A DNA stretch of 64,000 bases, taken from positions 1 to 64,000 of the forward strand of contig NZ_JADQBZ010000018.1 of assembly GCF_016278365.1 (NCBI RefSeq), read 5' to 3'. This DNA comes from Methanolobus sp. GTDB lineage: Archaea; Halobacteriota; Methanosarcinia; Methanosarcinales; Methanosarcinaceae. The notes under the pieces were generated by a model. The model saw nothing but the letters and a program-made list of their open reading frames with translations, was not told the DNA's origin and did not search any database. A program made the translations under genes and the position numbers. Within the stretch, counting starts at the first letter, position 1. Each line of letters opens with the position of its first letter. Positions 1 to 64,000 of this stretch are shown here, piece by piece.

Positions 1-2
1 GA

Positions 3-179
3 CCATTTGGTGACAAGAGCCAGTTTTGCGCAAAAGAGATCTGGAAGACCGAGATCGTGGACCGCAAGCCAGCATACACCAATATCCGCATCAGTGCTTT
101 CAGGAGCAGATCAGTAGGTCACCGGACAAAGATTGCGGATATGAGTATCAGCAGCAGTGGTGTGGTGGTGCGGGCATGA
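3..179 (+). CDS. partial unknown protein, C-terminal 58 residues
   Basis: An open frame runs from the window edge to a TGA at 177-179. The visible part is basic and polar (begins PFGDKSQFC, ends SGVVVRA) with no motif I recognise. It ends 54 bases before the helicase-primase gene on the same strand, so it probably belongs to the same integrated element. The start lies outside the window. The frame is the only long one here and has no internal stop, but coding status rests on that alone. Confidence 0.45.
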   Translation, partial: PFGDKSQFCAKEIWKTEIVDRKPAYTNIRISAFRSRSVGHRTKIADMSISSSGVVVRA

Positions 180-233
180 CACGACCCAGGCGGTGATGCA
201 AATAGAACGCAAAAGATTGCGAGGGGGTAGAAC

Positions 234-3131
234 GTGATGTCAAGTACCACCCCGGCATCACCGTTCCAGACCCCTCTTGTCGTTCCTCGCACAAATCAGG
301 ACAGACGCATCGCAACAGCATACAATCTACTGAACGCATATCTGGAAGGATTGTACATAGTCCATAAGACCACCCGTGCCGGATGTACAACAGCGCTGGT
401 AGCCGAGTCCTTGAACCGGGAGGAACGTTTTCTAGTCGTCGTCCCGACTAATAAGATTGCCGATAAGACCGTTATAGAGGATTCCGTCAAGTATTCTGAC
501 AGGAACACATCCAATGTTATTCGGATACCCTCTAATCATGCCTGCCTGAAGAACCAGGAGCTGTGTGAGAAGTATCCTGACCTTCACAAGCTACCGATCC
601 TGCCCCTTGCAGACAGTTGTCCGGAGTGTGAGAACTACTACTCTTGTCCTGTCACTCGTATACTCCATGAGCACAGGAGCTGTGACGGAATTGCACTCAC
701 GTATCAGAAACTTGTGGCACTGATGATGGCCTCCAGCAGCAGGCCAAACACCACGGCTGAGCAGGTGCTGGTGAACATATCCCGCATCCATAATGCTGTT
801 TTTGATGAGGTTCACGAGATACAGTACGGCAGGTCCACAGGCATAGCCATCTACAACGATGTTCGCAAGGATACGAAGTGGTTGGACACAAGCCGGTATA
901 TCCCACTCATGGAACACTTCGATCATATTCGCAAGGTGGTCGTTGCCTTTGGGATGATGATGGGCGAGGCGGACGTTCAGAATGCTGTGATGCAGACGTA
1001 CAATAATGCTGCAGATGACAACTATTACCGGCACAAGCTGAGCAAGACCCTCAAGAACTGCTATTGCGACGTGGGCGAGGACAGTGCAAAGTTCATTATG
1101 GCAGTGTATAGCGATATCATCAAGCTTACCATTGCCAGGAAAGAATACAAGCTGTCCATGCTCGATGTGCTTGACCTGTACAGGATAATGAACATTGTCA
1201 TGAGCGAGCAGGTCGTGATACACGGCACCCGTGACCGGGGAGCTATCAAGATATGGATGGTCGCAGTGGACCGGATGTTCACCAGCATGCTTAGCTCCTT
1301 TATCATGAGCATTCAGAACAAAGCTCGACGTACACTGCTCACATCAGCTACCATCTGCAGCCATGATTATGACCAGTACTTCATGGACAGGACCTGCCCG
1401 CACGACATTACCTTCGGGATGGGTGGGGATCCCATGGACACCAACTCGAAAATGCTCATCCTGGCGGATTCAAAGCGGTACCATGTTACTGGTGGAAGGT
1501 CACGATATAACAAGAAGCACGAGATCCTGCAGAGGATAACCACCTTACTGGATCTGTACGGGGATGACGACTGCACAATAATCACACTGAGCATAGCGGA
1601 GGCTATGGAGATGGAGAAAGAACTGGAAGCATTCGGTCATCCACACCATGTGACCTACTACAAGGCACCTGAAATGATGGGCATATCATCTGATGCCCGG
1701 GTGATGATAGCCGTAGGTTTGGCCGATAAACCGAGCAACGCATTCGATGCGATATGCGAAACAAAGGAGAAGTCACTGGTATTGCGGGAGGAAGCGGTCC
1801 ATTGTGATACGTGGCAGGCATGGTCCAGGGCCAAGGACCCAGCCGGTGTGGTTCCAAGCCTTGTGTTTGCATTGGGTTGTACCCTGGAGCAGTGTGAGAG
1901 TATTGTTACATGGGGATTTGGTAGGAAAGTGGAGATAAAAAACAACGGTAATGGGAAAAAGCGGGAGGTGAAGGTTGTGCTTGACAGGAGTGTGATAACA
2001 TTTCCTCATATTATAAAATGTTCAAATTTCGAACATATGCTGGAAGCGGCGGAAACACACAAACCATTTAAAAAATTTCTAGTAAAGTTAAAAGAGAAAA
2101 GAACAATTGAACAAAAACCGCTTATATATTCTATTATAAGCGGTTTGCTGACAAAAGTTCGGTATGTTTTACAATGTTCGAAATTTGAGCTCATCAAATC
2201 CCATCTGATAAACAGGTTCGATGCATTTGCAGAACAGAATGTTAATGGGACCAAGTATTTCCGAGTATCAATTCCAATAACCGACAGGCTCATTGAGAAC
2301 CATATTGCAGGCAAGATAACCATCGGTGCTTATTCCACAAGCAGGGACGGAACTTGTAAGTGGATATGCTTCGATGTTGATGCCCACAGAAAGCCAGAAG
2401 ACAGTGAAGAAGATGTTATTGAGAAGGAGTTGAAGGCAGAACATGATCTGAAGAAGCTCACTTCCTTTCTAGATAATGTTGGATTGAAGTGCCTGGTTGA
2501 GTCTTCCGGTTCTCCTCATTCATATCATGTGTGGATGCTTATCGAGGAAGTCGCAGTCGAGAAAGCTTACTACTTCGCCAATGCAATTGCTAAGGAAGCG
2601 GGTTTTGATGGTGAGGTGAACCCAAAACAGAGGACATGGAACAAGGACAACCAGTATGGTAACCTTGTGAAGCTGCCTTTTGCATTGCACAGAAAACACA
2701 GGGTATTTTCGCATATCCACGGATGGGAAGGTGAAACCATGGACATTGCTGTCTATGATATTTCGAATATCGAGATCCCAAAGGCAAGAACGAACAGAAG
2801 CAGGTCCTTGAGACCAGTTAATGTAAAAATTAAAGGAGTAAGGCCATGCATCCTGGCTGCTCTTGAAAAAGATCTGTCCGGTGACCAAGGCAATAAGATG
2901 CGAGTGGCTATTGTTCGGGAATTCTACAGTTTTGGCATGGCAGATAAGGAACAGCTCATCGATCTGTTCAGGGGCCAAAACGATTTCGATCATGGAAAAA
3001 CAGAGTATCACGTCACCAAGATCATTGAAAGAGATTTCAATGTCTGGCCCATGGAGACCTTGCTTGAAAGATGTCCTAGGTACCTGAACTGCGAGAACTG
3101 TGATAGGTTCGACTGCAGGGGGGCACAATGA
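234..3131 (+). CDS. helicase-primase fusion with TOTE-type archaeo-eukaryotic primase domain
   Basis: A 965-residue two-part replication protein. The N-terminal half looks like a superfamily 2 helicase: P-loop-like TTRAGCTT at residues 46-53, DEVH Walker B at 191-194 and a later TSATIC motif III. Between P-loop and DEVH lies a Cys cluster (C104, C111, C129, C132, C138), placed like the Fe-S or zinc insert of XPD/DinG-like helicases. The C-terminal half, from about residue 655, resembles the archaeo-eukaryotic primase domain of TOTE conflict systems: FDVDAH with catalytic D714/D716, then SPHSYHVW (H762, H765), then LVKLPFALHRK. A four-Cys cluster closes the protein. The Walker A Lys appears replaced by Cys (AGCTT instead of G-K-T). 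GAGGGGG lies upstream of the ATG. The stop overlaps the next start (ATGA), indicating an operon. It probably replicates an integrated element; a defence role is possible. The domain calls come from motifs only. Confidence 0.8.
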   Translation: MMSSTTPASPFQTPLVVPRTNQDRRIATAYNLLNAYLEGLYIVHKTTRAGCTTALVAESLNREERFLVVVPTNKIADKTVIEDSVKYSDRNTSNVIRIPSNHACLKNQELCEKYPDLHKLPILPLADSCPECENYYSCPVTRILHEHRSCDGIALTYQKLVALMMASSSRPNTTAEQVLVNISRIHNAVFDEVHEIQYGRSTGIAIYNDVRKDTKWLDTSRYIPLMEHFDHIRKVVVAFGMMMGEADVQNAVMQTYNNAADDNYYRHKLSKTLKNCYCDVGEDSAKFIMAVYSDIIKLTIARKEYKLSMLDVLDLYRIMNIVMSEQVVIHGTRDRGAIKIWMVAVDRMFTSMLSSFIMSIQNKARRTLLTSATICSHDYDQYFMDRTCPHDITFGMGGDPMDTNSKMLILADSKRYHVTGGRSRYNKKHEILQRITTLLDLYGDDDCTIITLSIAEAMEMEKELEAFGHPHHVTYYKAPEMMGISSDARVMIAVGLADKPSNAFDAICETKEKSLVLREEAVHCDTWQAWSRAKDPAGVVPSLVFALGCTLEQCESIVTWGFGRKVEIKNNGNGKKREVKVVLDRSVITFPHIIKCSNFEHMLEAAETHKPFKKFLVKLKEKRTIEQKPLIYSIISGLLTKVRYVLQCSKFELIKSHLINRFDAFAEQNVNGTKYFRVSIPITDRLIENHIAGKITIGAYSTSRDGTCKWICFDVDAHRKPEDSEEDVIEKELKAEHDLKKLTSFLDNVGLKCLVESSGSPHSYHVWMLIEEVAVEKAYYFANAIAKEAGFDGEVNPKQRTWNKDNQYGNLVKLPFALHRKHRVFSHIHGWEGETMDIAVYDISNIEIPKARTNRSRSLRPVNVKIKGVRPCILAALEKDLSGDQGNKMRVAIVREFYSFGMADKEQLIDLFRGQNDFDHGKTEYHVTKIIERDFNVWPMETLLERCPRYLNCENCDRFDCRGAQ

Positions 3132-3361
3132 CCTTCAATCCAGTATCTCTTCTCTGCATCAACTGCAATGAGGGGACTTCCATTACAAGGCCGGTTGATG
3201 AGGTTACCTGCTACAAATGTGGAGAGAAGGTAAGGCTATCCATGATATCTGTGGTAGAAACAGAGGATAGCTGGTTGGAAAGGACCACATGCCAGAGGAA
3301 GTCGAACGCAAACCAAAAAGATGGATATTTTCGAACATTCAAAAAAGAGGGAATGAGATGA
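3128..3361 (+). CDS. small zinc-ribbon protein
   Basis: A 77-residue protein whose N-terminal half carries two CxxC pairs (CINC near residue 10 and CYKC near residue 29), a four-Cys zinc ribbon. The C-terminal half is basic. The ATG overlaps the helicase-primase stop codon (ATGA) and its own stop overlaps the next start in the same way, so the three genes are translationally coupled. It may be a nucleic-acid-binding accessory of the element. No specific family is recognised. Confidence 0.65.
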   Translation: MTFNPVSLLCINCNEGTSITRPVDEVTCYKCGEKVRLSMISVVETEDSWLERTTCQRKSNANQKDGYFRTFKKEGMR

Positions 3362-3543
3362 CCACCAAAAAAGTAATTCTGCAAACGATTAGAAAACACT
3401 GCCTTGAATGTGTATGCGGTTCGCCGATGGAAGTTGAGCTGTGTACATCTGAGAATTGTGAACTATATCCTTACAGGTTTGGGAAGGACCCACAGCCAAA
3501 CCTTCGCAGATCAAAGATTATGGCTGGCAATAACACAGATTAA
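3358..3543 (+). CDS. small Cys-rich provirus-type protein
   Basis: A 61-residue protein beginning MTTKKVILQTIRKHC. The core CLECVCGSPMEVELC followed by LYPYRFGKDP resembles small proteins I know from provirus regions, which share an IRKHC.xC.GGS...VxxC......PYRxGxxP pattern. Five Cys could bind a metal. I chose the inner ATG at 3358 because it overlaps the previous stop (ATGA) and has GAGGG about 7 bases upstream; a longer frame opens at 3289. Function is unknown. Confidence 0.6.
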   Translation: MTTKKVILQTIRKHCLECVCGSPMEVELCTSENCELYPYRFGKDPQPNLRRSKIMAGNNTD

Positions 3544-3682
3544 TTTTCCAATAACTCAACGCCTGTGCATAAGAAAATCTCTCTAGAATCAACGAACGCG
3601 GCAAGGGTGGTACTTGAGTATGGATAAGCATTTTTTGAGGTGTTTTTGGCTAGAATTTTGGCAGTTTTAACAAGAGGATATT

Positions 3683-4021
3683 ATGGGAATACAACAAATC
3701 AACATTCCGGAACTGAGACCTTTCGTGGACAACCCGAAGAACCATCCCGGAAACCAGATTAGTATGCCAAAGCAGTGCATCTGGACCAATCCTATCTTTA
3801 TCATATCCGATAAGATGGTATTAGCAGGTCCTGCAAGGCTTCCGGCTGCCCCTGAGCCGGGCCTGTTTGGTGGTTTTAGCACAACAGTGATTGAGTTACA
3901 TCAACTTGATACTCGCTATGTCGATGTCATAGTTCAAATATATGTCAATCTGACCAGCAACCGCGAACTGAAACGAAATTGGGAGACATACACATGGGAA
4001 GAAAGAAAGGCAGCACAATAA
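3683..4021 (+). pseudogene. internally deleted ParB-DNA methyltransferase fusion
   Basis: The 112-codon frame joins two ends of what looks like one larger protein. Residues 1-60 follow the ParB/Srx N-terminal pattern (DNPKNHPGNQI, then TNPIFI, then AGPARLPAA in place of the usual AGHGRLxAA). The next residues, LFGGFSTT and then LDTRYVDVIVQIYVNLTS, match the DxFGGSGTT and LDPRYxDVIVxRWxxLTG C-terminal pattern of adenine/cytosine-N4 DNA methyltransferases found fused to ParB domains in proviruses. The few hundred residues between are missing. A good SD (AGAGGATATT before ATG) remains, so a short product could still be made, but methylation activity is not expected. Confidence 0.65.
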
Positions 4022-4428
4022 TGGCCGAAGTGTCCGAGCCGCTCATCAAGCTTCTCAAATCCGGTGTCCCTGTTATCCATGCATGTGATGCTGTAGGGAT
4101 AACTTCTGTCACCTACTACGACTGGATGAGGCGCGGGGAACAAGAAACAACAGGGCAGTATCATGATTTCTACCTTCAGATAAAACAGGCCAGGGCAGAG
4201 GCCATTGCCAGGAATGTTGCCATTATCCAGAAAGCAGCACCTCATACCTGGCAGGCTGCAGCATGGTGGCTTGAGCGCACATGTCCTGCTGAGTTCGGTA
4301 AGCGGGGAGTTGAGATCAATATGACCCAGAACAATGTCGAGATCAATACAGATGAAACAAGAGAGAGGATCACTAGCAGAATCAATAGCATCGCTGCCAA
4401 GATCAGAGCGCCAGAAGATCCTGAGTGA
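3994..4428 (+). CDS. phage terminase small subunit-like protein
   Basis: A 144-residue protein. MGRKKGS is followed by an HTH-like N-terminal region (PLIKLLKSGVPVIHACDAVGI then TYYDWMRRGE) and the motif RNVAIIQKAAPHTWQAAAWWLER...EFGK, typical of provirus terminase small subunits that recognise DNA for packaging. I chose the ATG at 3994 because GGGAG lies about 9 bases upstream and the family usually starts MGRKK. The gene overlaps the preceding remnant by 28 bases, and the large-subunit remnant follows directly. The frame looks intact although its partner is destroyed. Confidence 0.7.
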   Translation: MGRKKGSTIMAEVSEPLIKLLKSGVPVIHACDAVGITSVTYYDWMRRGEQETTGQYHDFYLQIKQARAEAIARNVAIIQKAAPHTWQAAAWWLERTCPAEFGKRGVEINMTQNNVEINTDETRERITSRINSIAAKIRAPEDPE

Positions 4429-4780
4429 TATCGGCGATGAAGTGCTCCAAGAGTTGGAATACGACTGGAAGTTCTGGGCCAGGAGATGATCGGGGATGCT
4501 AGGTGTCGAAGGTTGTTAATCTCCTGTGCATTGTTGGCGTGGACCCTGCGGTCAGATATTTCTTGGGACCACCCATCCACGCACCACCGACTAAATGGGT
4601 ACAGGAGATCATTGCAGCCTACTAAAAAAACACTCTGCAGACAGGGTCATCGGGGAAATGAACAACTGTGGGATATGCTCTGCAGACAATCGATCCGAAT
4701 GTATTCTACAAATCAGTAAGGGACAGCCTGCAAAATTGCAAGCATCAGGCTACATCCGTCTTGAACCATCACTCAAGTGA
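4380..4780 (+). pseudogene. terminase large subunit remnant with deletions and frameshifts
   Basis: Pieces of a TerL protein lie in three frames. Bases 4380-4488 encode SLPRSERQKILSDIGDEV and on to LEYDWKFWAR, the usual TerL N-terminus, then a stop. About 4510-4623 encodes LLCIVGVDPAV and PPTKWVQEIIAAY, matching the nuclease-domain VVxVDPAV and PxEWAxxVVxxY segments. The next frame gives SADRVIGEMNN, another LQTIDPNVFYKSVRD, and the first again GQPAKLQASGYIRLEPS, matching ADRVVxExNxGGxMVxxTLRTVDPNVxxKxVxASxGKxxRAEP. The ATPase part is gone. Order and spacing match TerL well enough that chance is unlikely. Confidence 0.65.
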
Positions 4781-4811
4781 ACACTCCATCTGCTTCACCG
4801 GCTGTTCAACT
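4767..4811 (-). repeat. IS200/IS605-like right-end relic, copy 1
   Basis: About 45 bases related to 9311-9357. Read on the minus strand both copies follow GTTGRACAGCCKGTGAAG, then a GGAGT..TCAC block, then TTGAGTGRTRGTTCA. The TAGTTCA-type end and short CACT..AGTG palindrome resemble the ends of the intact IS605-type elements in this window. No transposase remains. Being a transposon end is an inference; the repetition is directly visible. Confidence 0.4.
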
Positions 4812-4945
4812 TAATTATGCTTTTAATTTTTCATTATCATGAAATACTTAAAACTAATAATAGTAAAAGAGTGGTTTAGATCAGAAGAGATGACATTCTT
4901 TTCGTTAAGGAGTGGAAACTGTCAAACTTGAGCTATTATATAATT
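4812..4945. repeat. dispersed repeat, copy A
   Basis: Starts TTAATTATGCTTTT, continues through an AT-rich stretch to AAAAGAGTGGTTTAG, and ends near TTTTCGTTAAGGAGTG. The same order of blocks occurs at 24867-24990, and its last 60 bases resemble 23226-23290. It follows directly on the IS605-like relic. No open frame is present. Together with that relic it fills most of the gap before the gene at 5109; the rest (to 5108) is AT-rich promoter sequence. Confidence 0.5.
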
Positions 4946-5108
4946 ATCAGCCTCTTCTCTTAATATTATTTACTGTTATAAATAAATCGAATACTTTATA
5001 TATTATTAATCGTTTTTGCTAACTGCATAATTTTTGTGCGTATATTCCTGTTATTGGCTTACTTATGTGGTAGTCAACTGGAATAATATTTAAAAACGAG
5101 GTGCTTAT

Positions 5109-8100
5109 TTGAATAAAAGTAAAAGAATACGTAACATCATTATTTTACCGATCATCGCAGTCTGCTTCCTTCTGTTCTTATCCCAGCCTGCGCTTGCTGC
5201 CACCTATTATGTTTCTCCCTCCGGGAATGATGCCAACAACGGCCTTTCAACATCTGCAGCCTGGGAAAATCCCGGTTATGCTGCTTCAAAGGCTGTAGCA
5301 GGGGATACGATCTATCTTATGAACGGCATATGGTATGACCAGCATCTGGTCTTTAATAAACAGGGGACGTCTACAGCTCCTATAAACGTAAAAGCCTACA
5401 GCGGAACGCCAACGCTGGATGGTGTCGATAAGACCGGTATTGGTATTAAGATATATTCCAGCAGCTGGATCAACATCGAAGGTATAAAGGTAAGAGATTA
5501 CCAATATGGTTACTGGGCAAGCTCATCCAATAACCTTAAAATAACAAAGTGTGAGTTTTCGGATACTTCTCTTGATGGGATTACACTCTGGAACGACGTG
5601 GACTATATGGCCATTGATTCGGTTACTGTTAAGAACACGGGTAGTCATGGGATACACGTATGGAACCAGAATCATCCGGGAAGGTCACAATATATAACGG
5701 TGAAGAATTCTGCCATTTCCAATGCTCCTCACAACCTGCTGGATATACACACAAATGTAACCGATGTCCTGGTTGAGAACAATGAGTTCTTTTATACACT
5801 TGACTATACCGGAGTCAAGGATGTTGGCGTATATTTACACAACGGCAATACAGATAACATTGTAATAAAAAATAATTACTTCCACGATTTCGGAAGGTCA
5901 CTTGAAATATATAACTCTCATAATGTACAGGTGCTCGATAACACTTTCAGGAATATCAATGGAAGAGCTATTTTCCTTGCAGGTATCCAGGGCTATGATG
6001 ATGAATTCGGTGTATTCGAATCTGTTTTCAAGGGCAACACCTTCGATAATGTTAACTATGCATTCGCCTTTTGGGCGGCTGACAGCAAATTCCGGAATCT
6101 TGATTTGCTTGACAACAATTATCTTAAAGTATTGAATAAAGACTACCTTGTCCCGGATCAATATTATGTCGCGTTGTCTGGTAATTCCGGTTTCCCTCAG
6201 ATACTTACAAGCACAAATAAATATTATACTGTGAAAGATATTGCCGCTTCTCCGTATATTACCTCTCCTATTACAGACAAGCCACCTATTGCTAATGCCG
6301 GTGCTGATATCACCATCACAGCCGGGTCTTCTGTCACTTTCAATGGCGGAGCATCCACTGACGACAAGGGTATTTCCTCCTATTCATGGGACTTTGACGC
6401 CTCCAACGGCATCCAGAAAGATGCAACAGGCAAGACCGTCTCCCGTGTGTTCAATACTGCCGGGAAGTTCACTGTGACCTTAACAGTAACTGATACATTT
6501 GGTCAGAGGTCTTCAGACACTCTTATACTCACTGTAAGTGCCCCTGTAACTCCTATTTCTGATAAAGCACCTGTTGCTAATGCCGGTTATGATCGTGTCA
6601 CTACGGTTGGGAAAAAGGTCTACTTTGGCGGGGATCGTTCTACAGACGATAGGGACCTGGTATCTTATTCCTGGGACTTTGATGCCTCCAACGGCATACA
6701 GGCTGACGCTGTGGGTATGTATGTTTCCACTACGTTCAGTACGGCGAAAACCTATACTGTTACACTGACGGTCACTGACACAATCGGTCAGAAGTCCTCT
6801 GACACCGTTCTTGTCGCCGTATCTGCTCCTGCAACTTCCATTCCTGATAAGATTCCGGTTGCTAATGCTGGTGCTGATATCACCATCACAGCTGGCTCCT
6901 CCGCCACTTTCAATGGAGGAGCGTCCACCGACGACAAGGGTATTTCCTCCTACTCCTGGGACTTTGATGCTTCCAACGGTATCCAGAACGATGCTACCAC
7001 CAAGACCGTCTCCCGGGTGTTCAATACTGCCGGGAAGTTCATTGTAACACTAACAGTTACTGACACGAGTGGGCAAAGATCCTCTGATACCCTCATCCTC
7101 ACGGTAAATGCCATTGACAAGTCTCCGGTTGCCAAAGCAGGCCCTGATATCACCATCGCAGCCGGGTCTTCTGTCACTTTCAATGGCGGAGCATCTACTG
7201 ACGATAAAGGCATCTCTTCCTACTCCTGGGACTTTGATTCATCCAATGGTATCCAGAGTGATGCTACCGGTAAGACTGTTTCCCGAGTGTTCAATACTGC
7301 CGGGAAGTTCACTGTGACCTTAACAGTAACCGATACATTTGGTCAGAGGTCTTCAGACACCCTTATACTCACTGTAAGTGCCCCTGTAACTCCTATTTCT
7401 GATAAAGCACCTGTTGCTAATGCCGGTTATGATCGTGTCACTACGGTTGGGAAAAAGGTCTACTTTGGCGGGGATCGTTCTACAGACGATAGGGACCTGG
7501 TATCTTATTCCTGGGACTTTGATGCCTCCAACGGCATACAGGCTGACGCTGTGGGTATGTATGTTTCCACTACGTTCAGTACGGCGAAAACCTATACTGT
7601 TACACTGACGGTCACTGACACAATCGGTCAGAAGTCCTCTGACACCGTTCTTGTCGCCGTATCTGCTCCTGCAACTTCCATTCCTGATAAGATTCCGGTT
7701 GCTAATGCAGGCCCTGATATCACCATCACTGCTGGCTCCTCTGTCACTTTCAATGGCGGGGCATCCACCGATGATAAAGGCATCTCTTCCTATTCCTGGG
7801 ACTTTGATTCATCCAATGATATCCTGGATGACGTTACTGGCAAGACTGTTTCCAAAGTGTTCAGTAAAGCTGGAAAGTTCACTGTGACCCTGACAGTTAC
7901 TGATATTATCGGGCAGAGATCATCCGATACCCTGATTGTCACAGTAAATGCTCCTGTAGTCTCTACCCCTGATGAAAAGCCGATCGCTAATGCTGGTTAT
8001 GATCGTGTCACTACGGTAGGACAAAAGGTCTATTTTGGCGGGGATCGTTCCACAGATGATAGAGGTCTAGTATCATATTCATGGGACTTTGACTCCTCCA

Positions 8101-8270
8101 ACGGCATGCAGGCTGACGCCTTGGGCATGTATGTTTCCACTACGTTCGATGCGGCGAAAACCTATACTGTTACTCTGACGGTCACTGATACTGGTGGACA
8201 GAAGTCCTCTGACACCGTTACAGTTCAGGTGAATCCCGTTAATAATGACGGTCCCAGGAGTACCGCTTAA
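5109..8270 (+). CDS. secreted parallel beta-helix protein with seven PKD domains
   Basis: A 1053-residue exported protein. After a signal peptide (hydrophobic IIILPIIAVCFLLFL, cleavage near ALA-ATYY) comes a pectate-lyase-like right-handed beta-helix (about 30-380), starting YYVSPSGNDANNG as in Ca-dependent polysaccharide lyases. Seven PKD modules of about 85-95 residues follow, alternating between an ANAGxDITITAGSS type and an ANAGYDRVTTVGxKVYFGG type, each with YSWDFD. There is no C-terminal sorting signal or membrane helix, so it may be released or held by the PKD modules. The start is TTG with GAGGTG 5 bases upstream. A hairpin terminator follows. It is probably an adhesin or a polysaccharide-binding or -cleaving protein; catalytic residues cannot be assigned. 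Confidence 0.85.
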   Translation: MNKSKRIRNIIILPIIAVCFLLFLSQPALAATYYVSPSGNDANNGLSTSAAWENPGYAASKAVAGDTIYLMNGIWYDQHLVFNKQGTSTAPINVKAYSGTPTLDGVDKTGIGIKIYSSSWINIEGIKVRDYQYGYWASSSNNLKITKCEFSDTSLDGITLWNDVDYMAIDSVTVKNTGSHGIHVWNQNHPGRSQYITVKNSAISNAPHNLLDIHTNVTDVLVENNEFFYTLDYTGVKDVGVYLHNGNTDNIVIKNNYFHDFGRSLEIYNSHNVQVLDNTFRNINGRAIFLAGIQGYDDEFGVFESVFKGNTFDNVNYAFAFWAADSKFRNLDLLDNNYLKVLNKDYLVPDQYYVALSGNSGFPQILTSTNKYYTVKDIAASPYITSPITDKPPIANAGADITITAGSSVTFNGGASTDDKGISSYSWDFDASNGIQKDATGKTVSRVFNTAGKFTVTLTVTDTFGQRSSDTLILTVSAPVTPISDKAPVANAGYDRVTTVGKKVYFGGDRSTDDRDLVSYSWDFDASNGIQADAVGMYVSTTFSTAKTYTVTLTVTDTIGQKSSDTVLVAVSAPATSIPDKIPVANAGADITITAGSSATFNGGASTDDKGISSYSWDFDASNGIQNDATTKTVSRVFNTAGKFIVTLTVTDTSGQRSSDTLILTVNAIDKSPVAKAGPDITIAAGSSVTFNGGASTDDKGISSYSWDFDSSNGIQSDATGKTVSRVFNTAGKFTVTLTVTDTFGQRSSDTLILTVSAPVTPISDKAPVANAGYDRVTTVGKKVYFGGDRSTDDRDLVSYSWDFDASNGIQADAVGMYVSTTFSTAKTYTVTLTVTDTIGQKSSDTVLVAVSAPATSIPDKIPVANAGPDITITAGSSVTFNGGASTDDKGISSYSWDFDSSNDILDDVTGKTVSKVFSKAGKFTVTLTVTDIIGQRSSDTLIVTVNAPVVSTPDEKPIANAGYDRVTTVGQKVYFGGDRSTDDRGLVSYSWDFDSSNGMQADALGMYVSTTFDAAKTYTVTLTVTDTGGQKSSDTVTVQVNPVNNDGPRSTA
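6450..7707 (+). repeat. internal tandem duplication of PKD modules, 840-bp period
   Basis: Bases 6450-6867 and 7290-7707 are almost identical (differences seen at 6490/7330 and 6528/7368), offset by exactly 840 bases, equal to 280 residues or three PKD modules. The flanking modules are more diverged. This shows recent duplication or conversion within the gene. Confidence 0.85.
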
Positions 8271-8303
8271 GTAAGCAGTAAAAAGAATACGGAACAAATA
8301 CAA

Positions 8304-8338
8304 CCACCGGCCGTCGCAGCGGACGGTGGCACTTTTTT
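8304..8338 (+). terminator. hairpin terminator after the PKD gene
   Basis: Stem CCACCGGCCGTC / GGACGGTGG with a short loop, then a run of six T. It lies 34 bases after the stop codon at 8270. Confidence 0.75.
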
Positions 8339-8603
8339 GTACTATAGATGAGCTATACAATAGGCTCTTTAAGTATAATTTAATAAACGATGCTATTATA
8401 TTCAGCAATTAGTGTTCATTTTATCAGACAACCTCTTCTATGGAAATCCGAAAACAGCTGACCTTAATTACTGATGTGGGATACTAATCTTTCATCATTA
8501 TCATGATACGCATCATTTAAAATTAATGGAATAAGTATATATGCCTATTTATCGTACTTGATTTACCTATTAGGTAATAGCGCATTAAGTATGGTGGTAA
8601 GAT

Positions 8604-9191
8604 ATGAACACAAAACTATTTGTTATGCTGCTTGCAGCACTTCTCGTCACAATAGGCACAGCAAGTGCAGTTGGAGAGACTTTTGAAGATGACCAGTTCA
8701 CATGGGTAAAGGCCGATTTCGATACAATGGTGTCAACATACGAAGATGGAGATGACATTGTATGGGTAATCGAGATGGACGGGATCGATGGCCACTGGAG
8801 CACCGGTGCAAAAGTTATCCTTTGCGATGATGAAGGTATTGTCCAGGTTGGATGGGATACTGTCAACGGAAAGGTTGTACCTGATGAAAACCACATGTCT
8901 GTCAGTGGATCTGCAAACCAGGACAGTTATGAAATAAGGGTCAGTAAGGAATATCTCGGTGGTCCTTGTGCATCTTTCTGCTGGGCAGTGTTCACAGAAG
9001 CTTCCTGGCCAGGAAATTCCAACTCTCCACAGAACTATTTCCCTGCAGACTGGGTAAAGTGGACCTCAACCAATATGTACGAGGATGTTGTCCCAGGACA
9101 ATGCCAGGAGATCCCTGAGTTCCCGACCATAGCACTTCCAATCGCAGCCATCCTTGGACTGGCATTTATTATCCAGAGAAGGAAAGACTGA
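8604..9191 (+). CDS. PEF-CTERM surface protein
   Basis: A 195-residue exported protein. A signal peptide (LFVMLLAALLVTIGTASA) precedes an acidic, Trp-rich domain of unknown function. The C-terminus has PEFPTIALPIAAILGLAF and a basic tail RRKD, the PEF-CTERM sorting signal processed by an archaeosortase in Methanosarcinales. It is therefore expected to be anchored at, or cut loose to, the cell surface. GGTGGT lies 7 bases before the ATG. A perfect palindrome CTATTAGGTAATAG sits at 8567-8580 in the promoter region and could be a regulatory site. The last 63 coding bases of the sorting signal are copied in a broken gene at 24083-24145. Confidence 0.85.
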   Translation: MNTKLFVMLLAALLVTIGTASAVGETFEDDQFTWVKADFDTMVSTYEDGDDIVWVIEMDGIDGHWSTGAKVILCDDEGIVQVGWDTVNGKVVPDENHMSVSGSANQDSYEIRVSKEYLGGPCASFCWAVFTEASWPGNSNSPQNYFPADWVKWTSTNMYEDVVPGQCQEIPEFPTIALPIAAILGLAFIIQRRKD

Positions 9192-9203
9192 TCTGAAACC
9201 TTA

Positions 9204-9234
9204 GAGGATTATTGATCCTCATCATCTTTTTTTT
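9204..9234 (+). terminator. hairpin terminator after the PEF-CTERM gene
   Basis: GAGGAT / ATCCTC stem at 9204-9220 followed by a run of eight T at 9227-9234, just after the stop codon. Confidence 0.75.
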
Positions 9235-9310
9235 GTTTGGTCCAAACTTATCTGTTGGGAAAACGATAAGTATGATCTGATATCCGGTACATTCTTTTAT
9301 TCAATTTGTG

Positions 9311-9357
9311 TGAACTACCACTCAAGTGACTACTCCTTCCACTTCACAGGCTGTCCA
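9311..9357 (-). repeat. IS200/IS605-like right-end relic, copy 2
   Basis: Related to 4767-4811. On the minus strand it ends GAGTGGTAGTTCAC, the same bases as the right end of the intact TnpB element at 47764 (GGTGGTAGTTCAC). No coding remnant is seen beside it. The rest of the 9235-9493 gap holds no gene. Confidence 0.4.
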
Positions 9358-9452
9358 ACAACTCCAATCCCCGAGTAAAAAGTAAAAAAAGAAGGCATGT
9401 AGAGCTTTTAAATCTTAAGCGAAGAAACTTGCAGGATGGCCTGAAAATGTTC

Positions 9453-9491
9453 ATGAAAAAAGAAGTTGAAAAGGACAGATGACTGCCCTTT
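9453..9491 (-). terminator. terminator of the PKD/PGF-CTERM gene
   Basis: Read on the minus strand, AAAGGGCAG-TCAT-CTGTCCTTT (one G-T pair) is followed by a T-rich tract, 3 to 40 bases after the stop of the gene at 9494. Confidence 0.55.
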
Positions 9492-9493
9492 CC

Positions 9494-10810
9494 TTAAAGT
9501 CTGGACCTTCTGCTTACAATGAAAGCAAGAGATACAAAGACCAGTCCCATCAATCCGGTGAATCCGGGTGTGCTCTTTCCTTCTTCAGTTACAGGTTCTT
9601 CCGGTGTTTCATCAGCCAAGTCATATGATACCGGTTGAACTGCCTTTACTTCATCACCCGCGACACTAAAGATGGAGAATCCCGGAGTTTCTGCGACGAA
9701 GTACAGGAACTCATCATCTTCATTCTCGTTTTGTGTCGGCAGGTCATTCCACTGGCCGTCATGATACCGCGTCATACGTATGGTGGACACATCGATGTTG
9801 TTCTCTCTTATCCACTCCCGGCTTACCTTGAAACGGATAAGGATGTTGTCAGCGTTGTGGCTTGAGATAGTCCCCTGGCTTCCAACATCAATGCTCATCA
9901 GCTGGTCGAAGTTACCCGATGGAGTGGAAATGCCTTCCGGTGTACTGGAAAGTACCTGCACTTTCATGACCACAAGTCCCTCGTTGTCCTTTGCGTCAAA
10001 GCTTACAGCGAATACAGGACTCCCTGTGCCGGAGAGATCGTACTCAACGCTGGTGCCTCCAATGATGTGCTTTACGGAGGTGTGAGTTGATTTGACTATT
10101 TCAGGCGGCTGACCCGGGCTTACGGATGCACGGGTGCCTGAACCGGAACTGCCTGAACTGCTCAAGGCAACAGTGATGTAACCGGTCTGCGTGCTTAAAT
10201 TATAGCCGCCCACGTTTGACACATTCAGGCTGACTGCATAGTTGCCTGCACTTGTGTAAGTATGAGTTGGGTTCTGAGCCGAAGAGGTTGCACCATCACC
10301 GAAATCCCATGCCCATGCAGTTGGACTGTTCGTGGAAAGGTCGGTGAAAGTGACCGCGAACGGTGCTGTCCCTGAAGTTGCGGAAGCTGTGAAGTTCGCA
10401 ACAGGAGCATAGATTGCTGTGATATAACCATTTTTTGTTTGTATATCAGTCCCTTCGAAATTTGTTGCATAAAGGGTTACATTATACGTGCCAGCTGAAA
10501 TATAGGTATGCGTGGGATGCTGCTCATTTGAAGTGCCGCCATCACCGAAGTTCCATGCCCAGTGTGTGGGACTATAGGTGGACTGATCAGTGAAAGAGAC
10601 AGTAAGAGGTACTGTGCCTGAAGTCACATTTGCCGTGAATGCGGCCACCGGCGGATAACTTCCTATGGCTGATGCGCAGGACGACAAAAGAAATATACTG
10701 ATCAGAATAGTAAAAATACAAAGAACAGAACTTCTCTGAATATTATATTTCCCACTACTCTGAGACCACCTGTTCCGTTTACCGGGAAGGCCATAGAAAC
10801 TAGAGCTCAT
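9494..10810 (-). CDS. PKD-domain surface protein with PGF-CTERM sorting signal
   Basis: A 438-residue exported protein. A basic N-terminal stretch of about 28 residues precedes a signal-peptide core (VLCIFTILISIFLLSSCASA). Two PKD domains follow (AFTANVTSGTVPLTVSF...WAWNFGDG and NFTASATSGTAPFAVTF...WAWDFGDG), then a PGF-pre-PGF-type domain ending ETPGFSIFSVAG. The C-terminus is STPGFTGLMGLVFVSLAF plus RRSRL, a PGF-CTERM signal. The frame is open up to 11116, but that extension reads through the terminator of the gene upstream, so I chose the ATG at 10810. No clear SD is seen there, and 10891 is an alternative. It is a likely S-layer-associated adhesin. Confidence 0.75.
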   Translation of the reverse strand: MSSSFYGLPGKRNRWSQSSGKYNIQRSSVLCIFTILISIFLLSSCASAIGSYPPVAAFTANVTSGTVPLTVSFTDQSTYSPTHWAWNFGDGGTSNEQHPTHTYISAGTYNVTLYATNFEGTDIQTKNGYITAIYAPVANFTASATSGTAPFAVTFTDLSTNSPTAWAWDFGDGATSSAQNPTHTYTSAGNYAVSLNVSNVGGYNLSTQTGYITVALSSSGSSGSGTRASVSPGQPPEIVKSTHTSVKHIIGGTSVEYDLSGTGSPVFAVSFDAKDNEGLVVMKVQVLSSTPEGISTPSGNFDQLMSIDVGSQGTISSHNADNILIRFKVSREWIRENNIDVSTIRMTRYHDGQWNDLPTQNENEDDEFLYFVAETPGFSIFSVAGDEVKAVQPVSYDLADETPEEPVTEEGKSTPGFTGLMGLVFVSLAFIVSRRSRL

Positions 10811-11083
10811 TTTGCATCGATTCTTAATAAAAGAAGTACTTTTTAACAATTTGTAAATATGCACAGATTTACCCTCTTTTGATTCAATCATTTCCTTTTG
10901 CCACCTACTGGCATATATCTGAGTAATATAGTAATATATAATATAATATATAAAGAGATATAAAAATACACCGGTGTTAAATACTGGTTTAATCTTGCGG
11001 CAAAGGGATGCCTTGAAAACAAAATGGCAGGGAATACTTTGTCTTTTAAAAGGTCTTTCCGAGAAATTGAAGTAGGATAATTC

Positions 11084-11113
11084 AAAAAAAGATGTAGAGA
11101 GCTTAAAGCTCTC
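11084..11113 (-). terminator. terminator overlapping the end of a beta-helix gene
   Basis: Perfect palindrome GAGAGCTTAAAGCTCTC at 11097-11113 with a seven-T run after it on the minus strand. It overlaps the stop codon of the gene ending at 11103. The same element recurs at 17757-17786. Confidence 0.75.
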
Positions 11114-13658
11114 CATGTTTCTTCCTATTCATTAAAATAGCAGCTCCTATCCCCAGGACAAGTACGAGGCCAACCACCCAGAAAAGAATGCCTGATCCTT
11201 CTTCCGTCTCAACAGGGGTTCCTTCTTCCTGGACAACATGAACATCGGTATCCTTCCCTTGAGTCTCAGCTGCTATCAATGGTGTCTCTTCACCATCTGC
11301 TCCAAACAGTGCATAGAGTGAGAAGTGGCTGATCATTGCAGTTGCTCTGCCGTTTTCCCAGTCAACTGTTGTCTCAAGGGATATCCATCCATCTTCAGAT
11401 GTGTAGGTATAGATAACTGGAGCTCTTCCTTCAAAGTCTTCGGGATTGAAGTCCATCGTTATCATGACATCCTGGCTGAATGTAGTGCCTGACGGACCGA
11501 ACCTGAAGTAGAGACCGGACTCAATAACCTCTCTTGGAGTATCTGAAGGCAGGGTAGATGGAGTAGTTACTATGATACTGTTCACAGGGTTGCCTAATGG
11601 ATCAAGGGCCTTTGTTCCCGTGAACAGTGTCAGGGTGGTGGTTGAATCCGAGGATTTAACAACAGTATCTTTGCTCAGTCCTCCATCACTTCCCCGGGGC
11701 AGATCGGTTATAGTTCCCTGGCTTCTTTCCCTTGCGATAACTGAGCTGCCGGTTCTTTCTGAATCCTTGAAAAGTGCCAATGTAACTATACGTGGAGCAG
11801 GTGCGAGTACTGTTCCACCACCAATGGTAATTTCAGGTGCATCGATGCTTGCAGATACATAGTTGTGCTGGGTATTGAGTGTAGAGCCCGGAACCTTAAC
11901 CCATCCGTTGCCACTGAGATTATACAGGGCCACTGAAGATTCTCCGGCAGTGCTCATTCCCGAATCATCATATGAGAATTTGATGTCCATACCCATAGGA
12001 ACATACATGGGCATACTTGCTATACCATAATTCAAATAGGCAATGTCCACATAACCATTTACATTCGTTTTTCCTGACGGAGATGCAGGAGCTGAGTATC
12101 TTTCGCTTAGGTGTATATCATAAAAGTTTCCAGCAAAAGAAATCCCGGCAAGACCACCGGTAACCACCAGTTTATTGACAGTTATGTTTTCCGTTTCCCT
12201 GACCCGTAATGCATAATCACTGCCGGTTGCATGGTTTTCGGATAACGTTGTGTTGTAACAAAACAAAACTTCTATGCCATATGAAACAGGGTCACTTACC
12301 ATAATGGACGCGTAGTTATCCAGAAGAACAAAATCCTGTAAAGCATCGCGTTTTGAATTTCTTTCAATTCCGTATGTAGTCAACCAGAAGTTCTCGACGG
12401 GTTCACTATCCATGGTTTGAATTGCATTTATAGAGTACTCACTGTTGCTATCGTCAGCAGTATTCCCGATAAGCAGATTATCACGAGAGTCACTGATTCT
12501 AATGCCTGCACGAGCATTTCTATTTGCAGTGTTGCTACTTAGGGTGTTATTGTTTGAGTCATAAAGACCAAGGCCAATATAATTTTCATTAGCCGTATTA
12601 CCGGACAGAATAATACCAGTTGAGTCATAGGCACCTATTCCCTGATAGCCATTTCCACTGACGGTATTGCTGCTCATAGTAATGTTATTTGAAGAACAGA
12701 GCTGAACTCCTGTGTCATCATTGTTATTTATTGTATTGCTGATCAAACGATTGTTATCGGAGTTATGATTGTGAATTCCGTAGTAACTATCATTGACTGT
12801 TATGCTGGTGACAGTATTGAAGTTAGAATTAAGTAGTAAAATGCCGTCATCACAAAATGATATGTCTACATTCTCGATTTTTGAATTGCTAGTATTTATA
12901 AATGCTATGCCCTCTAGAGCATGGGATACTGTAATATCCTTAACAGTAATGTTGCTGGAATTTACAGCGTACACCTGCCCGGCATCGGAAGGCACTTCTA
13001 TATTTGCTTCATTGACTAGATAATATAATGTTTTTCCATCAACTTGATTGCTGGAATCAATATTATGTAAATAATACTCCAGATTGTCCGGGTCCGAGGA
13101 CAAAATACCAAAATTATAGTAGGCGGATGACATTGTATTATTACTGAGGGTACAATTTATGGAATCTATCAGAATAATAGAAACGGAATTAGAACTAAAT
13201 GAGTTATTGTTCAAAGTCATGTTATTTGAATCCAAGATGACAATACCACTCGTGTATTGAGATAGTTCATTGTTTATTATAGTGCAGTTAGAAACAGAGT
13301 GTGCTAAAACGCTAATCACTGAGCTTGTACCACTTTTAATATGGAATCCGTCAATAGTTACATTGTTGGCAGCTATAATAAATACCGATGTGTCAGAGTC
13401 AGGTTGAATTATTGTGCTGGCAGAACCATTCTCAGAGCGAATCGTAATTGGTTTCTGGATGCTAATATTTTCAGTGTAAATCCCATCTCCGACAATAATA
13501 ACATCATAATAACTTGCACTATTATATGCTTCAGTAATAGTCGAGTATGTTTCACTTTCACCGACTCGGATTTCGGCACCGGACGCCGTATTGATGTATA
13601 AAGCCAGTACAAACAATAGTACTAAGTATCTAAATATTATATTTCTGTCTATTTTCAT
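11103..13658 (-). CDS. beta-helix (NosD/CASH-type) surface protein, paralogue 1
   Basis: An 851-residue exported protein. A signal peptide (YLVLLFVLALYINTASGA) leads to EIRVGESETYSTITEAYNSA and DGIYTENISI, the usual start of periplasmic NosD-like beta-helices. Parallel beta-helix repeats rich in NNTLSSNTAN-type turns follow to about residue 500. A C-terminal domain of about 200 residues (IVTTPSTLPSDTP..., YFRFGPSGTTFSQDV, HFSLYALFG) precedes an acidic linker, one membrane helix (LFWVVGLVLVLGIGAAIL) and NRKKHGEL. I chose the ATG at 13658 because AGGTG lies 5-8 bases upstream; a longer frame starts at 13697. The tail and 3' flank are nearly identical to the paralogue at 17776. It is likely a cell-surface carbohydrate-interacting protein. 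Confidence 0.8.
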   Translation of the reverse strand: MKIDRNIIFRYLVLLFVLALYINTASGAEIRVGESETYSTITEAYNSASYYDVIIVGDGIYTENISIQKPITIRSENGSASTIIQPDSDTSVFIIAANNVTIDGFHIKSGTSSVISVLAHSVSNCTIINNELSQYTSGIVILDSNNMTLNNNSFSSNSVSIILIDSINCTLSNNTMSSAYYNFGILSSDPDNLEYYLHNIDSSNQVDGKTLYYLVNEANIEVPSDAGQVYAVNSSNITVKDITVSHALEGIAFINTSNSKIENVDISFCDDGILLLNSNFNTVTSITVNDSYYGIHNHNSDNNRLISNTINNNDDTGVQLCSSNNITMSSNTVSGNGYQGIGAYDSTGIILSGNTANENYIGLGLYDSNNNTLSSNTANRNARAGIRISDSRDNLLIGNTADDSNSEYSINAIQTMDSEPVENFWLTTYGIERNSKRDALQDFVLLDNYASIMVSDPVSYGIEVLFCYNTTLSENHATGSDYALRVRETENITVNKLVVTGGLAGISFAGNFYDIHLSERYSAPASPSGKTNVNGYVDIAYLNYGIASMPMYVPMGMDIKFSYDDSGMSTAGESSVALYNLSGNGWVKVPGSTLNTQHNYVSASIDAPEITIGGGTVLAPAPRIVTLALFKDSERTGSSVIARERSQGTITDLPRGSDGGLSKDTVVKSSDSTTTLTLFTGTKALDPLGNPVNSIIVTTPSTLPSDTPREVIESGLYFRFGPSGTTFSQDVMITMDFNPEDFEGRAPVIYTYTSEDGWISLETTVDWENGRATAMISHFSLYALFGADGEETPLIAAETQGKDTDVHVVQEEGTPVETEEGSGILFWVVGLVLVLGIGAAILMNRKKHGEL

Positions 13659-13770
13659 AAAAACACCTATATGATTGGGAATAGGTTTTATATGCAATTT
13701 ATTAATATAAAAAACGTTGTATGTAAGTAAAATGCTTTTCTGCCATCACTGAAAGCAGAAGGATGGTATA

Positions 13771-13992
13771 TTATTTCTTAAGAAAAGACTCCTTATTTGG
13801 AGCAAAGATTTCGACTGTTACTTCAGAATCTACAGTATCATGATCATCGATCGTAAACAGAGAAGTTAGTGCTCCAGCAAAAGCGAATGGGAAGGCTACA
13901 AAGAAAACACGACAGTATAACACAAGCTCTGTAAAATTACAAGTTTCTTGATATTTTAGAGTTAAAAATTCAATACTAAAAATAAATTTTCT
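13771..13992 (-). pseudogene. possible remnant of a membrane protein
   Basis: Minus-strand frame of 73 codons with no start codon, closed by TAA at 13771-13773. It encodes a hydrophobic segment (RVFFVAFPFAFAGALTSLF) and then an acidic tail (IDDHDTVDSEVTVEIFAP...ESFLKK). The composition looks like the C-terminus of a membrane protein, but I do not recognise a family. It is cut by a stop just upstream, so only a fragment remains. Confidence 0.35.
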
Positions 13993-14458
13993 CTAATACT
14001 TATAATAACTTGACTTGCAATTTATAGCAAACTCGCTACACTGCCCTCTGCCTCCACAAATGAATGTATTAGAAGAGCATTATCTTGTTTCTCACTCTAA
14101 GGACACTTATGAGTTAACAATGATTGGGCTCTGTAGAAAACCTATTTCCTGCTGAAAATGATTTGTTGCTTTTAAAAGACTAGACCCTCAAAGTATTGTC
14201 TACAACAGAAAACACAAAGTGGATGATTAGTTTTTTTTGGCAGCAGGTTAATACTTTAGGGTTTGTTTTGGCCAGCTCTTCTTCACTTATTCAAAAAGAT
14301 GTTGTAGAATTACAGTATTAAGATTTTGTATCCATTTGTTTTTATATGACTATGATAATTATATATTATCCCATATACCAGTGTGCCTGCTATAATTTTT
14401 GGTCACAATTACTCTCGTACTTTTTAATTTATAGATTCTTTTTGATAGAAGGTGTAGT
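13993..14458. other. intergenic region without recognised gene
   Basis: AT-rich sequence between the remnant above and the kinase gene. TTATATATTATCCC near 14360 could be the TATA region of the kinase promoter. No convincing frame or RNA was seen on either strand. Confidence 0.5.
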
Positions 14459-17326
14459 ATGAATACTGAAGTCTTAATAGCTCTCGTAAATAATGTGGCT
14501 CTACTATTAGTTATTGCTTTCCTTTACGAGGTTCTTTTTTTTAAATGTGAAATGAACACACACTTTAAAAATATCATTGCAGGTTTTTTCATTGGTATGG
14601 TAGGCATCGCCTTGATGCTAAATCCATGGGAACTTTCCCCGGGAGTATTCTACGACACACGTTCTATTTTGCTTAGTATCGTCGCCCTCTTCTTTGGTTT
14701 TATTCCTGCAGTCCTTGGAGCACTTTTAGTGGTTTCTCATCGTCTCTATCAAGGAGGTATTGGAGCAACTGCAGGTGTCGCTGTAACAATATCTTCTGTA
14801 ATATTAGGACTGCTATGGAGACAGCATTCTGAAAAACAGGATAAGTTATTTAGTATGTTCGAGCTGTACGCTTTTGGTATTCTGGTTCACGTAGTCATGC
14901 TTATCTGTATGTTACTACTCCCATGGCCATATGCCTTCGAGGTTTTAGGACATATAAGTTTACCAGTAATGTTGATCTATCCTATTGGAACTGTGCTACT
15001 GGGAGCCCTTCTAAAAAACCAGTCATTCTGTATAAAAACGCAGGATGCTTTGAAGGGAAACGAGTTGATGCTTCGAAGTTTCATAAACAGTGTCCCTATA
15101 GGAATGTTCCGTCTGAGTTCCGACAGAAAAGTGCTTCATACAAACCCAGAAATGGCATACATTTTAGGTCTGCAAACACCTGAAGAAGCCTCGAGTTACT
15201 TCCAGGAGATGGGGGAGCGGATATATGTCGATCCCAAACGCCGTGAAGAGTTGATAAAGATCCTTAAAACTCAAGGCCATGTTGAGAATTTTGAATATGA
15301 GTTTTTACGTGCAGACGGCAATCGCAGATGGCTTTTAATGAATGTGAAAAAGAACAGTGACCCAAAAACAGATTCATTCGTAATTAACGGTTTCGTCCTT
15401 GACATCACTGATCGTAAAAAAGCAGAAGAAATGCTGAAGCAAACTGAACGAAAATACCGAGATGCATACGGCCTTTTGCATGGAGTTATGGAAAGTCCAA
15501 AAGATATTGTCATATTTGCTCTTGACAGAGAATATCGTTATCTAGCCTTCAACGAAAATCATCGTATAACAATGGAGCAGATATGGGGGGCCAAGATCGA
15601 GGTTGGGATTAGCATGCTCACTTACATCAAGGACCCTGCAGACCGAGAAAAAGCAAAAGTCAACTTTGACAGGGTGCTTGCAGGTGAAGCCTTCACAATT
15701 GTCGAAGAATATGGGGACTCATCGCTTAATAGGTTTTATTATTCTAATACTTATAGCCCCTTAAAAGATGCTGAAGGGGACATAATTGGCATTACTCTTA
15801 TCCTAGAGGATATCACATCGCGTAAACATGCAGAAACGGAACTGGAAAGAAGCCGTGAACAATTCAGGTTGGCGGTGGATGGTTCACATGATGGCATATG
15901 GGATTGGGATGTGCATAATAACAATCTGTATTTGTCTTCCCGATGTAAAGAGATGATTGGTTATGAGGATCATGAGCTTCAAAACGTGTATTCAATAATT
16001 GAAAATTACATTCATCCTGACGATAAACAAAGGGTAATAAATGATCTGGAAGAATATCTTGAATTAGAAGCACCAGAGTTCAACATAGAATTCCGCTTAA
16101 AACACAGAAATGGAAACTACATTTGGGTCCAGGCGAGAGGTAAAGCCCTAAGAGATGAAGAAGGTTTGGCTTATAGGATGGCAGGTTCTCTTACAGACAT
16201 TACTGAACGCAAAAAAACTGAGATAAAAATTGCTGAAGAAGCTGTCAGAAGACGTGTTCTTATAGAACAATCCAGTGACGGCATCGTTATCCTCGACAAG
16301 GATGGAAAAGTTTTCGAAGCAAATCCGAAATATGCTGAGATGCTTGGTTATTCGCTGGAAGAGGTACTTTCTTTGCATGTATGGGACTGGGACGCACAGT
16401 TTACACATGATGAATTGGAGAATCTGCGCCGTAAGGTTGGTGAGATGGGCGATCATTTAGAGACTATACATCGTCGCAAGGACGGTACTCTCTTTGATGT
16501 TGAAATTAGTTCAAACGCAGCCATGTTCGGAGACCAGAAACTGATATTCTGTGTATGCAGAGATATCACCGAACGCAAACGAGCAGAAAAAGAACTGCTG
16601 CATGCTAAACTTGAGGCCGAATCTGCCAATAGGGCAAAGTCACAGTTCATTGCAAACATGAGCCATGAATTAAGGACTCCACTTACTGCCGTAATTGGCT
16701 TTTCAGATATTCTTAGCATGAATGTTCATGACAAGCTAACTGAAAAAGAAATGGGATATATTGATCATATAAATAAAAGTGGAGAGCATTTACTTGAGAT
16801 CATAAATTCTATTCTCGACCTGTCAAAAATAGAAGCAGAACAAAGAGAACTTGAACGCGAGATATTTTATGTAAAGGAAGTAATCGACAACATTGTTACT
16901 ATGATGACTCCTATAATAGAAAGAAAAAATATCAGCATTATAGTTGATGATAAAATCCAGTCAGACAAAATTATTGCTGACAAGCTGAAGTTCAAACAGA
17001 TTATGTACAACCTGCTCGGTAATGCCATTAAGTTCACGCCAGATAATGGTAAAGTTTCTGTTACTGCAATAAAGAATGATAATAAGATACAGATATCTGT
17101 CTCAGATACAGGGATTGGAATACCAGACGAAAAGCTGAATGATATATTTATTCCATTCATGCAGGTAGATGAATCGAACAAAAGGGCGTACGGTGGGACA
17201 GGATTAGGACTTCCCCTTGCCAAACAATTTGTTGAAATGCACAACGGAAATATCTGGGTGACGAGCGAAGAAGGGAAGGGGAGCACGTTTACTTTCACAA
17301 TTGCAGATCAAGACATTATTTGCTGA
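14459..17326 (+). CDS. membrane sensor histidine kinase with four PAS domains
   Basis: A 955-residue kinase. Residues 1-190 form about six membrane helices of the 5TM-LYT (LytS/YhcK) type, with the HRLYQGGIGA motif typical of that sensor. Four PAS domains follow (about 200-320, 330-455, 460-590 and 595-715). HisKA has the phosphorylated H736 in SHELRTPL. The HATPase part has NLLGNAIKF, DTGIGIP and GGTGLGLPLAK. There is no receiver domain, and no response regulator gene is adjacent. The fourth PAS resembles the third PAS of the hybrid kinase at 42110 (both with RRxLIEQSxDG and WDWDxQ). GAAGGTG lies 5-8 bases before the ATG. Its ligand is unknown. Confidence 0.85.
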   Translation: MNTEVLIALVNNVALLLVIAFLYEVLFFKCEMNTHFKNIIAGFFIGMVGIALMLNPWELSPGVFYDTRSILLSIVALFFGFIPAVLGALLVVSHRLYQGGIGATAGVAVTISSVILGLLWRQHSEKQDKLFSMFELYAFGILVHVVMLICMLLLPWPYAFEVLGHISLPVMLIYPIGTVLLGALLKNQSFCIKTQDALKGNELMLRSFINSVPIGMFRLSSDRKVLHTNPEMAYILGLQTPEEASSYFQEMGERIYVDPKRREELIKILKTQGHVENFEYEFLRADGNRRWLLMNVKKNSDPKTDSFVINGFVLDITDRKKAEEMLKQTERKYRDAYGLLHGVMESPKDIVIFALDREYRYLAFNENHRITMEQIWGAKIEVGISMLTYIKDPADREKAKVNFDRVLAGEAFTIVEEYGDSSLNRFYYSNTYSPLKDAEGDIIGITLILEDITSRKHAETELERSREQFRLAVDGSHDGIWDWDVHNNNLYLSSRCKEMIGYEDHELQNVYSIIENYIHPDDKQRVINDLEEYLELEAPEFNIEFRLKHRNGNYIWVQARGKALRDEEGLAYRMAGSLTDITERKKTEIKIAEEAVRRRVLIEQSSDGIVILDKDGKVFEANPKYAEMLGYSLEEVLSLHVWDWDAQFTHDELENLRRKVGEMGDHLETIHRRKDGTLFDVEISSNAAMFGDQKLIFCVCRDITERKRAEKELLHAKLEAESANRAKSQFIANMSHELRTPLTAVIGFSDILSMNVHDKLTEKEMGYIDHINKSGEHLLEIINSILDLSKIEAEQRELEREIFYVKEVIDNIVTMMTPIIERKNISIIVDDKIQSDKIIADKLKFKQIMYNLLGNAIKFTPDNGKVSVTAIKNDNKIQISVSDTGIGIPDEKLNDIFIPFMQVDESNKRAYGGTGLGLPLAKQFVEMHNGNIWVTSEEGKGSTFTFTIADQDIIC

Positions 17327-17412
17327 CAAAAACGTTATAGAGAAGGTTTTGAGGATTTCGACTTTCTAATAGTACAAACAACGGGTCCAGTAACCATTGT
17401 TGAAAAGGAGAG

Positions 17413-17431
17413 GGGGAGCTTATTGCTCCCC
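17413..17431. terminator. hairpin terminator between kinase and pseudogene
   Basis: GGGGAGC / GCTCCCC stem with a five-base loop. On the minus strand it is followed by CTCTCCTTTT and would end the broken beta-helix gene; on the plus strand it could also serve the kinase gene. Confidence 0.6.
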
Positions 17432-17434
17432 TTA

Positions 17435-17668
17435 TCCTTCTGCTTCTTCATTACCACATATCCTATACCTATCACGACAATGATACTGAGTATCAGTAGA
17501 CAAATCCGAAATTGTCTTTATCCTCAGCAGGTATCTCCTCTTTAACAGATGCATGAGACGTTACAAGAACTGGAGCGTCCTTCGGTGGTATAGAAATGCT
17601 GCCCTCTACAACTTCAAAAATAGAAAATCCTGTTGTCTCAGAATGAGGTAAATGTGTTCGTCTTCTTC
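17435..17668 (-). pseudogene. C-terminal fragment of a fourth PGF-type surface protein
   Basis: The minus-strand frame reads TTGFSIFEVVEGSISI and KEEIPAEDKDNFGF and then hits a stop. In a different frame it continues directly as LLILSIIVVIGIGYVV-MKKQKDKG, a membrane helix plus basic tail. This is the GFSIF...acidic linker...GFGF-helix-KK arrangement of the neighbouring surface proteins, broken by a frameshift. The N-terminal part is absent: upstream the sequence changes to the duplicated 3' flank of paralogue 2. It is a relic of a fourth family member. Confidence 0.65.
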
Positions 17669-17756
17669 TCTGCAAAGAGATGCTTTGAAAACGAAAAGGC
17701 AGGGAATACTTTTGTCTTTTAAAAGGTCCTTCCGAGAAATTGAAGTAGGATAATTC

Positions 17757-17786
17757 AAAAAAAGATGTAGAGAGCTTAAAGCTCTC
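17757..17786 (-). terminator. terminator of beta-helix paralogue 2
   Basis: GAGAGCTTAAAGCTCTC palindrome at 17770-17786 followed on the minus strand by seven T, identical to 11084-11113. The similarity continues downstream (about 17669-17756 against 10995-11083). Confidence 0.75.
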
Positions 17787-20379
17787 CATGTTTCTTCCTA
17801 TTCATTAAAATAGCAGCTCCTATCCCCAGGACAAGTACGAGGCCAACCACCCAGAAAAGAATGCCTGATCCTTCTTCCGTCTCAACAGGGGTTCCTTCTT
17901 CCTGGACAACATGAACATCGGTATCCTTCCCTTGAGTCTCAGCTGCTATCACTGGTGCCTCTTCACCATCTGTTCCAAACAGTGCGTAGAGTGAGAAGTG
18001 GCTGATCATTGCAGTTGCTCTGCCATTCTCCCAGTCTACTGTTGTCTCAAGGGCTATCCAGCCATCTTCAGATGTGTAGGTATAGATAACTGGAGCTCTT
18101 CCCTCAAAGTCTTCAGGATCGAATTCCATCGTTATCATGACATCCTGGCTGAATGTAGTGCCTGATGGACCGAACCTGAAGTAGAGACCGGACTCAACTA
18201 CTTCTGCAGGGGTATCTGAAGGCAGGGAAGATGGTGTTGTGACAATTATCCTGTTTACCGGGTTTCCTGAAGCATCTACTGCTTTTGTTCCTTTGTAAAG
18301 AGTAAGCGTGGTAGCTGCATTGGATGACTTTACAACAGTATCACCTGTTATTTCCCCATCGCCACCTACCGGCAGATCAGTGGATCTACCCTGGCTTATT
18401 TCCCTTGCAATGACAGAACTACCAGAAGGTTCCGGATCTTTGAACAGTGCCAGGGTAAATGGTGTATATTCTACCTCTGCATTTATTTCCACAGAATGAG
18501 GAATTATGTACTGCTGAGTAATGGTTGTTGTAACATAGTTCCCATTTGTATTCAATGAAGCATCTGGAAGCACTGTCCACTCCGTATTAATTAATTCATA
18601 CAAGCCAATCGAAGATTCTCCGCCTCTGCTCATGCCTGAATCATCATAATGTATCTTGAAGGTAAAATTGTCTTCTACTAGAGGAACACTGGCTAAATAT
18701 AGGGGAAGCCGAGTGACATCGATATATCCATTTACATTTACTTTCCCGGAAAGATCTTTGGAGTGCGTAACGTTTTCACCAATTGCGATAATATTTGCAT
18801 CTGCTGCAAAGGATACTTTTGCAGACCTGTCGGTGAATTTAAGTTTGTCAATTGTAGTATTTTCAGATCTCTCGATAGCTATTCCGTAGAAGTTACCTAT
18901 TGTTGTATCTGTGACCGATGAACTGTTTGGACAACGGTAAAGGTAGATTCCGCATGAAATGCCTTCTCTTGATTCTTTGTTAATAGAGATGCTATCAATG
19001 TTTACAGATTTGCGCTCTATTGATCCACCAATATTATTGTTGGCGATGTTGTTGAGTAAAGTCGTATTTGGGGAGTAGTCCATATAAATACCGAAAGCAC
19101 CATTTTCGTTTGCAGTATTACTGATCAAGATGCTATTATATGTGTCCTCTCCATAGATTCCATAGTGGGCGTTATTGTTTACGGTGTTACCGATCATTCG
19201 ACTATCATCTGAATAATCAAAATCAATTCCAATTCTCTGGTTATCACAAACAACGTTGTTGATTAGTGAGTTGCCATGTGAATCATCCAATTTGATTCCA
19301 TCTTCATTGCTATTAACGGTGTTATCACTCACAGTGTTGTTATTGGAATAAGCAAATTCGATGCCATTATCAGCGTTATTATAAATACTATTGCCGTTTA
19401 GCACATTGCTATGTGAATTAAAGAAATCAATTCCAATATAGCCTTCAGAGGCGACAATATTTTCTATTGTAGAATTATTTGTATATGCAAAGACGATACC
19501 GTAATATTCTTTTGAAATGGTAAGGTCTTTAACAGTTATGTTTGTAGAATTAATCACGCAAACTTGCCCTGCATCCGATGGTACCTGTTCATCTGAACGG
19601 TTTATCCAGCAATAAATTGGTTTCCCATCGACTAGATTTGTTTCACTGATCGCGTGAATGTACTGTCCAAGGTCGTTTCCAATAAGCCTGAAATTATAAA
19701 GGTTCAAGGACATTGTATTATTGTCCATGATGGTGTTTTCTGAATACTGGATCGAAACCCCAATATCAGAATTATTACCCACTGTATTGTTGATTAAGCT
19801 ATTAGCATTTGATAAATATATATAAATTCCACTATCCTGATTGTTATTAACAATGTTGTTTCTCAAAGTATTATTGTTTGAGCTAACAATAGAAATGCCA
19901 CTATTGCTGTTTTCAGTGACCAGGTTGTTGCTAATGGTATTGTTATTCGAAGAGGAAAGAAAAATACCGTAATTATTGTCAACTATAATGTTATTTGAAA
20001 TGTTGCAGTTTAAGACATTATTTAGGTAAACACCGGCGTTGTTAGAGAAAGTTGAACCCGTGATATTAAAACCAGAGACCGTCACGTTGTTGACAGTAAT
20101 ATTGAATATATGGTCGCTTGATGTAGATGCCTGGACAGTTGCATTAGTAGCTCCTCTCTCAGAAATGATGGTAACTTCCTTGTCAACATCTATGTTTTCT
20201 ACATACGTCCCATCTGTTACGACGATTGTGTCGCCATTTGTTGCATTAGCAAGTGCAGCACTGATAGTACTGTTTCCAAACCCTTCACCTACATAAATTT
20301 CATTTGCAGATGCCGTTCCAGCACACAATAAAAAGGCGAAAAACAGTGCTAAATATGTATATGATATATTTGAATTCAT
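17776..20379 (-). CDS. beta-helix surface protein, paralogue 2
   Basis: An 867-residue exported protein built like paralogue 1: signal peptide (YLALFFAFLLCAGTASA), NEIYVGEGFGNSTISAAL opening, many NNTISNN-type beta-helix coils, the conserved GPSGTTFSQDV / HFSLYALFG domain, an acidic linker and one membrane helix with NRKKHGEL. I prefer the ATG at 20379, preceded at 4 bases by GTGAT; a GTG at 20388 is in frame. Its last 60 residues and 3' flank match paralogue 1 almost perfectly, whereas the preceding 153 codons match paralogue 3, so the gene is a mosaic. Role: probable surface adhesin or glycan-binding protein. Confidence 0.8.
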   Translation of the reverse strand: MNSNISYTYLALFFAFLLCAGTASANEIYVGEGFGNSTISAALANATNGDTIVVTDGTYVENIDVDKEVTIISERGATNATVQASTSSDHIFNITVNNVTVSGFNITGSTFSNNAGVYLNNVLNCNISNNIIVDNNYGIFLSSSNNNTISNNLVTENSNSGISIVSSNNNTLRNNIVNNNQDSGIYIYLSNANSLINNTVGNNSDIGVSIQYSENTIMDNNTMSLNLYNFRLIGNDLGQYIHAISETNLVDGKPIYCWINRSDEQVPSDAGQVCVINSTNITVKDLTISKEYYGIVFAYTNNSTIENIVASEGYIGIDFFNSHSNVLNGNSIYNNADNGIEFAYSNNNTVSDNTVNSNEDGIKLDDSHGNSLINNVVCDNQRIGIDFDYSDDSRMIGNTVNNNAHYGIYGEDTYNSILISNTANENGAFGIYMDYSPNTTLLNNIANNNIGGSIERKSVNIDSISINKESREGISCGIYLYRCPNSSSVTDTTIGNFYGIAIERSENTTIDKLKFTDRSAKVSFAADANIIAIGENVTHSKDLSGKVNVNGYIDVTRLPLYLASVPLVEDNFTFKIHYDDSGMSRGGESSIGLYELINTEWTVLPDASLNTNGNYVTTTITQQYIIPHSVEINAEVEYTPFTLALFKDPEPSGSSVIAREISQGRSTDLPVGGDGEITGDTVVKSSNAATTLTLYKGTKAVDASGNPVNRIIVTTPSSLPSDTPAEVVESGLYFRFGPSGTTFSQDVMITMEFDPEDFEGRAPVIYTYTSEDGWIALETTVDWENGRATAMISHFSLYALFGTDGEEAPVIAAETQGKDTDVHVVQEEGTPVETEEGSGILFWVVGLVLVLGIGAAILMNRKKHGEL
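17969..18427 (-). repeat. 459-bp block nearly identical to 20679-21137
   Basis: The blocks sit at a constant offset of 2710 bases inside two neighbouring beta-helix genes and differ at only a few positions. Flanking coding sequence on both sides is much more diverged, so this looks like gene conversion rather than simple duplication. Confidence 0.8.
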
Positions 20380-20460
20380 TTTAATCACTTATTTTTAATA
20401 ATAATTATATCTTTAATCTGCTTTAATATAAAAACTAAACTGTTAAAGGTAAAATCTAAA

Positions 20461-20490
20461 AAGAAAAAGTAAAAGGGCTTTACAGCCCTT
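20461..20490 (-). terminator. terminator of beta-helix paralogue 3
   Basis: AAGGGCT-GTA-AAGCCCTT stem at 20473-20490 followed on the minus strand by TTACTTTTTC. It overlaps the stop codon at 20480. Confidence 0.7.
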
Positions 20491-23113
20491 CATTACCTTT
20501 TTGTTTGTTTACATATACAATTCCTAGACCAAGGATTATTGCAATACCAATTATCCATGGAAGGAATCCAAATCCGTTCTCATCTTCAGATTCTTTAACA
20601 GAAGTTTCTTCTTCAACTGGAGTAAATTCAGTAGATTCTGAAGCCGGCTCGAGTAAGATTTCCTTTTCAGGTTCACCGTCTGTTCCAAACAGTGCATAGA
20701 GTGAGAAGTGGCTGATCATTGCAGTTGCTCTGCCGTTCTCCCAGTCTACGGTTGTCTCAAGGGCTATCCATCCATCTTCAGATGTGTAGGTATAGATAAC
20801 TGGAGCTCTTCCCTCAAAGTCTTCAGGATCGAATTCCATCGTTATCATGACATCCTGGCTGAATGTAGTGCCTGATGGACCGAACCTGAAGTAGAGACCG
20901 GACTCAACTACTTCTGCAGGGGTATCTGAAGGCAGGGAAGATGGTGTTGTGACAATTATCCTGTTTACCGGGTTTCCTGAAGCATCTACTGCTTTTGTTC
21001 CTTTGTAAAGAGTAAGCGTGGTAGCTGCATTGGATGACTTTACAACAGTATCACCTGTTATTTCCCCATCGCCACCTACCGGCAGATCAGTGGATCTACC
21101 CTGGCTTATTTCCCTTGCAATGACAGAACTACCAGAACGACTGGTAGAAGGTTCCGGGTCTTTGAAGAGAGCTAATGTTGCCTCGTAAGACGCTATTCCA
21201 TTTATTGAAAAACCATCTTCAGTATAGCTCAGTGTTCCAAAAACATAGTTGTCAACTGCATTAAGAGTAGCATTTGGGATCTTTATCCATTCAGTACCGT
21301 TTAGCTTGTAGAGTCCTATTGAAGATTCACCTGCTCTGCTCATTCCAGAATCGTCATACAAGAACTTTAGGTCCATGTTTGTGGTAACTATATTGATCTC
21401 AGCATCTAGTGGCTGATCACTAATGTTAAATGAGCCAGTAGAATAGAATAAGTCAATATAACCATTGACATTTGTCTTTCCTTGTAGTGACACAGAATTT
21501 GAATCAGTGCCTTTCAAGTAAAGATAAAACCCATCAGTTGTGAAAGACATCTCTGCTTGGTCCTCGATCAGCATCAGTTTGTTCACTTCTACATTTTCAG
21601 AATTGACAGTAGCAAAATCGTACTCATTGAAGAGAACCTGGTTCCCTGTCAGGACATTATTTGGACTGGAATCTAAAAAGATACCAGAGCCATGTAGTAA
21701 TCCTATATTTATAGCATTAATTGAAGCGCTGTTTATGTTGATACCATCCACAACCGGGTTCCTTTTACTGACAACGTGCTTGGTCTGCAGAGCGTTCTCA
21801 AAGAGTTCAATATCCATAGATACGGTTTCGGAGAAGAGATCGCTGAAGGAATTCTCATTGTCAGTATCGTCTTCAAAAGATGCTGTGTTCATACCTGTAT
21901 CCATTGAGAAGAAAAAGCTATCAGATGCGCCATTCACAAGATTATCTGCCAAGGTATTGTTGGTTGATCCCAGTAGATAAAGGCCACTTAAATAGTTTTC
22001 ACTTGCATCATTTCCTCTTAAGGTATTGTTGTCTGAGTTCCATAGAAGAATGCCTGATTCTACATTGCCGATTGCAATGTTGTTGATCAAACTGTTATTA
22101 TTTGAGCCACCAAGGAAAATACCTGAACATTGCTCTTGCTCTGAAGACAGACATGTATAAGTGGCTATGTTATCGGTCAAGGTATTGTTGTGCGATTCTA
22201 CAAAATAAATACCATCATATAAGCAAAGCCCGACGGCATTGTCATTCAAAGTGTTGTTATTGGAGCCTATGAGAGTGAGACCATAACTACTTAGGATCAC
22301 CGTAACATTCTCAATTCTTGAATTATCTGTATCTATAAATGCAACACCATCATAAGTACCGATCAACTCAAGGTCCTTGACAGTTATATTGGTGGAATTG
22401 ATGACATATACCTGTCCTGCATCAGAGGGTATTTCGGCGTCTGAGGCATTTATCCAGTAATAGAGCTTTTTAGTATTAATGGTGTTACTGATAGTGTTAT
22501 TGATGGTGTTATTGTCGATGGTATGAATGAAATGTTCTAATTCGAAACCATCAACACCAAAACCCAGAGAGGAATGCATTGTGTTATTGACCATAGTATT
22601 GTTCGTTGAGCAGTCAAAGAATATACTCTGGAAATTAGAGGAAAATATGTTGTTTTCTATTAGAGTGTTATTTGATTCAAATGTGTATAATCCTTCGTCG
22701 AATTCATATATCTCATTGTTTGAAATATTAGTATTTGAAACGGAATTCAAGTAGATCCCATCATTTTCGAGATAATCATCACCTATAATGGAAAAACCAT
22801 TAATAGTTACATTATTGGCAGTTATGTTGATCAGAGTATCACTGGATGAATTAGATATTATGCTTGTATATTGTGATCCATTCTCAGAAATAATTGTTAC
22901 TTCCATATCAATGATCAGATCATCTTCTGTGTAATTTCCATCGGTCACAAGGATAGTAGCGCCGTCAGTCGCATTCGCAAGTGCAGCACTGATAGTAGTA
23001 TTTCCTGTTTCGCTTCCAACTGTGATAGTTACTGCTGATGCCATTCCTATGATAGAGACAAAAAGCATTAACAATGCAGCGTATTTAATCAAGCATGATT
23101 TTTTAGTTGTCAT
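20480..23113 (-). CDS. beta-helix surface protein, paralogue 3
   Basis: An 877-residue exported protein: signal peptide (YAALLMLFVSIIGMASA), opening VTITVGSETGNTTISAALANA, beta-helix coils with SNNNTL/SHNNTL turns, then the shared GPSGTTFSQDV / HFSLYALFG domain. The C-terminal anchor (ENGFGFLPWIIGIAIILGLGIVYV then KQKGNEGL) differs from paralogues 1 and 2 and resembles the fragment at 17435. GGTG lies about 6 bases before the ATG. The opening is closest to that of paralogue 2 (TISAALANATxGxTIxVTDGxYxE). Function is inferred only as surface display. Confidence 0.8.
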   Translation of the reverse strand: MTTKKSCLIKYAALLMLFVSIIGMASAVTITVGSETGNTTISAALANATDGATILVTDGNYTEDDLIIDMEVTIISENGSQYTSIISNSSSDTLINITANNVTINGFSIIGDDYLENDGIYLNSVSNTNISNNEIYEFDEGLYTFESNNTLIENNIFSSNFQSIFFDCSTNNTMVNNTMHSSLGFGVDGFELEHFIHTIDNNTINNTISNTINTKKLYYWINASDAEIPSDAGQVYVINSTNITVKDLELIGTYDGVAFIDTDNSRIENVTVILSSYGLTLIGSNNNTLNDNAVGLCLYDGIYFVESHNNTLTDNIATYTCLSSEQEQCSGIFLGGSNNNSLINNIAIGNVESGILLWNSDNNTLRGNDASENYLSGLYLLGSTNNTLADNLVNGASDSFFFSMDTGMNTASFEDDTDNENSFSDLFSETVSMDIELFENALQTKHVVSKRNPVVDGININSASINAINIGLLHGSGIFLDSSPNNVLTGNQVLFNEYDFATVNSENVEVNKLMLIEDQAEMSFTTDGFYLYLKGTDSNSVSLQGKTNVNGYIDLFYSTGSFNISDQPLDAEINIVTTNMDLKFLYDDSGMSRAGESSIGLYKLNGTEWIKIPNATLNAVDNYVFGTLSYTEDGFSINGIASYEATLALFKDPEPSTSRSGSSVIAREISQGRSTDLPVGGDGEITGDTVVKSSNAATTLTLYKGTKAVDASGNPVNRIIVTTPSSLPSDTPAEVVESGLYFRFGPSGTTFSQDVMITMEFDPEDFEGRAPVIYTYTSEDGWIALETTVDWENGRATAMISHFSLYALFGTDGEPEKEILLEPASESTEFTPVEEETSVKESEDENGFGFLPWIIGIAIILGLGIVYVNKQKGNEGL

Positions 23114-23225
23114 GATCGCACCGGGGATTGTAGTGTATTAATCATAGAATATAATATTCGATATTATAAAAATGCAATTGTAGCAGTTAGAAATTGGTAA
23201 ATAGGTTTATGAGACCCATGTCATC

Positions 23226-23290
23226 CTAAAAGACGACATGCATCGCTTCCTTTTCAGTAAAGGATGAAAACTGCCAAACTTGGGGTCCAA
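23226..23290. repeat. dispersed repeat, copy C (short)
   Basis: Resembles the ends of 4812-4945 and 24867-24990: TTCCTTTTCAGTAAAGGATG then AAAACTGCCAAACTTG, against TTCTTTTCGTTAAGGAGTG then AAACTGTCAAACTTG in copy A. Weaker than the A/B match. Confidence 0.4.
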
Positions 23291-23380
23291 TTAAATTAAC
23301 AGATAATTCCTGCTTATTCTATTAACAATCTAAATATTGCAGAAAAAAAGAAAGAAAAAAGAAATAATCTTTGATCAACA

Positions 23381-23710
23381 CTACTCTTTTGCCTGGCCAT
23401 TCTGACAGAAATACATGGATGGCGTTGAGTTTTTGAGATCATACTCTTTCCAAACATCACAGGTATTGCAAATGCATTTTTCGTCAGGCTTTAGATCAGA
23501 ACATCTTGCCTTTCCTGTGGAACAATACACTCCTGGAACCTCTTTAGGATCTGGGACATCATCTCCAGACATATTGGCCATTATCTTTTTTGATCTTTCA
23601 AGCTTATCCTGTGCACATTTGCTATCCGCCTGAACAGGGCATTCCGAGCACATGCATCTTTCAATGTTTCCTTTGATATAAGGTACTTTTAAGCTTCCAT
23701 CATTGTCCAT
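23381..23710 (-). CDS. DUF2769 Cys-rich protein
   Basis: A 109-residue cytoplasmic protein with two halves, each carrying a C-x-C-xx-C group (CMCSEC and CICNTC) and further Cys (YCSTGKARC, YFCQNGQA). This is the pattern of the DUF2769 family known mainly from methanogens. The Cys suggest metal binding, but no function is established. GGGGGGAG lies 9 bases before the ATG. It stands alone, with no obvious operon partner. Confidence 0.8.
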   Translation of the reverse strand: MDNDGSLKVPYIKGNIERCMCSECPVQADSKCAQDKLERSKKIMANMSGDDVPDPKEVPGVYCSTGKARCSDLKPDEKCICNTCDVWKEYDLKNSTPSMYFCQNGQAKE

Positions 23711-23890
23711 TTAAAAACTCCCCCCAATGTTAATGTAATTTCCACAAATCCCAGATACGAACCAGTTGAAAGTGAAGCTGGTATAATATTCGAGATTATT
23801 TGTGAAACACCCACAAATAAAGGTGAGATCTTAGGTATATAACTATTACGTGTGTCTTAGTAGGAAATAGTTTTTCTACAAAGCTATTAA

Positions 23891-24150
23891 CTCTTTTATC
23901 AAATAGGCCATTTATTCGAAAAGGGATATGTGGATGAATTGGATCTCACATTTTTTAAGGTATACCGCTATGATCATGATAACAGGCCATGTCAAGATAA
24001 TGCTCAGTGCAAGTTTCCTGAAGGCTGGGGCTGGTCTACACCTGCATGCGACTATGAGATGATGGAGATATCATGCGAGCCGCAGGAGATCCCTGAGTTC
24101 CCGACCATAGCACTTCCAATCGCAGCCATCCTTGGACTGGCATTTTTCTC
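23891..24150 (+). pseudogene. broken PEF-CTERM gene fused at its 3' end to a toxin gene
   Basis: The frame opens after a stop at 23888 with no signal peptide. It encodes a short Cys-containing segment and then QEIPEFPTIALPIAAILGLAF, the PEF-CTERM signal. The DNA of 24083-24145 is identical over 63 bases to 9105-9167. Right after the membrane helix the homology stops, and the reading frame continues as the antisense of a RelE-type gene instead of the usual basic tail. Both ends of the original gene are therefore missing. Confidence 0.65.
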
Positions 24151-24363
24151 TTCAATGTCCACAGTGAAGATAAGCACAAAACTAGTCATAATATGTAATC
24201 TATAATGGCCAGAAAGTTCGTTACGTAATGGCTTAAATCGAGTTGGATTTTCAAGGATGTCTTTGATTTTCTTTTCAAGTACTGTCTGAAGCTGAATGTT
24301 CTTCCTTGCCAGCTTCTTGATCTCCTTCTGACATTCAGATGAGATGAAAAGGGAATAACTCAA
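24052..24363 (-). CDS. RelE-type toxin with replaced C-terminus
   Basis: 103 codons. Residues 1-75 fit the RelE/ParE-type mRNase fold (MSYSLFISSECQKEIKKL, ILENPTRFKPLRNELSG, YRLHIMTSFVLIFTVD). From about residue 75 the sequence is antisense of a PEF-CTERM sorting signal, so the last strand, usually with a YxxDHxxxVY-type ending carrying functional residues, is lost. The gene lies 18 bases downstream of the antitoxin gene on the same strand. Activity is doubtful. The junction lies at about 24141-24148. Confidence 0.7.
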   Translation of the reverse strand: MSYSLFISSECQKEIKKLARKNIQLQTVLEKKIKDILENPTRFKPLRNELSGHYRLHIMTSFVLIFTVDIEEKNASPRMAAIGSAMVGNSGISCGSHDISIIS

Positions 24364-24381
24364 AATAATTCACCGACTTGA

Positions 24382-24669
24382 TCACTTGAATATGTCAGAT
24401 ACTTTGTTAACAGTTACATATGAGTTTTTATCTATCTTTTGAATTTTCTCGATCAATTCTTGTTTCATTGGCAGTTCATCAACAGGATGCCAATCATTCA
24501 TCTCACAAAAATCAGCATCTTCCTTTGAAACAGTCTTATTCCGAATATAGATCTCAAGTATCTTTCGTTTCCTTATCCCCTCCTGTGCAACTTTAGACCA
24601 TTTTACCCATGAGTGGATCTGGACCTTATCATAGAGATCGTCATCTATTGGAATTGTTAAAGTAGGCAT
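24382..24669 (-). CDS. ribbon-helix-helix antitoxin
   Basis: A 95-residue protein. TLTIPIDDDLYDKVQIH and WSKVAQEGIRKRK form a ribbon-helix-helix DNA-binding N-terminus. The acidic C-terminal half (KEDADFCEMNDWHPVDE) is probably the toxin-binding part. It lies between a second RHH gene and the toxin gene, and its ATG overlaps the upstream stop (TAATG). It should neutralise the toxin and repress the operon. The target site has not been identified. Confidence 0.65.
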   Translation of the reverse strand: MPTLTIPIDDDLYDKVQIHSWVKWSKVAQEGIRKRKILEIYIRNKTVSKEDADFCEMNDWHPVDELPMKQELIEKIQKIDKNSYVTVNKVSDIFK

Positions 24670-24824
24670 TATTTCTCATAACTCCTTTCAAAGCATTCGA
24701 ATTCATCGAGCATTTGAATCTTCTTCTGAATACTTTCTTTCGCAACTTGGGGCCAGTTGATATCCGGTAAAGAATCCATTTCTCTTTTGAGGTCTTCTGG
24801 TATAGATATGGTAAACCTTTTCAT
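24669..24824 (-). CDS. short ribbon-helix-helix protein
   Basis: A 51-residue protein, MKRFTISIPEDLKREMD then NWPQVAKESIQKK, a ribbon-helix-helix fold similar to the N-terminus of the next gene (both have W-x-x-VA-x-E-x-I). It lacks a toxin-binding tail. I chose the ATG at 24824 because GGTGAT lies 3 bases upstream; the frame is open to 24860. It heads the toxin-antitoxin operon and may act as an extra repressor or be a duplicated antitoxin that lost its tail. Confidence 0.6.
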   Translation of the reverse strand: MKRFTISIPEDLKREMDSLPDINWPQVAKESIQKKIQMLDEFECFERSYEK

Positions 24825-24866
24825 GAGCATCACCATTTGCATAAAAGTATGCATTTGCATATATAA

Positions 24867-24990
24867 TTAATTATGCTTTTGAGTTACATTGTCAAAAAAA
24901 TACTGGAAACAATAATAATAACAATAAAAGAGTGGTTTAGGTCGGAAGAGAAGGCATTCTTTTCGTCAAGGAGTGAACCCTGGCCAAAAA
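24867..24990. repeat. dispersed repeat, copy B
   Basis: Same block order as 4812-4945: TTAATTATGCTTTT, an AT-rich part, AAAAGAGTGGTTTAG, and TTTTCG.CAAGGAGTG near the end. It lies in the 334-base gap between the antitoxin operon and the ferritin gene; the remainder of the gap (to 25158) holds only promoter-like AT-rich sequence. Confidence 0.5.
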
Positions 24991-25158
24991 TATAAATGCC
25001 TTTTTCCATAATACCATCGGAGGAAATTGGATTTATATTTTTAATATGGGCTCCTGTTGAAACTACTTTCTCTAATAAGGAAGAACCCGTTTGTTACAGA
25101 GCTTCTACATGAGCAAAAAACTTATTTCACTTGATGTATAATCTTCTGTTGTGATAAC

Positions 25159-25458
25159 ATGTTTCATGAAGACAAAAGCAAGATATCAGAAAAGACCTTA
25201 AATCTCAAAAGGGCAATTGATTCTCTCAAAGAGGAACTAGAAGCAGTTGACTGGTATAATCAGAGAGCAGATGCCTGCACTGATGAGAACCTCAAGAAGA
25301 TACTCATACATAATGCAAATGAAGAGAAAGAGCATGCAGCTATGATTCTTGAATGGATAAGGCAGAACGATGAGGCTTTTGCCAAAGAGCTCAAAGAGTA
25401 CCTCTTCAGTGATCAGAAAGATATAGCAGGTCTTGAGGAGGAGTCAACCACACATTAA
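25159..25458 (+). CDS. encapsulin-type ferritin-like protein (EncFtn)
   Basis: A 99-residue two-helix ferritin-like protein. SLKEELEAVDWYNQRADAC and HNANEEKEHAAMILEWIR match the encapsulated ferritin family (E25/E26/E28, W32, E55-E58, H59 as probable iron ligands), ending with the YLF segment. In that family the protein forms a decameric ring that oxidises Fe(II) and is packed into an encapsulin shell. Here no shell gene lies within the window, and the C-terminus (IAGLEEESTTH) has no evident shell-targeting peptide. It could work without a shell or use a distant one. A terminator hairpin follows at once. SD is weak, near TGTGATAAC. Confidence 0.8.
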   Translation: MFHEDKSKISEKTLNLKRAIDSLKEELEAVDWYNQRADACTDENLKKILIHNANEEKEHAAMILEWIRQNDEAFAKELKEYLFSDQKDIAGLEEESTTH

Positions 25459-25459
25459 G

Positions 25460-25480
25460 AGTGGGGATTCCCACTTTATT
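25460..25480 (+). terminator. terminator of the ferritin gene
   Basis: AGTGGG-GATT-CCCACT hairpin and TTATT directly after the stop codon. Confidence 0.7.
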
Positions 25481-25548
25481 CATTTATGTGGTGCATTTTT
25501 TACAGCGCCAACTGTTATATACGGTAACGCTGTTAATGTGATATTATC

Positions 25549-25605
25549 GAGGTGCATGCCTTTTTCTACCACTCCCCAACCCCCACTCCCAACGACATGC
25601 ACCTC
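25549..25605. repeat. inverted repeat with G-rich loop
   Basis: GAGGTGCATG at 25549-25558 and CATGCACCTC at 25596-25605 can form a perfect 10-bp stem. The loop is C-rich on the plus strand, so the minus strand holds GGG, GGGGG, GGGG and GG runs that could form a G-quadruplex. It lies between the ferritin and AIM24 genes and may be a transcript end structure or small RNA. Confidence 0.5.
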
Positions 25606-25731
25606 AATTAAAGATTTTACATAGATGTCTTCCTAAATGTTGTATACCACTCTAAATAATATTTTGTGCTGCTTTTAAAATCCTTATTAAAAAGGAAGTA
25701 ATGTGTAAAAAAGAAAGAGTCTAAAGATCTT

Positions 25732-26565
25732 TCATGTTGGATTATTCCTGTTGTAAGGTGCTGCAGCCAGAGTGGACAGACTGCTTGCTGCTATTGAGCG
25801 ATATATTGGCTGAGTGGGTGCTAGCCATACAGCTCCGGTCCCTTCAAATGTCTGGAGGAGCCCTTCCCCTGAGGTAAGCCGGCCTGCAATGCCTTTAGAT
25901 GAACTTTCAACACTGAATTTTACGGAATCTGACCTTAAAAGTGCAAAATTGCCGTCAACCTGAAGCCTCTCGTTGTTAAGGTTATATTTAAGTATCTCGC
26001 CCATAGGAACAGGGCTTTCCAGAACGCAGACTCCGGTACCACTTATCTTCGTCTGGAACCAGCCTTCTCCGCCTAGCAGTCCAGCGGTGATGTTCTTCTG
26101 AGATGCTACGCCGATCTCCAGGCTTGATTGAGAACAGTAGAATATGCCTTTGTCAACAATGATGGAACCGTTATCAAGATTCACTATGAGGAAGTGACTG
26201 AAACTGGGTTCAAGAAATACCTCACCCGTTCCCCTATAAAGAGGGTTGAAAGATGCTTCATTCGTGAGCTTTTTCTTTATCATCTTCTTTGCAAGACCGC
26301 CAACACCACCGATATTTGCATCGCATGTTATAGCACCTTTATGGAAATAGAGCGCTCCTGGCTCAACTATCACACCGCTGTCTTTCAAAGTGACCTTAAC
26401 TTGTTTCAGGGACATGCCTGCTTTCTGCGCATAATACAGATTCTTTGCAAGGGAGGGATCATCACTGCCTGTTAGAGAGTTGTATTGAAGGATCTCTACC
26501 TTGAAGTTATCCTTATCGACACTGTCAAGGACAGTCATGTTATTATAGTATTTTGTTTCTGTCAT
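25732..26565 (-). CDS. AIM24 (DUF124) family protein
   Basis: A 277-residue protein of the AIM24 family, a beta-rich double-psi-like fold with Gly-rich turns (GGVGGLAKKMIKKKL, TGEVFLEPSFSHF, GLLGGEGWFQTKISGTG, GEGLLQTFEGTGAVWLAP). The family is widespread in prokaryotes with no firm function. No signal or membrane segment is seen, so it is probably cytoplasmic. GGATGTG lies about 6 bases before the ATG. It is monocistronic. Confidence 0.8.
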   Translation of the reverse strand: MTETKYYNNMTVLDSVDKDNFKVEILQYNSLTGSDDPSLAKNLYYAQKAGMSLKQVKVTLKDSGVIVEPGALYFHKGAITCDANIGGVGGLAKKMIKKKLTNEASFNPLYRGTGEVFLEPSFSHFLIVNLDNGSIIVDKGIFYCSQSSLEIGVASQKNITAGLLGGEGWFQTKISGTGVCVLESPVPMGEILKYNLNNERLQVDGNFALLRSDSVKFSVESSSKGIAGRLTSGEGLLQTFEGTGAVWLAPTQPIYRSIAASSLSTLAAAPYNRNNPT

Positions 26566-27054
26566 AATTTCACATCCGCAAAAAACAGCACCTCAAGCAT
26601 AAAAAGCACTGTATATGAATATATTTAACATATATATTATATAAATATACTTGTAAATGCACTACCTTGTGAAGCCCTTTTTGCTTAAGTGAATGTTTAG
26701 CATGTCCTTTTTGCAGTCTTGTTCTGGATGGGGATCAGAAGCATAAAAAGCCTGATGCATTCAGTGAAGAGTGGTCACATTATGTGTGTGCCAACATATT
26801 AAAAAAATTCAACAGAGTATAATTTTATTTCACATCAAGACAACTTTCAGCATTGCAGTTTTCCCTGTAAAATCCTTTTTTAGTGTAAGAAATATTAGTT
26901 CACTTGATTAACTTTCAGATAAGATGGTTCACATGTTAAGAGAAAATTGCCGCCTCTGAATTAAAAAAAGTGCACCTCTCCCGCCGGCAGGCGGCATGTT
27001 CCGCTAACATTGATATAAGAGATTCTTTCCGAGCTCAGAATGTTACAAATTCTC
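26566..27054. other. 489-base gap, promoter and terminator sequence only
   Basis: AT-rich sequence with a strongly AT-rich block near 26615-26655 that is the likely promoter of the AIM24 gene. Two short AGCATAAAAAGC copies occur at 26597 and 26739. CCGCC-GGCA-GGCGG at 26981-26994 with a seven-A run at 26963-26969 is a possible terminator of the minus-strand gene ending at 27055. No gene was found. Confidence 0.5.
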
Positions 27055-28035
27055 TTACATCCTTCCCGGAAGCATTATCCCCAGCAGGCAGAAGAGTCCT
27101 GTTACGGCGTACATTGCCCATGTTGCCTGTTTCTCACTGACATTGTAATAATATGGCAGCACCCATTTGAGTGTCAGGGGGTTAGGTACCTCCAGTGTGC
27201 CGTCCTCGCGGGTCTTGCCAAATTTTGCAACGGGAAACTTCATGGCTCTCCAGTAGGCGTACATCAGGAAGTTGACGGTATGGGGTATCAGCATTATGAA
27301 CCCGCTTATTACAAAGCCCTGTATAACTATGAGCACGCCGATAGCAGCACCAATGGTCAGGGATCCTACATTGCCCCAGAATATCCGGGAGGGGTATCTG
27401 TCGTAGAGGAAGAATCCCAGTGTTGCTCCTGCTATGCACACAATGGCAAAGATATTCTCGACATCCCCGATAAGCGCAGACCTGATGATCAGCGAGATCA
27501 GGACAATGGTCGAGAGACCGGAAGCCAGGCCGTTGAAACCGGAGTGCATGTTCACCAGGTTGGAAGCTACAAGGACGAATGTGGGCACCACGAACTGCAG
27601 GTAGAGGATGCCTGTCTCAAAGTTGCCGATAGCCGGGAACACAAAGGCCGTGGTCGTTGCATACTGTATCAGGGGGTAGGAACAATAGTACATAAGCAGT
27701 AGCTTTGTCACCCTGCCGATATCTATCATATCGTCCAGTATCCCGAAAAGTCCAAAGAGTGCCACCACGATAAGAGCAACATAATTGGTCGTTGAGAACT
27801 TGAAAAAGAGAGTGTTCAGGGAGAAGCACACCATTGCCACAAGCAGTATGGCTATACCGCCCCTATCAGGGACCATGGTGAGCTTCAGTTTGTAGTAGTC
27901 CTTTGCGAGAATCCCTTTTTCGGTCAGCTTCGTGATGAAATAGGGCATAGATATGTAAGTGGCAAAGAATGGCACCAGGAAACTACTTGCCAATACAGTG
28001 CCAAGGATCACGGAAGGGGAACTCATGTCCAGCAT
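27055..28035 (-). CDS. membrane GlcNAc-1-P transferase-like protein (MraY/WecA family)
   Basis: A 326-residue polytopic protein with about ten membrane helices. It carries the family signatures DRGGIAILL after the first loop, DDMIDIGR (Asp pair for Mg2+), SNLVNMHSGFNGLASG and WGNVGSLTIG, corresponding to the DDxxD, NxxxGxxGL and GxxGSL motifs. Enzymes of this family join UDP-GlcNAc phosphate sugar to dolichyl phosphate, the first step of archaeal N-glycan assembly. I chose the ATG at 28035; the frame is open to 28140 through a GTG, but that extension has no membrane or signal character. It lies near the nucleotide-sugar genes that could feed it. Confidence 0.8.
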   Translation of the reverse strand: MLDMSSPSVILGTVLASSFLVPFFATYISMPYFITKLTEKGILAKDYYKLKLTMVPDRGGIAILLVAMVCFSLNTLFFKFSTTNYVALIVVALFGLFGILDDMIDIGRVTKLLLMYYCSYPLIQYATTTAFVFPAIGNFETGILYLQFVVPTFVLVASNLVNMHSGFNGLASGLSTIVLISLIIRSALIGDVENIFAIVCIAGATLGFFLYDRYPSRIFWGNVGSLTIGAAIGVLIVIQGFVISGFIMLIPHTVNFLMYAYWRAMKFPVAKFGKTREDGTLEVPNPLTLKWVLPYYYNVSEKQATWAMYAVTGLFCLLGIMLPGRM

Positions 28036-28320
28036 AACACAACACTCTTTTTCAGAAAAATTATTTTTTAACTGTTCAGTTAAATGATTTGAACAACCTA
28101 TACATGTATCATATATAATTTTTATGCTGCCTGGGTACACTTTCTGCCGAAGGGTTTTATGATTCTCATCATAATGATGAACTTTTTACAATGTGCATAT
28201 CTTTATATAGAAGGTAGTAACATACTCCAAGTTGAATAAGAACAATGGGTTATTGTCTATTCACTGGTGGTATACAGCATCTATTGGGGCTGTATGGATC
28301 GAAGTTAATTGGTGGTCAAT

Positions 28321-28476
28321 GTGAAATTAGTGGAAACGAAATGTGCAACGTGTGGTAGTCCGATATATGTGTATGAGGATTTTGTTCGTGAGAAGATGTA
28401 TTGTACTCTTCACTGTATGATGTCCTCAGGCTCTGAATCGGTAAGCAGGAACAGACTGGAAGTATTGGCCGGCTGA
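28321..28476 (+). CDS. short zinc-ribbon-like protein
   Basis: A 51-residue product starting at GTG: KLVETKCATCGSPIYVYED, then YCTLHCMM. Cys spacing CxxC...CxxxC suggests a small zinc site. GGTGGT lies 4 bases before the GTG, and a TATA-like TTTATATAGA lies about 110 bases upstream. It ends in TGA before a T-rich tract. The strong SD and Cys pattern make it a credible small gene. Its role is unknown. Confidence 0.55.
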   Translation: MKLVETKCATCGSPIYVYEDFVREKMYCTLHCMMSSGSESVSRNRLEVLAG

Positions 28477-28583
28477 GATGGCCTTTCTTTGAACCTGTTC
28501 TTCTTTTAGCCTTTCTTTTTAGTCTCTTTTTTTAGTTTGCAGTTCAACATTAATATTTTATAATTCTTCCTGTATTAACCTAC

Positions 28584-29504
28584 ATGGAAAAAATTCTGAT
28601 CACAGGTGGTCTGGGGCAGATCGGAAGTTACCTGGTGGACATGCTTCACTTAAACTCACAGGTGACAGTATTGGATAATATGTCTTCCGGCAGCAGTTAT
28701 GTTGTCCCTGAAGGTGTACGTCTTGTAAAAGAGGATATCCTTTCCCCTATAGCCCGGAACCTGGCGTCTGATCATGATGTGGTGATACACACCGCAGCCC
28801 AGATAAGTGTCGTGCGCTCCATGCAGGAGCCTGTTTTCGACGCTCAGAACAATGTATTTGGCACTCTCAACCTGCTTGAAGGCGCACGGCTTGGGGATGT
28901 AAGGAAGTTCATTTACATCAGCTCGGCTGCAGTGTACGGTAACCCCCGGTATCTCCCAATAGACGAGGAACATCCCCAGGATCCCATGTCTCCTTACGGT
29001 GCAAGCAAGTTATGCGGTGAAAAGTACTGCACCATGTACCATCGCGCCTATGGTCTTCCGGCTGTCTGCATAAGACCTTTTAACATCTACAGCCCGCGTC
29101 AGGACCCATCTAACCCTTATTCCGGTGTAATCTCCAAATTCATCAGCAGGGTAAGCCAGAATCTCCCTCCCATAATCTTTGGAGACGGCTCACAGACAAG
29201 GGATTTTGTGTCTGCCCATGACGTTGTCAATATGATCTCCCTGCTCATGGGCGATGAACGTTCCGAAGGTAAAGTGTTCAACATTGGCACAGGCATAAGT
29301 ACACGAATCGATGAACTTGCCGGGATGGTAGTGGATGCCTTTGGCTCAGATACCGGCATAGAGTTCAGGGACCCGGTGCAAGGCGATATCAAAGACAGCT
29401 ATTCCGATATCTCCCGGGCGAAACAAGTAGGTTACTCCCCGAAAGTGAATCTGCGCAGTGGACTTCTCGAGATTATAGAAGCGCAAAAGCCGGGTCAGGT
29501 ATAG
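28584..29504 (+). CDS. NAD-dependent sugar epimerase/dehydratase
   Basis: A 306-residue extended SDR enzyme. GGLGQIGS at residues 8-15 binds NAD. SSAAVYG and the catalytic SPYGASK (Y-x-x-x-K) follow, then RPFNIYSPRQDP and a substrate region (FGDGSQTRDFV). These match UDP-glucose/UDP-GlcNAc 4-epimerases (GalE/WbpP-like); the exact substrate cannot be told. No SD is visible, and a TATA-like ATATTTTATAA lies about 25 bases before the ATG, so a leaderless transcript is likely. It is part of the glycan cluster. Confidence 0.8.
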   Translation: MEKILITGGLGQIGSYLVDMLHLNSQVTVLDNMSSGSSYVVPEGVRLVKEDILSPIARNLASDHDVVIHTAAQISVVRSMQEPVFDAQNNVFGTLNLLEGARLGDVRKFIYISSAAVYGNPRYLPIDEEHPQDPMSPYGASKLCGEKYCTMYHRAYGLPAVCIRPFNIYSPRQDPSNPYSGVISKFISRVSQNLPPIIFGDGSQTRDFVSAHDVVNMISLLMGDERSEGKVFNIGTGISTRIDELAGMVVDAFGSDTGIEFRDPVQGDIKDSYSDISRAKQVGYSPKVNLRSGLLEIIEAQKPGQV

Positions 29505-29652
29505 GCCAGTACGGGCAATATCGGTGATAAGACCCTGTAAAGTACGGAAAGATGTGGGCAAAAAAATAGTAGAATGAGGATAAAATATGGGGAAAATAAG
29601 GGCAAAATGCGGGATAATTATTTCAACATTAAGCCTGTTTATCTAGTATCCT

Positions 29653-30261
29653 ATGCCAAGCCTATTAGAGAATAAACTGGTCGCCCGGATAGTGCTTTGG
29701 GTGCTTCTCCTGGTAAGGGGTTTCCTTAACATCGTTGACAAGGTATTGAGGTTTGACTACCGGAACAACAAGAAGTACATCTTCCTGTCAATTACCATTG
29801 CCTATGCTGCAATGATATTCTACCTGTCATCAAGGTCTGACATTCAGGTGCCTACGCACATATTCAAGATACCTCTGATGTATGCCATCCAGGATTTCCT
29901 TGAGGGTTCAGGTATCTATTTTGTCACAGATCTTGTGGAATACGCCTATCTCCATAAGGACAAGGTTGCCCACATGTTCCTCTACTTTGGCCTTGGTGTT
30001 TTTCTGCATATGACCTTCAGGAACTCGGATAATCCGGTCATGAGAAAGTATGCTGCTCCTTTTTCCTTTATTGTGGGAATCCTTTATGGGATAAGCGACG
30101 AGATCCACCAGACATATGTGCCGGGGCGTACAGGCAATATACACGACCTGTTTGCGAACGGCCTTGGTCTCTTACTGGCCCAGATAATTCTCCTGTCGCT
30201 TATACTCTGGGGTCTGCAGGAAAGAAGAAAAAGAAAGCACAAAAAAGAAAGCACCGATTAG
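29653..30261 (+). CDS. VanZ-like membrane protein
   Basis: A 202-residue protein with about four membrane helices and a VanZ-family core: FYLSSRSDIQVP, KDKVAHMFLYFGLGVFL, GILYGISDEIHQTYVPGRTGNIHDLFANGLG. The DExHQ...PGR...D pattern is the family hallmark. Biochemical function is unknown outside glycopeptide resistance; in archaea it often sits near surface-glycan genes, as here. It converges with the next gene and their stops overlap by 4 bases. Confidence 0.75.
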   Translation: MPSLLENKLVARIVLWVLLLVRGFLNIVDKVLRFDYRNNKKYIFLSITIAYAAMIFYLSSRSDIQVPTHIFKIPLMYAIQDFLEGSGIYFVTDLVEYAYLHKDKVAHMFLYFGLGVFLHMTFRNSDNPVMRKYAAPFSFIVGILYGISDEIHQTYVPGRTGNIHDLFANGLGLLLAQIILLSLILWGLQERRKRKHKKESTD

Positions 30262-31709
30262 GTGCTTAGCTCAACTGCTTTTTTTACTGCATGCTGGTTC
30301 TTGTCACCGCGGCCTATGCCCTTGTAGACAAAGCCGGCATCAATGAACCTGTCCGGGTTGATGACATTCCTGCCGTCTATTATCACCGGGTTGCTCTTGC
30401 CTGTCAGAGCTTTCAGTCTCTCCGGATCAAGACCGAAGTATTCCTTATGGCCGGTAAGTACCACAACGGCATCCGCTCCCTTTAAAACTTCCTCTATATC
30501 CTTGTGTATCTCCACATCGGGATACTGGAGTACGTGAGGGTCATGTACGACGACCTGTGCCCCCGCATCAACGGCCATGTCCCTGTAAGGCTCTGAAGGC
30601 GGGTTGCGTGCATCATCCGAGTCGTTTATGAATGCCCATCCAAGCATCGCTATCTTTGAGCCTTTCACTTTTCTGTTAACTCTTCCCAGGGCTGCTTCCG
30701 TAAGGTTGTACATGTGCACCGGCATGAAGTCATTCACCCTTCTTGCAAGCACATAGATAGACTCAGCATCAGCAGGATAGTCAAGCGGCTCCTGGCCAAG
30801 CTTTACACCGCGCTCAAGGTGATAGGTATCCTTGGTCAGGCAGTGTCCACCCACACCGGCACCTGGATAGAGTATGGCCCTGGTGATGCCCTCACCCTTG
30901 AGGCTGTCAATACCTGCCCTGACATCGTATACATTGATCCCCATAGCCTCGCAGTAAAGTGCAAGCTGGTTGGCAGCTGCGATCTGGAGATCCCTGAAAG
31001 TGTTCTCTGCAGTCTTTGTGACCTCAGCAGCAGTTGCGGACATAGGGATCACCTTTCCCTTTGTCAGGACCGGGGAATACAGCTCGACCGATCTCTGTGT
31101 GCTGGGAGCATCGATACCGCCTACAATGCGGTCGTGTTCCTGGATATTGCGTAGCAGCCTGCCGACCATTACTCTTTCGGGAGCGTGGGCAAGTGCGAAG
31201 TCCTCGCCTGCCACAAGACCGGATTCTTCCTCCAGTATCTCACGGCCCATGCCGTCAGTTGTTCCCGGTGTGATGGTTGACTCAAGCACCACAAGCATGC
31301 CTGGTCTCAGGTATTTCCCTACATTGCGTATGCCGTCCTTCAGGGCTCCGAAGTCCGGCTCAAGGGCCTTTGAGTCTGCGAATGGTGTCTGGATCGCAAG
31401 CGTAACTGCATCCAGCTCTGCTATCCTTGAGAAATCCGAGGTGCACTCGAATTTGCCTGCCCTGACAACCTTTGCCAGAAGATCTTCAAGTCCCGGCTCC
31501 TCTCCCTTAAGCGGGCTCTCCCCACGGTTTAGCATATCTATTTTATAACCCGACGAAGAAGAAGCTCTCTGGAATCCCAGGACATGGTCGAACATGTCCG
31601 AATCGGCAAACAATGCTGCTGCCGGAATACCCACATATCCCATACCTATAACCCCGATCTTCTTTATAGGGCCTCTTTCCTTTAAAATATTTTCAAGTTT
31701 ACTGCTCAT
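30258..31709 (-). CDS. UDP-N-acetyl-hexosamine 6-dehydrogenase
   Basis: A 483-residue nucleotide-sugar dehydrogenase. IGVIGMGYVGIP is the N-terminal NAD-binding site; LESTITPGTT and the catalytic Cys (C290 in GVGGHCLTKDTYHL) define the UDP-GlcNAc/UDP-ManNAc branch. It oxidises the C6 alcohol to the uronic acid with two NAD+. In this setting it probably makes UDP-GlcNAcA as the first step to UDP-GlcNAc3NAcA. I chose the ATG at 31709, which has CGTGAT 4 bases upstream; a longer frame extends into the end of the preceding gene. It is last in a four-gene run with three other enzymes of the pathway. Confidence 0.8.
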   Translation of the reverse strand: MSSKLENILKERGPIKKIGVIGMGYVGIPAAALFADSDMFDHVLGFQRASSSSGYKIDMLNRGESPLKGEEPGLEDLLAKVVRAGKFECTSDFSRIAELDAVTLAIQTPFADSKALEPDFGALKDGIRNVGKYLRPGMLVVLESTITPGTTDGMGREILEEESGLVAGEDFALAHAPERVMVGRLLRNIQEHDRIVGGIDAPSTQRSVELYSPVLTKGKVIPMSATAAEVTKTAENTFRDLQIAAANQLALYCEAMGINVYDVRAGIDSLKGEGITRAILYPGAGVGGHCLTKDTYHLERGVKLGQEPLDYPADAESIYVLARRVNDFMPVHMYNLTEAALGRVNRKVKGSKIAMLGWAFINDSDDARNPPSEPYRDMAVDAGAQVVVHDPHVLQYPDVEIHKDIEEVLKGADAVVVLTGHKEYFGLDPERLKALTGKSNPVIIDGRNVINPDRFIDAGFVYKGIGRGDKNQHAVKKAVELST

Positions 31710-31761
31710 AGTATCACGTGTACTTTCAGTTAAATTAATAATATGATCATCAGACCTGCTT

Positions 31762-32694
31762 TCAGATCTGTATAAGTTGCTTCTCTTTATAGGACCTGAT
31801 CGCAGACAGCCCGACCTGGAGAGCATGCATACCATCCTCGCCTGCAGGATATGGTTGCGTCTGATTCTTTATGCAATCCATGAAATGTTCAAGCTCGTTC
31901 CTGAGTGGCTCTCTCTGTTCTATTTTGGCTCTTCTCACCCAGCCGCTGTCATGGAGCTCCACGGTCTGGTCAACATAGTCCAGGTAGGCGACTCCCTTGA
32001 CACCTACGGCCGTAAGTTTCCTTACTTTGTGCGGGGTGAGCCAGTTAACCTCCACAAGCCCTGAGAACTCATTATCAAAACGCATGTGTATCGTTGCATG
32101 GTCTTCCATTGAGTGGATGTCGGCTCCTGCCACTGCATATACCTGGTTAGCGTGCCTGTTATAGAGATAGGATATCACATCAATGTCATGCACCCCTATA
32201 TCGAGGATGACTCCCACATCCCTTATCCTGGGATTATATGGACCAACTCTGGTTGTGGAAATGGACACTATCTTTCCCAGCAACCCTGAATCGACTATTT
32301 CCTTGAGCCTGATGACTGCCGGATTGAAGCGCTCGATATGGCCGACCATGACAAAACGCTTGTGTTCCTTTGCGGCGCTGACGATGGCCTCTGCGTTCTC
32401 TACGCTGTCTGCGATAGGTTTCTCCACCAGCACATGCGCACCTGCCTCAATAGCATCAATAGCTACCTGACGATGCATCCGGGTTGGCACAACGATGCTT
32501 ACGGCATCCAGTCCTTTTGCCAGCAGCTGTTTGTAATCCGTGAACGCTTCGGTAGAGTACTCTTTTGCAAGCCCGCCCACAAGGTTCTGATCAATGTCAG
32601 AGATACCTACAAGCTCCACACCCGGCATCTCGCTGTATATCCTGATATGGTTCTTTCCCATTGCTCCTGCGCCAATGACTCCGGCTCTGATCAC
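31762..32694 (-). CDS. Gfo/Idh/MocA oxidoreductase (UDP-GlcNAcA 3-dehydrogenase-like)
   Basis: A 310-residue enzyme: AGVIGAGAMGKNHIR binds NAD(P), then the EKPIADSVENAE motif characteristic of the family. Its place between an aminotransferase and a uronate-forming dehydrogenase points to oxidation of C3 of UDP-GlcNAcA, as done by WlbA/WbpB. The start is GTG at 32694, overlapping the aminotransferase stop by 4 bases, with AAAAGG just upstream. The substrate is inferred from context. Confidence 0.8.
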   Translation of the reverse strand: MIRAGVIGAGAMGKNHIRIYSEMPGVELVGISDIDQNLVGGLAKEYSTEAFTDYKQLLAKGLDAVSIVVPTRMHRQVAIDAIEAGAHVLVEKPIADSVENAEAIVSAAKEHKRFVMVGHIERFNPAVIRLKEIVDSGLLGKIVSISTTRVGPYNPRIRDVGVILDIGVHDIDVISYLYNRHANQVYAVAGADIHSMEDHATIHMRFDNEFSGLVEVNWLTPHKVRKLTAVGVKGVAYLDYVDQTVELHDSGWVRRAKIEQREPLRNELEHFMDCIKNQTQPYPAGEDGMHALQVGLSAIRSYKEKQLIQI

Positions 32695-33773
32695 CTTTTA
32701 CCACTCCATTCCTTTATACTGCTTATAATATGATTGATATCCTCCTCTGCAAGCTGCGGATGTACCGGCAGTGAGAGGACTTCCCGGCTGGCCTTTTCAG
32801 ATATGGGCATGCTGTCTGTATAACCCAGGTCCTGATAGTAGGGCTGCCTGTGTATGGGTATGGGATAGTGTATGCCTGTACCTATGCCTTTATCGTTAAG
32901 GTAAGCTGCAAGATCGTCCCTTCTTGTCGTACGCACAGTGTACTGGTGGAAGACATGGCCGCACCCGTTCCTTACCGTCGGGCATGTAATGTTCTCTACA
33001 TCCTGCAACCCTTTTGTCAGGCTTTCTGCATTCTGCTGTCGCTGTACTGTATACCTGTCCAGTTTCTGCAGCTGCACCAGGCCGATAGCTGCACAGATAT
33101 CTGTCATGCGCAGGTTATATCCAAGCATCTCGTGCAGGTAGCGCTGTGCGGAACCATGGGCACGGATCATACGGGCTTTTTCAGCGACATCTTTGCTGTT
33201 GGTCGTGAGCATGCCGCCTTCGCTGGTGGTCATGTTCTTGGTAGGATAAAAGCTGAAAGCTCCTGTGCCAAAGGAACCGACCTTCTTTCCCCCGAAAGTG
33301 GCTCCGTGGGACTGACATGCATCCTCAATGAGCAATAGATGCCTGTCTTCCGCTATTTCCCGGATAGCATCCATCTCAGCGGGATGGCCGTACAGGTGGA
33401 CGGGCATTATGGCCTTTGTCCTGGGACCTATCTTTTCGGCCATGAGGTCCGGATCGATGTTAAACGTCTCAGGTTCGATATCTGCAAAGACCGGCGTTGC
33501 ACCGGTGAACAGTACGGCATTTGCAGTTGCTATGAAACTGAAGGGGCTTGTGATCACCTCGTCCCCCTTACCAATGCCATGGGCCAGCAGGGCTGCATGC
33601 AGGGCAGCAGTCCCCGAGTTCACTGCAACAGCGTGTTCGACACCGTTGTATTCTGCGAAGGCCTGTTCGAAATCGGCAACGCGCTGTCCCTGGGCTATCA
33701 TGCCCGAGCGCAGTACGTCACTGACTGCCTCTATCTCGGCTTCGTCAAGTTGCGGCTTTGCTACAAGTATCAT
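32691..33773 (-). CDS. DegT/DnrJ/EryC1 sugar aminotransferase
   Basis: A 360-residue PLP enzyme. AVNSGTAALHAAL, the LIEDACQSHGA motif (Asp to the pyridine N) and SFYPTKNMTTSEGG with PLP Lys179 mark the DegT family. In this operon it would transaminate the 3-keto sugar to UDP-GlcNAc3NA, as WlbC/WbpE do. Stop and next start overlap (GTGA). The gene is probably cotranscribed from the acetyltransferase at 34495. Confidence 0.85.
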   Translation of the reverse strand: MILVAKPQLDEAEIEAVSDVLRSGMIAQGQRVADFEQAFAEYNGVEHAVAVNSGTAALHAALLAHGIGKGDEVITSPFSFIATANAVLFTGATPVFADIEPETFNIDPDLMAEKIGPRTKAIMPVHLYGHPAEMDAIREIAEDRHLLLIEDACQSHGATFGGKKVGSFGTGAFSFYPTKNMTTSEGGMLTTNSKDVAEKARMIRAHGSAQRYLHEMLGYNLRMTDICAAIGLVQLQKLDRYTVQRQQNAESLTKGLQDVENITCPTVRNGCGHVFHQYTVRTTRRDDLAAYLNDKGIGTGIHYPIPIHRQPYYQDLGYTDSMPISEKASREVLSLPVHPQLAEEDINHIISSIKEWSGKR

Positions 33774-33823
33774 GGTATCACTAAAGGTTTACAAGTTTGT
33801 AATTAACACTAACTAACGCTAAG

Positions 33824-34495
33824 TTATATTTTGTTCAGGCTTTGCAGTCTTTCAGGCAGGTCTGTTATCTTTGCAGGACAGCCGAGGGCAAGTTTCCATG
33901 CAGGCACATCCTTTGTGACAAGCGCCCCTGCGGCTACCATTGCTCCCTCTCCGATCTCGATTCCCGGGACCAGGGTCGAGTTGGCTCCGATAGAAGCTCC
34001 TTTCCTGATAACAGGGCCTATAGGATGGTATTCTCCTCTCACAGGGTACTTATCGTTCGCAAGCACGGCACAGGGTCCGATGAAGACGTTGTCCTCTATG
34101 GTTACATGCGTTGGAATGTAAACGTTCCCCTGGATGCTCACATTGTTCCCGATACTCACGTTGCCGTCGATTATTACGTTGGTCCCCACCAGTACATCAT
34201 CGCCAAAGACCGTTTTCTCCCGGATCATGGCATTGTGGCCTGTCCTGAATCTGCTCCCGGTCCTTACATTGCTGAAGATTGTCGTCCCGGCCCGTATGAA
34301 AGAGCCGCTACCGATATCACAGCCATGGAACTCAAAGTCCTCGATCTGCTTTCCCTGTGAAGTTACCTGAAGCAGTATGTCCTGCTGAGGATATCCCAGG
34401 ATCACGTTCTCCATGACCGTACAATTTTCCCCGATGGTCGTGGAGCCATATATCTTTGCAGATGTATGGATATAACTGTTCTTACTATTGTGCAT
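33824..34495 (-). CDS. hexapeptide-repeat sugar N-acetyltransferase
   Basis: A 223-residue left-handed beta-helix acetyltransferase. Repeats of the [LIV]-G-x(4) type run through ENVILGYP, GSFIRAGTTIFSNVRTGS, GNNVSIQGNVYIPTHVTI and IGANSTLVPGIEIGEGAMVAAGALVTKDVP. This matches WlbB/WbpD, which acetylate the 3-amino group to give UDP-GlcNAc3NAcA. It is the first gene of the run on the minus strand, 50 bases before the aminotransferase, so the promoter lies in the AT-rich gap upstream. Confidence 0.85.
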   Translation of the reverse strand: MHNSKNSYIHTSAKIYGSTTIGENCTVMENVILGYPQQDILLQVTSQGKQIEDFEFHGCDIGSGSFIRAGTTIFSNVRTGSRFRTGHNAMIREKTVFGDDVLVGTNVIIDGNVSIGNNVSIQGNVYIPTHVTIEDNVFIGPCAVLANDKYPVRGEYHPIGPVIRKGASIGANSTLVPGIEIGEGAMVAAGALVTKDVPAWKLALGCPAKITDLPERLQSLNKI

Positions 34496-34818
34496 GTGCC
34501 CACACTCTCTTGGGTATATATCGCCTTTACCATATAAAGATATTTCAGTTACGACATATTGTTACATCTTATTTATAATTCTCTTTTCTTCTGGATTTTA
34601 GAGGAAAATTTGTATGAACGCACTTGTAATAATATTGTTGGAACGGCAGCGATGTCTATTTATCACCCCGGCTTCTATTATGATAGTTTATGATAATTAT
34701 GGAATTTCACATGCTGAGAATAATCGTGGCATTTGAATATTGATATTTGATATCGTTTTTGATATGCTCTCTACAGAGCTGATCAATAATTCTATTTTCA
34801 TCAAGGGAGTATCAAAAA
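34496..34818. other. divergent promoter region
   Basis: A 323-base gap between divergent genes. It has AT-rich segments near 34515-34545 and 34560-34580 compatible with archaeal TATA boxes. A 40-codon frame at 34614-34736 has a weak SD but no recognisable features and was not called. Confidence 0.4.
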
Positions 34819-35586
34819 ATGGCATTAGACCAAATTGTAATTATAGCAGCTATCGCTGCGATCTTTATTATTTCCAAGGCAATACAGATCGTTAATGAAT
34901 ACGAACGTGTTGTTATTTTCCGTCTGGGAAGGTTAAGCGGCATTAAAGGCCCGGGCCTGTTCTTCATAATCCCTGTCATCGATACAGTGGTAAAAGTGGA
35001 CCTGCGTGTGGTTACCATAGATGTCCCCAAACAGGCAGTTATCACAAGGGACAATGTTACAGTTGCAGTTGATGCAGTTGTGTATTACAAGGTTGTCGAC
35101 CCTTCAAGGGCTGTCAACGAAGTTGAGAACTACAAATATGCGACCTCCACTCTTTCACAGACCACACTCCGTGATGTCATAGGCCAGATCGACCTGGATG
35201 ACGTGCTCTCCAAGAGAGATGAGATCAACCTGAACATACAGGAATCACTTGACATTTCCACAGATCCATGGGGTATCAAGGTAACAGGCGTGACCCTCAG
35301 GGATGTCAGCATTGACGATACAATGCTGCGTGCTATTGCAAAGCAGGCAGAGGCAGAGCGTGAGAAGCGTGCCCGTATCATCCTTGCTGACGGTGAGTTC
35401 ATTGCGGCTCAGAAGATGATGGAAGCTGCCCGCCTGTACGAAGAGGTGCCTGTAACCATCAAGCTCAGGGAACTGCAAACTCTTGCCGAGATCGCAAGGG
35501 AAGGAAACATGATAGTTGTAGCCAACTCCATTGAGATGGGGGAGATCGCGGCCATGTCCAAGGCTCTCCAGAACAAACCCCGATAA
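34819..35586 (+). CDS. slipin (SPFH/stomatin family) membrane protein
   Basis: A 255-residue protein. An N-terminal membrane helix (IVIIAAIAAIFIISKAI) precedes the stomatin core: YERVVIFRLGRL, GPGLFFIIPVIDTVVKVDLR, VAVDAVVYYKVVDP, then a coiled-coil region (AKQAEAEREKRARIILADGE). Prokaryotic slipins scaffold membrane microdomains and often pair with an NfeD-type protease-like gene. No such partner is adjacent here. AAGGGAG lies about 9 bases before the ATG. Confidence 0.85.
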   Translation: MALDQIVIIAAIAAIFIISKAIQIVNEYERVVIFRLGRLSGIKGPGLFFIIPVIDTVVKVDLRVVTIDVPKQAVITRDNVTVAVDAVVYYKVVDPSRAVNEVENYKYATSTLSQTTLRDVIGQIDLDDVLSKRDEINLNIQESLDISTDPWGIKVTGVTLRDVSIDDTMLRAIAKQAEAEREKRARIILADGEFIAAQKMMEAARLYEEVPVTIKLRELQTLAEIAREGNMIVVANSIEMGEIAAMSKALQNKPR

Positions 35587-35605
35587 GGGGTGATCTATTT
35601 TTTGT

Positions 35606-35632
35606 AGAAGGCTTTTTATGAGCCTTCTTTTT
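35606..35632 (+). terminator. terminator of the slipin gene
   Basis: AGAAGGCT / AGCCTTCT stem with a seven-base loop and a T run at 35628-35632. Confidence 0.75.
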
Positions 35633-35664
35633 AAGTCAGCTCTGCCTTTTTCCGGTGATGACTA

Positions 35665-35696
35665 TAAAAAAGCACCATTGCCCGTTCCACGGGCAA
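35665..35696 (-). terminator. terminator of the papain-like protease gene
   Basis: TTGCCCG / CGGGCAA stem at 35678-35696. On the minus strand a run of six T follows after a short spacer (35666-35671). Confidence 0.7.
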
Positions 35697-35707
35697 GGTA
35701 AGAGGGA

Positions 35708-38700
35708 TTACTTCTTCTTCCTGCTCTTTACTAACAGGCCATAGCCTGCTACGGCTACTAGAAGCACAAAAAAAGATCCATACAATAACATCATCCTTTT
35801 ATCTTTGCTGGAAGACTCTTCCTTTGTTTTAATGTAGTCTGGACCTTTCAGTGAAGCATCGATGATCGTCTTTTCTGTATTACTATCAGAGGTTTTTGTT
35901 GTTTCTCCTGTTATAGAGAAGGGGGAGAATCCGGGAGCATCTGCAACAAAATAATAGTAGAGAATATCCGTATCAACCATTATTGTATTCAGCTGGCTCC
36001 ATTTGTCATTGTTATATCTGTTTAACCTGATAGAATGCATGTCTATGTCATTTTCTTCCATCCATTTTTTCTCGACTTTAAAGGAGACCTTAGCATCCTT
36101 GAAATGTTTCCCTTCTGCGAAGCCGGCTCTATCGAACCAGATGTTCATATGTTTGTAAACTTTTCCTTCCGGGTCTGCATTCACGAATTGGGACCTTTCA
36201 TGCAAGATCTCGACCTTTAGTTTCAATGTGGCAAGGTTCTGCAGGGCAGTGAAGGATATCTCACTGAGAATGTTATCCTCTTTTTCAAGCTGATATTTAA
36301 CAGGAGCTCCACTCATAACATATTCTGATCTCACTTCAACAACGTTTATATTTTCATGGGGTTGATTGATTGTTCCTTCGCCGCTTCCGCCTGAGCCACC
36401 CGGGGAGACCGGAGTCTGGTCATTGACCAGAGTTACCGGAAATACTACAGTAACAATCGTGGAATTGACGGCATTGCTCACCGCATCTGCACCGGCAACT
36501 GTAAAGAAGTCTGCAGTCACTCCTTCTGATACAAAGCCTTTTTTCTGGGTAAGCGTAACGATTGCAGTGTAAACGGTTTCGCTTTGGAATGGCGAATGTG
36601 AAGGAGACCAGGTAACAGTGCCGGTATATTGGCTGTTCTCGCATATCGAGGATACAGGAAAAGCACTCGCAATCGGCGGTGTCAGACCGCTTATTTCCTG
36701 GATACTGATCGTTCTGTTCAGGACTTGATCAGGTACAATATCCCTGATCACAAAAGGATAATACCGGAGCTGCCCGGGGTCGTTTGTTACCTGGAAGTGC
36801 AGATCGCCTGCAATTTGCTTGCTGCCGGTATTATCTCGCAGGTCAATATCCTGTATACTAGTGAAGAACATCATGTTGTTGGTAATTGATCCTACTGCAA
36901 GGATCCCAAATTCATCATCTGGCATAATTCCAAATGCATTCTCCCAGTCTATCATCCAGACACCCTTAATGCTAATAGAGTCCGTTACAGATGAGATGCT
37001 ATCAACATGTATCTTCAGTACCTCTACATCATCTTCACCGAGAATGCCACCCAGTCGATATGTCCAGGTTCCGCTGGTGTCTATTATTTCATCGTCTATG
37101 AACTCTCCATCCTGATAAAGCTTCAGCCATATCTTACTTTCTTCGGTATCGATCTTATATGGAAGGACAAAATAACCATTTGCCAATAGTAATGACTGGT
37201 TTGATTCCAGAATATAGGTATTACCATCATTTATCAGGAGTGGTGCCAATTTGTCGGGAGTGATGTTTGTTAGTGGAACATATTCTTCCCCGAACAATCC
37301 AAGAGTTTGGAATTGGATCGCATCTCCACAATATGATGTCTGCATCTTTGTCTCATAGAGGAGACTTCCTGCAGGAACAATTGTCTGTTCTTTCGTAAGG
37401 CCAGCTAGAATTAACAGCCGCTCAGAGTCGATACTATCTGAATATACATTATAATAGAACCCTTCAAAGTTTGAGGGAGTCCATGTCATGTTCTCGTCCT
37501 CAGCAAGAGTGCCGCGTATCTTGTATTTTCCGGAAACGGGATAACTGGACGCTGGCGCAAATATGAGGGTACTGGTGTCTGCAACCACAAAATCGATGGT
37601 TCCCATAACTGGGATGGTCTCTCCCCGATCAAGTTCAAAAAATTCCCAGTTTTTCATTTCGACGTGTTTTCCACTTAAAGATGTGATTTCCATTTTTCCA
37701 TACCTTGTACCGTTTTCAAGTGCAAGGGCATTTGCGGATATCTGGAATACACCTGTTATGAAAGCACCGGGGATACCTTCTGTATTACTTATGCTGCCAA
37801 AACGGACCGCGATAAGTGTAATATCATCTATGCTCCAAAGGTCTGCAGTATATGTGAAGTCTGAATTGTCATTAATTATCGCATCATCGATTTCATTGCC
37901 GTCTTTTGACAACATAACCCACAATTTGTTACCTTCTGTATCTATCTGTTTGATAGTAAGCTCATACCCATCCCCAAGGACCAGCGATGAATCAGCATAG
38001 ATGAGCTCTGACTCGTTCCTATCAATTAGTACTCTTGATACAATCCCCGATGAGAATATTTCCTCCTGGCCGTTCCATGAGATCGAACTGGAAGTGTTTT
38101 CAGTATAGCCTGTAAAATATTCTTCACCCATAAACCCGATAACTTCATACCTGCCCCAGCTATCATATTCGAAGTATGTCTCCGCAGGTACTGTCTGATA
38201 AATAATGTCTCCACTGTTTACTATCCTGCCGGTAGAGGGAATGGTCATTATCATTTTTTCTGTGTTAGTGCCCGTTCTGATATCATAATGGAACCCTGAA
38301 AAGCTGGTCGAATCCCAAATATAAGGATTGGGCATCCCCTCCTCCCATATTCTATCAAGAGTAGGTTCTACGGTAAATGCCTTGATGCATATACTGCCAT
38401 TACTCTCTCCTAGGTCTTCCCATGTTATCCCATCGGCACTGGCGAAGCTCTCTCCGGCGTTTGAGGTTGCTCGACTGCTAAAACCAGAAATAGCACTTTC
38501 TAGAGGTATTGGAAACAGATATGAGTCGTGTATGTACTTAATAACGATTGAAAATGTTGTATTTTCCGGTATCATGATGGGCTCAATTTCAATCGTATGG
38601 TAGCCGGTGAATTCTTTCGTTCCAGCATATGTTCTCGAATGGATCTTATTGCTCAACGGCGATATGGCTGGATTTTCCAGGTCCCGGTAAACAGATATCT

Positions 38701-39886
38701 CATAATCGGTATTTGGTGCAGTTGTATAGAATCCGATCGATGTTATCACTTCATCGGATTCAGATTCAAATATATTGGCTGCCCATGCAAAAGGCGCTCC
38801 ATAGCCGAAACTCCTGGTGTGGCCGAGCATATCATACTGATAGACATTGTTGTAGATAGTATCAGAAGCCCCCTGCAGGAAAAGAACATTTTCCATATTC
38901 CCAAAATACTGATCATAGTAGGAGATATAGAAGTATCCATCATTTACTCCCCATTCAGAACTCCAACTGTTCTTGGCGATAAATGCACCGTCCCCCACGG
39001 GAATAGATGATCCGTTAAAGTTGGACCTTGGAAAATTGTCGTCCCACCCTATCAAAGTAATTGCATGGCCACCATCAAAGCCCGATCCGGGATTGTAGTA
39101 TGTTGTATATGAGCTCCCATAATAAGTGGCATTAAAGGACCAATACATACCGCTATAAACCGCACCATGATCATAGATGGCCCGTTTGAGAATATTGTTG
39201 TCAAGAGGGCCAGTTCGAAGAGGAAGATAGTAACCATTTTGAAACGTTATAGCTTTTTCCAGGCCATCGGGAGACTGGTTGTAGTGATCAATATAAGGGT
39301 CTTCACTTTCTAATATAGGTCCATCACCCCTGGTTAGATACGCGAGGACCATCACAGCGTCTCCGCCATCATCATAATCAAATCGATTTTCGTAAGAACT
39401 GCCATCCCAGTTATTCAGTAAGTTCTTCATATGATTCTCAGAAAAGTCCCACTCTCTCCCTGTAGATCTTAATTGATTGGATTCAAGGGAAGCTATTGAC
39501 GCAAAAGCCCAGCATGCACCCACATATCCCTGATCTTTAACAGAAGTAACGTTATTCTGCTCTCTGAGATCAAAACTTGATGGTAAAGTGGACTGAAGAG
39601 CAATCAGACCAGGAGTTGAACTCTGGAGGGTGGATAAGTGACTAAGATCAAGGGGGCCAGGTATTGCACCAAGAGGATAATACACTTCTATTGAGGATTG
39701 TTCGTTTAAACCTGTAGTAGAGATTTTGCTCTGATCACTTTCCAGATTTGAGATATATTCAATGAAATCCGGATTTAGAGCTGCCATTTGTGCTTCTGCA
39801 GATACTGCATAGATTGCCGTGTTCAAAATGCAAAAAGCAATTAGGGGAATAACAAATATGTTTAAGACTGTAAATTGGTTTTTCAA
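35708..39886 (-). CDS. large surface papain-family (C1A) peptidase
   Basis: A 1392-residue exported protease. A signal peptide (VIPLIAFCILNTAIYAVSA) is followed by a propeptide-like stretch and a C1A catalytic domain: Q119, C125 (GACWAF), H274 (DGGHAI) and N306 (KNSWSSEWG), all intact. A lectin-like beta domain typical of methanogen C1A proteins follows (about 330-490). Two related modules of about 250 residues come next (both FxGFxYxxxxxxxxERxL..., GEEYxxxT). Then an Ig-like segment and a PGF-pre-PGF-type domain ending DAPGFSPFSITG. One membrane helix and KSRKKK close the protein. The start is TTG, with AGGTGA 5 bases upstream. Likely role: degradation of external protein or processing of S-layer proteins. 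Confidence 0.85.
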   Translation of the reverse strand: MKNQFTVLNIFVIPLIAFCILNTAIYAVSAEAQMAALNPDFIEYISNLESDQSKISTTGLNEQSSIEVYYPLGAIPGPLDLSHLSTLQSSTPGLIALQSTLPSSFDLREQNNVTSVKDQGYVGACWAFASIASLESNQLRSTGREWDFSENHMKNLLNNWDGSSYENRFDYDDGGDAVMVLAYLTRGDGPILESEDPYIDHYNQSPDGLEKAITFQNGYYLPLRTGPLDNNILKRAIYDHGAVYSGMYWSFNATYYGSSYTTYYNPGSGFDGGHAITLIGWDDNFPRSNFNGSSIPVGDGAFIAKNSWSSEWGVNDGYFYISYYDQYFGNMENVLFLQGASDTIYNNVYQYDMLGHTRSFGYGAPFAWAANIFESESDEVITSIGFYTTAPNTDYEISVYRDLENPAISPLSNKIHSRTYAGTKEFTGYHTIEIEPIMIPENTTFSIVIKYIHDSYLFPIPLESAISGFSSRATSNAGESFASADGITWEDLGESNGSICIKAFTVEPTLDRIWEEGMPNPYIWDSTSFSGFHYDIRTGTNTEKMIMTIPSTGRIVNSGDIIYQTVPAETYFEYDSWGRYEVIGFMGEEYFTGYTENTSSSISWNGQEEIFSSGIVSRVLIDRNESELIYADSSLVLGDGYELTIKQIDTEGNKLWVMLSKDGNEIDDAIINDNSDFTYTADLWSIDDITLIAVRFGSISNTEGIPGAFITGVFQISANALALENGTRYGKMEITSLSGKHVEMKNWEFFELDRGETIPVMGTIDFVVADTSTLIFAPASSYPVSGKYKIRGTLAEDENMTWTPSNFEGFYYNVYSDSIDSERLLILAGLTKEQTIVPAGSLLYETKMQTSYCGDAIQFQTLGLFGEEYVPLTNITPDKLAPLLINDGNTYILESNQSLLLANGYFVLPYKIDTEESKIWLKLYQDGEFIDDEIIDTSGTWTYRLGGILGEDDVEVLKIHVDSISSVTDSISIKGVWMIDWENAFGIMPDDEFGILAVGSITNNMMFFTSIQDIDLRDNTGSKQIAGDLHFQVTNDPGQLRYYPFVIRDIVPDQVLNRTISIQEISGLTPPIASAFPVSSICENSQYTGTVTWSPSHSPFQSETVYTAIVTLTQKKGFVSEGVTADFFTVAGADAVSNAVNSTIVTVVFPVTLVNDQTPVSPGGSGGSGEGTINQPHENINVVEVRSEYVMSGAPVKYQLEKEDNILSEISFTALQNLATLKLKVEILHERSQFVNADPEGKVYKHMNIWFDRAGFAEGKHFKDAKVSFKVEKKWMEENDIDMHSIRLNRYNNDKWSQLNTIMVDTDILYYYFVADAPGFSPFSITGETTKTSDSNTEKTIIDASLKGPDYIKTKEESSSKDKRMMLLYGSFFVLLVAVAGYGLLVKSRKKK

Positions 39887-40148
39887 GTTTTCACCTTTTA
39901 AATTATCATTACTATTAAAGCAGAGTTGAGAGGCAGAATCTCGCTTTTAGTCCGAATTCATAATCAATGAGTTATATTCATATTATATATAATATTATTA
40001 TATGCAGAATGAATATAATATTTGTCTTTGAAAGTTAATATCTTTGGCTCTAGGAAAATCTGTAGTTCAAACCGTCGTGAATAATGGGCTCGGAATAATG
40101 TAACAGAGAGGATAGACACCCGTACAGGCGGTGAATCACTATTCTTCC
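39887..40148. other. promoter region of the protease gene
   Basis: AT-rich sequence with dense TATA-like motifs at 39970-40010, consistent with a strong minus-strand archaeal promoter. No gene seen. Confidence 0.45.
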
Positions 40149-40410
40149 ATCTCTTCATTTCTTCCAGAAAGCTGGCATCAGCAAAACTACAACAGTGAAG
40201 ACCTCAAGCCGTCCTATCTACATGTTTGCGGTCAGGATCAACTTACCCCGGTCGGGATGGCGTCAAAGCTTTCCATTGGCCTCACAGGACCAAGACCCTG
40301 TCCGACATTACCAAGGGTTGCACTGGAAGCACTCAGGGTAGTGACAAAATCCCCTCCCATAAAAGAGACCAAGGCCGAGCTGCTGACTACTCCAACGACT
40401 AAAGTCGTTG
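40149..40410 (-). pseudogene. trkH: trkH K+ transporter C-terminal remnant
   Basis: On the minus strand the sequence encodes FMGGDFVTTLSASSATLGNVGQGLGPV...FDAIPTGV and then, after a frameshift, KLILTANM-stop-IGRLEVFTVVVLLMPAFWKK. This is the usual C-terminal half of the last TrkH pore repeat (ASxATLGNVGPGLG...GRLEIFTVLVLL). A frameshift near 40250 and an in-frame TAG make it non-functional. The remnant abuts the right end of a TnpB element, so insertion or later deletion probably removed the rest of the gene. Confidence 0.7.
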
Positions 40411-40456
40411 GGTTCTACTGAACCCTTACGGAGTCTCAACCTTGGACAAGGTTGAG
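40393..40456 (-). ncRNA. predicted 3' part of TnpB omega-RNA (reRNA), element 1
   Basis: Read on the minus strand, three hairpins follow each other over the end of tnpB and the right end: CTCAACCTTG / CAAGGTTGAG, GGTTC / GAACC and CAACGAC / GTCGTTG. TnpB proteins process such transcripts, using sequence beyond the right end as guide. Here the guide would come from the trkH remnant (below 40393). Fold and position fit the known arrangement; expression is not shown. Confidence 0.55.
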
Positions 40457-41800
40457 CAATTGCTGATTCATCGTCGGAACTTGCACTCCAGTTATACAAC
40501 TGGTTGTAGAGGTTCCAGCTCCACAGCCGTTAATTCCCGCGAGCCTCACGGTATCCTTGTATGTTTTAGATTTCCTGAGGATGTTGACCGCAGCGTTGAT
40601 ATCTCTGTTTAACGAAGATTTACAATGCTCACAATCAAATATCCTATCTGCTAACGTTAGTTTGGTCTTTTTCTTCTTTCCGCATACAGAACATATCTGA
40701 GAAGTATTCTTAGGATCAACCTTTTCAACTGTTTTTCCCTTCTCAGCAGTCTTGTATTCAGTATGCTGGACAATCCTTGACCATCCTGCATCGTGAATAG
40801 ACTTGGCTAGTCTTGAGTTCCGGACAAGATTTTTAATTTTCAGGTCCTCAAATACTATCAGGTCGTACTTACTAACAAGCATCTTGCTCAAACAATGTGA
40901 AAAATGATTCCTTGCCTTAGCTACTTTTCTGTGAATCCTGTTCACTTTTTTCTTTTGTTTAAGGTAGTTATGGGAGCCATATTTCATTCTTGCAAGTTTT
41001 TTCTGTTCGATCGCCAACCTATTCTCTGCTTCTCTGAACAATTCAGGTGGTTCAATGAGTTCACCATCTGAAGTTGCTATTAATGATTCAAGACCAAGAT
41101 CGATACCTACCATAGTTATTGGTATAATTGGTTCAGGATATTCTGGGATTTCAATCGTTATAAAAGCAAACCATTTGTTGCCTTCCTTTTTAATCGTGCA
41201 CGTCTTAAGTTGACCATTTAACAGATCATGATCAACATCGATCATTATCAGGTTGTTTTTGTTGGTTATCTTTGACAGGAACAATCCATCTTCAGTCAGT
41301 ACCCAACCGTTATTATGTTGCTTGTACGTGAAACTATGATAATCGTCTTTGCCTTTGAACCTGGGATGTCCTTTTGGCAGAATTCCATCATATTTGATGA
41401 ACTTTGAACCTTTATTATCTGAAACTGAATAAAGAAAGTTTCCTGCAGGAACATCTTCCCTTTTGACAATAGTTCCTTTTCTTGGTTTGAGTCCTCTAAG
41501 TCTTCCATTCTTGATATCATCAAGGAACTTAAAGTATGCCTGTTGTACCCTTTCGAACACATTCAGTCTAACATGAGAATGTATATTATTGGTATAATCG
41601 AAGAATTTGAGCTGCTTTTCAAGCATTCTTGAATCAGGATATAGTCCATATACATCAAACAGTTGAACTCTTGTTGATAGAAGGTCGTTCCATAGTCTTC
41701 TGCAGGTTTCCATGGTTTCTTCCAACTTTATTTCCTGTTCTGGAATTGGATGAATAGGAAACCTGAGGTTTCTACAATTTTGACCGTTCTTTCGTACCAT
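40436..41800 (-). CDS. tnpB: TnpB RNA-guided endonuclease, element 1
   Basis: A 454-residue TnpB. An N-terminal REC/wedge-like half is followed by a RuvC nuclease split by a zinc ribbon: D234 (VGIDLGLES), E318 (IVFEDL) and D400 (NRDINAAVN). All three catalytic acids and four zinc Cys (C370/C373, C390/C393) are present. TnpB uses an omega-RNA from the element's right end to cut DNA beside a short motif. I chose the ATG at 41800, with AGGTGA 4 bases upstream; an upstream ATG at 41839 adds a Cys-rich stretch not typical of the family. The 3' end overlaps the RNA hairpins. Confidence 0.85.
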   Translation of the reverse strand: MVRKNGQNCRNLRFPIHPIPEQEIKLEETMETCRRLWNDLLSTRVQLFDVYGLYPDSRMLEKQLKFFDYTNNIHSHVRLNVFERVQQAYFKFLDDIKNGRLRGLKPRKGTIVKREDVPAGNFLYSVSDNKGSKFIKYDGILPKGHPRFKGKDDYHSFTYKQHNNGWVLTEDGLFLSKITNKNNLIMIDVDHDLLNGQLKTCTIKKEGNKWFAFITIEIPEYPEPIIPITMVGIDLGLESLIATSDGELIEPPELFREAENRLAIEQKKLARMKYGSHNYLKQKKKVNRIHRKVAKARNHFSHCLSKMLVSKYDLIVFEDLKIKNLVRNSRLAKSIHDAGWSRIVQHTEYKTAEKGKTVEKVDPKNTSQICSVCGKKKKTKLTLADRIFDCEHCKSSLNRDINAAVNILRKSKTYKDTVRLAGINGCGAGTSTTSCITGVQVPTMNQQLLNLVQG

Positions 41801-42109
41801 ACATTCACCTGAAAAACAACAACAGTATATTGTTTTCAAATTATTTTAATGTTGCTTTTTTGTTTGCTTTTTTAAGAGGTGGGGTACGATTCATCCCACA
41901 GCTAAAGCAGTGGGCTTTCTCTACCCCTACACCCCGTTAATCGTAAATTATTAAAATGTTCGCATCAGTACCGTTTACACTTCAGATAGAACACTTTCAT
42001 CCTCTACCTGTCGCTTTGCTTCGGGGAAGAGGACTTCCCGTTCCAATATTTAAAATATATGTTGTGGCATTCAAATTAATTAAATCTGTATGATTAAGTG
42101 CAAAAAAAG

Positions 42110-45100
42110 TTATAATTTGCACTCTTTCAGCTCACATTCTAAGAACCTGATCTCTCTTTCTACTTCTTCAAGTATCTGGGGAATAGCATCCTCACCGGTT
42201 TCTATTGCTTCCTCTATTTCCCTTGCAAGTTCTGCCAGGATATTGAAACCAACATTCAGTGCGGATCCCTTTATTTTGTGAGTATCGAGTTTTATTTGTT
42301 CGATATCCATTTGCAATAAAGAGGTTTTTATCTTTTCGAGTTGCAGGGAAAAGGACTTTAATGCCATGGCTGTAAGCTTGTTCAGCAGGTCTTCATCACC
42401 GTTCACATTATCCAGCAATTTTTCCCTGTCGAAATGGACATTTTCTACTCTTCTTTCACAGGCTGCGATATTTACAGAGGATTTGAACCCAGGCAACCAC
42501 TTATGCAAAAGGGACTGGATGGTGCCTTCTACAACAGGCTTGGTTGTATAGTCATCCATGCCTGCATCCAGGCAACGTTCTTTCTCGCCTTTTATTGTTC
42601 CTGCAGTCAGGGCAATGATCGGCACATGGCCGCCGATTTCGGCCTCTATTTTCCTGATTGCACTGGCCGCATCATACCCGCTGAGCTCAGGCATCTGTAC
42701 ATCCATGAATATCAGGTTCGGTCCTGTATCCTCAAATGCCCGGACCGCTTCTTTTCCGTTGCCTGCCTTGATAATATTCGCATGCGGTAAAGACCTTGAG
42801 AGAATGGTCGAGGCCAGGATCATATTGATTACATTGTCCTCTGCTATCAAAATGGTGTAATCATGATATAGTTGTCCTGCTGGCAGATGCTGCTCGCTTG
42901 TCCTGCCCGGTTGCTTTTGTTCTTCCTGTACAGAGTGGATCATAGTGATCGCTCCCAGGAGCTGACTCCTCCTGACTGGCTTGCCTATGCTGGATCGCAC
43001 ACCAAGTGCTTTGCACTCTTCATCGACGTATGAACTGTCCCATGAATTATGCAGGAGAATGACCGGATGGCAGTCAGGAGGGATATTCAATTCTTCACGC
43101 ATTCTGCGGACCATCTCAAGTCCGTCCATAGAATGCATGCGATGGTCAGTGATAATAAGATCATAATTCTTTTGAATGCCTATCATTTCCAGCGCTTCAT
43201 GGCCGCCGGATACAGTATCGGCCTGAATGCCTGCTTCCAGAAGCATATTCTTCAATATGGACCGATTGCTGCTGTTGTCATCAACAACCAGGACCTTACT
43301 GACATTCAAGATTTTATCTTCAATGATCCCTTCTCCCTTCTCTACAGGGAACGTGACATTGAAATGGAATATACTTCCCTTTCCGGGCTCGCTGTCAAGT
43401 TCAAGCTGCGAGCTCATCTTTTCCAGTAGCATGTTGGAGATGGTCAGCCCAAGCCCGGTCCCGCCATATTTTCGGGTAATGGAACCATCCGCCTGTGAGA
43501 ACGAACCAAATATCCGGGACTGTTTATCCTTTGCAATACCTATTCCCGTATCCCTTACCGAAAATATGAACTTCATATCGTTAGTGTCCGGGACTGGAGA
43601 GGCTTCAACCTTTAGCTCGATCTCTCCATTTTCAGTGAATTTCACAGCATTGCCTACAAGGTTCACAAGCACCTGTCTTAGTCTTAGCCTATCGGCAACA
43701 ATATAGCGAGGCAGGTCTGAAGATATGTTCAACAGCAGTTCTAGTCCTTTCTCATGTGCCCTGTATTTCACGATATCCGCTATCTGTTCACATAGTTCAA
43801 GAAGGTCGGCCTTCTCAGGATCTAGTTCCAGTTTGCCGGCCTCTATTTTGGACAGGTCCAGCACGTCATTTATCAGGTCCAGCAGTGATGTCGCTGATGT
43901 GTAGACGGCCTGCATGTATTGCATTTGGGGTCCGCTCAGTTCCGTTCTCATCAGCAGGTCGGAAAACCCGATGATACCATTAAGCGGAGTCCGCATCTCA
44001 TGGCTCATATTAGCAAGGAACTCCGATTTTGCACTGCTGGCAGCTGTAGCCTCTTCCTCGGCCTTCTTTTGAGCGGTTATATCAGTGATCGCGATCAGGA
44101 TAAACTTCTGAGAGAGGTCATATATCACTTCGCCGGAGAACAGGCCGTAAATGATCTCATCTCCATTTATGACCGTGATTATTTCCTTGTTCTGTACTCT
44201 GCCAGTGGTTTCCAGTTCTCCTTTGATCTGCAACATTGTGTCCATGTCAGCAAGTTCCAGTTCACGAAGTGTTTTACCTACTACTTCTTGCCTGGATAGT
44301 TTCACTTTTTGCAGGAATGCTCTGTTCACATCGACAAGCTTGAAGTCGGGATAACTTATCAATGCCATCAGTGCAGGATTGTTGTCAAAGAGCTTCTGGA
44401 ATTTGGTTAGGGCTGCCTGTTGCTGTGAAAGGTCTTTTGAGATGGAGAATATACAGTCATCGCCATCCCATTTGCCTGCCCAGCGACGTGTCTCGACAGG
44501 AATAAAGGTTCCGTTCCTGTGCTGAAGCGGCAGGATGCATGTGTCCTTCTCACCTTTCAACATTGAGGTAAAGGACTCTCTGGCCTCTCTCAGATGCATG
44601 TGTGAATACATTCCAAACATTCCCACTCCGGATATCTCTTCAAAAGTATAACCAAGCCGGTTGAAAAGTGCGGGATTTGCATAGAGCACTTTCCTCTCGT
44701 CTGTTCCTACCATGATGATATCGTCAAGGGTCGCAAAAAGTGTCCGGAAGTTCTCCTCGCTGGACTTGAGCTTGCTTTCTATCTCTTTGCGCTCATTGAT
44801 GGCTGTATGGGTCCCATGCATGCGTAGAGGCCTTCCATTACTGTCATACCGGGAAACCCTTCCGTTAGCCTGGACCCATACCCATCGTCCATCTTTGTGT
44901 TTCATGCGGTATTCAGCCAGATAGTATTCTTTTCCGGAGGCTATTGTTGCTTGCAGTTCTCCTGTAACATATTTCACATCATCAGGATGAATTAGCATGG
45001 ACCAGAGCTCCATGCTGAAATCCGTGAAGTCATCATTGGTGTATCCGGTTATCTTTTCCCAGCTGTTCCGTCCTTCCAGGTTGATATGGCCGGTGACAAG

Positions 45101-47728
45101 GTCCAGATCCCATATCCCGGCGCAAGTCGCTTCGAGGGCCATATCAAGTGTATCGGTTCTCTTCTGCAACTGTTCCTGGGCTAGCTTGCGCTCGTTGATG
45201 TCACGGACCACAGCAAGTATCCTGTCATTGCCACCTATCTCGGTTCTTTTCTGGGATACCTCCACCCAGAAATGCTCCCCATTCTCTTTCTTTGCCAGCC
45301 ATTCGAATATGTGAGGTCCCTGGTCAATAGTTCTCAATGTATGCCCCAGAACATCCTCTTCAGTATAGTGAGGTACATTTGCACTCAGGTCGCCTATGTT
45401 TCCTGCAAGCACTCTTTCCTTGCTGGAGTAGCCATACATCTTCAGCATGGCCTCGTTAACATCAATTATCTTCTTGGTAGTAATGTCATGGATGAAAATG
45501 GCCTCGCTTGTGGAATTGAATATTTCCCGGTAGTTCTTTTCACTCTCAAACAGCGCTTCCTGGGTTCGCACGCGATCGGAAATGTCCCTGCATGTACAGA
45601 ATACAAGTCTTTGCCCATTTCGTATAACTTCACAGGAGCTGATCTCCACGTCGATCAATGACCCGTCCTTGCGAGTGTGGCGTGTCAGTAAATGCTCTTC
45701 TGTGGAACGGACATCCTGCAATATATCCAGTAATTGCTCGCGTGTCCATTGCTTATCCCAGTCCCATATGTGCAGCTTAAGAACTTCTTCGGAGGAGTAA
45801 CCAAGCATCTGTGCATATTTCCGGTTCGCCTCGTAGACTTTACCGTTCATGTCAACTATCACGGCTCCATCCCTGGATTGTTCGATAAGCAGACGCCGCC
45901 ATAAAGCTTCCTCGGCAAGTTTCTCTTCCGCAAGCTTTCGCTCTGTGATGTCCTGTCCAATACCAAATATCCTGGTTCCTTCTTTCGTCTCTATGGGAAC
46001 CACGTTCAATAGCAGCACTTTCTCTTTGCCGTTGACATTATAGAATGTCTCAAGCGTCTTTGGCTCAAGGAATGGGGCATGTTCCGCCATTTGCTTCCCC
46101 TGGAGCCTTGGCGGGTCATAATCCCCGGCTTTCTTTTTCTTGAGCGCCTCCAGATCAGTTTCAAGGAACTTGAGTGCTGCATCGTTAGCATCTGTATAGT
46201 TGCCCTGTTCATCTGCAATGATGATAGGGCTGAGCATGGATTCAAAAAGAGTGCGATATTTTCTCTCGCTTTCCCGAAGAGCCTCATCGACAAGCTTTCG
46301 CTCTGTGATGTCCTGTAGCGTACCAATGACAGCATTCCTCTGCGAATTGTATTCTGCGACAGAATGAATATCCCTTATCTCTCCGTCGTTTTGCCTTGCT
46401 ATCCGGAATTTCACATCATATGGCCGCTTTTTGCCTACCGCATCTTTGAGGGCTTTGTCAAGAAGTTCCCGGTATTCCGGTAATGAGACTTTCTGTGCTT
46501 CAGCAATGGTAAATTGGTTTTTTTCTACTCCGTATATTTTAAGCGCTTCTTCAGAAGCATGCACAGTGCCTGTGTTGAGATCAAACTCCCAGCTGCCCAT
46601 ATGCCCTATCTTCTGTGCATTGTTCAGCTGCATTTCCCTTTTACGCAGCTCTTCATCCTCTCTCTTCCTTTCAAACGCGCTGGCCATTATCCCTGCCACG
46701 ACCCCCAGGAACGATATTTGCTCATGGGACCATGTATATTTCTTCCGGACGGTCTGAAATCCGATCATGCCAATGGCATTTTCTTCCTTTTCCATGGGAA
46801 TGTCCAGGGCAGATCTTATGGCATATTTTGTGAATTCTTCTCTTTCAGCATCTGCCTCTGGCGGAAGAGCTTCTGTAGCCGGGATATGTATTGGTTCAAG
46901 GTTAAACATGCGTTTTGCTAACCATGGCAGACTATCCATCGGAAAGTTCTGCATATGGGTCATCATGGACTTTATTCCCGGTGCACACCATTCATGGGCC
47001 ATGCTCATTGTCTTGCCATCATCTGAAAAGAGATAGATACAACAACGATCGACATCAAAGAAGTTCCCGCACATCCTTAGTGCATTGTCAACAGTATCAT
47101 TGAGCCTTTCATTGTGGACGCTGACAAAGCCGGCTGATATGCCGGCTACCAGTTCCTGGAACCTGAGCTGGAATTGCAGTTGCTCTTCTGCTCTTTTGCG
47201 GCTGATCAGAAGTCCTGCCTGACGTGTATATATCTCGACAAGTTCCTCATCTGCCATTGTTTCCCCGGAAGCCATCAGGAGAACGAAGTAACCGATTATG
47301 ATATTATCCTTTATTATCCTTGCTACAACGATCTCTCCGATGCCGAATATCTTCTCCAGGAGCCTTATGGTCCTGTGCGGGACTATACCATCGGTCAGTT
47401 CATATAGCGCTTTAAAACGAGTGATACTACAGTCTTTGATCCGGCTTTCTATACGACTGTCAATATCCCACTTTTTCCCGGCAAGTTCGATCCCCAGTAT
47501 CGAACTGGCTTTTTTAATGTGCTCAAATGATCCTGAGATAGCTACGGTAGTAAAACATTTTTCATCCTCATTTAACAGGTTGAAGGCTGCATACCTGGCC
47601 CCTGCTATTTCGGCAAGGTCATCTATGACCTTCTGGTAATAGATCTCTGCGGCAGAACTCTGGAAAAGCTCCTCTGAAGATGCAACCAGTTTTTTAAGTC
47701 TCTTGTTCTCTTCCGTTTTATCTGTCAT
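42110..47728 (-). CDS. hybrid histidine kinase: 2 GAF, 7 PAS, HisKA, HATPase, 2 REC, Hpt
   Basis: An 1872-residue cytoplasmic sensor with no membrane helix. Two GAF-like domains (about 20-180 and 190-360) come first; the second begins with [17 protein letters not shown] and holds [12 protein letters not shown]. Seven PAS domains follow (about 370-1220). HisKA has H1243 (SHEMRTPL); HATPase has [16 protein letters not shown] and GGTGLGL. The first receiver has acceptor D1528 (IITDHRM), the second D1676 (IFMDVQMP) and K in TTKPV. A C-terminal Hpt domain has H1817 (THKIKGSA). This is a complete phosphorelay in one chain. An output regulator is not adjacent. No SD is visible before the ATG, and a TnpB element ends about 36 bases upstream. 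Confidence 0.85.
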
Positions 47729-47763
47729 ATGCTTTGTAGCTGTGTAATTGCGTAATAGTTTAC

Positions 47764-47800
47764 GTGAACTACCACCGGTTAAAACCGGTGGCTTCCTACT
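47764..47800 (-). ncRNA. predicted 3' end of TnpB omega-RNA, element 2
   Basis: Hairpin CCACCGGTT / AACCGGTGG (47772-47791) overlapping the tnpB stop codon and closing with TAGTTCAC on the minus strand, as at the right ends of IS605 elements. The guide part would be the bases just below 47764, that is, the 5' leader of the kinase gene. The upstream scaffold inside tnpB cannot be delimited by eye. Confidence 0.5.
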
Positions 47801-49038
47801 TCGTTCCCCTGACTTGTGCCAGTGAGTCCATAGGCTCTTCCCACAGTTCCTGCGGTGTTTAAGTTACTCAATGCTATTTTCTTGCTGTTGATAGATGCAT
47901 TGATGTCTCTGTCATGCAATGTTTTACATGCTGGACATTTCCATTCCCTGATATCAAGAGTTAATTCCTTGAACTTGTATCCACAGACATTACACAATTT
48001 AGAGGATGCATCAAACCGACCTATCTTCAGGATAGTTTTGCCAAACCATTCTGCCTTGTAGATCAACTTGTCCACAAATCCAGACCAACCAACATCACTG
48101 ATGCTTTGAGCTAAACAATGATTCCTAACCATTCCTTTTACATTCAGGTCTTCTATCGCAATGGCTTGACTTTCGCGAATTATCATTGCTGAGACCTTAT
48201 GCTGGAAATCGTATCTCTGGTTAGCTATCAACTGATGATGTTTTGCAAGTCTGGCAACAGCTTTTTTCCTATTCTTTGAACCTTTCGGTTTTCTGGATAC
48301 ACTCCTCTGTAATTTGACGAGTTTCTTCAGTGACCTTTTCAGGAACTTAGGATTTTCAATTTCTTCTCCTGTTGAGAGAACAGCAAAGGTCTTGATGCCA
48401 ACATCAATTCCAACGGTTGTTTCCTCCGTAAATAATTCAGGTTCAGGATAAGGTGCGTGGTCTTCGATCAGAATACTTACGTGATATCTTCCAGCCGATG
48501 TCCTGGAAACTGTTACTGTCTTGAGAACCTTGAATTCCTTGTTTAATTTCTGATCAAGGATAATTTCTCCGTTAACTTCCTTTGTCACAAGGTTATTCTC
48601 AATGAATTCCTTGCTCAGAAAATCCCGATGAAGAATTATCTTTATCCAACCTATTTTTGGGAAATATATTTGAGAGGAAGTCAGGTTGATCTGATAGTTT
48701 TGAGGGATCTGAAATGAGAAATGGTTGTCTTTCTTACTTTTCCAGGTTGGATAGGAACCATTTCCTTCAAAGAAGTTCTTGAATCCCGTCAACAAATTCC
48801 GGTTGGCTTGTTGCAATGATTGAGAATTAATATCTTTTAACCAGGTAAACGTTTCCTTGAGGGAAATAAGATGGTTATTAAGATCTATCTCCGTAACGTT
48901 TACTTTGAACTTTCCATACATCAGATTCTTGATTGAAAGAGAACGATTGTATACGAATCGAGCAGCTCCAAAATGTTGCTCTAACAAAGCGCTTTGTTCT
49001 CTGTTTGGATAGATTCGATATACATTACCCTTTTTCAT
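47779..49038 (-). CDS. tnpB: TnpB RNA-guided endonuclease, element 2
   Basis: A 419-residue TnpB starting MKKGNVYRIYPN. Catalytic RuvC residues are D212 (VGIDVGIKTF), E296 (AIEDLNVKGM) and D378 (HDRDINASIN), with a zinc ribbon C349/C352 and C368/C371. All are present, so it should be an active omega-RNA-guided nuclease. It is clearly a different lineage from element 1 (different N-terminus and spacing). The ATG at 49038 is the only good start. Confidence 0.85.
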   Translation of the reverse strand: MKKGNVYRIYPNREQSALLEQHFGAARFVYNRSLSIKNLMYGKFKVNVTEIDLNNHLISLKETFTWLKDINSQSLQQANRNLLTGFKNFFEGNGSYPTWKSKKDNHFSFQIPQNYQINLTSSQIYFPKIGWIKIILHRDFLSKEFIENNLVTKEVNGEIILDQKLNKEFKVLKTVTVSRTSAGRYHVSILIEDHAPYPEPELFTEETTVGIDVGIKTFAVLSTGEEIENPKFLKRSLKKLVKLQRSVSRKPKGSKNRKKAVARLAKHHQLIANQRYDFQHKVSAMIIRESQAIAIEDLNVKGMVRNHCLAQSISDVGWSGFVDKLIYKAEWFGKTILKIGRFDASSKLCNVCGYKFKELTLDIREWKCPACKTLHDRDINASINSKKIALSNLNTAGTVGRAYGLTGTSQGNEVGSHRF

Positions 49039-49127
49039 TCAAACTACTTACTTGAGAATTAGTTAATTATGCACATGTTTGCATGGGATATATGCTTTTT
49101 TTTGTTTGGGACGCAATTCATCCACCT

Positions 49128-49292
49128 GTTCCATTTCATAGAAATGGAACTCCCATCAAATCGAAGATTTAATGGAGGTTAAAACCGGGGGTCTTCTTGC
49201 TTCACGCTGATAAAATAATCACTTCATATATAAATAATTATTTTATTGTATAATAATGCTAGTTCCTAATATGTTTGTTTTGAAAGTTTGCA
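49128..49292. other. left end of element 2 and flanking gap
   Basis: Contains the GTTCCATTTC / GAAATGGAAC hairpin (49128-49150), a GGAGGTTAAAACCGGGGG stretch (about 49174-49191) that is probably part of the left end, then AT-rich host sequence. No gene seen. Confidence 0.45.
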
Positions 49293-49397
49293 GTGTATAT
49301 TCCCTGTACTTCTGCAGGTGCCGTAAACTCCGGAAAGACTAATATTAACGCCTTGATAACATCAGATTTATATATGTCATCTTTATATATTTATACC

Positions 49398-49982
49398 ATG
49401 CCCTATCCAATATTCCACCTGATGTTCTTTGTATTCTGCATATCTCTTGTGGGTGTGTTTGCAGTTCTCACTTCATCTTTCAGGAGGGAGATCAGTCTCA
49501 GGGACACCGGGCATCTTGGAACGCTGTTTATTGTAGGGGGCATAGGCTCTCTTTTCCCTGATGTACCTGCTGTGTGGAACTATTTCCTGCATGGCAACCT
49601 CAAACACACCATGATCGGTCCGGTACCTACGCACTCGCTTTTTTTTGGAATTGTGGCTTTTGCTCTTGCCGTAATGTTTGGCTATCTTATTTACAGGAAC
49701 ATATCCAGGGCAACATCTATTGGCATCTTTGCAGAGGCGGCTTTCCTTTCCCATCTGCTGCTAGATGATGTGGCCGATGGCGGCCTGACATATCTTTACC
49801 CTATTTATAATGAGCCCCTCAGCATCTTTGTCTTCATGAATGTGAACCTGTCAGACGTGAATTTCTTCTACTATAATTTTGCATGCTTTGTGTCCGTGTT
49901 CTTCATCTTCTGCGTAATGCTGATGGCTCTGCTGGCTTTGAAGGACCTGGGATTTGGCTTCAGGTACGAGCCTATGGATTAA
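49398..49982 (+). CDS. membrane-bound metal-dependent hydrolase-like protein (DUF457/YdjM type)
   Basis: A 194-residue protein with about five membrane helices. Histidines and acids sit where the YdjM-like family has its metal ligands: GSLFPDVPAVW, HGNLKHTMIGPVPTHSLFF and AFLSHLLLDDVADGG. The reaction is not known. I chose the ATG at 49398: it lacks an SD, but a TATA-like TTTATATAT lies about 25 bases before it, so a leaderless transcript is plausible. The frame is open to 49293, without membrane character. Confidence 0.65.
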   Translation: MPYPIFHLMFFVFCISLVGVFAVLTSSFRREISLRDTGHLGTLFIVGGIGSLFPDVPAVWNYFLHGNLKHTMIGPVPTHSLFFGIVAFALAVMFGYLIYRNISRATSIGIFAEAAFLSHLLLDDVADGGLTYLYPIYNEPLSIFVFMNVNLSDVNFFYYNFACFVSVFFIFCVMLMALLALKDLGFGFRYEPMD

Positions 49983-50041
49983 AAAGAGAATAAAAAAGAT
50001 GGTTCCTGAAATTAGCTTGATGGGAAAACTTTAATTTGAAA

Positions 50042-50812
50042 TCATACAGCAGCCCATCCACCATCAACACAGATATGCTCGCCCGTCAAATAACTGGAAT
50101 TGTCCGACGCAAGATATATCAGCAAACCATCCATCTCACCCGGTCTGCCAATTCGTTTCATAGGGCATCTTGATCGAATGAAATTCTGAAATTCATCGTC
50201 GGAGATGAGATCTTCCGTCATTTCAGACTCAAAGAATCCAGGTCCTATAGCATTCACAGTAATTCCGTATTGTGCCCACTCGCCTGCCAGTGCTCTTGTA
50301 AGGTTGACCTCTCCTCCTTTTGACGCATGATAAGAAGAGACCGGGTATTGTGTATTTCCAATCACACCATACATTGAAGCTATGTTGATTATCCTGCCAT
50401 AATTGCGTTCTTTCATCTTTCTGGCAGCGTGTTTTGCGAAGAAGAACACACCTCTGAGATTTGTATCAAGCACTTTATCCCATTCTTCTCCAGTCATATT
50501 TTCCGCCGGTGCAAAAGAAGACGTTCCTGCATTGTTTACCAGAATGTCCAGTTTCCCGAATTCCTCAACTGTACGCTCGACAACATTTATGACATCATTT
50601 TCTATCAAAACATCGCACTTTACTGCGAGACACTTTGCGCCAATTTTCTCCAGCTCTTCCTTAAGCACTTCTAATTTCTCGATTCTTCTTGCTGCAATAG
50701 TAATATTTGCTCCGGCATTAGCTAATGCTTTAGCAAACTGGATCCCCAATCCGCTAGAGGCACCGGTCACAATTGCAACCTTGCCAGTAAGATCGAATAG
50801 ATTACTTTTCAT
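50042..50812 (-). CDS. short-chain dehydrogenase/reductase (FabG-like)
   Basis: A 256-residue classical SDR. TGASSGLGIQFA binds the cofactor, NNAGTS follows, and the catalytic triad is Ser in IINIASMYG with YHASK. The ending GEHICVDGGWA is typical of the FabG/gluconate 5-dehydrogenase group. The cofactor-site sequence RRIEKLE suggests NADP. The substrate cannot be told. I chose the ATG at 50812 with GGTG close upstream; a longer frame begins at 50833. It is monocistronic. Confidence 0.8.
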   Translation of the reverse strand: MKSNLFDLTGKVAIVTGASSGLGIQFAKALANAGANITIAARRIEKLEVLKEELEKIGAKCLAVKCDVLIENDVINVVERTVEEFGKLDILVNNAGTSSFAPAENMTGEEWDKVLDTNLRGVFFFAKHAARKMKERNYGRIINIASMYGVIGNTQYPVSSYHASKGGEVNLTRALAGEWAQYGITVNAIGPGFFESEMTEDLISDDEFQNFIRSRCPMKRIGRPGEMDGLLIYLASDNSSYLTGEHICVDGGWAAV

Positions 50813-51033
50813 ACACCAATTACCCCCGATCATTATAATTTATTTTAATCTTGTTCTTGCTAATGATCAAGATCATACAAATTAATGGGATAAGGCTGAT
50901 CTTTCAGACTAATCCCTATTCTAAAATAGAATTTATAGTTATATAATATCTGTATATGGTAGCTTCAGTGCCTCTTCAACTATCACATCAATTCGTAGTG
51001 CCTCTTACGCGAAGTTCCCGTTCTGAGTTCCAC

Positions 51034-52746
51034 TTAGCAGGAGAAATATGCATTGAGCACATACTCCTGCATCATCCTGTGGGTATTGAAGAATGAGCCG
51101 TTTATGGCAATGGAATACCGCATCATGTCAATGAAACGCCCGCGATCCTGGTAGTAGAGGGGAATGACTATATTTTCCAGCTTGTCATAGAGTGAGTCTG
51201 CATCCTTTGAGTGGTTGCGGTCCTCGGCATTTTCCGGGATCCCATTGCCGATAGACCAGCCGGTCAGTCCTTCTATGTGTCCTTCTATCCACCATCCATC
51301 AGGCACGCTCAGGTTGGGGACACCGTTAAGGGCAGCTTTCATCCCGCTTGTACCGGAAGCTTCCATAGGAGGCTCGGGTGTGTTAAGCCAGATGTCGACC
51401 CCCGCTGTCATCATTGCCCCCAGGGTCATGTTGTAGTTCTCAAGGTATACCAACTTAATCTCATTGCCAAGTGCCTGCTTTGCCTGGAAAATGCGTTGGA
51501 TGAGCTCCTTGCCTCCCTGATCCTTAGGGTGCGCTTTACCTGCATAGATTATCTGGATATTTCCTGTATGGGTAGATATATTTTTAAGATGTTCAATGTC
51601 CTGGAACAGCAGATCTCCGCGCTTGTAGGTTGCAGCCCTTCTGGCAAAGCCTATTGTCAGCACATTCTCATCAAGTTCTGCACCGGTCTGCGTGTTGACA
51701 AAGTCGATCAGTTTTTTCTTGGCTTGCAAATGGGCGTCCCATACTTTGTCCTTTGGGATGTTGAGTGCGTAGCGAAGGCTGAAATTATCCCGTTGCCACA
51801 TCGGGATATACTGGTCGAACAATTGCCTGAAAGGTTCAGACACCCAGGTTGCAGCGTGAACACCGTTGGTGATGGAGTTTATGGTATATCCTGCAAACAG
51901 TTGTCTGGAAGCTTCTCCGTGCATTTTGGCAACGCCATTGACATAACGGCTCAGGTTAAGGGCCAGACGGGTCATGTTAAGGGTATTGCCGTTATGCAGT
52001 ACTCCGTCAAGTGCAAAAAAGTCGTCTCGCTGGCCAATGACCATCTGTGCCATTTCCCGGGGAAAACGATCATGACCGGCGGGTACTATAGTATGGGTCG
52101 TGAACACGCATTTCCTCTGCACAGCATTGCGGTCTTCTGCTATAAGCTGTTTCCTGCCAGCAATTCGTGCTTCTTCGTCGAGCAGTTCCAGTGTCAGGAG
52201 TGCAGCATGCCCTTCATTCATATGGAAACTCCGGATGCTCCTGTAGCCAAGTTCCCTGAGCATTCTGATGCCTCCTACACCGAGGATGAGTTCCTGGCAG
52301 AGACGGTAGTAATCGTCTCCGCCGTAGAGATGATGGGTCAGTGTCCGGTCCCATTGGGAATTCTCAGGCATGTCCGCATCAAGGAAGATCACAGGCACAT
52401 TAAAACCGGTTACTCCTTTAACCTCGTATTTCCAGGCCCGCAAATGCACTATTCTCCCATGCACGGTCACCTGGACCCTTGAAGGCATTTCCTGCATAAA
52501 CTCTTCCACATTCCATGGTGCAGGTTCTTCATGCTGCCATCCGTCATCTCCCAGACGCTGGCGGAAGTAACCTTTTCGGTAGAGTAAAGTGACTGCTATC
52601 ATGGGCACTTTGAGGTCGGCTGCCGAGCGAATAGTGTCGCCGGCGAGTACTCCAAGGCCGCCACTGTAGGTGTGGATCCTTTCCTCGATGCCTATCTCCA
52701 TTGAGAAATAGGCGATGGAACGTCTTTCAATGAGCAATTCCTGCAT
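51034..52746 (-). CDS. alpha-glucan phosphorylase (GT35, short type)
   Basis: A 570-residue phosphorylase of the short archaeal/Thermotoga type, lacking the extra N-terminal domain of 800-residue enzymes. [27 protein letters not shown] opens the protein. [15 protein letters not shown] and [25 protein letters not shown] carry the phosphate site and PLP Lys470. It releases glucose 1-phosphate from stored glycogen using phosphate. It starts 40 bases after the kinase gene on the same strand, so the two form a sugar-use operon. The ATG at 52746 is followed by the conserved start. Confidence 0.85.
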
Positions 52747-52786
52747 ATTAGTCTCCTGATCGTACTGTTTGTAAGTGGCTGAGCAT

Positions 52787-53713
52787 TTATATCATTTTTG
52801 CGTAGAGGCGCTCGGTGTCCTCTTTCCGGCAGAGTTCTGTTCCCGGTGTCATTACAGCTGCAGAACCTGCGGCCAATCCGTACAGCACAGCCTGACGCAG
52901 TGTTTTGCCTCTTGAGAGGCCTAAGGCAATGCCTGCGACCATGCTGTCACCGGCTCCCACTTTACTGCTGATGGGTACTGTAGGCGGGACCATGCGCTCA
53001 ACAATTTCTTCTGAGACCAGCAGGGCACCGGCAGCGCCCAGAGAGATGACTATTACCTCACACATGCCAGCCTTTATTATCCTCTTTGCTTCTTCCAGTA
53101 TCTGTGGCTCTTCCATAACATCCTGGCCTGCCAGTTTCTGGAACTCCCGTATATTGGGCTTGATGAGATAGACACCTTCCTGCAGCGCTTTCTCAAGAGC
53201 TTCACCGGATGCATCAACAATTACCTTTGCCCCGATATCTTTCCCGATGCGTGCCACACGGGCATAGAGGTCAGACGGTACGCCCATTGGAAGACTCCCG
53301 CTGGTTATAAGGTAATCCGGTGTCGGGCTGGCAGAGGACAGCTCCCGCAGGCATCGCTCCCATTCATCTGCCTGCAGCTGCGGACCAGGCATCCCGAAGC
53401 GGTACTGCTGCCCGGTAGATCCTTCCAGCACTATAAGGTTCTCCCTGGTCATTCCTTTAATGGGCAAGGGACGCAGTTCAACTCCTTCCTGCTCCAGGAG
53501 CGTATTAAGCATCTGTCCGGCCATCCCTCCCGACGGGTAGACAAGCAGCGATTCTCCTCCCAATTTCTTGATAGCCCGGGATACATTGACACCACCTCCG
53601 CCAGGCTCATACTGAGCGGGTTTGCAGTAAAGCTTGTGTTCAGGTATCACATGTTCAGTGCTTGTGCTCTTGTCGATGGCAGGGTTCATTGTCAGGGTAA
53701 TGATCGTTCTCAT
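52787..53713 (-). CDS. PfkB-family hexose-phosphate kinase (phosphofructokinase-like)
   Basis: A 308-residue ribokinase-fold kinase closest to the PfkB/FruK group: [30 protein letters not shown], and the catalytic [13 protein letters not shown] with base Asp. These normally phosphorylate fructose 6-phosphate or fructose 1-phosphate with ATP. Beside a glucan phosphorylase, fructose 6-phosphate is the likely substrate. That would be notable because methanogens usually use ADP-dependent phosphofructokinases. I chose the ATG at 53713 with GGAG 8 bases upstream; the frame opens at 53731. It is first in the operon. Confidence 0.8.
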
Positions 53714-54024
53714 AGGCGTTTCTCCATACATTCATTGTGAACCGCAGTCTTTATTATGTGTTCAATCCCATCTTATATGGGGATACATGATCAAGGGGTT
53801 TTACATTGGGACTGGAAGATAAAAGCGTATTAGTAGAGTATGTCTTTCCTTTACTAAATAGTCTTTTACCGCCAGTGAATATCTTTTGCTGGTTACGGTT
53901 GTCAACTGGTCTCCAGATCAAGGGATATCGGTCCTGGTAGTATCCTATTCCGGATAAAGCAATAATTATTAATATAATACTGTGAAATATATTATTGGTA
54001 TTGTGTATTATTCAGAGGGATATA
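53714..54024. other. divergent promoter gap
   Basis: AT-rich spacer with TTATTAATATAATAC near 53967-53982 as probable TATA sequence for the small gene at 54025. No gene seen. Confidence 0.4.
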
Positions 54025-54204
54025 ATGATGTGTAAATTCTACCACGAGTGTGAATATGCCAGCAGTGCGGCTTTCACATGTACTGTTGCAGGAGGAGGGG
54101 ACTACTGTGGAAAGTACAGGATACTGGTATCAGAATGCATGAATTGCTGTAGTGCTTCAGAAAAATGTGATTTCCCTCCCAGCGCGAGAGAAGTACTGGT
54201 GTAG
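54025..54204 (+). CDS. small Cys-rich protein
   Basis: A 59-residue protein MMCKFYHECEYASS...CTVAGGGDYCGKYR...CMNCCSASEKC with nine Cys, probably a metal-binding or disulfide-rich cytoplasmic protein. GAGGG lies 6 bases before the ATG; a longer frame opens at 53995. It lies upstream of cooS on the same strand, but 184 bases and a palindrome separate them. I do not recognise a family. Confidence 0.6.
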   Translation: MMCKFYHECEYASSAAFTCTVAGGGDYCGKYRILVSECMNCCSASEKCDFPPSAREVLV

Positions 54205-54236
54205 GTGCTTGGTTATAGCCAGACTGAAGTCATAAG

Positions 54237-54253
54237 AAATACTTCAAGTATTT
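54237..54253. promoter_or_regulatory. palindrome AAATACTT-C-AAGTATTT upstream of cooS
   Basis: A perfect 8-bp inverted repeat with a one-base centre, 136 bases before cooS and 33 bases after the small Cys-rich gene. It could be a regulator site for CO dehydrogenase expression, or, with the TTTATTT after it, a weak terminator. Confidence 0.4.
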
Positions 54254-54352
54254 ATTTCCCATCTAATTTTATTTTTGACTCATTCTGAAAAAGTGTCAAT
54301 GATCATTTTTCTTAAAATAGCGAGCATCTCAATGGGTATTTAAGTCTCAAGC

Positions 54353-54369
54353 CTTATTTTAAAATAAAG
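54353..54369. promoter_or_regulatory. AT palindrome just before cooS
   Basis: TTATTTTAAAATAA is a perfect 14-bp palindrome 21 bases before the ATG. It could be the TATA region, an operator, or both. Assignment is by position only. Confidence 0.35.
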
Positions 54370-54388
54370 AGCATATTTTCAGTGAGGG

Positions 54389-56299
54389 ATGCTTGTGGAA
54401 GAAAATAGGATATCGTATCATGAGTCAGTGCGTACAGCCTACAAGAGAATAAAAGATGACGGCATGACAAATATCTGGGACCGGTATGAGGCACAGGGGA
54501 TGGGCGGTGATCCTGACCGGAGATGTAGCTTCTGTCAGGGCGGGATGCGTTGTGACCTCTGTTCCAATGGTCCCTGCCGTGCCAATGCAGTAAAGGACAA
54601 GAGAGGAGTGTGCGGGATAACGGCCGATGGCATGGCAATGCGCATGATGCTTCTGCGAAATGTTATGGGGGCCTCTACCTACCAATACCATACTGCTCAG
54701 ACCATCAAGACCTTGAGAGCCACTGCCAGGGGCGAGACACCGTTTAAGATAGTCGAGGAAGATAAGCTGAGAAGCTTTGCGGGCAGGCTTGGGATTGATA
54801 GTTCCGGTCCGGTAAATGAGGTTGCTTTAAGGCTTTGTGGTCTTGTGGAAGAGGACTTTAACAGGGAATATGGGCAACCGAGCAGGATAGTTGAACTGCT
54901 TGCCCCGCAAGAACGCCAGCAATTATGGAAGAAGCTTGGCATTTTCCCCGGTGGCATCCACACCGAGATATTAAGGGCCACAAGCTCCTGCCTGACAAAC
55001 GTGGATGGGAATTACGTCAGCCTGGCCTTAAAGGCAATGAAGCTTGGAATAGCCATGGCATACCAGAGTCAGATCGTCAATGAATACTGTCAGGACATGA
55101 TCTTCGGGATACCCAGGCCGCATAATATGCGTGTGGACCTGGGGGTGCTGGACCCGGACTATGTAAACGTACTGCCCAACGGCCATGAACCTTTCCTTGG
55201 ATTTGCTATGGTCCAGCTTGCAAGACAGGCAGAGTGGCAGGAAAAGGCAAAGAGCATGGGTGCAAAGGGTCTCCGGATCATTGCAAATATAGAGACCGGC
55301 CAGGAAATGATCCAGAGGTGGGATATGGATGAGGTATTGTATGGTTTCACCGGGAACTGGATAATGCAGGAAGCAGTTATGGCAAGTGGTTGTGTGGATG
55401 TCTTTGTGTCGGATATGAACTGTTCCATGCCGATAGATCCTGTCTATGCCGAAAAGTACAGGTTCAAGCTCATCCCGGTAAGTGACCTGATATCATTTGA
55501 AGGAGTCACAGACCGCATTGAATACGTACCCGAAAAAGCAAGTGAGCAGGCGGCACAGCTGCTTCAGATGGGAATCGACAATTTCAAGGAGAGAAGGTCG
55601 ACCGTAGTGCCGATAACAGGACAACCTTTCAGTGAAGCTGTCGTGGGATTTTCTACTGAGAGCATAGTGGATGCGCTTGGCGGGAAACTTGATCCGCTTC
55701 TGGACGCCATCAAGGCGGGAACGCTGCGCGGGGTAGCGGGTCTTGTATCCTGTACCACTTTGCGGGATACGGGACAGGATAACCATAGCATCGATATTGC
55801 AAAGGAACTCATTAAACGGGATGTACTTGTACTCTCTATGGGATGCGGTAACGGTGCCATGCAGGTGGGGGGACTTTGCAGTCCTGAAGCCAAAGATCTT
55901 GCAGGTCCGGGGCTTCGGTCTGTCTGCGAGGCTCTGGGAATCCCGCCTGTACTGAGCTACGGGACATGTACCGACACCGGGAGACTGGCAGACCTGCTTG
56001 CTGCGGTTTCTGAGGGTCTTGGCGGGGTTGCGATTCCTGACCTGCCGGTGGTAGCGACAGCGCCTGAATATATGGAGCAGAAGGCTACCATAGATGCTGT
56101 CTTTGCCCTGGCCCTGGGACTTCATACGCATGTGAACCCGGTCCCGACGGTCACAGGTGGTCCGGACCTGGTAAAGTTGCTCACCCATGATTGCAAAGAC
56201 ATAACAGGAGGTCTCCTCAACGTAGAAACTGACAGTGTGAAAGCTGTTGATATGATGATGGAACACATCGAGGACAAGCGCAGGGTATTGGGTATTTGA
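54389..56299 (+). CDS. cooS: anaerobic CO dehydrogenase catalytic subunit CooS
   Basis: A 636-residue nickel CO dehydrogenase of the monofunctional CooS class, which interconverts CO and CO2. The N-terminal Cys set (CSFCQGGMRCDLCSNGPC...GVCG) supplies the D and B 4Fe-4S clusters. The Ni-Fe-S C-cluster ligands all have counterparts: His in NGHEPFLG, Cys in ASGCVDVF and DMNCSMP, C455 (LVSCTTL), C486 (SMGCGNG) and C527 (YGTCTDTGR), with Lys in MEQKAT. No cooF or cooC (nickel loading) is adjacent, and it is not part of the ACS/CODH cluster. The start is uncertain: ATG at 54389 has its SD too close, and the in-frame GTG at 54395 is better spaced from GAGGG. Confidence 0.85.
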   Translation: MLVEENRISYHESVRTAYKRIKDDGMTNIWDRYEAQGMGGDPDRRCSFCQGGMRCDLCSNGPCRANAVKDKRGVCGITADGMAMRMMLLRNVMGASTYQYHTAQTIKTLRATARGETPFKIVEEDKLRSFAGRLGIDSSGPVNEVALRLCGLVEEDFNREYGQPSRIVELLAPQERQQLWKKLGIFPGGIHTEILRATSSCLTNVDGNYVSLALKAMKLGIAMAYQSQIVNEYCQDMIFGIPRPHNMRVDLGVLDPDYVNVLPNGHEPFLGFAMVQLARQAEWQEKAKSMGAKGLRIIANIETGQEMIQRWDMDEVLYGFTGNWIMQEAVMASGCVDVFVSDMNCSMPIDPVYAEKYRFKLIPVSDLISFEGVTDRIEYVPEKASEQAAQLLQMGIDNFKERRSTVVPITGQPFSEAVVGFSTESIVDALGGKLDPLLDAIKAGTLRGVAGLVSCTTLRDTGQDNHSIDIAKELIKRDVLVLSMGCGNGAMQVGGLCSPEAKDLAGPGLRSVCEALGIPPVLSYGTCTDTGRLADLLAAVSEGLGGVAIPDLPVVATAPEYMEQKATIDAVFALALGLHTHVNPVPTVTGGPDLVKLLTHDCKDITGGLLNVETDSVKAVDMMMEHIEDKRRVLGI

Positions 56300-56555
56300 A
56301 AATAATTTGCCGGGCAGTATTCACTTGTTTTTATTTGTTTACCCGGGCAGTGATCCTGAAACCGCTGTCCTTCTTTTTTTGCCTGTACAAAACCTCTATT
56401 TTGGCCATAGAATATTGGGTTCACAGAGAATTCCTCAATAGCATTATTAGAATACCAAATGATAATGATGATTATTATAACTTTTTACATTTGTTAATAA
56501 AGTTTATATACATTCAAAAACACTGAGCAAATATCTGTAATGTTGGAGGTATGGT
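56300..56555. other. gap before the second PEF-CTERM gene
   Basis: AT-rich sequence; TTTATATAC near 56503-56511 is a probable TATA box about 45 bases before the ATG. No gene seen. Confidence 0.4.
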
Positions 56556-57185
56556 ATGAAATACGTATATTTGAAACAGATATTTTTAGTGTTGCTTGCA
56601 ACATTGATGGTAATTGGAACAGCATCAGCAGTAACTGCACCATATGCAAATGTAGAGCTTATCGAGGACGTTGAGTGTAGTCTTGATATATGGAGATATG
56701 GCAATGACAATGTCATAGGCCAGTACGATTCATATTTCAGCAGTTTAGTCTCAGGCAGTACGTGGACGGATGTAGACGGAAGACTTGCCGTGCTCGATGA
56801 GGATGGTTACATGCAGATAACCACACAAAACCCGACCGAATGCTTCTGCATCGTGTTCGCCAGTGACAGTAATGATGGATGGGCGAAGGTCTACGTGGAC
56901 GGGAACGAAGTATGGAGCGGTGATACGTGGGCTGATGTTGGTCTGACACAGGACATCAATGCACAGAAAATAAGGTCATTGAAGATCACAGACCTGGAAA
57001 ATACTGTGCACACTATCAAGATAAAGAATATTAATGTGGCAAATTGTCACAATGGTCATGTGACTATCTATAAATACGGTTACAACTGTCCTGAAACCAC
57101 TGAGATCCCCGAATTCCCGACAATTGCATTGCCAGTTGCAGCAATCCTTGGTCTTGCATTCATATTCCAGAGAAAGCAAGAGTAA
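56556..57185 (+). CDS. PEF-CTERM surface protein
   Basis: A 209-residue exported protein. A signal peptide (IFLVLLATLMVIGTASA) precedes a beta-rich, acidic domain with paired Cys (ECFCIVF, NCHNG, YNCPE), perhaps a jelly-roll fold, of unknown function. The C-terminus PEFPTIALPVAAILGLAF plus QRKQE is a PEF-CTERM archaeosortase signal. GGAGGT lies 6 bases before the ATG. A strong hairpin terminator follows. It shares only the sorting signal with the protein at 8604. Confidence 0.85.
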   Translation: MKYVYLKQIFLVLLATLMVIGTASAVTAPYANVELIEDVECSLDIWRYGNDNVIGQYDSYFSSLVSGSTWTDVDGRLAVLDEDGYMQITTQNPTECFCIVFASDSNDGWAKVYVDGNEVWSGDTWADVGLTQDINAQKIRSLKITDLENTVHTIKIKNINVANCHNGHVTIYKYGYNCPETTEIPEFPTIALPVAAILGLAFIFQRKQE

Positions 57186-57195
57186 GTGACAATTC

Positions 57196-57225
57196 ATGAA
57201 GCTCAACGAGCTTCATATCTTTTTT
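57196..57225 (+). terminator. terminator of the PEF-CTERM gene
   Basis: ATGAAGCTC-AAC-GAGCTTCAT stem followed by ATC and a run of six T. Confidence 0.8.
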
Positions 57226-57427
57226 ACTCTTTTGATGTGAGGAGCGCCTGGCAAGTGGCTGATATAGCTCTTTGTTTTCCCGGTTCTGGCAAAGCAGCGG
57301 GATAGCTGATGCATCGCCGGTTTTATCCCATCCCTGCAACCCTGCTCTTAAATAGTATCATCTATTATTATTTTAATAATTGAGGCCAACAGGTCAAAAG
57401 ATAAGAGTAACATAAGGAGTTCATGCT

Positions 57428-57895
57428 ATGGAGAACAAGCAAAGGTTAACACGCAGCAGGGATGACCGTATGCTTGCAGGGGTGGCGGGAGGTATCGGAA
57501 AATATTTCGATACGGACCCGACCCTTGTAAGGCTAATCTTTGTCATTGCTGCTTTTGCAACTGACGGGCTCGTGATATGGGTATACATACTCATGGCAAT
57601 AATCGTCCCTGAAGAAGAGAAAACGAAAAAGGTACTCCGGGTAGATCCCGAAGATAATGGACCGGTCCCGGAAGATGAAGGGGTGGTCTTGATAGGTGAG
57701 CAGTCATCAGGGGAAGTGGAACCGAAAAAAGATACAGTTGATCCGGCAGTCTGGCTTGGAATCGGACTTATTCTGCTGGGTACTTTCTTTCTGCTATCCA
57801 GGCTGGGCCTGTTCTGGTGGTTCAACTGGGGGATCATGTGGCCGTTACTTATTGTGCTTGTCGGCATATGGATAATACTTCGACGCCGCAGGTGA
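57428..57895 (+). CDS. PspC-domain membrane protein
   Basis: A 155-residue protein. The N-terminal PspC domain (LTRSRDDRMLAGVAGGIGKYFDTDPTLVRL then a membrane helix) is followed by an acidic linker and a second hydrophobic half of LiaI-LiaF type (WLGIGLILLGTFFLLSR...WPLLIVLVGIWIILRRRR). Bacterial PspC works in membrane-stress control; in archaea the role is not established. AAGGAG lies 8 bases before the ATG. It is coupled to the next gene, whose SD overlaps its stop. Confidence 0.8.
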   Translation: MENKQRLTRSRDDRMLAGVAGGIGKYFDTDPTLVRLIFVIAAFATDGLVIWVYILMAIIVPEEEKTKKVLRVDPEDNGPVPEDEGVVLIGEQSSGEVEPKKDTVDPAVWLGIGLILLGTFFLLSRLGLFWWFNWGIMWPLLIVLVGIWIILRRRR

Positions 57896-57899
57896 GCTT

Positions 57900-58247
57900 A
57901 TGAAACACCGCAACGGCATCATGGACGGCCTGGTGCTCATCGCAGCCGGCGTCCTGCTCCTGGCCGGTAATTTCAATATGCTGCCCACTGGATTCTGGTG
58001 GGCTATACTTGAAATGTGGCCGGTGATATTTATCATGACAGGCCTGGATGTGATGGCGAGCTATATGAAATCAGACATTGCAGCCTGGTTTTTGTTCGCT
58101 TGTGAGGTGCTGGTCCTGGTGGCGGTCATATGGATAGCGTGGACTTATCCTTCTGCACAGGCTCCTGAGTTCCTGCAGTATTTCCCGTTCATAGATGTCT
58201 TGGAGAACCTGGCGGAAGGCTTTGGGGTCACATGGCCGGGAAGCTGA
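57900..58247 (+). CDS. small membrane protein paired with the PspC-domain protein
   Basis: A 115-residue protein with four hydrophobic segments: DGLVLIAAGVLLLAGNF, MWPVIFIMTGLDVM, FLFACEVLVLVAVIWIAW and a less hydrophobic end. The first half resembles the LiaI-LiaF-type membrane region of the preceding gene. The ATG lies 4 bases after that gene's stop, and AGGTGA serves as SD while containing the upstream stop. Probably acts in the same membrane-stress function. Confidence 0.7.
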   Translation: MKHRNGIMDGLVLIAAGVLLLAGNFNMLPTGFWWAILEMWPVIFIMTGLDVMASYMKSDIAAWFLFACEVLVLVAVIWIAWTYPSAQAPEFLQYFPFIDVLENLAEGFGVTWPGS

Positions 58248-58293
58248 TGGGCCTGCGTTCATCCACTTCTGATCATTGACGTTGGGCTGGAAT

Positions 58294-58326
58294 GCCGGTT
58301 ATGAGGCCGGTTATGAGGCCGGTTAT
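58294..58326. repeat. short tandem repeat, 12-base unit
   Basis: GCCGGTTATGAG occurs twice and then partially (GCCGGTTAT). The last copy overlaps the stop codon of the prenyltransferase gene at 58323. No function is evident. Confidence 0.6.
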
Positions 58327-59243
58327 CCTACAAAATAGTCAATAGTGATAGACAATGCATATATCAGCAAGCTGGCATGGAACAGAGGGAGAGCCTTCTG
58401 TCCGGCTTCAGGACTTTTTCCTTTAAGAATGAGGAGATTTGCTGCAATGAGCAGCATCAAGGCCAGTATGAACCCATAGAAAGCGATGGTTCCAAGTCTT
58501 TCCATGAACTGCGTTGCTATAAGAATATGGAAGATGGTGAAACCCAGTATCCAGTATGCTGTGCCCTTAAGTCCGTATAACACGGTCACCGAGTTCATCT
58601 TTCTTGCTTTGTCGTTCAGTATGTCTGCAAGATCGTTTACACCCAGATGTGCCAGGGCCCACGGATACAGGAAAATGAAATACAGGAGTGCAGTGCTGTC
58701 CGGGCTGCCATAGCAGAGATATCCTGCAACTGGAAAGAGGGCCAGGTCCGTCCTGCCTGCCAGCTGAGCAATGGGATACCTTTGATCCCTTTTCTTTACC
58801 TGATAAAAATATTCTGCACAGTAGGAGTATCCCATCAGGACCAGCACATAAATAGAATTGGGATATGGAAGTGTCAGTATCAATAAAGTTGTAAGTATGA
58901 CCAGCAGGGTGAATAGCAGAAGAGCATTTTTCTGGTCTATCTGTCCGGATGGGATCGGCCTGCTTCCAAACGGCCTCCAATACCTTGTGAGCCTGTCAAA
59001 CTCTACATCAAGCCTGTCTTTTTTCCTGTCCACATAATCATTGAGCACAAGGCCGGCTTCAAATCCCATAAGCCCGATGAGTGCAGCTTTGAGTGTCAGC
59101 TGCCATGAAAATCCTCCAATTTCCTCAAAGGCGAGCATCAGTCCTGAACAGAATAAGAGCGGCCAGACAAAAAAGAAGTGTGCTCTTGTAAGGTCAATAT
59201 ATGCTTTTAGGACACTCTTTCCGGGCACCATATCAGACAGCAC
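58323..59243 (-). CDS. UbiA-family prenyltransferase
   Basis: A 306-residue membrane enzyme with about nine helices and both Asp-rich motifs of the UbiA family: LNDYVDRKKDRLD and VNDLADILNDKARK. It transfers a prenyl chain to an acceptor; in archaea the family makes membrane lipids, heme or quinone precursors. The acceptor cannot be told. RPFGSRPIPSGQI resembles the geranylgeranylglyceryl phosphate group. The start is uncertain: GTG at 59243 or ATG at 59231, both near AGGAG. It is monocistronic. Confidence 0.75.
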   Translation of the reverse strand: MLSDMVPGKSVLKAYIDLTRAHFFFVWPLLFCSGLMLAFEEIGGFSWQLTLKAALIGLMGFEAGLVLNDYVDRKKDRLDVEFDRLTRYWRPFGSRPIPSGQIDQKNALLLFTLLVILTTLLILTLPYPNSIYVLVLMGYSYCAEYFYQVKKRDQRYPIAQLAGRTDLALFPVAGYLCYGSPDSTALLYFIFLYPWALAHLGVNDLADILNDKARKMNSVTVLYGLKGTAYWILGFTIFHILIATQFMERLGTIAFYGFILALMLLIAANLLILKGKSPEAGQKALPLFHASLLIYALSITIDYFVG

Positions 59244-59378
59244 ACTCCTGGTTGATGCAAATAGAAGATTATGTGGTTCCGGTAGTTATTTTAAATTTTT
59301 GCTATGTTGGTTTGCAGAAATGCTCATGGGATGCATATCTCACAAGGTCAGCCACACAGAGCACACAGGGCACACAGG

Positions 59379-59440
59379 GTTTACAGAGAATCTCTTGTGT
59401 CTCCTTCTTACGATGTTAACTCTTTGTGTTCTCTGTAAAC
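59379..59440. repeat. inverted repeat GTTTACAGAGAA / TTCTCTGTAAAC
   Basis: Perfect 12-bp arms separated by 38 bases, preceded by CACACAG-type repeats (59353-59378) that extend the pairing imperfectly. It lies in the 273-base gap 59244-59516, which holds no gene. It may form a long hairpin or be a mobile-repeat remnant. Confidence 0.6.
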
Positions 59441-59516
59441 TTGGTGGTTCAGTCTTTTTCCCCGAACCTTCCAACCTTGCACACATTGAAGTAGTATAAA
59501 TACCATATATATACAC

Positions 59517-59810
59517 ATGGCCACAGAAATGGAAAAAAGAGTTGCAGAGAAGCAAAACCGGATGCATGAGAAACGATTGAGTAATATTTGCCTGGTCTCT
59601 TCTCTCTCTTCTGATGAAATAATGGATCAGCACTTACCAACGGATAAAACTTCACAATGGTATAATGAGAACTGCATTGGGACCGACGAGATTCCTAAGA
59701 ATACTGTAATAGGCACTCGTGGAGGCACATTATTCTATACCCGCAATGGAAAAATAATGAGGTCCGAATCGTCTGTACAGGGAGCTCTTAAACTTACGTA
59801 TAAGAAGTGA
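59517..59810 (+). CDS. hypothetical protein
   Basis: A 97-residue frame. The N-terminus is polar and rich in Lys and Glu; the C-terminal part (NTVIGTRGGTLFYTRNGKIMR) could be a small beta domain. No SD is seen, but TAGTATAAATACC lies about 20 bases before the ATG, compatible with a leaderless transcript. I do not recognise it, and coding status is moderate. Confidence 0.4.
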   Translation: MATEMEKRVAEKQNRMHEKRLSNICLVSSLSSDEIMDQHLPTDKTSQWYNENCIGTDEIPKNTVIGTRGGTLFYTRNGKIMRSESSVQGALKLTYKK

Positions 59811-59921
59811 TTCGGATAGTTCACCCCAACCCGCATTTGTGTTTCCTGCAGCAAGTAGTGCTCAGGGAATCGCATATACATATCTAAACTGACTTCTCCT
59901 GCGATCAATTCGTGGAAATGG

Positions 59922-60311
59922 TTATTTCCAGTGTATGCGGTTCTGTTGTCCCGGTTTGTGTGCTCCAGGTGAATTTGAAGTTTCAAGTTTCTTAAGAATG
60001 TTATCCTTGTAAGCCTGTATCGCATCTGCAACAGTACCTTCAATGAAGGGTAAAACATCTATATTCTTTGCTGTGAGCATTGAAAAGGCTTTAGCTCCAA
60101 CACTCCCTGTAATGAGTGCATCTATATCCCTGGTTATGATAAGATTAGCTGCCTGGACGCCTGCGCCACTGGAAGCAGAAGTTGTTGTATTCCTGACACT
60201 ATCAAATTCCATAGAATCAGCATCTACAATGACAAAGTACAAACACCTTCCAAAATGGGGATCCACCGGTGAATCCAGACTGGCCGATAAGGCTGTTACG
60301 CATATCTTCAT
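59922..60311 (-). CDS. NifX/NafY-type dinitrogenase iron-molybdenum cofactor domain protein
   Basis: A 129-residue protein of the small NifX/NifB-C-terminal-like family: MKICVTALSASLDSPVDPHFGRC, then FVIVDADSM, then GAGVQAANLIITRDIDALITGSVGAKAF. Such proteins bind metal clusters; stand-alone copies are common in methanogens, with no fixed role. The last about 20 residues are polar and unstructured. It has no nif genes nearby. Confidence 0.8.
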   Translation of the reverse strand: MKICVTALSASLDSPVDPHFGRCLYFVIVDADSMEFDSVRNTTTSASSGAGVQAANLIITRDIDALITGSVGAKAFSMLTAKNIDVLPFIEGTVADAIQAYKDNILKKLETSNSPGAHKPGQQNRIHWK

Positions 60312-60497
60312 TTAGAATTCTCCATTTTACATGTTTCTATTGGCGTATATTAAGATCTATCTGTCCTCTCAAATCTCCATCATATTACTCATGTGAGAGG
60401 AAATATAAAAAGATATTTCAAAACCATTATATCACTTGGCACAACAATTAATCCTCGCTACAAAAAAGCCGCCTTCGGGCAGATCTGGTGATCATCA

Positions 60498-60743
60498 GTC
60501 AACTACCCATCCCCTAAAGGGAATGGGCTTGTGAAGACAAGTTCAGGTTGACTAGCCTCAGTAATTGTTTGTAAAGAACAAGAACTACGTTATCCCGGTC
60601 ATAACACCTACGGATGTAAATCCTAGTCTGTAGCTCTGTTGTATGTGATTAAACAGTTCTGATGGGTAGGAACAGTGTTGCATGCTTAACAAGCCAGGAT
60701 AACATTGGCGAAGGATTACAACTCCTAAACGGAGATAGACAGA
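60498..60743 (+). ncRNA. predicted IscB omega-RNA scaffold
   Basis: About 246 non-coding bases directly before iscB, rich in pairings: GTCAAC (60498-60503) with GTTGAC (60547-60552), enclosing CCCATCCC / GGGAATGGG and CTTGT-GAAG-ACAAG. Further stems are GGAT-GTAA-ATCC, GCCA...TTGGC and CTCC-TAAAC-GGAG. IscB omega-RNAs lie upstream of the gene with the guide at the 5' end, so the guide would be the 16-20 bases just before 60498. Position and pairings are seen; function is inferred from the family. Confidence 0.65.
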
Positions 60744-62000
60744 ATGTTAGTCTACATAATTAACAAACATGGAAGACCATTAATGTCCTGTTCGCCAGGG
60801 AAAGCAAGGAAACTGCTGAAAGCAGGAAAGGCTAAAGTTGTAAAGCGGGAGCCTTTTACACTACAGCTACTTTACGGTAGCAGTGGATATACACAACCCG
60901 TTGTTCTGGGAGTGGATGCTGGAAGCAAATTCATTGGTCTTTCTGCAACGACTGAGAACAAAGAACTTTTCTCATCGGAAGTACAGCTAAGAACAGATGT
61001 AACAGAACTGATATCAACAAAAAGAGAATTAAGGAAGACTCGAAGAAATAGGAAAACAAGATACAGACAGCCCAGATTCAATAACAGAACGAAATCAAAG
61101 AAACCAGGGTGGATAGCTCCGACTATAAGGAACAGGATTGATGCTCATCTAAAAGTGATCGAGAACATTCATAAGATACTGCCAATAACAGCCATTGTTG
61201 TTGAGACTGCTTCTTTTGATATTCAGAAGATCAGGAACCCGGATATTTCAGGAATCGAATACCAGGAAGGAGAACAGCTTGGATTCTGGAATGTCAGAGA
61301 ATATGTACTGTTCAGAGATGATCATACTTGCCAACATTGTAAGGGAAAATCAAAAGATCATATACTTAATGTCCATCACATTGAATCAAGAAAAACAGGA
61401 GGAAACAGACCAGATAACCTGTTAACCTTATGTGAAACATGTCATGACCAATACCATAAAGGAAAGATAACCCTGAACCTACAGAAGATCAATGGATTCA
61501 AGCATCAGACATTCATGGGTATAATGAGGAACTATTTGCTTAAGGAACTCAAAGCAAAGTATCAGGATGTAAGAAATACCTTCGGATACATTACCAAGAA
61601 TACCAGGATACAGAACAACCTGCCGAAATCACATCGAACTGATGCATTCTGCATCGCAGGGAACATTCGGGCAGAAAGACTTCCTTATTATTTCCTGCAA
61701 AAGCAAATGCGTAAGCATAACAGGCAGATCCATAAGACAAATCCATCAAAAAATGGCATACGAAAACTAAACCAAGCTCCTTATATAGTTGAGGGATTCA
61801 GATTATTTGACAAAGTACTCTACAATAATATCAAATGTTTCATATTCGGCAGAAGGAAATCAGGATACTTTGATCTCAGGACACTATCAGGAGAAATCAT
61901 TCATCGTTCAGCTAAATGCAAAGAACTTATATTATTGACAGCCAGACGAACACTACTTATGGAAGTAAAATGGAGTGACGCAATTCCTCCCATCCCCTAA
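60744..62000 (+). CDS. iscB: IscB RNA-guided endonuclease
   Basis: A 418-residue IscB, the nuclease type from which Cas9 descends. A PLMP domain opens it (GRPLMSCSPGKARKLLKAGKAKV). RuvC-I has D58 (GVDAGSK), followed by an Arg-rich bridge helix (REL..TRRNRKTRYRQPRF). RuvC-II has E154 (VVETASF). The HNH domain has zinc Cys C196/C199 and C230/C233 with H211/H212, N225 and H234. RuvC-III has H297 and D300 (SHRTDAF). All catalytic positions are intact, so both strands could be cut. A C-terminal part binds RNA and the target-adjacent motif. The start ATG follows the omega-RNA region directly; the stop lies inside the right-end hairpin. Confidence 0.9.
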   Translation: MLVYIINKHGRPLMSCSPGKARKLLKAGKAKVVKREPFTLQLLYGSSGYTQPVVLGVDAGSKFIGLSATTENKELFSSEVQLRTDVTELISTKRELRKTRRNRKTRYRQPRFNNRTKSKKPGWIAPTIRNRIDAHLKVIENIHKILPITAIVVETASFDIQKIRNPDISGIEYQEGEQLGFWNVREYVLFRDDHTCQHCKGKSKDHILNVHHIESRKTGGNRPDNLLTLCETCHDQYHKGKITLNLQKINGFKHQTFMGIMRNYLLKELKAKYQDVRNTFGYITKNTRIQNNLPKSHRTDAFCIAGNIRAERLPYYFLQKQMRKHNRQIHKTNPSKNGIRKLNQAPYIVEGFRLFDKVLYNNIKCFIFGRRKSGYFDLRTLSGEIIHRSAKCKELILLTARRTLLMEVKWSDAIPPIP

Positions 62001-62083
62001 AGGGAATGGGTTTCCTTGCTTAGTCTTTATGAAATGTGCTATTTGTAATGGTAATCTTTGCCGGATCTCTTATTCCTGCGAGT

Positions 62084-62422
62084 TTACTTTGCCTCCTCTA
62101 CATTCGCAAGAAAACCTTCCCCTCTTGGTGACAGCTGATACATCGCCGGTTCCGAATCCTTTACTTTGTCAATATACAGTGCATTTTCCAGCATGTCCAG
62201 ATGGAACTTTGACTCTGATCTGCTAAGGTTGAGTTTGTCACCGATCTCTTCTATGCTAAGAGAGCTGCCGTTCAGAGCTTTCAGGATCTTACGGCGTGTC
62301 GGATTTTGCAGGGTCCTGAGACCAATTGCATGATCTTCGGTAGGGTTTGCCTTTAGCTTTCCTTCCTCTTTTAATTTATTCATCCACTCATGTTTTTTCT
62401 TAGCAGGGTCTTCTCCGGTCAT
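62084..62422 (-). CDS. ArsR-type winged-helix regulator
   Basis: A 112-residue transcription regulator. The HTH core is LQNPTRRKILKAL, LSIEEIGDKLNLSRSESKFHLDMLEN and a wing (MYQLSPRGEGFL). The Lys-rich N-terminal stretch is unusual for the family. No Cys metal site is seen, so the signal is not a thiol-bound metal. I chose the ATG at 62422 because GGTGA lies 5 bases upstream; another ATG is at 62437. Repeats in its promoter suggest autoregulation. Confidence 0.75.
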   Translation of the reverse strand: MTGEDPAKKKHEWMNKLKEEGKLKANPTEDHAIGLRTLQNPTRRKILKALNGSSLSIEEIGDKLNLSRSESKFHLDMLENALYIDKVKDSEPAMYQLSPRGEGFLANVEEAK

Positions 62423-62446
62423 TTTGTCACCTTCCATCTTACTTAA

Positions 62447-62496
62447 TATCGCTTTATTAACTTTATATCGCTTTATAGCAATTTTGTTCTATAAAG
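62447..62496 (-). promoter_or_regulatory. candidate operator of the ArsR-type gene
   Basis: TATCGCTTTAT is directly repeated at 62447-62457 and 62466-62476. An overlapping inverted repeat has CTTTATAG (62471-62478) and CTATAAAG (62489-62496). They lie 25-75 bases before the start codon, where an autoregulator would bind. Confidence 0.5.
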
Positions 62497-62577
62497 TTGT
62501 GGGATAATCAAAGATAAGGTGCCTGGAGGTCATTATTGTATTGACAAGCAGGCGCCCATCTGTGAATATAAGTTCCG

Positions 62578-63048
62578 TCACTTCACCCGGTTGCCGTATA
62601 TCTTCTGCAAAGTATCCTTTGGATCAAAGTCGGTCTTGAATTTCAGCTTATCTGAACCGGACAGGATATTGATTTCCCATGTAATGGAAGAACTATCATT
62701 GTCGTCGTAGCTGACCTTCTTTTTTATCTTTATGGAGTTAATACCAGCGTTTTGGACAGAGTAATTCGCCGGACTTTCCGCCAGAACTTCTTGTGCGTTC
62801 ATCCCGGCATACCTTTCAGCATAGTTGAAAGATCCCTTCATCTGTGCGCCCCACTGTCCAAAAAAGCCTTTTCCTTCAGCTTTTGCCTGGTCACGGGACT
62901 CCTGGACAACCTGCTTCATCAATTCATTTGTTACCTTGGCAAATATGGTCGTATCAGGGGTTGCAACAAGTGTGAACATGTCGTAAGACATACCCAGCAT
63001 TTTACTTTTTTTCATATTTGGAACAATACCGATCACTTCATCGTTCAT
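62578..63048 (-). CDS. conserved protein of unknown function
   Basis: A 156-residue soluble protein: MNDEVIGIVPNMKKSKMLGMSYDMFTLVATPD at the start, a central helical stretch (ELMKQVVQESRDQAKAEGKG) and a C-terminal beta part (LKFKTDFDPKDTLQKIYGNRVK). The layout resembles a split PH-like domain with a helical insert, but I cannot assign a family. I chose the ATG at 63048 with GGAGGG 6 bases upstream; the frame opens at 63066. Confidence 0.6.
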   Translation of the reverse strand: MNDEVIGIVPNMKKSKMLGMSYDMFTLVATPDTTIFAKVTNELMKQVVQESRDQAKAEGKGFFGQWGAQMKGSFNYAERYAGMNAQEVLAESPANYSVQNAGINSIKIKKKVSYDDNDSSSITWEINILSGSDKLKFKTDFDPKDTLQKIYGNRVK

Positions 63049-63181
63049 AGGAACCCTCCATAGCATCTGGTAAAAGAGATGCCCTTATATTTTGATCCTA
63101 CCTACAAACATATATGTTAGTAAACAAGATGTAATTAATATATATTTAAATTCTTTTATTTGGCTTGAGTTCTTCCGGAGA

Positions 63182-63889
63182 TTAATTGTCTGGAAGCGTG
63201 TTATTTTCAAGATATCTTTTATACCATAGGAACCAGGGTGTGTCAAGTAAGCCTATCAGATTCTTAGCTACTATCTGCCCTATGATAAGCGGAACAAGCG
63301 GAGCAACCCCGTAGAACGCCAACACTACGAATACCAGGCTGTCAAGGGTGAGACTTAATACGTCGCTTGATGCACTCCTCAGGAATACCTGTTTTGGGTA
63401 TTTCCTTTTCATCCAGGCAAAGACATACGCATCGAGATTCTGGAATACAAGGAAAGAGAGCCAGGATGCAATGATTATTCTTATGCCCTGTGCGAATATC
63501 CCCTGCCAGGCATCCTCATATGCAAAAAAAGGAGCAGGAGCAAGGCTGTTAGTCATAACAATGAATGTAACGAAAAGTACCTGCGTAACGAAAACTATTA
63601 TGATGGCAGTGTGAGCCTTTTTTTCGCCGTATACCTCGTTTATCATATCAAGAGCCTGTGAGAGGAAAGGATACAGGAACACAGCGGCTGGTGCAAAGAA
63701 AGTATAGAACCCAAGGTCAAACTCTATTAGCCTGGTCGCTACTATCTGGGAAGCAGTAAGATAGACCGTATAGAATGCCACCAATGCAGTAAAACCATAC
63801 TCCCTATACCTGTTGATGATGAAGGCTGATATATACGTAACAGCGGTCAGACTGAAGAGCCAATATACCCATACAACTGGAAACGACAT
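63182..63889 (-). CDS. VUT-family (YhhQ/DUF165) transporter
   Basis: A 235-residue protein with about six membrane helices. FLYPFLSQALDMINEVYGEKKAHTAI contains the conserved D-x-INE-YG-x-xxA motif of the family; LDAYVFAWMKRKYP and LSLTLDSLVF follow. Bacterial members import queuosine precursors; archaeal ones probably take up precursors of archaeosine or a related base. It stands alone, transcribed on the minus strand from an AT-rich promoter near 63910-63930. Confidence 0.8.
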   Translation of the reverse strand: MSFPVVWVYWLFSLTAVTYISAFIINRYREYGFTALVAFYTVYLTASQIVATRLIEFDLGFYTFFAPAAVFLYPFLSQALDMINEVYGEKKAHTAIIIVFVTQVLFVTFIVMTNSLAPAPFFAYEDAWQGIFAQGIRIIIASWLSFLVFQNLDAYVFAWMKRKYPKQVFLRSASSDVLSLTLDSLVFVVLAFYGVAPLVPLIIGQIVAKNLIGLLDTPWFLWYKRYLENNTLPDN

Positions 63890-63953
63890 AATATCAACAC
63901 CAGTAAGCTCTTAATATATAATATAAGTTTGCAGAGCTGAATCTTCAGAAGAT

Positions 63954-64000
63954 ATGGCACATATCAATTTCCCATACAAGGATGCAGTAGTCTTCATGAC
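63954..64000 (+). CDS. possible start of a further gene
   Basis: An ATG at 63954 opens a frame MAHINFPYKDAVVFM that runs off the window edge. No clear SD is seen; a TATA-like TTAATATATAATATAAG lies 25-40 bases upstream, fitting a leaderless start. Too short to identify. Confidence 0.35.
   Translation, partial: MAHINFPYKDAVVFM

Follow-up and report, generated by a model that had tools for sequence, protein, structure and literature searches.

In P-loop ATPases the Walker A lysine is treated as invariable, and proteins that lose it are usually regarded as inactive. Deviant Walker A motifs of terminases were reportedly described by Mitchell and Rao in 2004, and for lambda-type terminases a shifted lysine has been proposed to reach the beta and gamma phosphates. 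Helicases of the DinG/XPD type keep a 4Fe-4S cluster between motifs I and II and move in the 5'-3' direction. Viral helicases joined to an AEP primase are known from herpesviruses (UL5-UL52) and poxviruses (D5), the helicases being of SF1 and SF3 and not DinG/XPD-type SF2. TOTE conflict systems, in turn, form operons with a TPR protein and other conflict genes.

In the PrimPol-PV1 supergroup and in PolpTN2 from plasmid pTN2, mobile elements carry an AEP domain fused to a domain related to PriL (PMC5862659, PMC3973330), and a figure legend lists SF2 helicases among the fused domains (PMC5862659). The terms "DinG" and "Walker A" are absent from the main text of PMC5862659, so that this text describes neither a shifted Walker A motif nor a DinG-type helicase. 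Here we analyze a protein encoded in a 64,000-nucleotide stretch of a Methanolobus contig (the window). It resembles PolpTN2 and PrimPol-PV1 in the AEP-PriL fusion on a mobile element, but differs in its shifted Walker A motif and predicted DinG-type helicase; like UL5-UL52 and D5 it combines a helicase with an AEP primase, but the helicase superfamily is another one. Literature searches of open PMC papers brought up no title or abstract on its family.

Gene layout and provirus remains

The gene is a single ORF on the forward strand (234..3131) with a GTG start, open throughout its 965 codons. Fold and profile comparison support a DinG/XPD-like SF2 helicase domain (residues ~1-620; 234..2093), Pfam, NCBIfam and Foldseek an AEP primase domain (~661-823; 2214..2702), and hhalign a PriL C-terminal-like domain (868-961; 2835..3116). 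The dN/dS of the protein, measured against L004 and L030, is ~0.11. This value, together with the lysine kept in 23/23 aligned rows, the strand-loop-helix around it in a confident model and the Pfam match of the primase half, places the helicase-primase features beyond chance. At the level of sequence, the domains, the conserved lysine shift, the cysteines and the genomic slot are established.

The gene sits in the decayed remains of a tailed provirus of Methanolobus, with its neighbors on the forward strand. Upstream, the contig end truncates a RecA/Sak-like ATPase gene. The C-terminal end that remains (3..176) is 86% identical to L068:15378-16439 (residues 297-354), which matches the UvsX-like phrog_97. 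Downstream lies an ORF for a small Cys-rich cassette protein (3289..3543), with a similar start, as judged by eye, at a comparable place in L185 and L187. It is followed by a shortened ParB-N6 methylase gene (3683..4021), in which matches are confined to the two ends (1-65 and 350-409 of 409 residues); G026 (L184) has a shortening of the same kind. The terminase small subunit (3979..4428; phrog_4102, E 2.2e-26; 77% to its G005 counterpart) precedes the broken remains of the large subunit (4352..4820), an N-terminal piece (4352-4486) and a C-terminal piece with stops, from ~4503-4536 on. Terminase genes also lie downstream of the helicase-primase in L002, G005, G139 and G158. Against a virus setting throughout, several members have integrases at a distance of up to 8 kb and no virion genes that could be recognized by eye.

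A shared slot in sister cassettes

Searching 100 evenly drawn genomes of the taxonomic family for the virus-type RecA-like gene gave 17 places, of which 16 were read; G016:C16 runs off its contig and is untyped, and G022:C3, consisting of two short fragments, was left out. At the readable places the RecA-like gene is followed by the present protein seven times, by a Prim-Pol/DUF5906 protein three times, by DnaG/D5 four times and by no primase-helicase twice (G013:C7 and G015:C48). When a methylase or terminase is also present on the other side (11 places), the corresponding counts are 3, 3, 4 and 1. The seven places include two where contig ends truncate the gene (G016:C15, G021:C104), as well as G158, where the ATPase reaches only 36-37%, small ORFs intervene and no methylase matches. 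At G013:C3, another of the seven, neither methylase nor terminase follows the helicase-primase within the visible 3.6 kb.

All three kinds occur in the window genome, where Prim-Pol/DUF5906 and DnaG/D5 take the slot between the RecA-like ATPase and the methylase-terminase genes in two sister cassettes. The DUF5906 and D5 helicase parts are ~26% identical to each other. BLAST detects no similarity between the window-type protein and either of these kinds, apart from an overlap with the RecA gene in another frame. It follows from this overlap that the 843 aa ORF of L169 truly starts further in. Since primase-helicases that share no BLAST similarity with it fill the same slot in sister proviruses, this protein is probably the replicative primase-helicase of a Methanosarcinales tailed virus, left behind in a decayed provirus. 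The preliminary description had named replication or defence as possible roles, and the slot evidence favors the former, in a virus.

As a recombination-coupled helper, the protein would instead resemble DinG in opening D- or R-loops, where it would prime together with the upstream RecA/Sak-like ATPase; the fork would be left to a host helicase. The position downstream of a UvsX/Sak4-like ATPase and the DinG/XPD fold both suit such a role, but DnaG/D5 or Prim-Pol/DUF5906 occupy the same slot beside the same ATPase, and we consider it rather unlikely.

Helicase fold and cysteine cluster

The AlphaFold2 model of the protein has a pLDDT of 86.5. Among the first 22 PDB chains found by Foldseek with this model, 20 are named DinG, CasDinG or XPD/Rad3 (best E 5e-14), while the other two (9pd3_B and 7egc_7, from repair and transcription complexes) are presumably XPD chains. 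Consistently, when two groups of DinG/XPD proteins in related genomes are compared by hhalign, they give 94.7% and 87.6%, versus 0.3-47.2% for nine ResIII control groups. The global TM-score relative to DinG/XPD is just 0.36-0.47, and in VIA-align DEAD-box proteins reach Z ~20-21, equal to DinG, across fewer residues. In Pfam, members match plain helicase models (ResIII 10/23, DEAD 4/23) and not DEAD_2; the window protein has no match to DEAD_2 or Helicase_C_2 up to E 1, and the relative L148 reaches 16.6 bits for DEAD_2 (cut-off 21). The predicted structure does show the helicase fold looked for, an SF2 fold that Foldseek places nearest DinG/XPD.

Motif II, DEVH (residues 191-194; 804..815), and motif III, TSAT (370-373; 1341..1352), are both evident in the alignment and, like D714 and D716 of the primase half, are retained as first described. 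The stretch of five cysteines noted earlier between the P-loop and DEVH is also there (C104, C111, C129, C132 and C138; 543..647), but conservation across C104-C138 holds for four of them: C104, C129, C132 and C138 are kept in 23/23 aligned members, C111 in 7/23. The same four are found in 12/12 sequences of a wider set and in 6/6 of a second virus group, and they probably bind an Fe-S cluster. A structural zinc site, with everything else as in the replicative primase-helicase, is unlikely: zinc and Fe-S ligands are indistinguishable from sequence alone, but the four cysteines occupy the place of the XPD/DinG cluster between motifs I and II, and the fold matches DinG/XPD. The protein therefore resembles DinG/XPD (Rad3) and CasDinG in predicted fold, in the placement of the cysteine cluster, in DE-H and in profile similarity, but differs by the moved Walker A lysine, a changed motif VI and the fusion to AEP and PriL-like domains.

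A relocated Walker A lysine

The deviant Walker A motif (366..392) aligns as residues 45-53, K-T-T-R-A-G-C-T-T, with lysine at position 1 and C51 at position 7, the usual place of the lysine. The AlphaFold2 model places this loop between strand 39-44 and helix 51-61. The preliminary description saw a Walker A motif without its invariant lysine; position 7 indeed has none, but the quoted TTRAGCTT omitted the preceding K45. Lysine is found at position 1 in all 39 loop-covering sequences, window included, and at position 7 in 0/39. All 39 loops have the form KxxxxGx[ST], and neither the canonical GxxxxGK[ST] nor a homologue with a normal GKT occurs among them. K45 is the sole invariant lysine of the 23-row alignment, K159 being kept in 22/23. 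By these comparisons the Walker A lysine is relocated to the start of the P-loop, not lost, as a trait of the family. The proposal of a divergent helicase with an Fe-S-type cysteine cluster and an altered Walker A motif is thereby backed by the DinG/XPD-like fold, the conserved cysteines and the 39/39 loops. A local mutation or sequencing error is ruled out, the shifted lysine being present in 39/39.

The 39 loops comprise 33 sequences (L137 among them) and six more (L030, L017, L020, L041, the N part of L063, and L010); the P-loop is beyond the reach of L003, L007 and L016. Collection copies of the same loci (L021-L027) and rescans (L028, L144, L155-L159) were excluded, so that each locus counts once. 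The 23-row alignment omits loop-less fragments (L006, the C part of L063, L067), L030 as a near-duplicate, and L012 and L137 as divergent sequences. The 33 sequences were listed with a regular expression requiring the lysine, and alignments that do not require it agree. Some scans favor the shifted form because their patterns include KTTRAG, but the scan with motif VI only and the whole-sequence and profile searches gave the same outcome. The motif VI pattern alone retrieved ten loci. All carry the shifted lysine, and six are the large virus contigs, of which five were new. By comparison, a canonical GK[ST] P-loop is present in 22/24 DinG/XPD proteins encoded by the window genome and related genomes, the other two giving no regex match. 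In a control scan for P-loop patterns in six ORFs that have an AEP domain but do not belong to the family (L011, L014, L049-L052), GKT is seen in L049 only.

Lambda terminase gpA is a precedent for the shifted lysine. Its P-loop, KSARVGYSK, agrees with that of the family at positions 1 (K), 4 (R), 6 (G) and 8 (S), but belongs to a packaging motor and not to a helicase-primase. The helicase profile has no match on gpA, so that the solution is similar and kinship is not demonstrated.

Motif VI (Q528-AWS-R532-A-K534-D535; 1815..1838) follows the family's QxxxRx[KR]D pattern and not QxxGRxxR. This pattern is found in 27/28 rows, the exception being L057 (QTTGRFKS), and in 6/6 of the second virus group; the 24 host DinG/XPD proteins give 24 QxxGRxxR matches in total, counted jointly and not per protein. 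With the second arginine of motif VI lost, hydrolysis could be weak. Together with the lack of a lysine at position 7 in 39 loops, this loss would fit a degenerate helicase whose P-loop does not hydrolyze and whose domain merely binds DNA and positions the primase. Nevertheless, K45, G50, T53, D191, E192, H194, T373, Q528 and R532 show no variation across the 23 rows, and members with altered AEP aspartates retain the helicase motifs, which a mere primase carrier would leave unexplained. Such degeneration thus appears improbable.

Primase and PriL-like domains

Fusion to a TOTE-type primase, as suggested earlier, is borne out by the Pfam AEP-TOTE match (70 bits, cut-off 27). The DxD and SxH of the active site are present (D714, D716, S763 and H765). 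The AEP domain matches the CAPP PrimPol 7nqf with E 1.2e-12, and its identity to AEP-TOTE/CAPP (7nqf) is 24-26%, with TM-scores of 0.67-0.72 by target length. The likeness is in the primase domain; the partner domains and the virus replication cassette differ. One or both AEP aspartates are missing in six members of the family (L018, L008, L034, L036, L037 and L039), so that priming is not universal in it. A role in defence or conflict, like that of TOTE or CRISPR-PrimPol systems, is very improbable: the AEP domain does match AEP-TOTE, DRT UG10 and CRISPR PrimPol models, but it reaches only 81 bits for the CRISPR-associated PrimPol A1 model NF040561 (curated cut-off 200), and the scanned neighbors (RecA-like, ParB-methylase, TerS, TerL) are virus or replication genes, none TOTE-like or matching a TPR or CRISPR model.

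The C-terminal domain, absent from the preliminary description, aligns with the PriL C-terminal domain of L013 and L015 (hhalign 98.0%, E 1.9e-13). Both are named PriL by NCBIfam, L015 above the cut-off and L013 just below it. C872 is present in the window protein and is followed by C947, C953, C956 and C961. The cysteine of the CxTL motif is absent in the window clade and present in many relatives.

Proposed mode of action

In the replicative primase-helicase favored here, the N-terminal half would act as a DinG/XPD-type SF2 translocase, with the four-Cys cluster between motifs I and II, tracking along single-stranded DNA, by analogy with DinG/XPD probably 5'-3'. K45 most likely reaches the beta and gamma phosphates in place of the usual lysine, with motif VI altered alongside, and presumably serves in catalysis. 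The AEP domain would lay primers, and the PriL-like domain would assist their initiation; the protein is predicted to be active as both primase and helicase.

More broadly, we see an evenly balanced case for a separate class of replicative helicase-primases, used by two or more virus lineages. The fork would here be driven by an Fe-S helicase of the DinG/XPD type and not by MCM, DnaB, D5 or UL5; its catalytic lysine would stand at P-loop position 1, motif VI would have changed to match, and the lambda-terminase solution would have been reached independently. An SF2 helicase family with its lysine at the opposite end of the loop would be a natural test of the requirement for that lysine, and a DinG/XPD-type helicase would be placed in a virus replication slot. 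Within one genome, DnaG/D5, Prim-Pol/DUF5906 and the window type interchange between well-conserved neighbors.

Distribution of the family

The motif KxTRxGxTT combined with the four cysteines offers a search handle for such viruses. A scan of 392 genomes of the phylum gave 13 positives, all from the window's own class. Phage records gave no tblastn match, and a plasmid search gave three Aliarcobacter matches in the AEP part only. The family spans down to ~20% identity with the shifted lysine retained, and its six virus contigs of 71-86 kb have similar parts in different order.

A relocated P-loop lysine in a DinG/XPD-like helicase family

The preliminary description of the helicase-primase read an altered Walker A motif with loss of its lysine. 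The alteration is real, while the loss is not, as that reading began at T46 and overlooked K45 at position 1: the P-loop is K45-T-T-R-A-G-C-T-T53, in which K45 occupies the place of the first glycine of GxxxxGK[ST]. In a 23-row alignment of the helicase domain (A2), no lysine other than K45 is kept in every row (K159 is kept in 22), and the other invariant residues include G50, T53, D191, E192, H194, T373, Q528 and R532. In this alignment the usual lysine place is taken by C, A, G, F, M or Y, and in later members by V, L or F; R48 is exchanged in two rows of the alignment (C, Q). With later members and fragments included, all 39 sequences (33 + 6) have K at position 1. The Cys cluster noted between C104 and C138 is borne out by the homologues, with C104, C129, C132 and C138 invariant in the 23 rows. 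Motif VI reads QxxxRx[KR]D in 27 of 28 family rows, the exception being QTTGRFKS in L057. A canonical GK[ST] P-loop is seen in 22 of 24 DinG/XPD proteins encoded by the window genome and related genomes, and QxxGRxxR gave 24 matches in this set.

The N-terminal half of the window protein has no Pfam match above the cut-off (ResIII, 15.7 versus 22.5 bits). At E values up to 0.1, ResIII is found in 10 and DEAD in 4 of the 23 family members, and 13 of the 23 match the PADLOC type IV DinG model (best 5.7e-8). Using AlphaFold2 with alignment A2, we obtained a model of residues 1-636 with a mean pLDDT of 86.5 and a pTM of 0.85, in which the P-loop has a normal layout (strand 39-44, loop, helix 51-61). 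In a Foldseek search of the PDB, 20 of the first 22 chains are named DinG, CasDinG or XPD/Rad3; the other two (9pd3_B and 7egc_7) come from repair and transcription complexes, and rank 23 is Hna. The modelled fold matches DinG/XPD. The global TM-scores with DinG/XPD are low (0.36-0.47) and the rmsd is large, indicating that the domain arrangement or the inserts differ. VIA-align gives Z-scores of 21.9 for DinG (8zef, 6fws) and 20.4 for XPD (8rev) over 449-516 residues; DEAD-box proteins also reach 20-21, but over about 310-333 residues. With hhalign, DinG/XPD profiles of related genomes score 94.7% (E 6.3e-8) and 87.6%, compared with 0.3-47.2% for nine ResIII control groups. The original finding stands, in a stronger form than first described: the Walker A lysine has undergone a fixed relocation in a family of DinG/XPD-like helicases.

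A comparable P-loop is found in phage lambda gpA (J02459), whose Walker A motif, VVKSARVGYSKML, resembles that of the window family in having K at position 1, R at 4 and G at 6. A paper on the D6E terminase discusses the P-loop arginine, citing Mitchell and Rao 2004 for deviant Walker A motifs. Since the family helicase profile does not match gpA, we read the shifted lysine as the same solution, apparently reached separately.

Fusion to a predicted priming unit

The window ORF (234-3131, plus strand) encodes 965 residues from a GTG start with no internal stop, with a dN/dS of about 0.11 relative to the orthologues L004 and L030. The Pfam AEP-TOTE model aligns with residues 679-823 (3e-19), supporting the proposed tie between a TOTE-type primase and a helicase. 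This domain also matches the solved CRISPR-associated PrimPols 7nqf/7nqd, at 6e-13 with the window protein and about 2e-33 with the family profile. D714 and D716, previously taken as a preserved primase active site, are invariant together with S763 and H765 in a 17-row alignment (A3). Residues 868-952 resemble archaeal PriL C-terminal sequence (98.0%, E 1.9e-13), both comparison sequences carrying the NCBIfam name PriL.

Exchange of primase-helicases in the provirus cassette

In the window, the 3' end of a RecA/Sak-like ATPase gene lies upstream of the helicase-primase gene. Downstream come a small Cys-rich gene, a ParB-methylase gene in shortened form, TerS and a broken TerL. The complete order RecA-like, helicase-primase, ParB-methylase, TerS, TerL is found in genomes G005 (L068) and G139 (L071). 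A virus contig (L002/L028) has a TerL 68% identical to that of G005, and a different TerL lies downstream in G158, which shares its genus code with a Methanosarcina record. The ParB-methylase is shortened alike, leaving only both ends, at window 3683-4021 and in a second provirus (L184:4162-4512), so decay alone may not account for it.

The window genome contains three related cassettes, on contigs C2 (window 1-4820), C8 and C18, with three primase-helicases in one slot; C2 and C8 each terminate within the shared RecA-like gene. The C8 slot holds an ORF of 843 residues with Prim-Pol and DUF5906, and the C18 slot one of 1039 residues with a DnaG zinc ribbon, DNAG_N, Toprim and D5/DUF5906. TerL identity to G005 is 87% for C8 and 81-96% for C18 (two pieces). 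At 16 readable places carrying the RecA-like gene, the slot holds a window-type protein in seven (window, G005, G139, G013:C3, G016:C15, G021:C104, G158), Prim-Pol/DUF5906 in three (G000:C8, G026, G021:C80), DnaG/D5 in four (G000:C18, G004, G013:C11, G021:C51) and none of these kinds in two (G013:C7, G015:C48); all three kinds are thus also present in G021. At 11 of these places the opposite flank also shows methylase or terminase genes; they comprise three, three, four and one, respectively. By BLAST, the window protein has no similarity to the Prim-Pol/DUF5906 or DnaG/D5 proteins, which have a distantly similar helicase part (26%). This swapping of primase-helicases between conserved neighbors is the strongest evidence for the proposed role of the window protein as the primase-helicase of the cassette. 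The description of a relocated-lysine helicase family fused to an AEP-PriL-like predicted priming unit and sited in virus replication cassettes holds.

Adjoining the C18 provirus, L170:13515-18985 is a repeat-like stretch, appearing as short ORFs beside Cas-like genes, that by eye is apparently a CRISPR locus.

Family distribution and a second virus group

Searches of 60, 237 and 392 genomes found relatives only in the window's own class. They come from Methanosarcinaceae (records of Methanolobus, Methanosarcina and one Methanosarcinaceae MAG), from another family of the same order (a single divergent one, G050) and from family f7. Integrases lie within 8 kb of family copies in L069, L026, L060, L061 and L072. 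One or both AEP aspartates are missing in six members (L018, L008, L034, L036, L037, L039), which retain the helicase motifs and cysteines; L038, interrupted by an internal stop, and L062, whose AEP is encoded by its own ORF, are not part of this count.

The motif VI pattern alone retrieved ten loci from viral contigs. Six lie on contigs 71-86 kb long; five of these six were new and one had also come up with a pattern that includes KTTRAG. Their ORFs (1162-1282 residues, stop to stop) have similar parts in a different order. As judged from motifs read by eye, all six begin with an AEP-like part (a DxD stretch and [ST]GxGx[HY]), followed by a PriL-like stretch with PPC[IV] and then the helicase, which in all six has K[TAS]TR[AC]G[FVL]TT, four invariant cysteines and QxxxRx[KR]D. 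The N-terminal parts of L148, the sole protein of this group scanned, have no library match. We infer that these viruses infect archaea. Near the permuted primase-helicase of L148, on an 80 kb virus contig, a family B DNA polymerase that carries an intein-like insert is encoded at 11837-15466.

Elsewhere in the window, inspection by eye pointed to two minus-strand ORFs of TnpB-like transposons (40436-41839 and 47779-49038), a CooS-like ORF (54389-56299; carbon monoxide dehydrogenase catalytic subunit) and an IscB-type-like ORF with an HNH-like motif (60744-62000).

What the first reader, a model, noticed from the sequence alone, without database searches (positions are those of the whole stretch)
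60498..62025. Complete IscB element with its omega-RNA in an archaeal genome
IscB keeps all RuvC and HNH catalytic positions, is preceded by a 246-base structured non-coding region, and is bounded by a duplicated 22-base hairpin. The long-range pairing GTCAAC/GTTGAC suggests a pseudoknotted scaffold. There is no TnpA, so the nuclease may have been kept for a host purpose or moved in trans. The guide would be the host sequence just before 60498.
Basis: partly seen in the sequence, partly recalled or inferred. Interest (0 to 1): 0.7.

Follow-up and report, generated by a model that had tools for sequence, protein, structure and literature searches.

The report
IscB transposon with guide RNA, archaeon
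This is a complete small mobile element in a methane-producing archaeon, carrying a Cas9-ancestor nuclease (IscB) and its guide RNA; it is a known kind of element, but its exact ends, recognition motif, RNA pseudoknot, likely bacterial kinship and likely borrowed transposase could be worked out here.

Summary
Window 60498-62028 (1531 bp) is an IS200/IS605-type element: a HEARO/omega-RNA (RF02033, E 5e-32) followed by an intact 418-aa IscB (NCBIfam IscB, E 2e-112), in a Methanolobus-like member of the Methanosarcinaceae. Sister copies and an intact empty site for one of them in a related species give ends exact to the base and no target duplication. The left end is GTCAA. The right flank begins ATGAA, shared by nearly all copies examined in archaea and bacteria; it is the predicted target-adjacent motif (TAM).

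Two corrections. GTCAAC/GTTGAC is a local nested stem; the covarying pseudoknot is 60620-60624 with 60712-60716. Lack of TnpA is normal for IscB; both ends resemble those of a resident TnpA-TnpB element, so mobilisation in trans is the better reading, although that TnpA is decayed in this genome.

IscB is under strong purifying selection (dN/dS about 0.08). It groups with IscBs of bacterial plasmids, apart from most other Methanosarcinaceae IscBs, which implies horizontal transfer. New member of a known kind; interest modest.

The parts
60482..60497 (+). predicted 16-nt guide (host flank), GATCTGGTGATCATCA
   Evidence: Lies directly 5' of the omega-RNA scaffold; IscB guides are 5' and 16 nt suffice (PMC9640706). 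No transcript evidence.
60498..62028 (+). whole IscB insertion sequence, 1531 bp
   Evidence: Homology with two copies at unrelated sites runs 60497/60498-62033; the sister copy has an uninterrupted empty site with junction GGCAA|ATGAA.
60498..60722 (+). omega-RNA scaffold (HEARO, RF02033)
   Evidence: Rfam 152.1 bits, E 5e-32; 37 pairs with double-sided change in 16 relatives.
60498..60503 (+). GTCAAC: left end of the element and 5' side of the closing stem
   Evidence: Invariant GTCAA in all copies examined; paired with 60547-60552 in 16 of 16.
60547..60552 (+). GTTGAC: 3' side of the closing stem
   Evidence: helix 1.
60506..60527 (+). left subterminal hairpin, 22 bases
   Evidence: Identical copy at 61989-62010.
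60620..60624 (+). pseudoknot, loop side (AUCCU)
   Evidence: All five pairs with 60712-60716 covary.
60712..60716 (+). pseudoknot, 3' side (AGGAU)
60744..62000 (+). iscB, 418 aa plus stop
   Evidence: NF040563 E 2.1e-112; dN/dS 0.07-0.09 against sister copies.
61989..62010 (+). right subterminal hairpin; overlaps the end of iscB
62029..62033 (+). ATGAA, host flank: predicted TAM and insertion motif
   Evidence: Same motif next to sister copies, 14 of 16 G081 copies (TGAA in 16) and most bacterial relatives; part of the empty sites.

Best explanation
A complete IscB/omega-RNA (OMEGA) insertion sequence of the IS200/IS605 superfamily. A single-strand (Y1) transposase acting in trans most likely placed it directly 5' of an ATGAA motif; the hairpins at both ends resemble those of a TnpA-TnpB element resident in the genus. 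The omega-RNA is read through the left junction, so its 5' guide copies the host flank. IscB with this RNA would cut any chromosome copy that still has the empty site (guide sequence followed by ATGAA); repair from the copy that holds the element would restore or spread it. The occupied site is spared because the guide is followed by GTCAA instead of ATGAA. Shown here: anatomy, ends, motif, RNA fold with covariation, purifying selection, kinship with bacterial plasmid IscBs. Inferred: transcription, guide use, cutting, homing and the trans transposase.
For: Rfam and protein models. Exact ends and empty sites. Same ends and mostly the same ATGAA in bacterial and archaeal relatives. RNA covariation including the pseudoknot. 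End of the own IS605 element matches the IscB end at 25 of 30 positions, next best place in the window 19; end hairpins two bases different in three genomes. dN/dS 0.07-0.09 at dS about 0.6. Own genome has no second guide-plus-ATGAA site within 3 mismatches.
Against: No expression or activity data. No empty site of this very insertion was found. The only Y1 transposase gene found in this genome is decayed, so the element may now be immobile. The TAM is deduced from insertion sites, and TnpA target and TAM cannot be told apart that way.
Confidence: 0.85

Rival explanations
1. Domesticated nuclease: the element has lost mobility and the host keeps IscB and its omega-RNA for a purpose of its own, such as attacking mobile DNA.
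For: Single copy, no intact Y1 transposase found in the genome, strong purifying selection.
Against: Intact ends and the same ATGAA motif as mobile copies; sister copies at unrelated sites; present in only 4 of 27 genomes of the genus beyond HNH fragments (own, G056, G049; G044 is an HNH fragment); the guide is simply the insertion flank. Selection on the nuclease is also expected under homing.
Confidence: 0.08
2. Dying relic: an immobile element whose RNA and nuclease are no longer used.
For: Resident TnpA decayed; no other copy in the genome.
Against: Open frame, catalytic residues and RNA fold intact; dN/dS 0.07-0.09 against copies that differ by dS of about 0.6, so the window lineage was under constraint until recently.
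Confidence: 0.07

Closest known systems
IscB-omega-RNA systems (OgeuIscB, PDB 7XHT; HEARO RNA RF02033)
   Same: PLMP-RuvC-HNH order and catalytic motifs; 5' omega-RNA of about 225 nt with guide 5' of it; nexus-type pseudoknot.
   Different: Shorter protein (418 against 496 aa); C-terminal 80 residues (TAM-interacting part) not aligned with solved structures; predicted TAM ATGAA against NNRR of OgeuIscB (PMC9640706).
IscB elements on bacterial plasmids (Cetobacterium, Finegoldia, Anoxybacillus, Natranaerobius)
   Same: 56-61% protein identity, same GTCAA end, mostly ATGAA flank, no TnpA alongside.
   Different: Bacterial hosts and plasmids; here a chromosome-sized contig of a methanogen.
Methanosarcinaceae IscB elements (16 copies in G081)
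   Same: Same family of host, same left end and (A)TGAA right flank.
   Different: Only 40-48% protein identity and a separate clade; many more copies per genome.
Resident IS605-type TnpA-TnpB element of Methanolobus
   Same: Subterminal hairpins and right-end sequence nearly the same, 25 of 30.
   Different: Carries TnpA and TnpB instead of IscB, and sits next to a different target sequence (T-rich).

Membership tests
IscB RNA-guided nuclease | Passes the curated IscB protein model | tested here: met
   NF040563 375 bits against 175.
IscB RNA-guided nuclease | Split RuvC and HNH catalytic residues intact | tested here: met
   D58, E154, H211/H212, H297/D300.
IscB RNA-guided nuclease | C-terminal TAM-interacting domain | tested here: inconclusive
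   C-terminus conserved among relatives but not aligned with solved IscBs; AlphaFold model too poor.
IscB RNA-guided nuclease | Guide-directed cutting next to a TAM | not testable with these tools
   Needs a biochemical or plasmid-interference assay.
HEARO / omega-RNA (RF02033) | Covariance-model match over the gathering score, 5' of iscB | tested here: met
   152.1 bits against 83.
HEARO / omega-RNA (RF02033) | Conserved fold with compensatory changes, with pseudoknot | tested here: met
   92.8% of cells paired, 37 pairs with double-sided change; pseudoknot helix 5 of 5 pairs.
HEARO / omega-RNA (RF02033) | Transcript with 5' guide | not testable with these tools
   Needs RNA sequencing.
IS200/IS605 superfamily element | Subterminal hairpins and insertion next to a short fixed motif without target duplication | tested here: met
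   Hairpins; exact empty site of a sister copy.
IS200/IS605 superfamily element | Y1 transposase TnpA in the element (autonomous members only) | tested here: not met
   None in the element; the genome's only Y1 match has three stops. It is therefore a non-autonomous, tnpA-less member, as most IscB loci are.

The most novel reading that the evidence does not exclude
In polyploid methanogens an IscB element related to those of bacterial plasmids acts as a chromosomal gene drive: the nuclease repeatedly converts empty chromosome copies, which keeps it under strong purifying selection at very low copy number without a working transposase of its own, and it borrows the TnpA of TnpB elements for its rare moves.
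Probability: 0.2. Interest if true: 0.5.

Novelty: new member of a known kind. Interest (0 to 1): 0.3.

Why it matters
It is a well-bounded archaeal IscB system with a predicted guide, a predicted TAM (ATGAA), a pseudoknotted RNA, an intact empty site for a sister copy and a plausible trans transposase. That makes homing by an IscB testable in an archaeon. As a kind of system it is known: IscB/HEARO loci of archaea are on record (PMC9755519, PMC12988326).

Tried and rejected
Pseudoknot through GTCAAC/GTTGAC: rejected, a local nested stem. Empty site of the window insertion itself: not found; genomes with the left flank (G056, G044) continue into another gene, and those with the right flank lack the left one. 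Guide-plus-TAM near-matches in relatives: the 1-mismatch site in G044 and the 2-mismatch site in G056 lie at what looks like the same conserved place, on a strand whose frame holds stops, with surroundings unrelated to the window flanks; taken as chance. Viral contigs: only HNH-sized fragments. AlphaFold model: pLDDT 40, not used for any claim, so no fold search was run. One paper search was malformed.

Full report
What is there. The window holds an intact IscB gene at 60744-62000 (+), 418 aa. It passes the NCBIfam IscB model at more than twice its cut-off and matches Pfam RRXRR and HNH and solved IscB structures. Directly upstream, 60498-60722 is a full-length HEARO/omega-RNA at E 5e-32, the only Rfam hit in the 64 kb. 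The genome has one IscB and one HEARO.

Ends. DNA homology between the window and the two G056 copies, which lie at unrelated sites, runs 60497/60498-62033. One G056 copy sits at the 3' end of a deaminase-like gene. A related species (G044) carries the same flanks uninterrupted, 97% identical, with junction GGCAA|ATGAAGG and no base duplicated or lost; the own genome also has that locus uninterrupted, at 81%. That copy is 1531 bp, as is window 60498-62028. In the relative G081, all 16 copies examined start GTCAA[C/T] and are followed by TGAA (ATGAA in 14), with unrelated flanks beyond. Joining the flanks gives long open frames straight through the junction in three of them (L100, L102, L103), and other genomes of that genus hold two of the sites uninterrupted at 95-98%. 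Bacterial and other archaeal relatives have the same left end, mostly with ATGAA at the right. So ATGAA is flank and not element, and is the predicted TAM and insertion motif (TTCAT on the transposase strand).

RNA. An alignment of 16 omega-RNAs supports 56 pairs in 10 helices: 92.8% of cells paired and 37 pairs with double-sided change, against 36-42% paired when the partners are slid. GTCAAC/GTTGAC (60498-60503/60547-60552) is the closing stem of the 5' domain, paired in all 16, one pair covarying. The pseudoknot is elsewhere: 60620-60624 with 60712-60716, all five pairs covarying. It corresponds in position to the nexus pseudoknot of the OgeuIscB omega-RNA, where a hairpin loop pairs with bases downstream of the nexus stem (PMC9640706). 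The stem was picked by scanning candidate partners for that loop, so its score is somewhat favoured by selection; the series AUCCU/AGGAU, CAUC/GAUG, CUUC/GAAG, CCUC/GAGG is nevertheless hard to get by chance.

Guide. The IscB guide is the 5' part of the omega-RNA and 16 nt are enough (PMC9640706). The predicted guide is therefore 60482-60497 and the predicted target that sequence followed by ATGAA. In the own genome the only match within three mismatches is the occupied site, where the motif reads GTCAA and differs at two of five positions. This fits protection from self-cutting.

Transposase. No TnpA is in the element, and the only Y1 match in the genome has three internal stops. This is ordinary: IscB/HEARO loci are only sparsely associated with TnpA (PMC9755519). 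A TnpA-TnpB element of the same genus has end hairpins two bases different from those of IscB. Its other end in this genome, next to the decayed TnpA and an open TnpB frame, matches the IscB end at 25 of 30 positions, the best place in the whole window, the next best being 19. Intact Y1 genes exist in G056 and G044, though the copies read there belong to other TnpB elements. I infer mobilisation in trans; it is not shown.

Selection and kinship. Between the three Methanolobus copies dS is 0.58-0.66 and dN/dS 0.07-0.09: old divergence under strong constraint. In a maximum-likelihood tree the Methanolobus trio groups with bacterial plasmid IscBs (Cetobacterium, Finegoldia, Anoxybacillus, Natranaerobius) and a Bacillota MAG, away from the main Methanosarcinaceae clade (support for the wider group 91/90, short of the tool's mark for firm forks). 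Holding the trio and the main Methanosarcinaceae clade together is rejected (p-AU 2e-49), though the group was named after the identities were seen. The MAG's assignment is unchecked; the plasmid records are complete sequences. Transfer between bacteria and archaea is the simplest account; its direction is not proven.

How it most likely works. Retention and homing: RNA-guided cutting of the empty site, repaired from the copy that holds the element. For TnpB of the same superfamily, retention and a gene drive in multicopy plasmids have been proposed and tested (PMC11870625). That related methanogens are polyploid is from memory and not tested here; it would give such a drive room to act on the chromosome.

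Verdict. A confirmed, complete, well-bounded member of a known kind. IscB/HEARO systems of archaea are already on record (PMC9755519; PMC12988326), so the finding is useful and testable but not surprising.

Noticed in passing
window 59517-62437: The element sits at a synteny break: homology of the left flank to G056 and G044 stops at 60489, 8 bp before the element, and continues there into another gene, whereas in G055 and G040 the 97-aa gene (59517-59810) lies directly next to the ArsR gene (62084-62437).
   Followed up: partly
L116, L117, L119, L120-L122 (G081): Stand-alone omega-RNA elements of about 390 bp without iscB, each with its own guide flank; their right flanks read GTGA-like instead of ATGAA. 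At least 19 HEARO hits in that genome (the listing is capped).
   Followed up: partly
L195 4282, L196 4288, L198 4292; G081 copies L098, L101, L104, L107, L110: The insertion motif ATGAA (ATGAC in L198) often is the start codon of the downstream gene, so the element lands exactly between a gene and its own leader (3 of 4 plasmid copies, 5 of 14 G081 copies).
   Followed up: partly
L038 (own genome C8:13625-13942) and own genome C5:90936-90957: Remnants of an IS605 element: TnpA with three TGA stops next to an open TnpB frame, and a lone end hairpin CCCATACCCTAAAGGGTATGGG.
   Followed up: yes
G029:C1:774839-776041 and G029:C1:1287168-1288376: Otherwise full-length IscB frames with a single internal TAG in a Methanosarcinaceae genome; from memory, TAG can be read as pyrrolysine in this family.
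   Followed up: no
L167 (G044:C1:925902-925922) and L172 (G056:C2:3589-3609): The window's guide plus ATGAA has a 1-mismatch match in G044 and a 2-mismatch match at what looks like the same place in G056; probably chance.
   Followed up: partly
L197 (Natranaerobius thermophilus plasmid pNTHE02, 4272-5498): A relative of this IscB on an 8.7-kb plasmid, taking up about a sixth of it.
   Followed up: no
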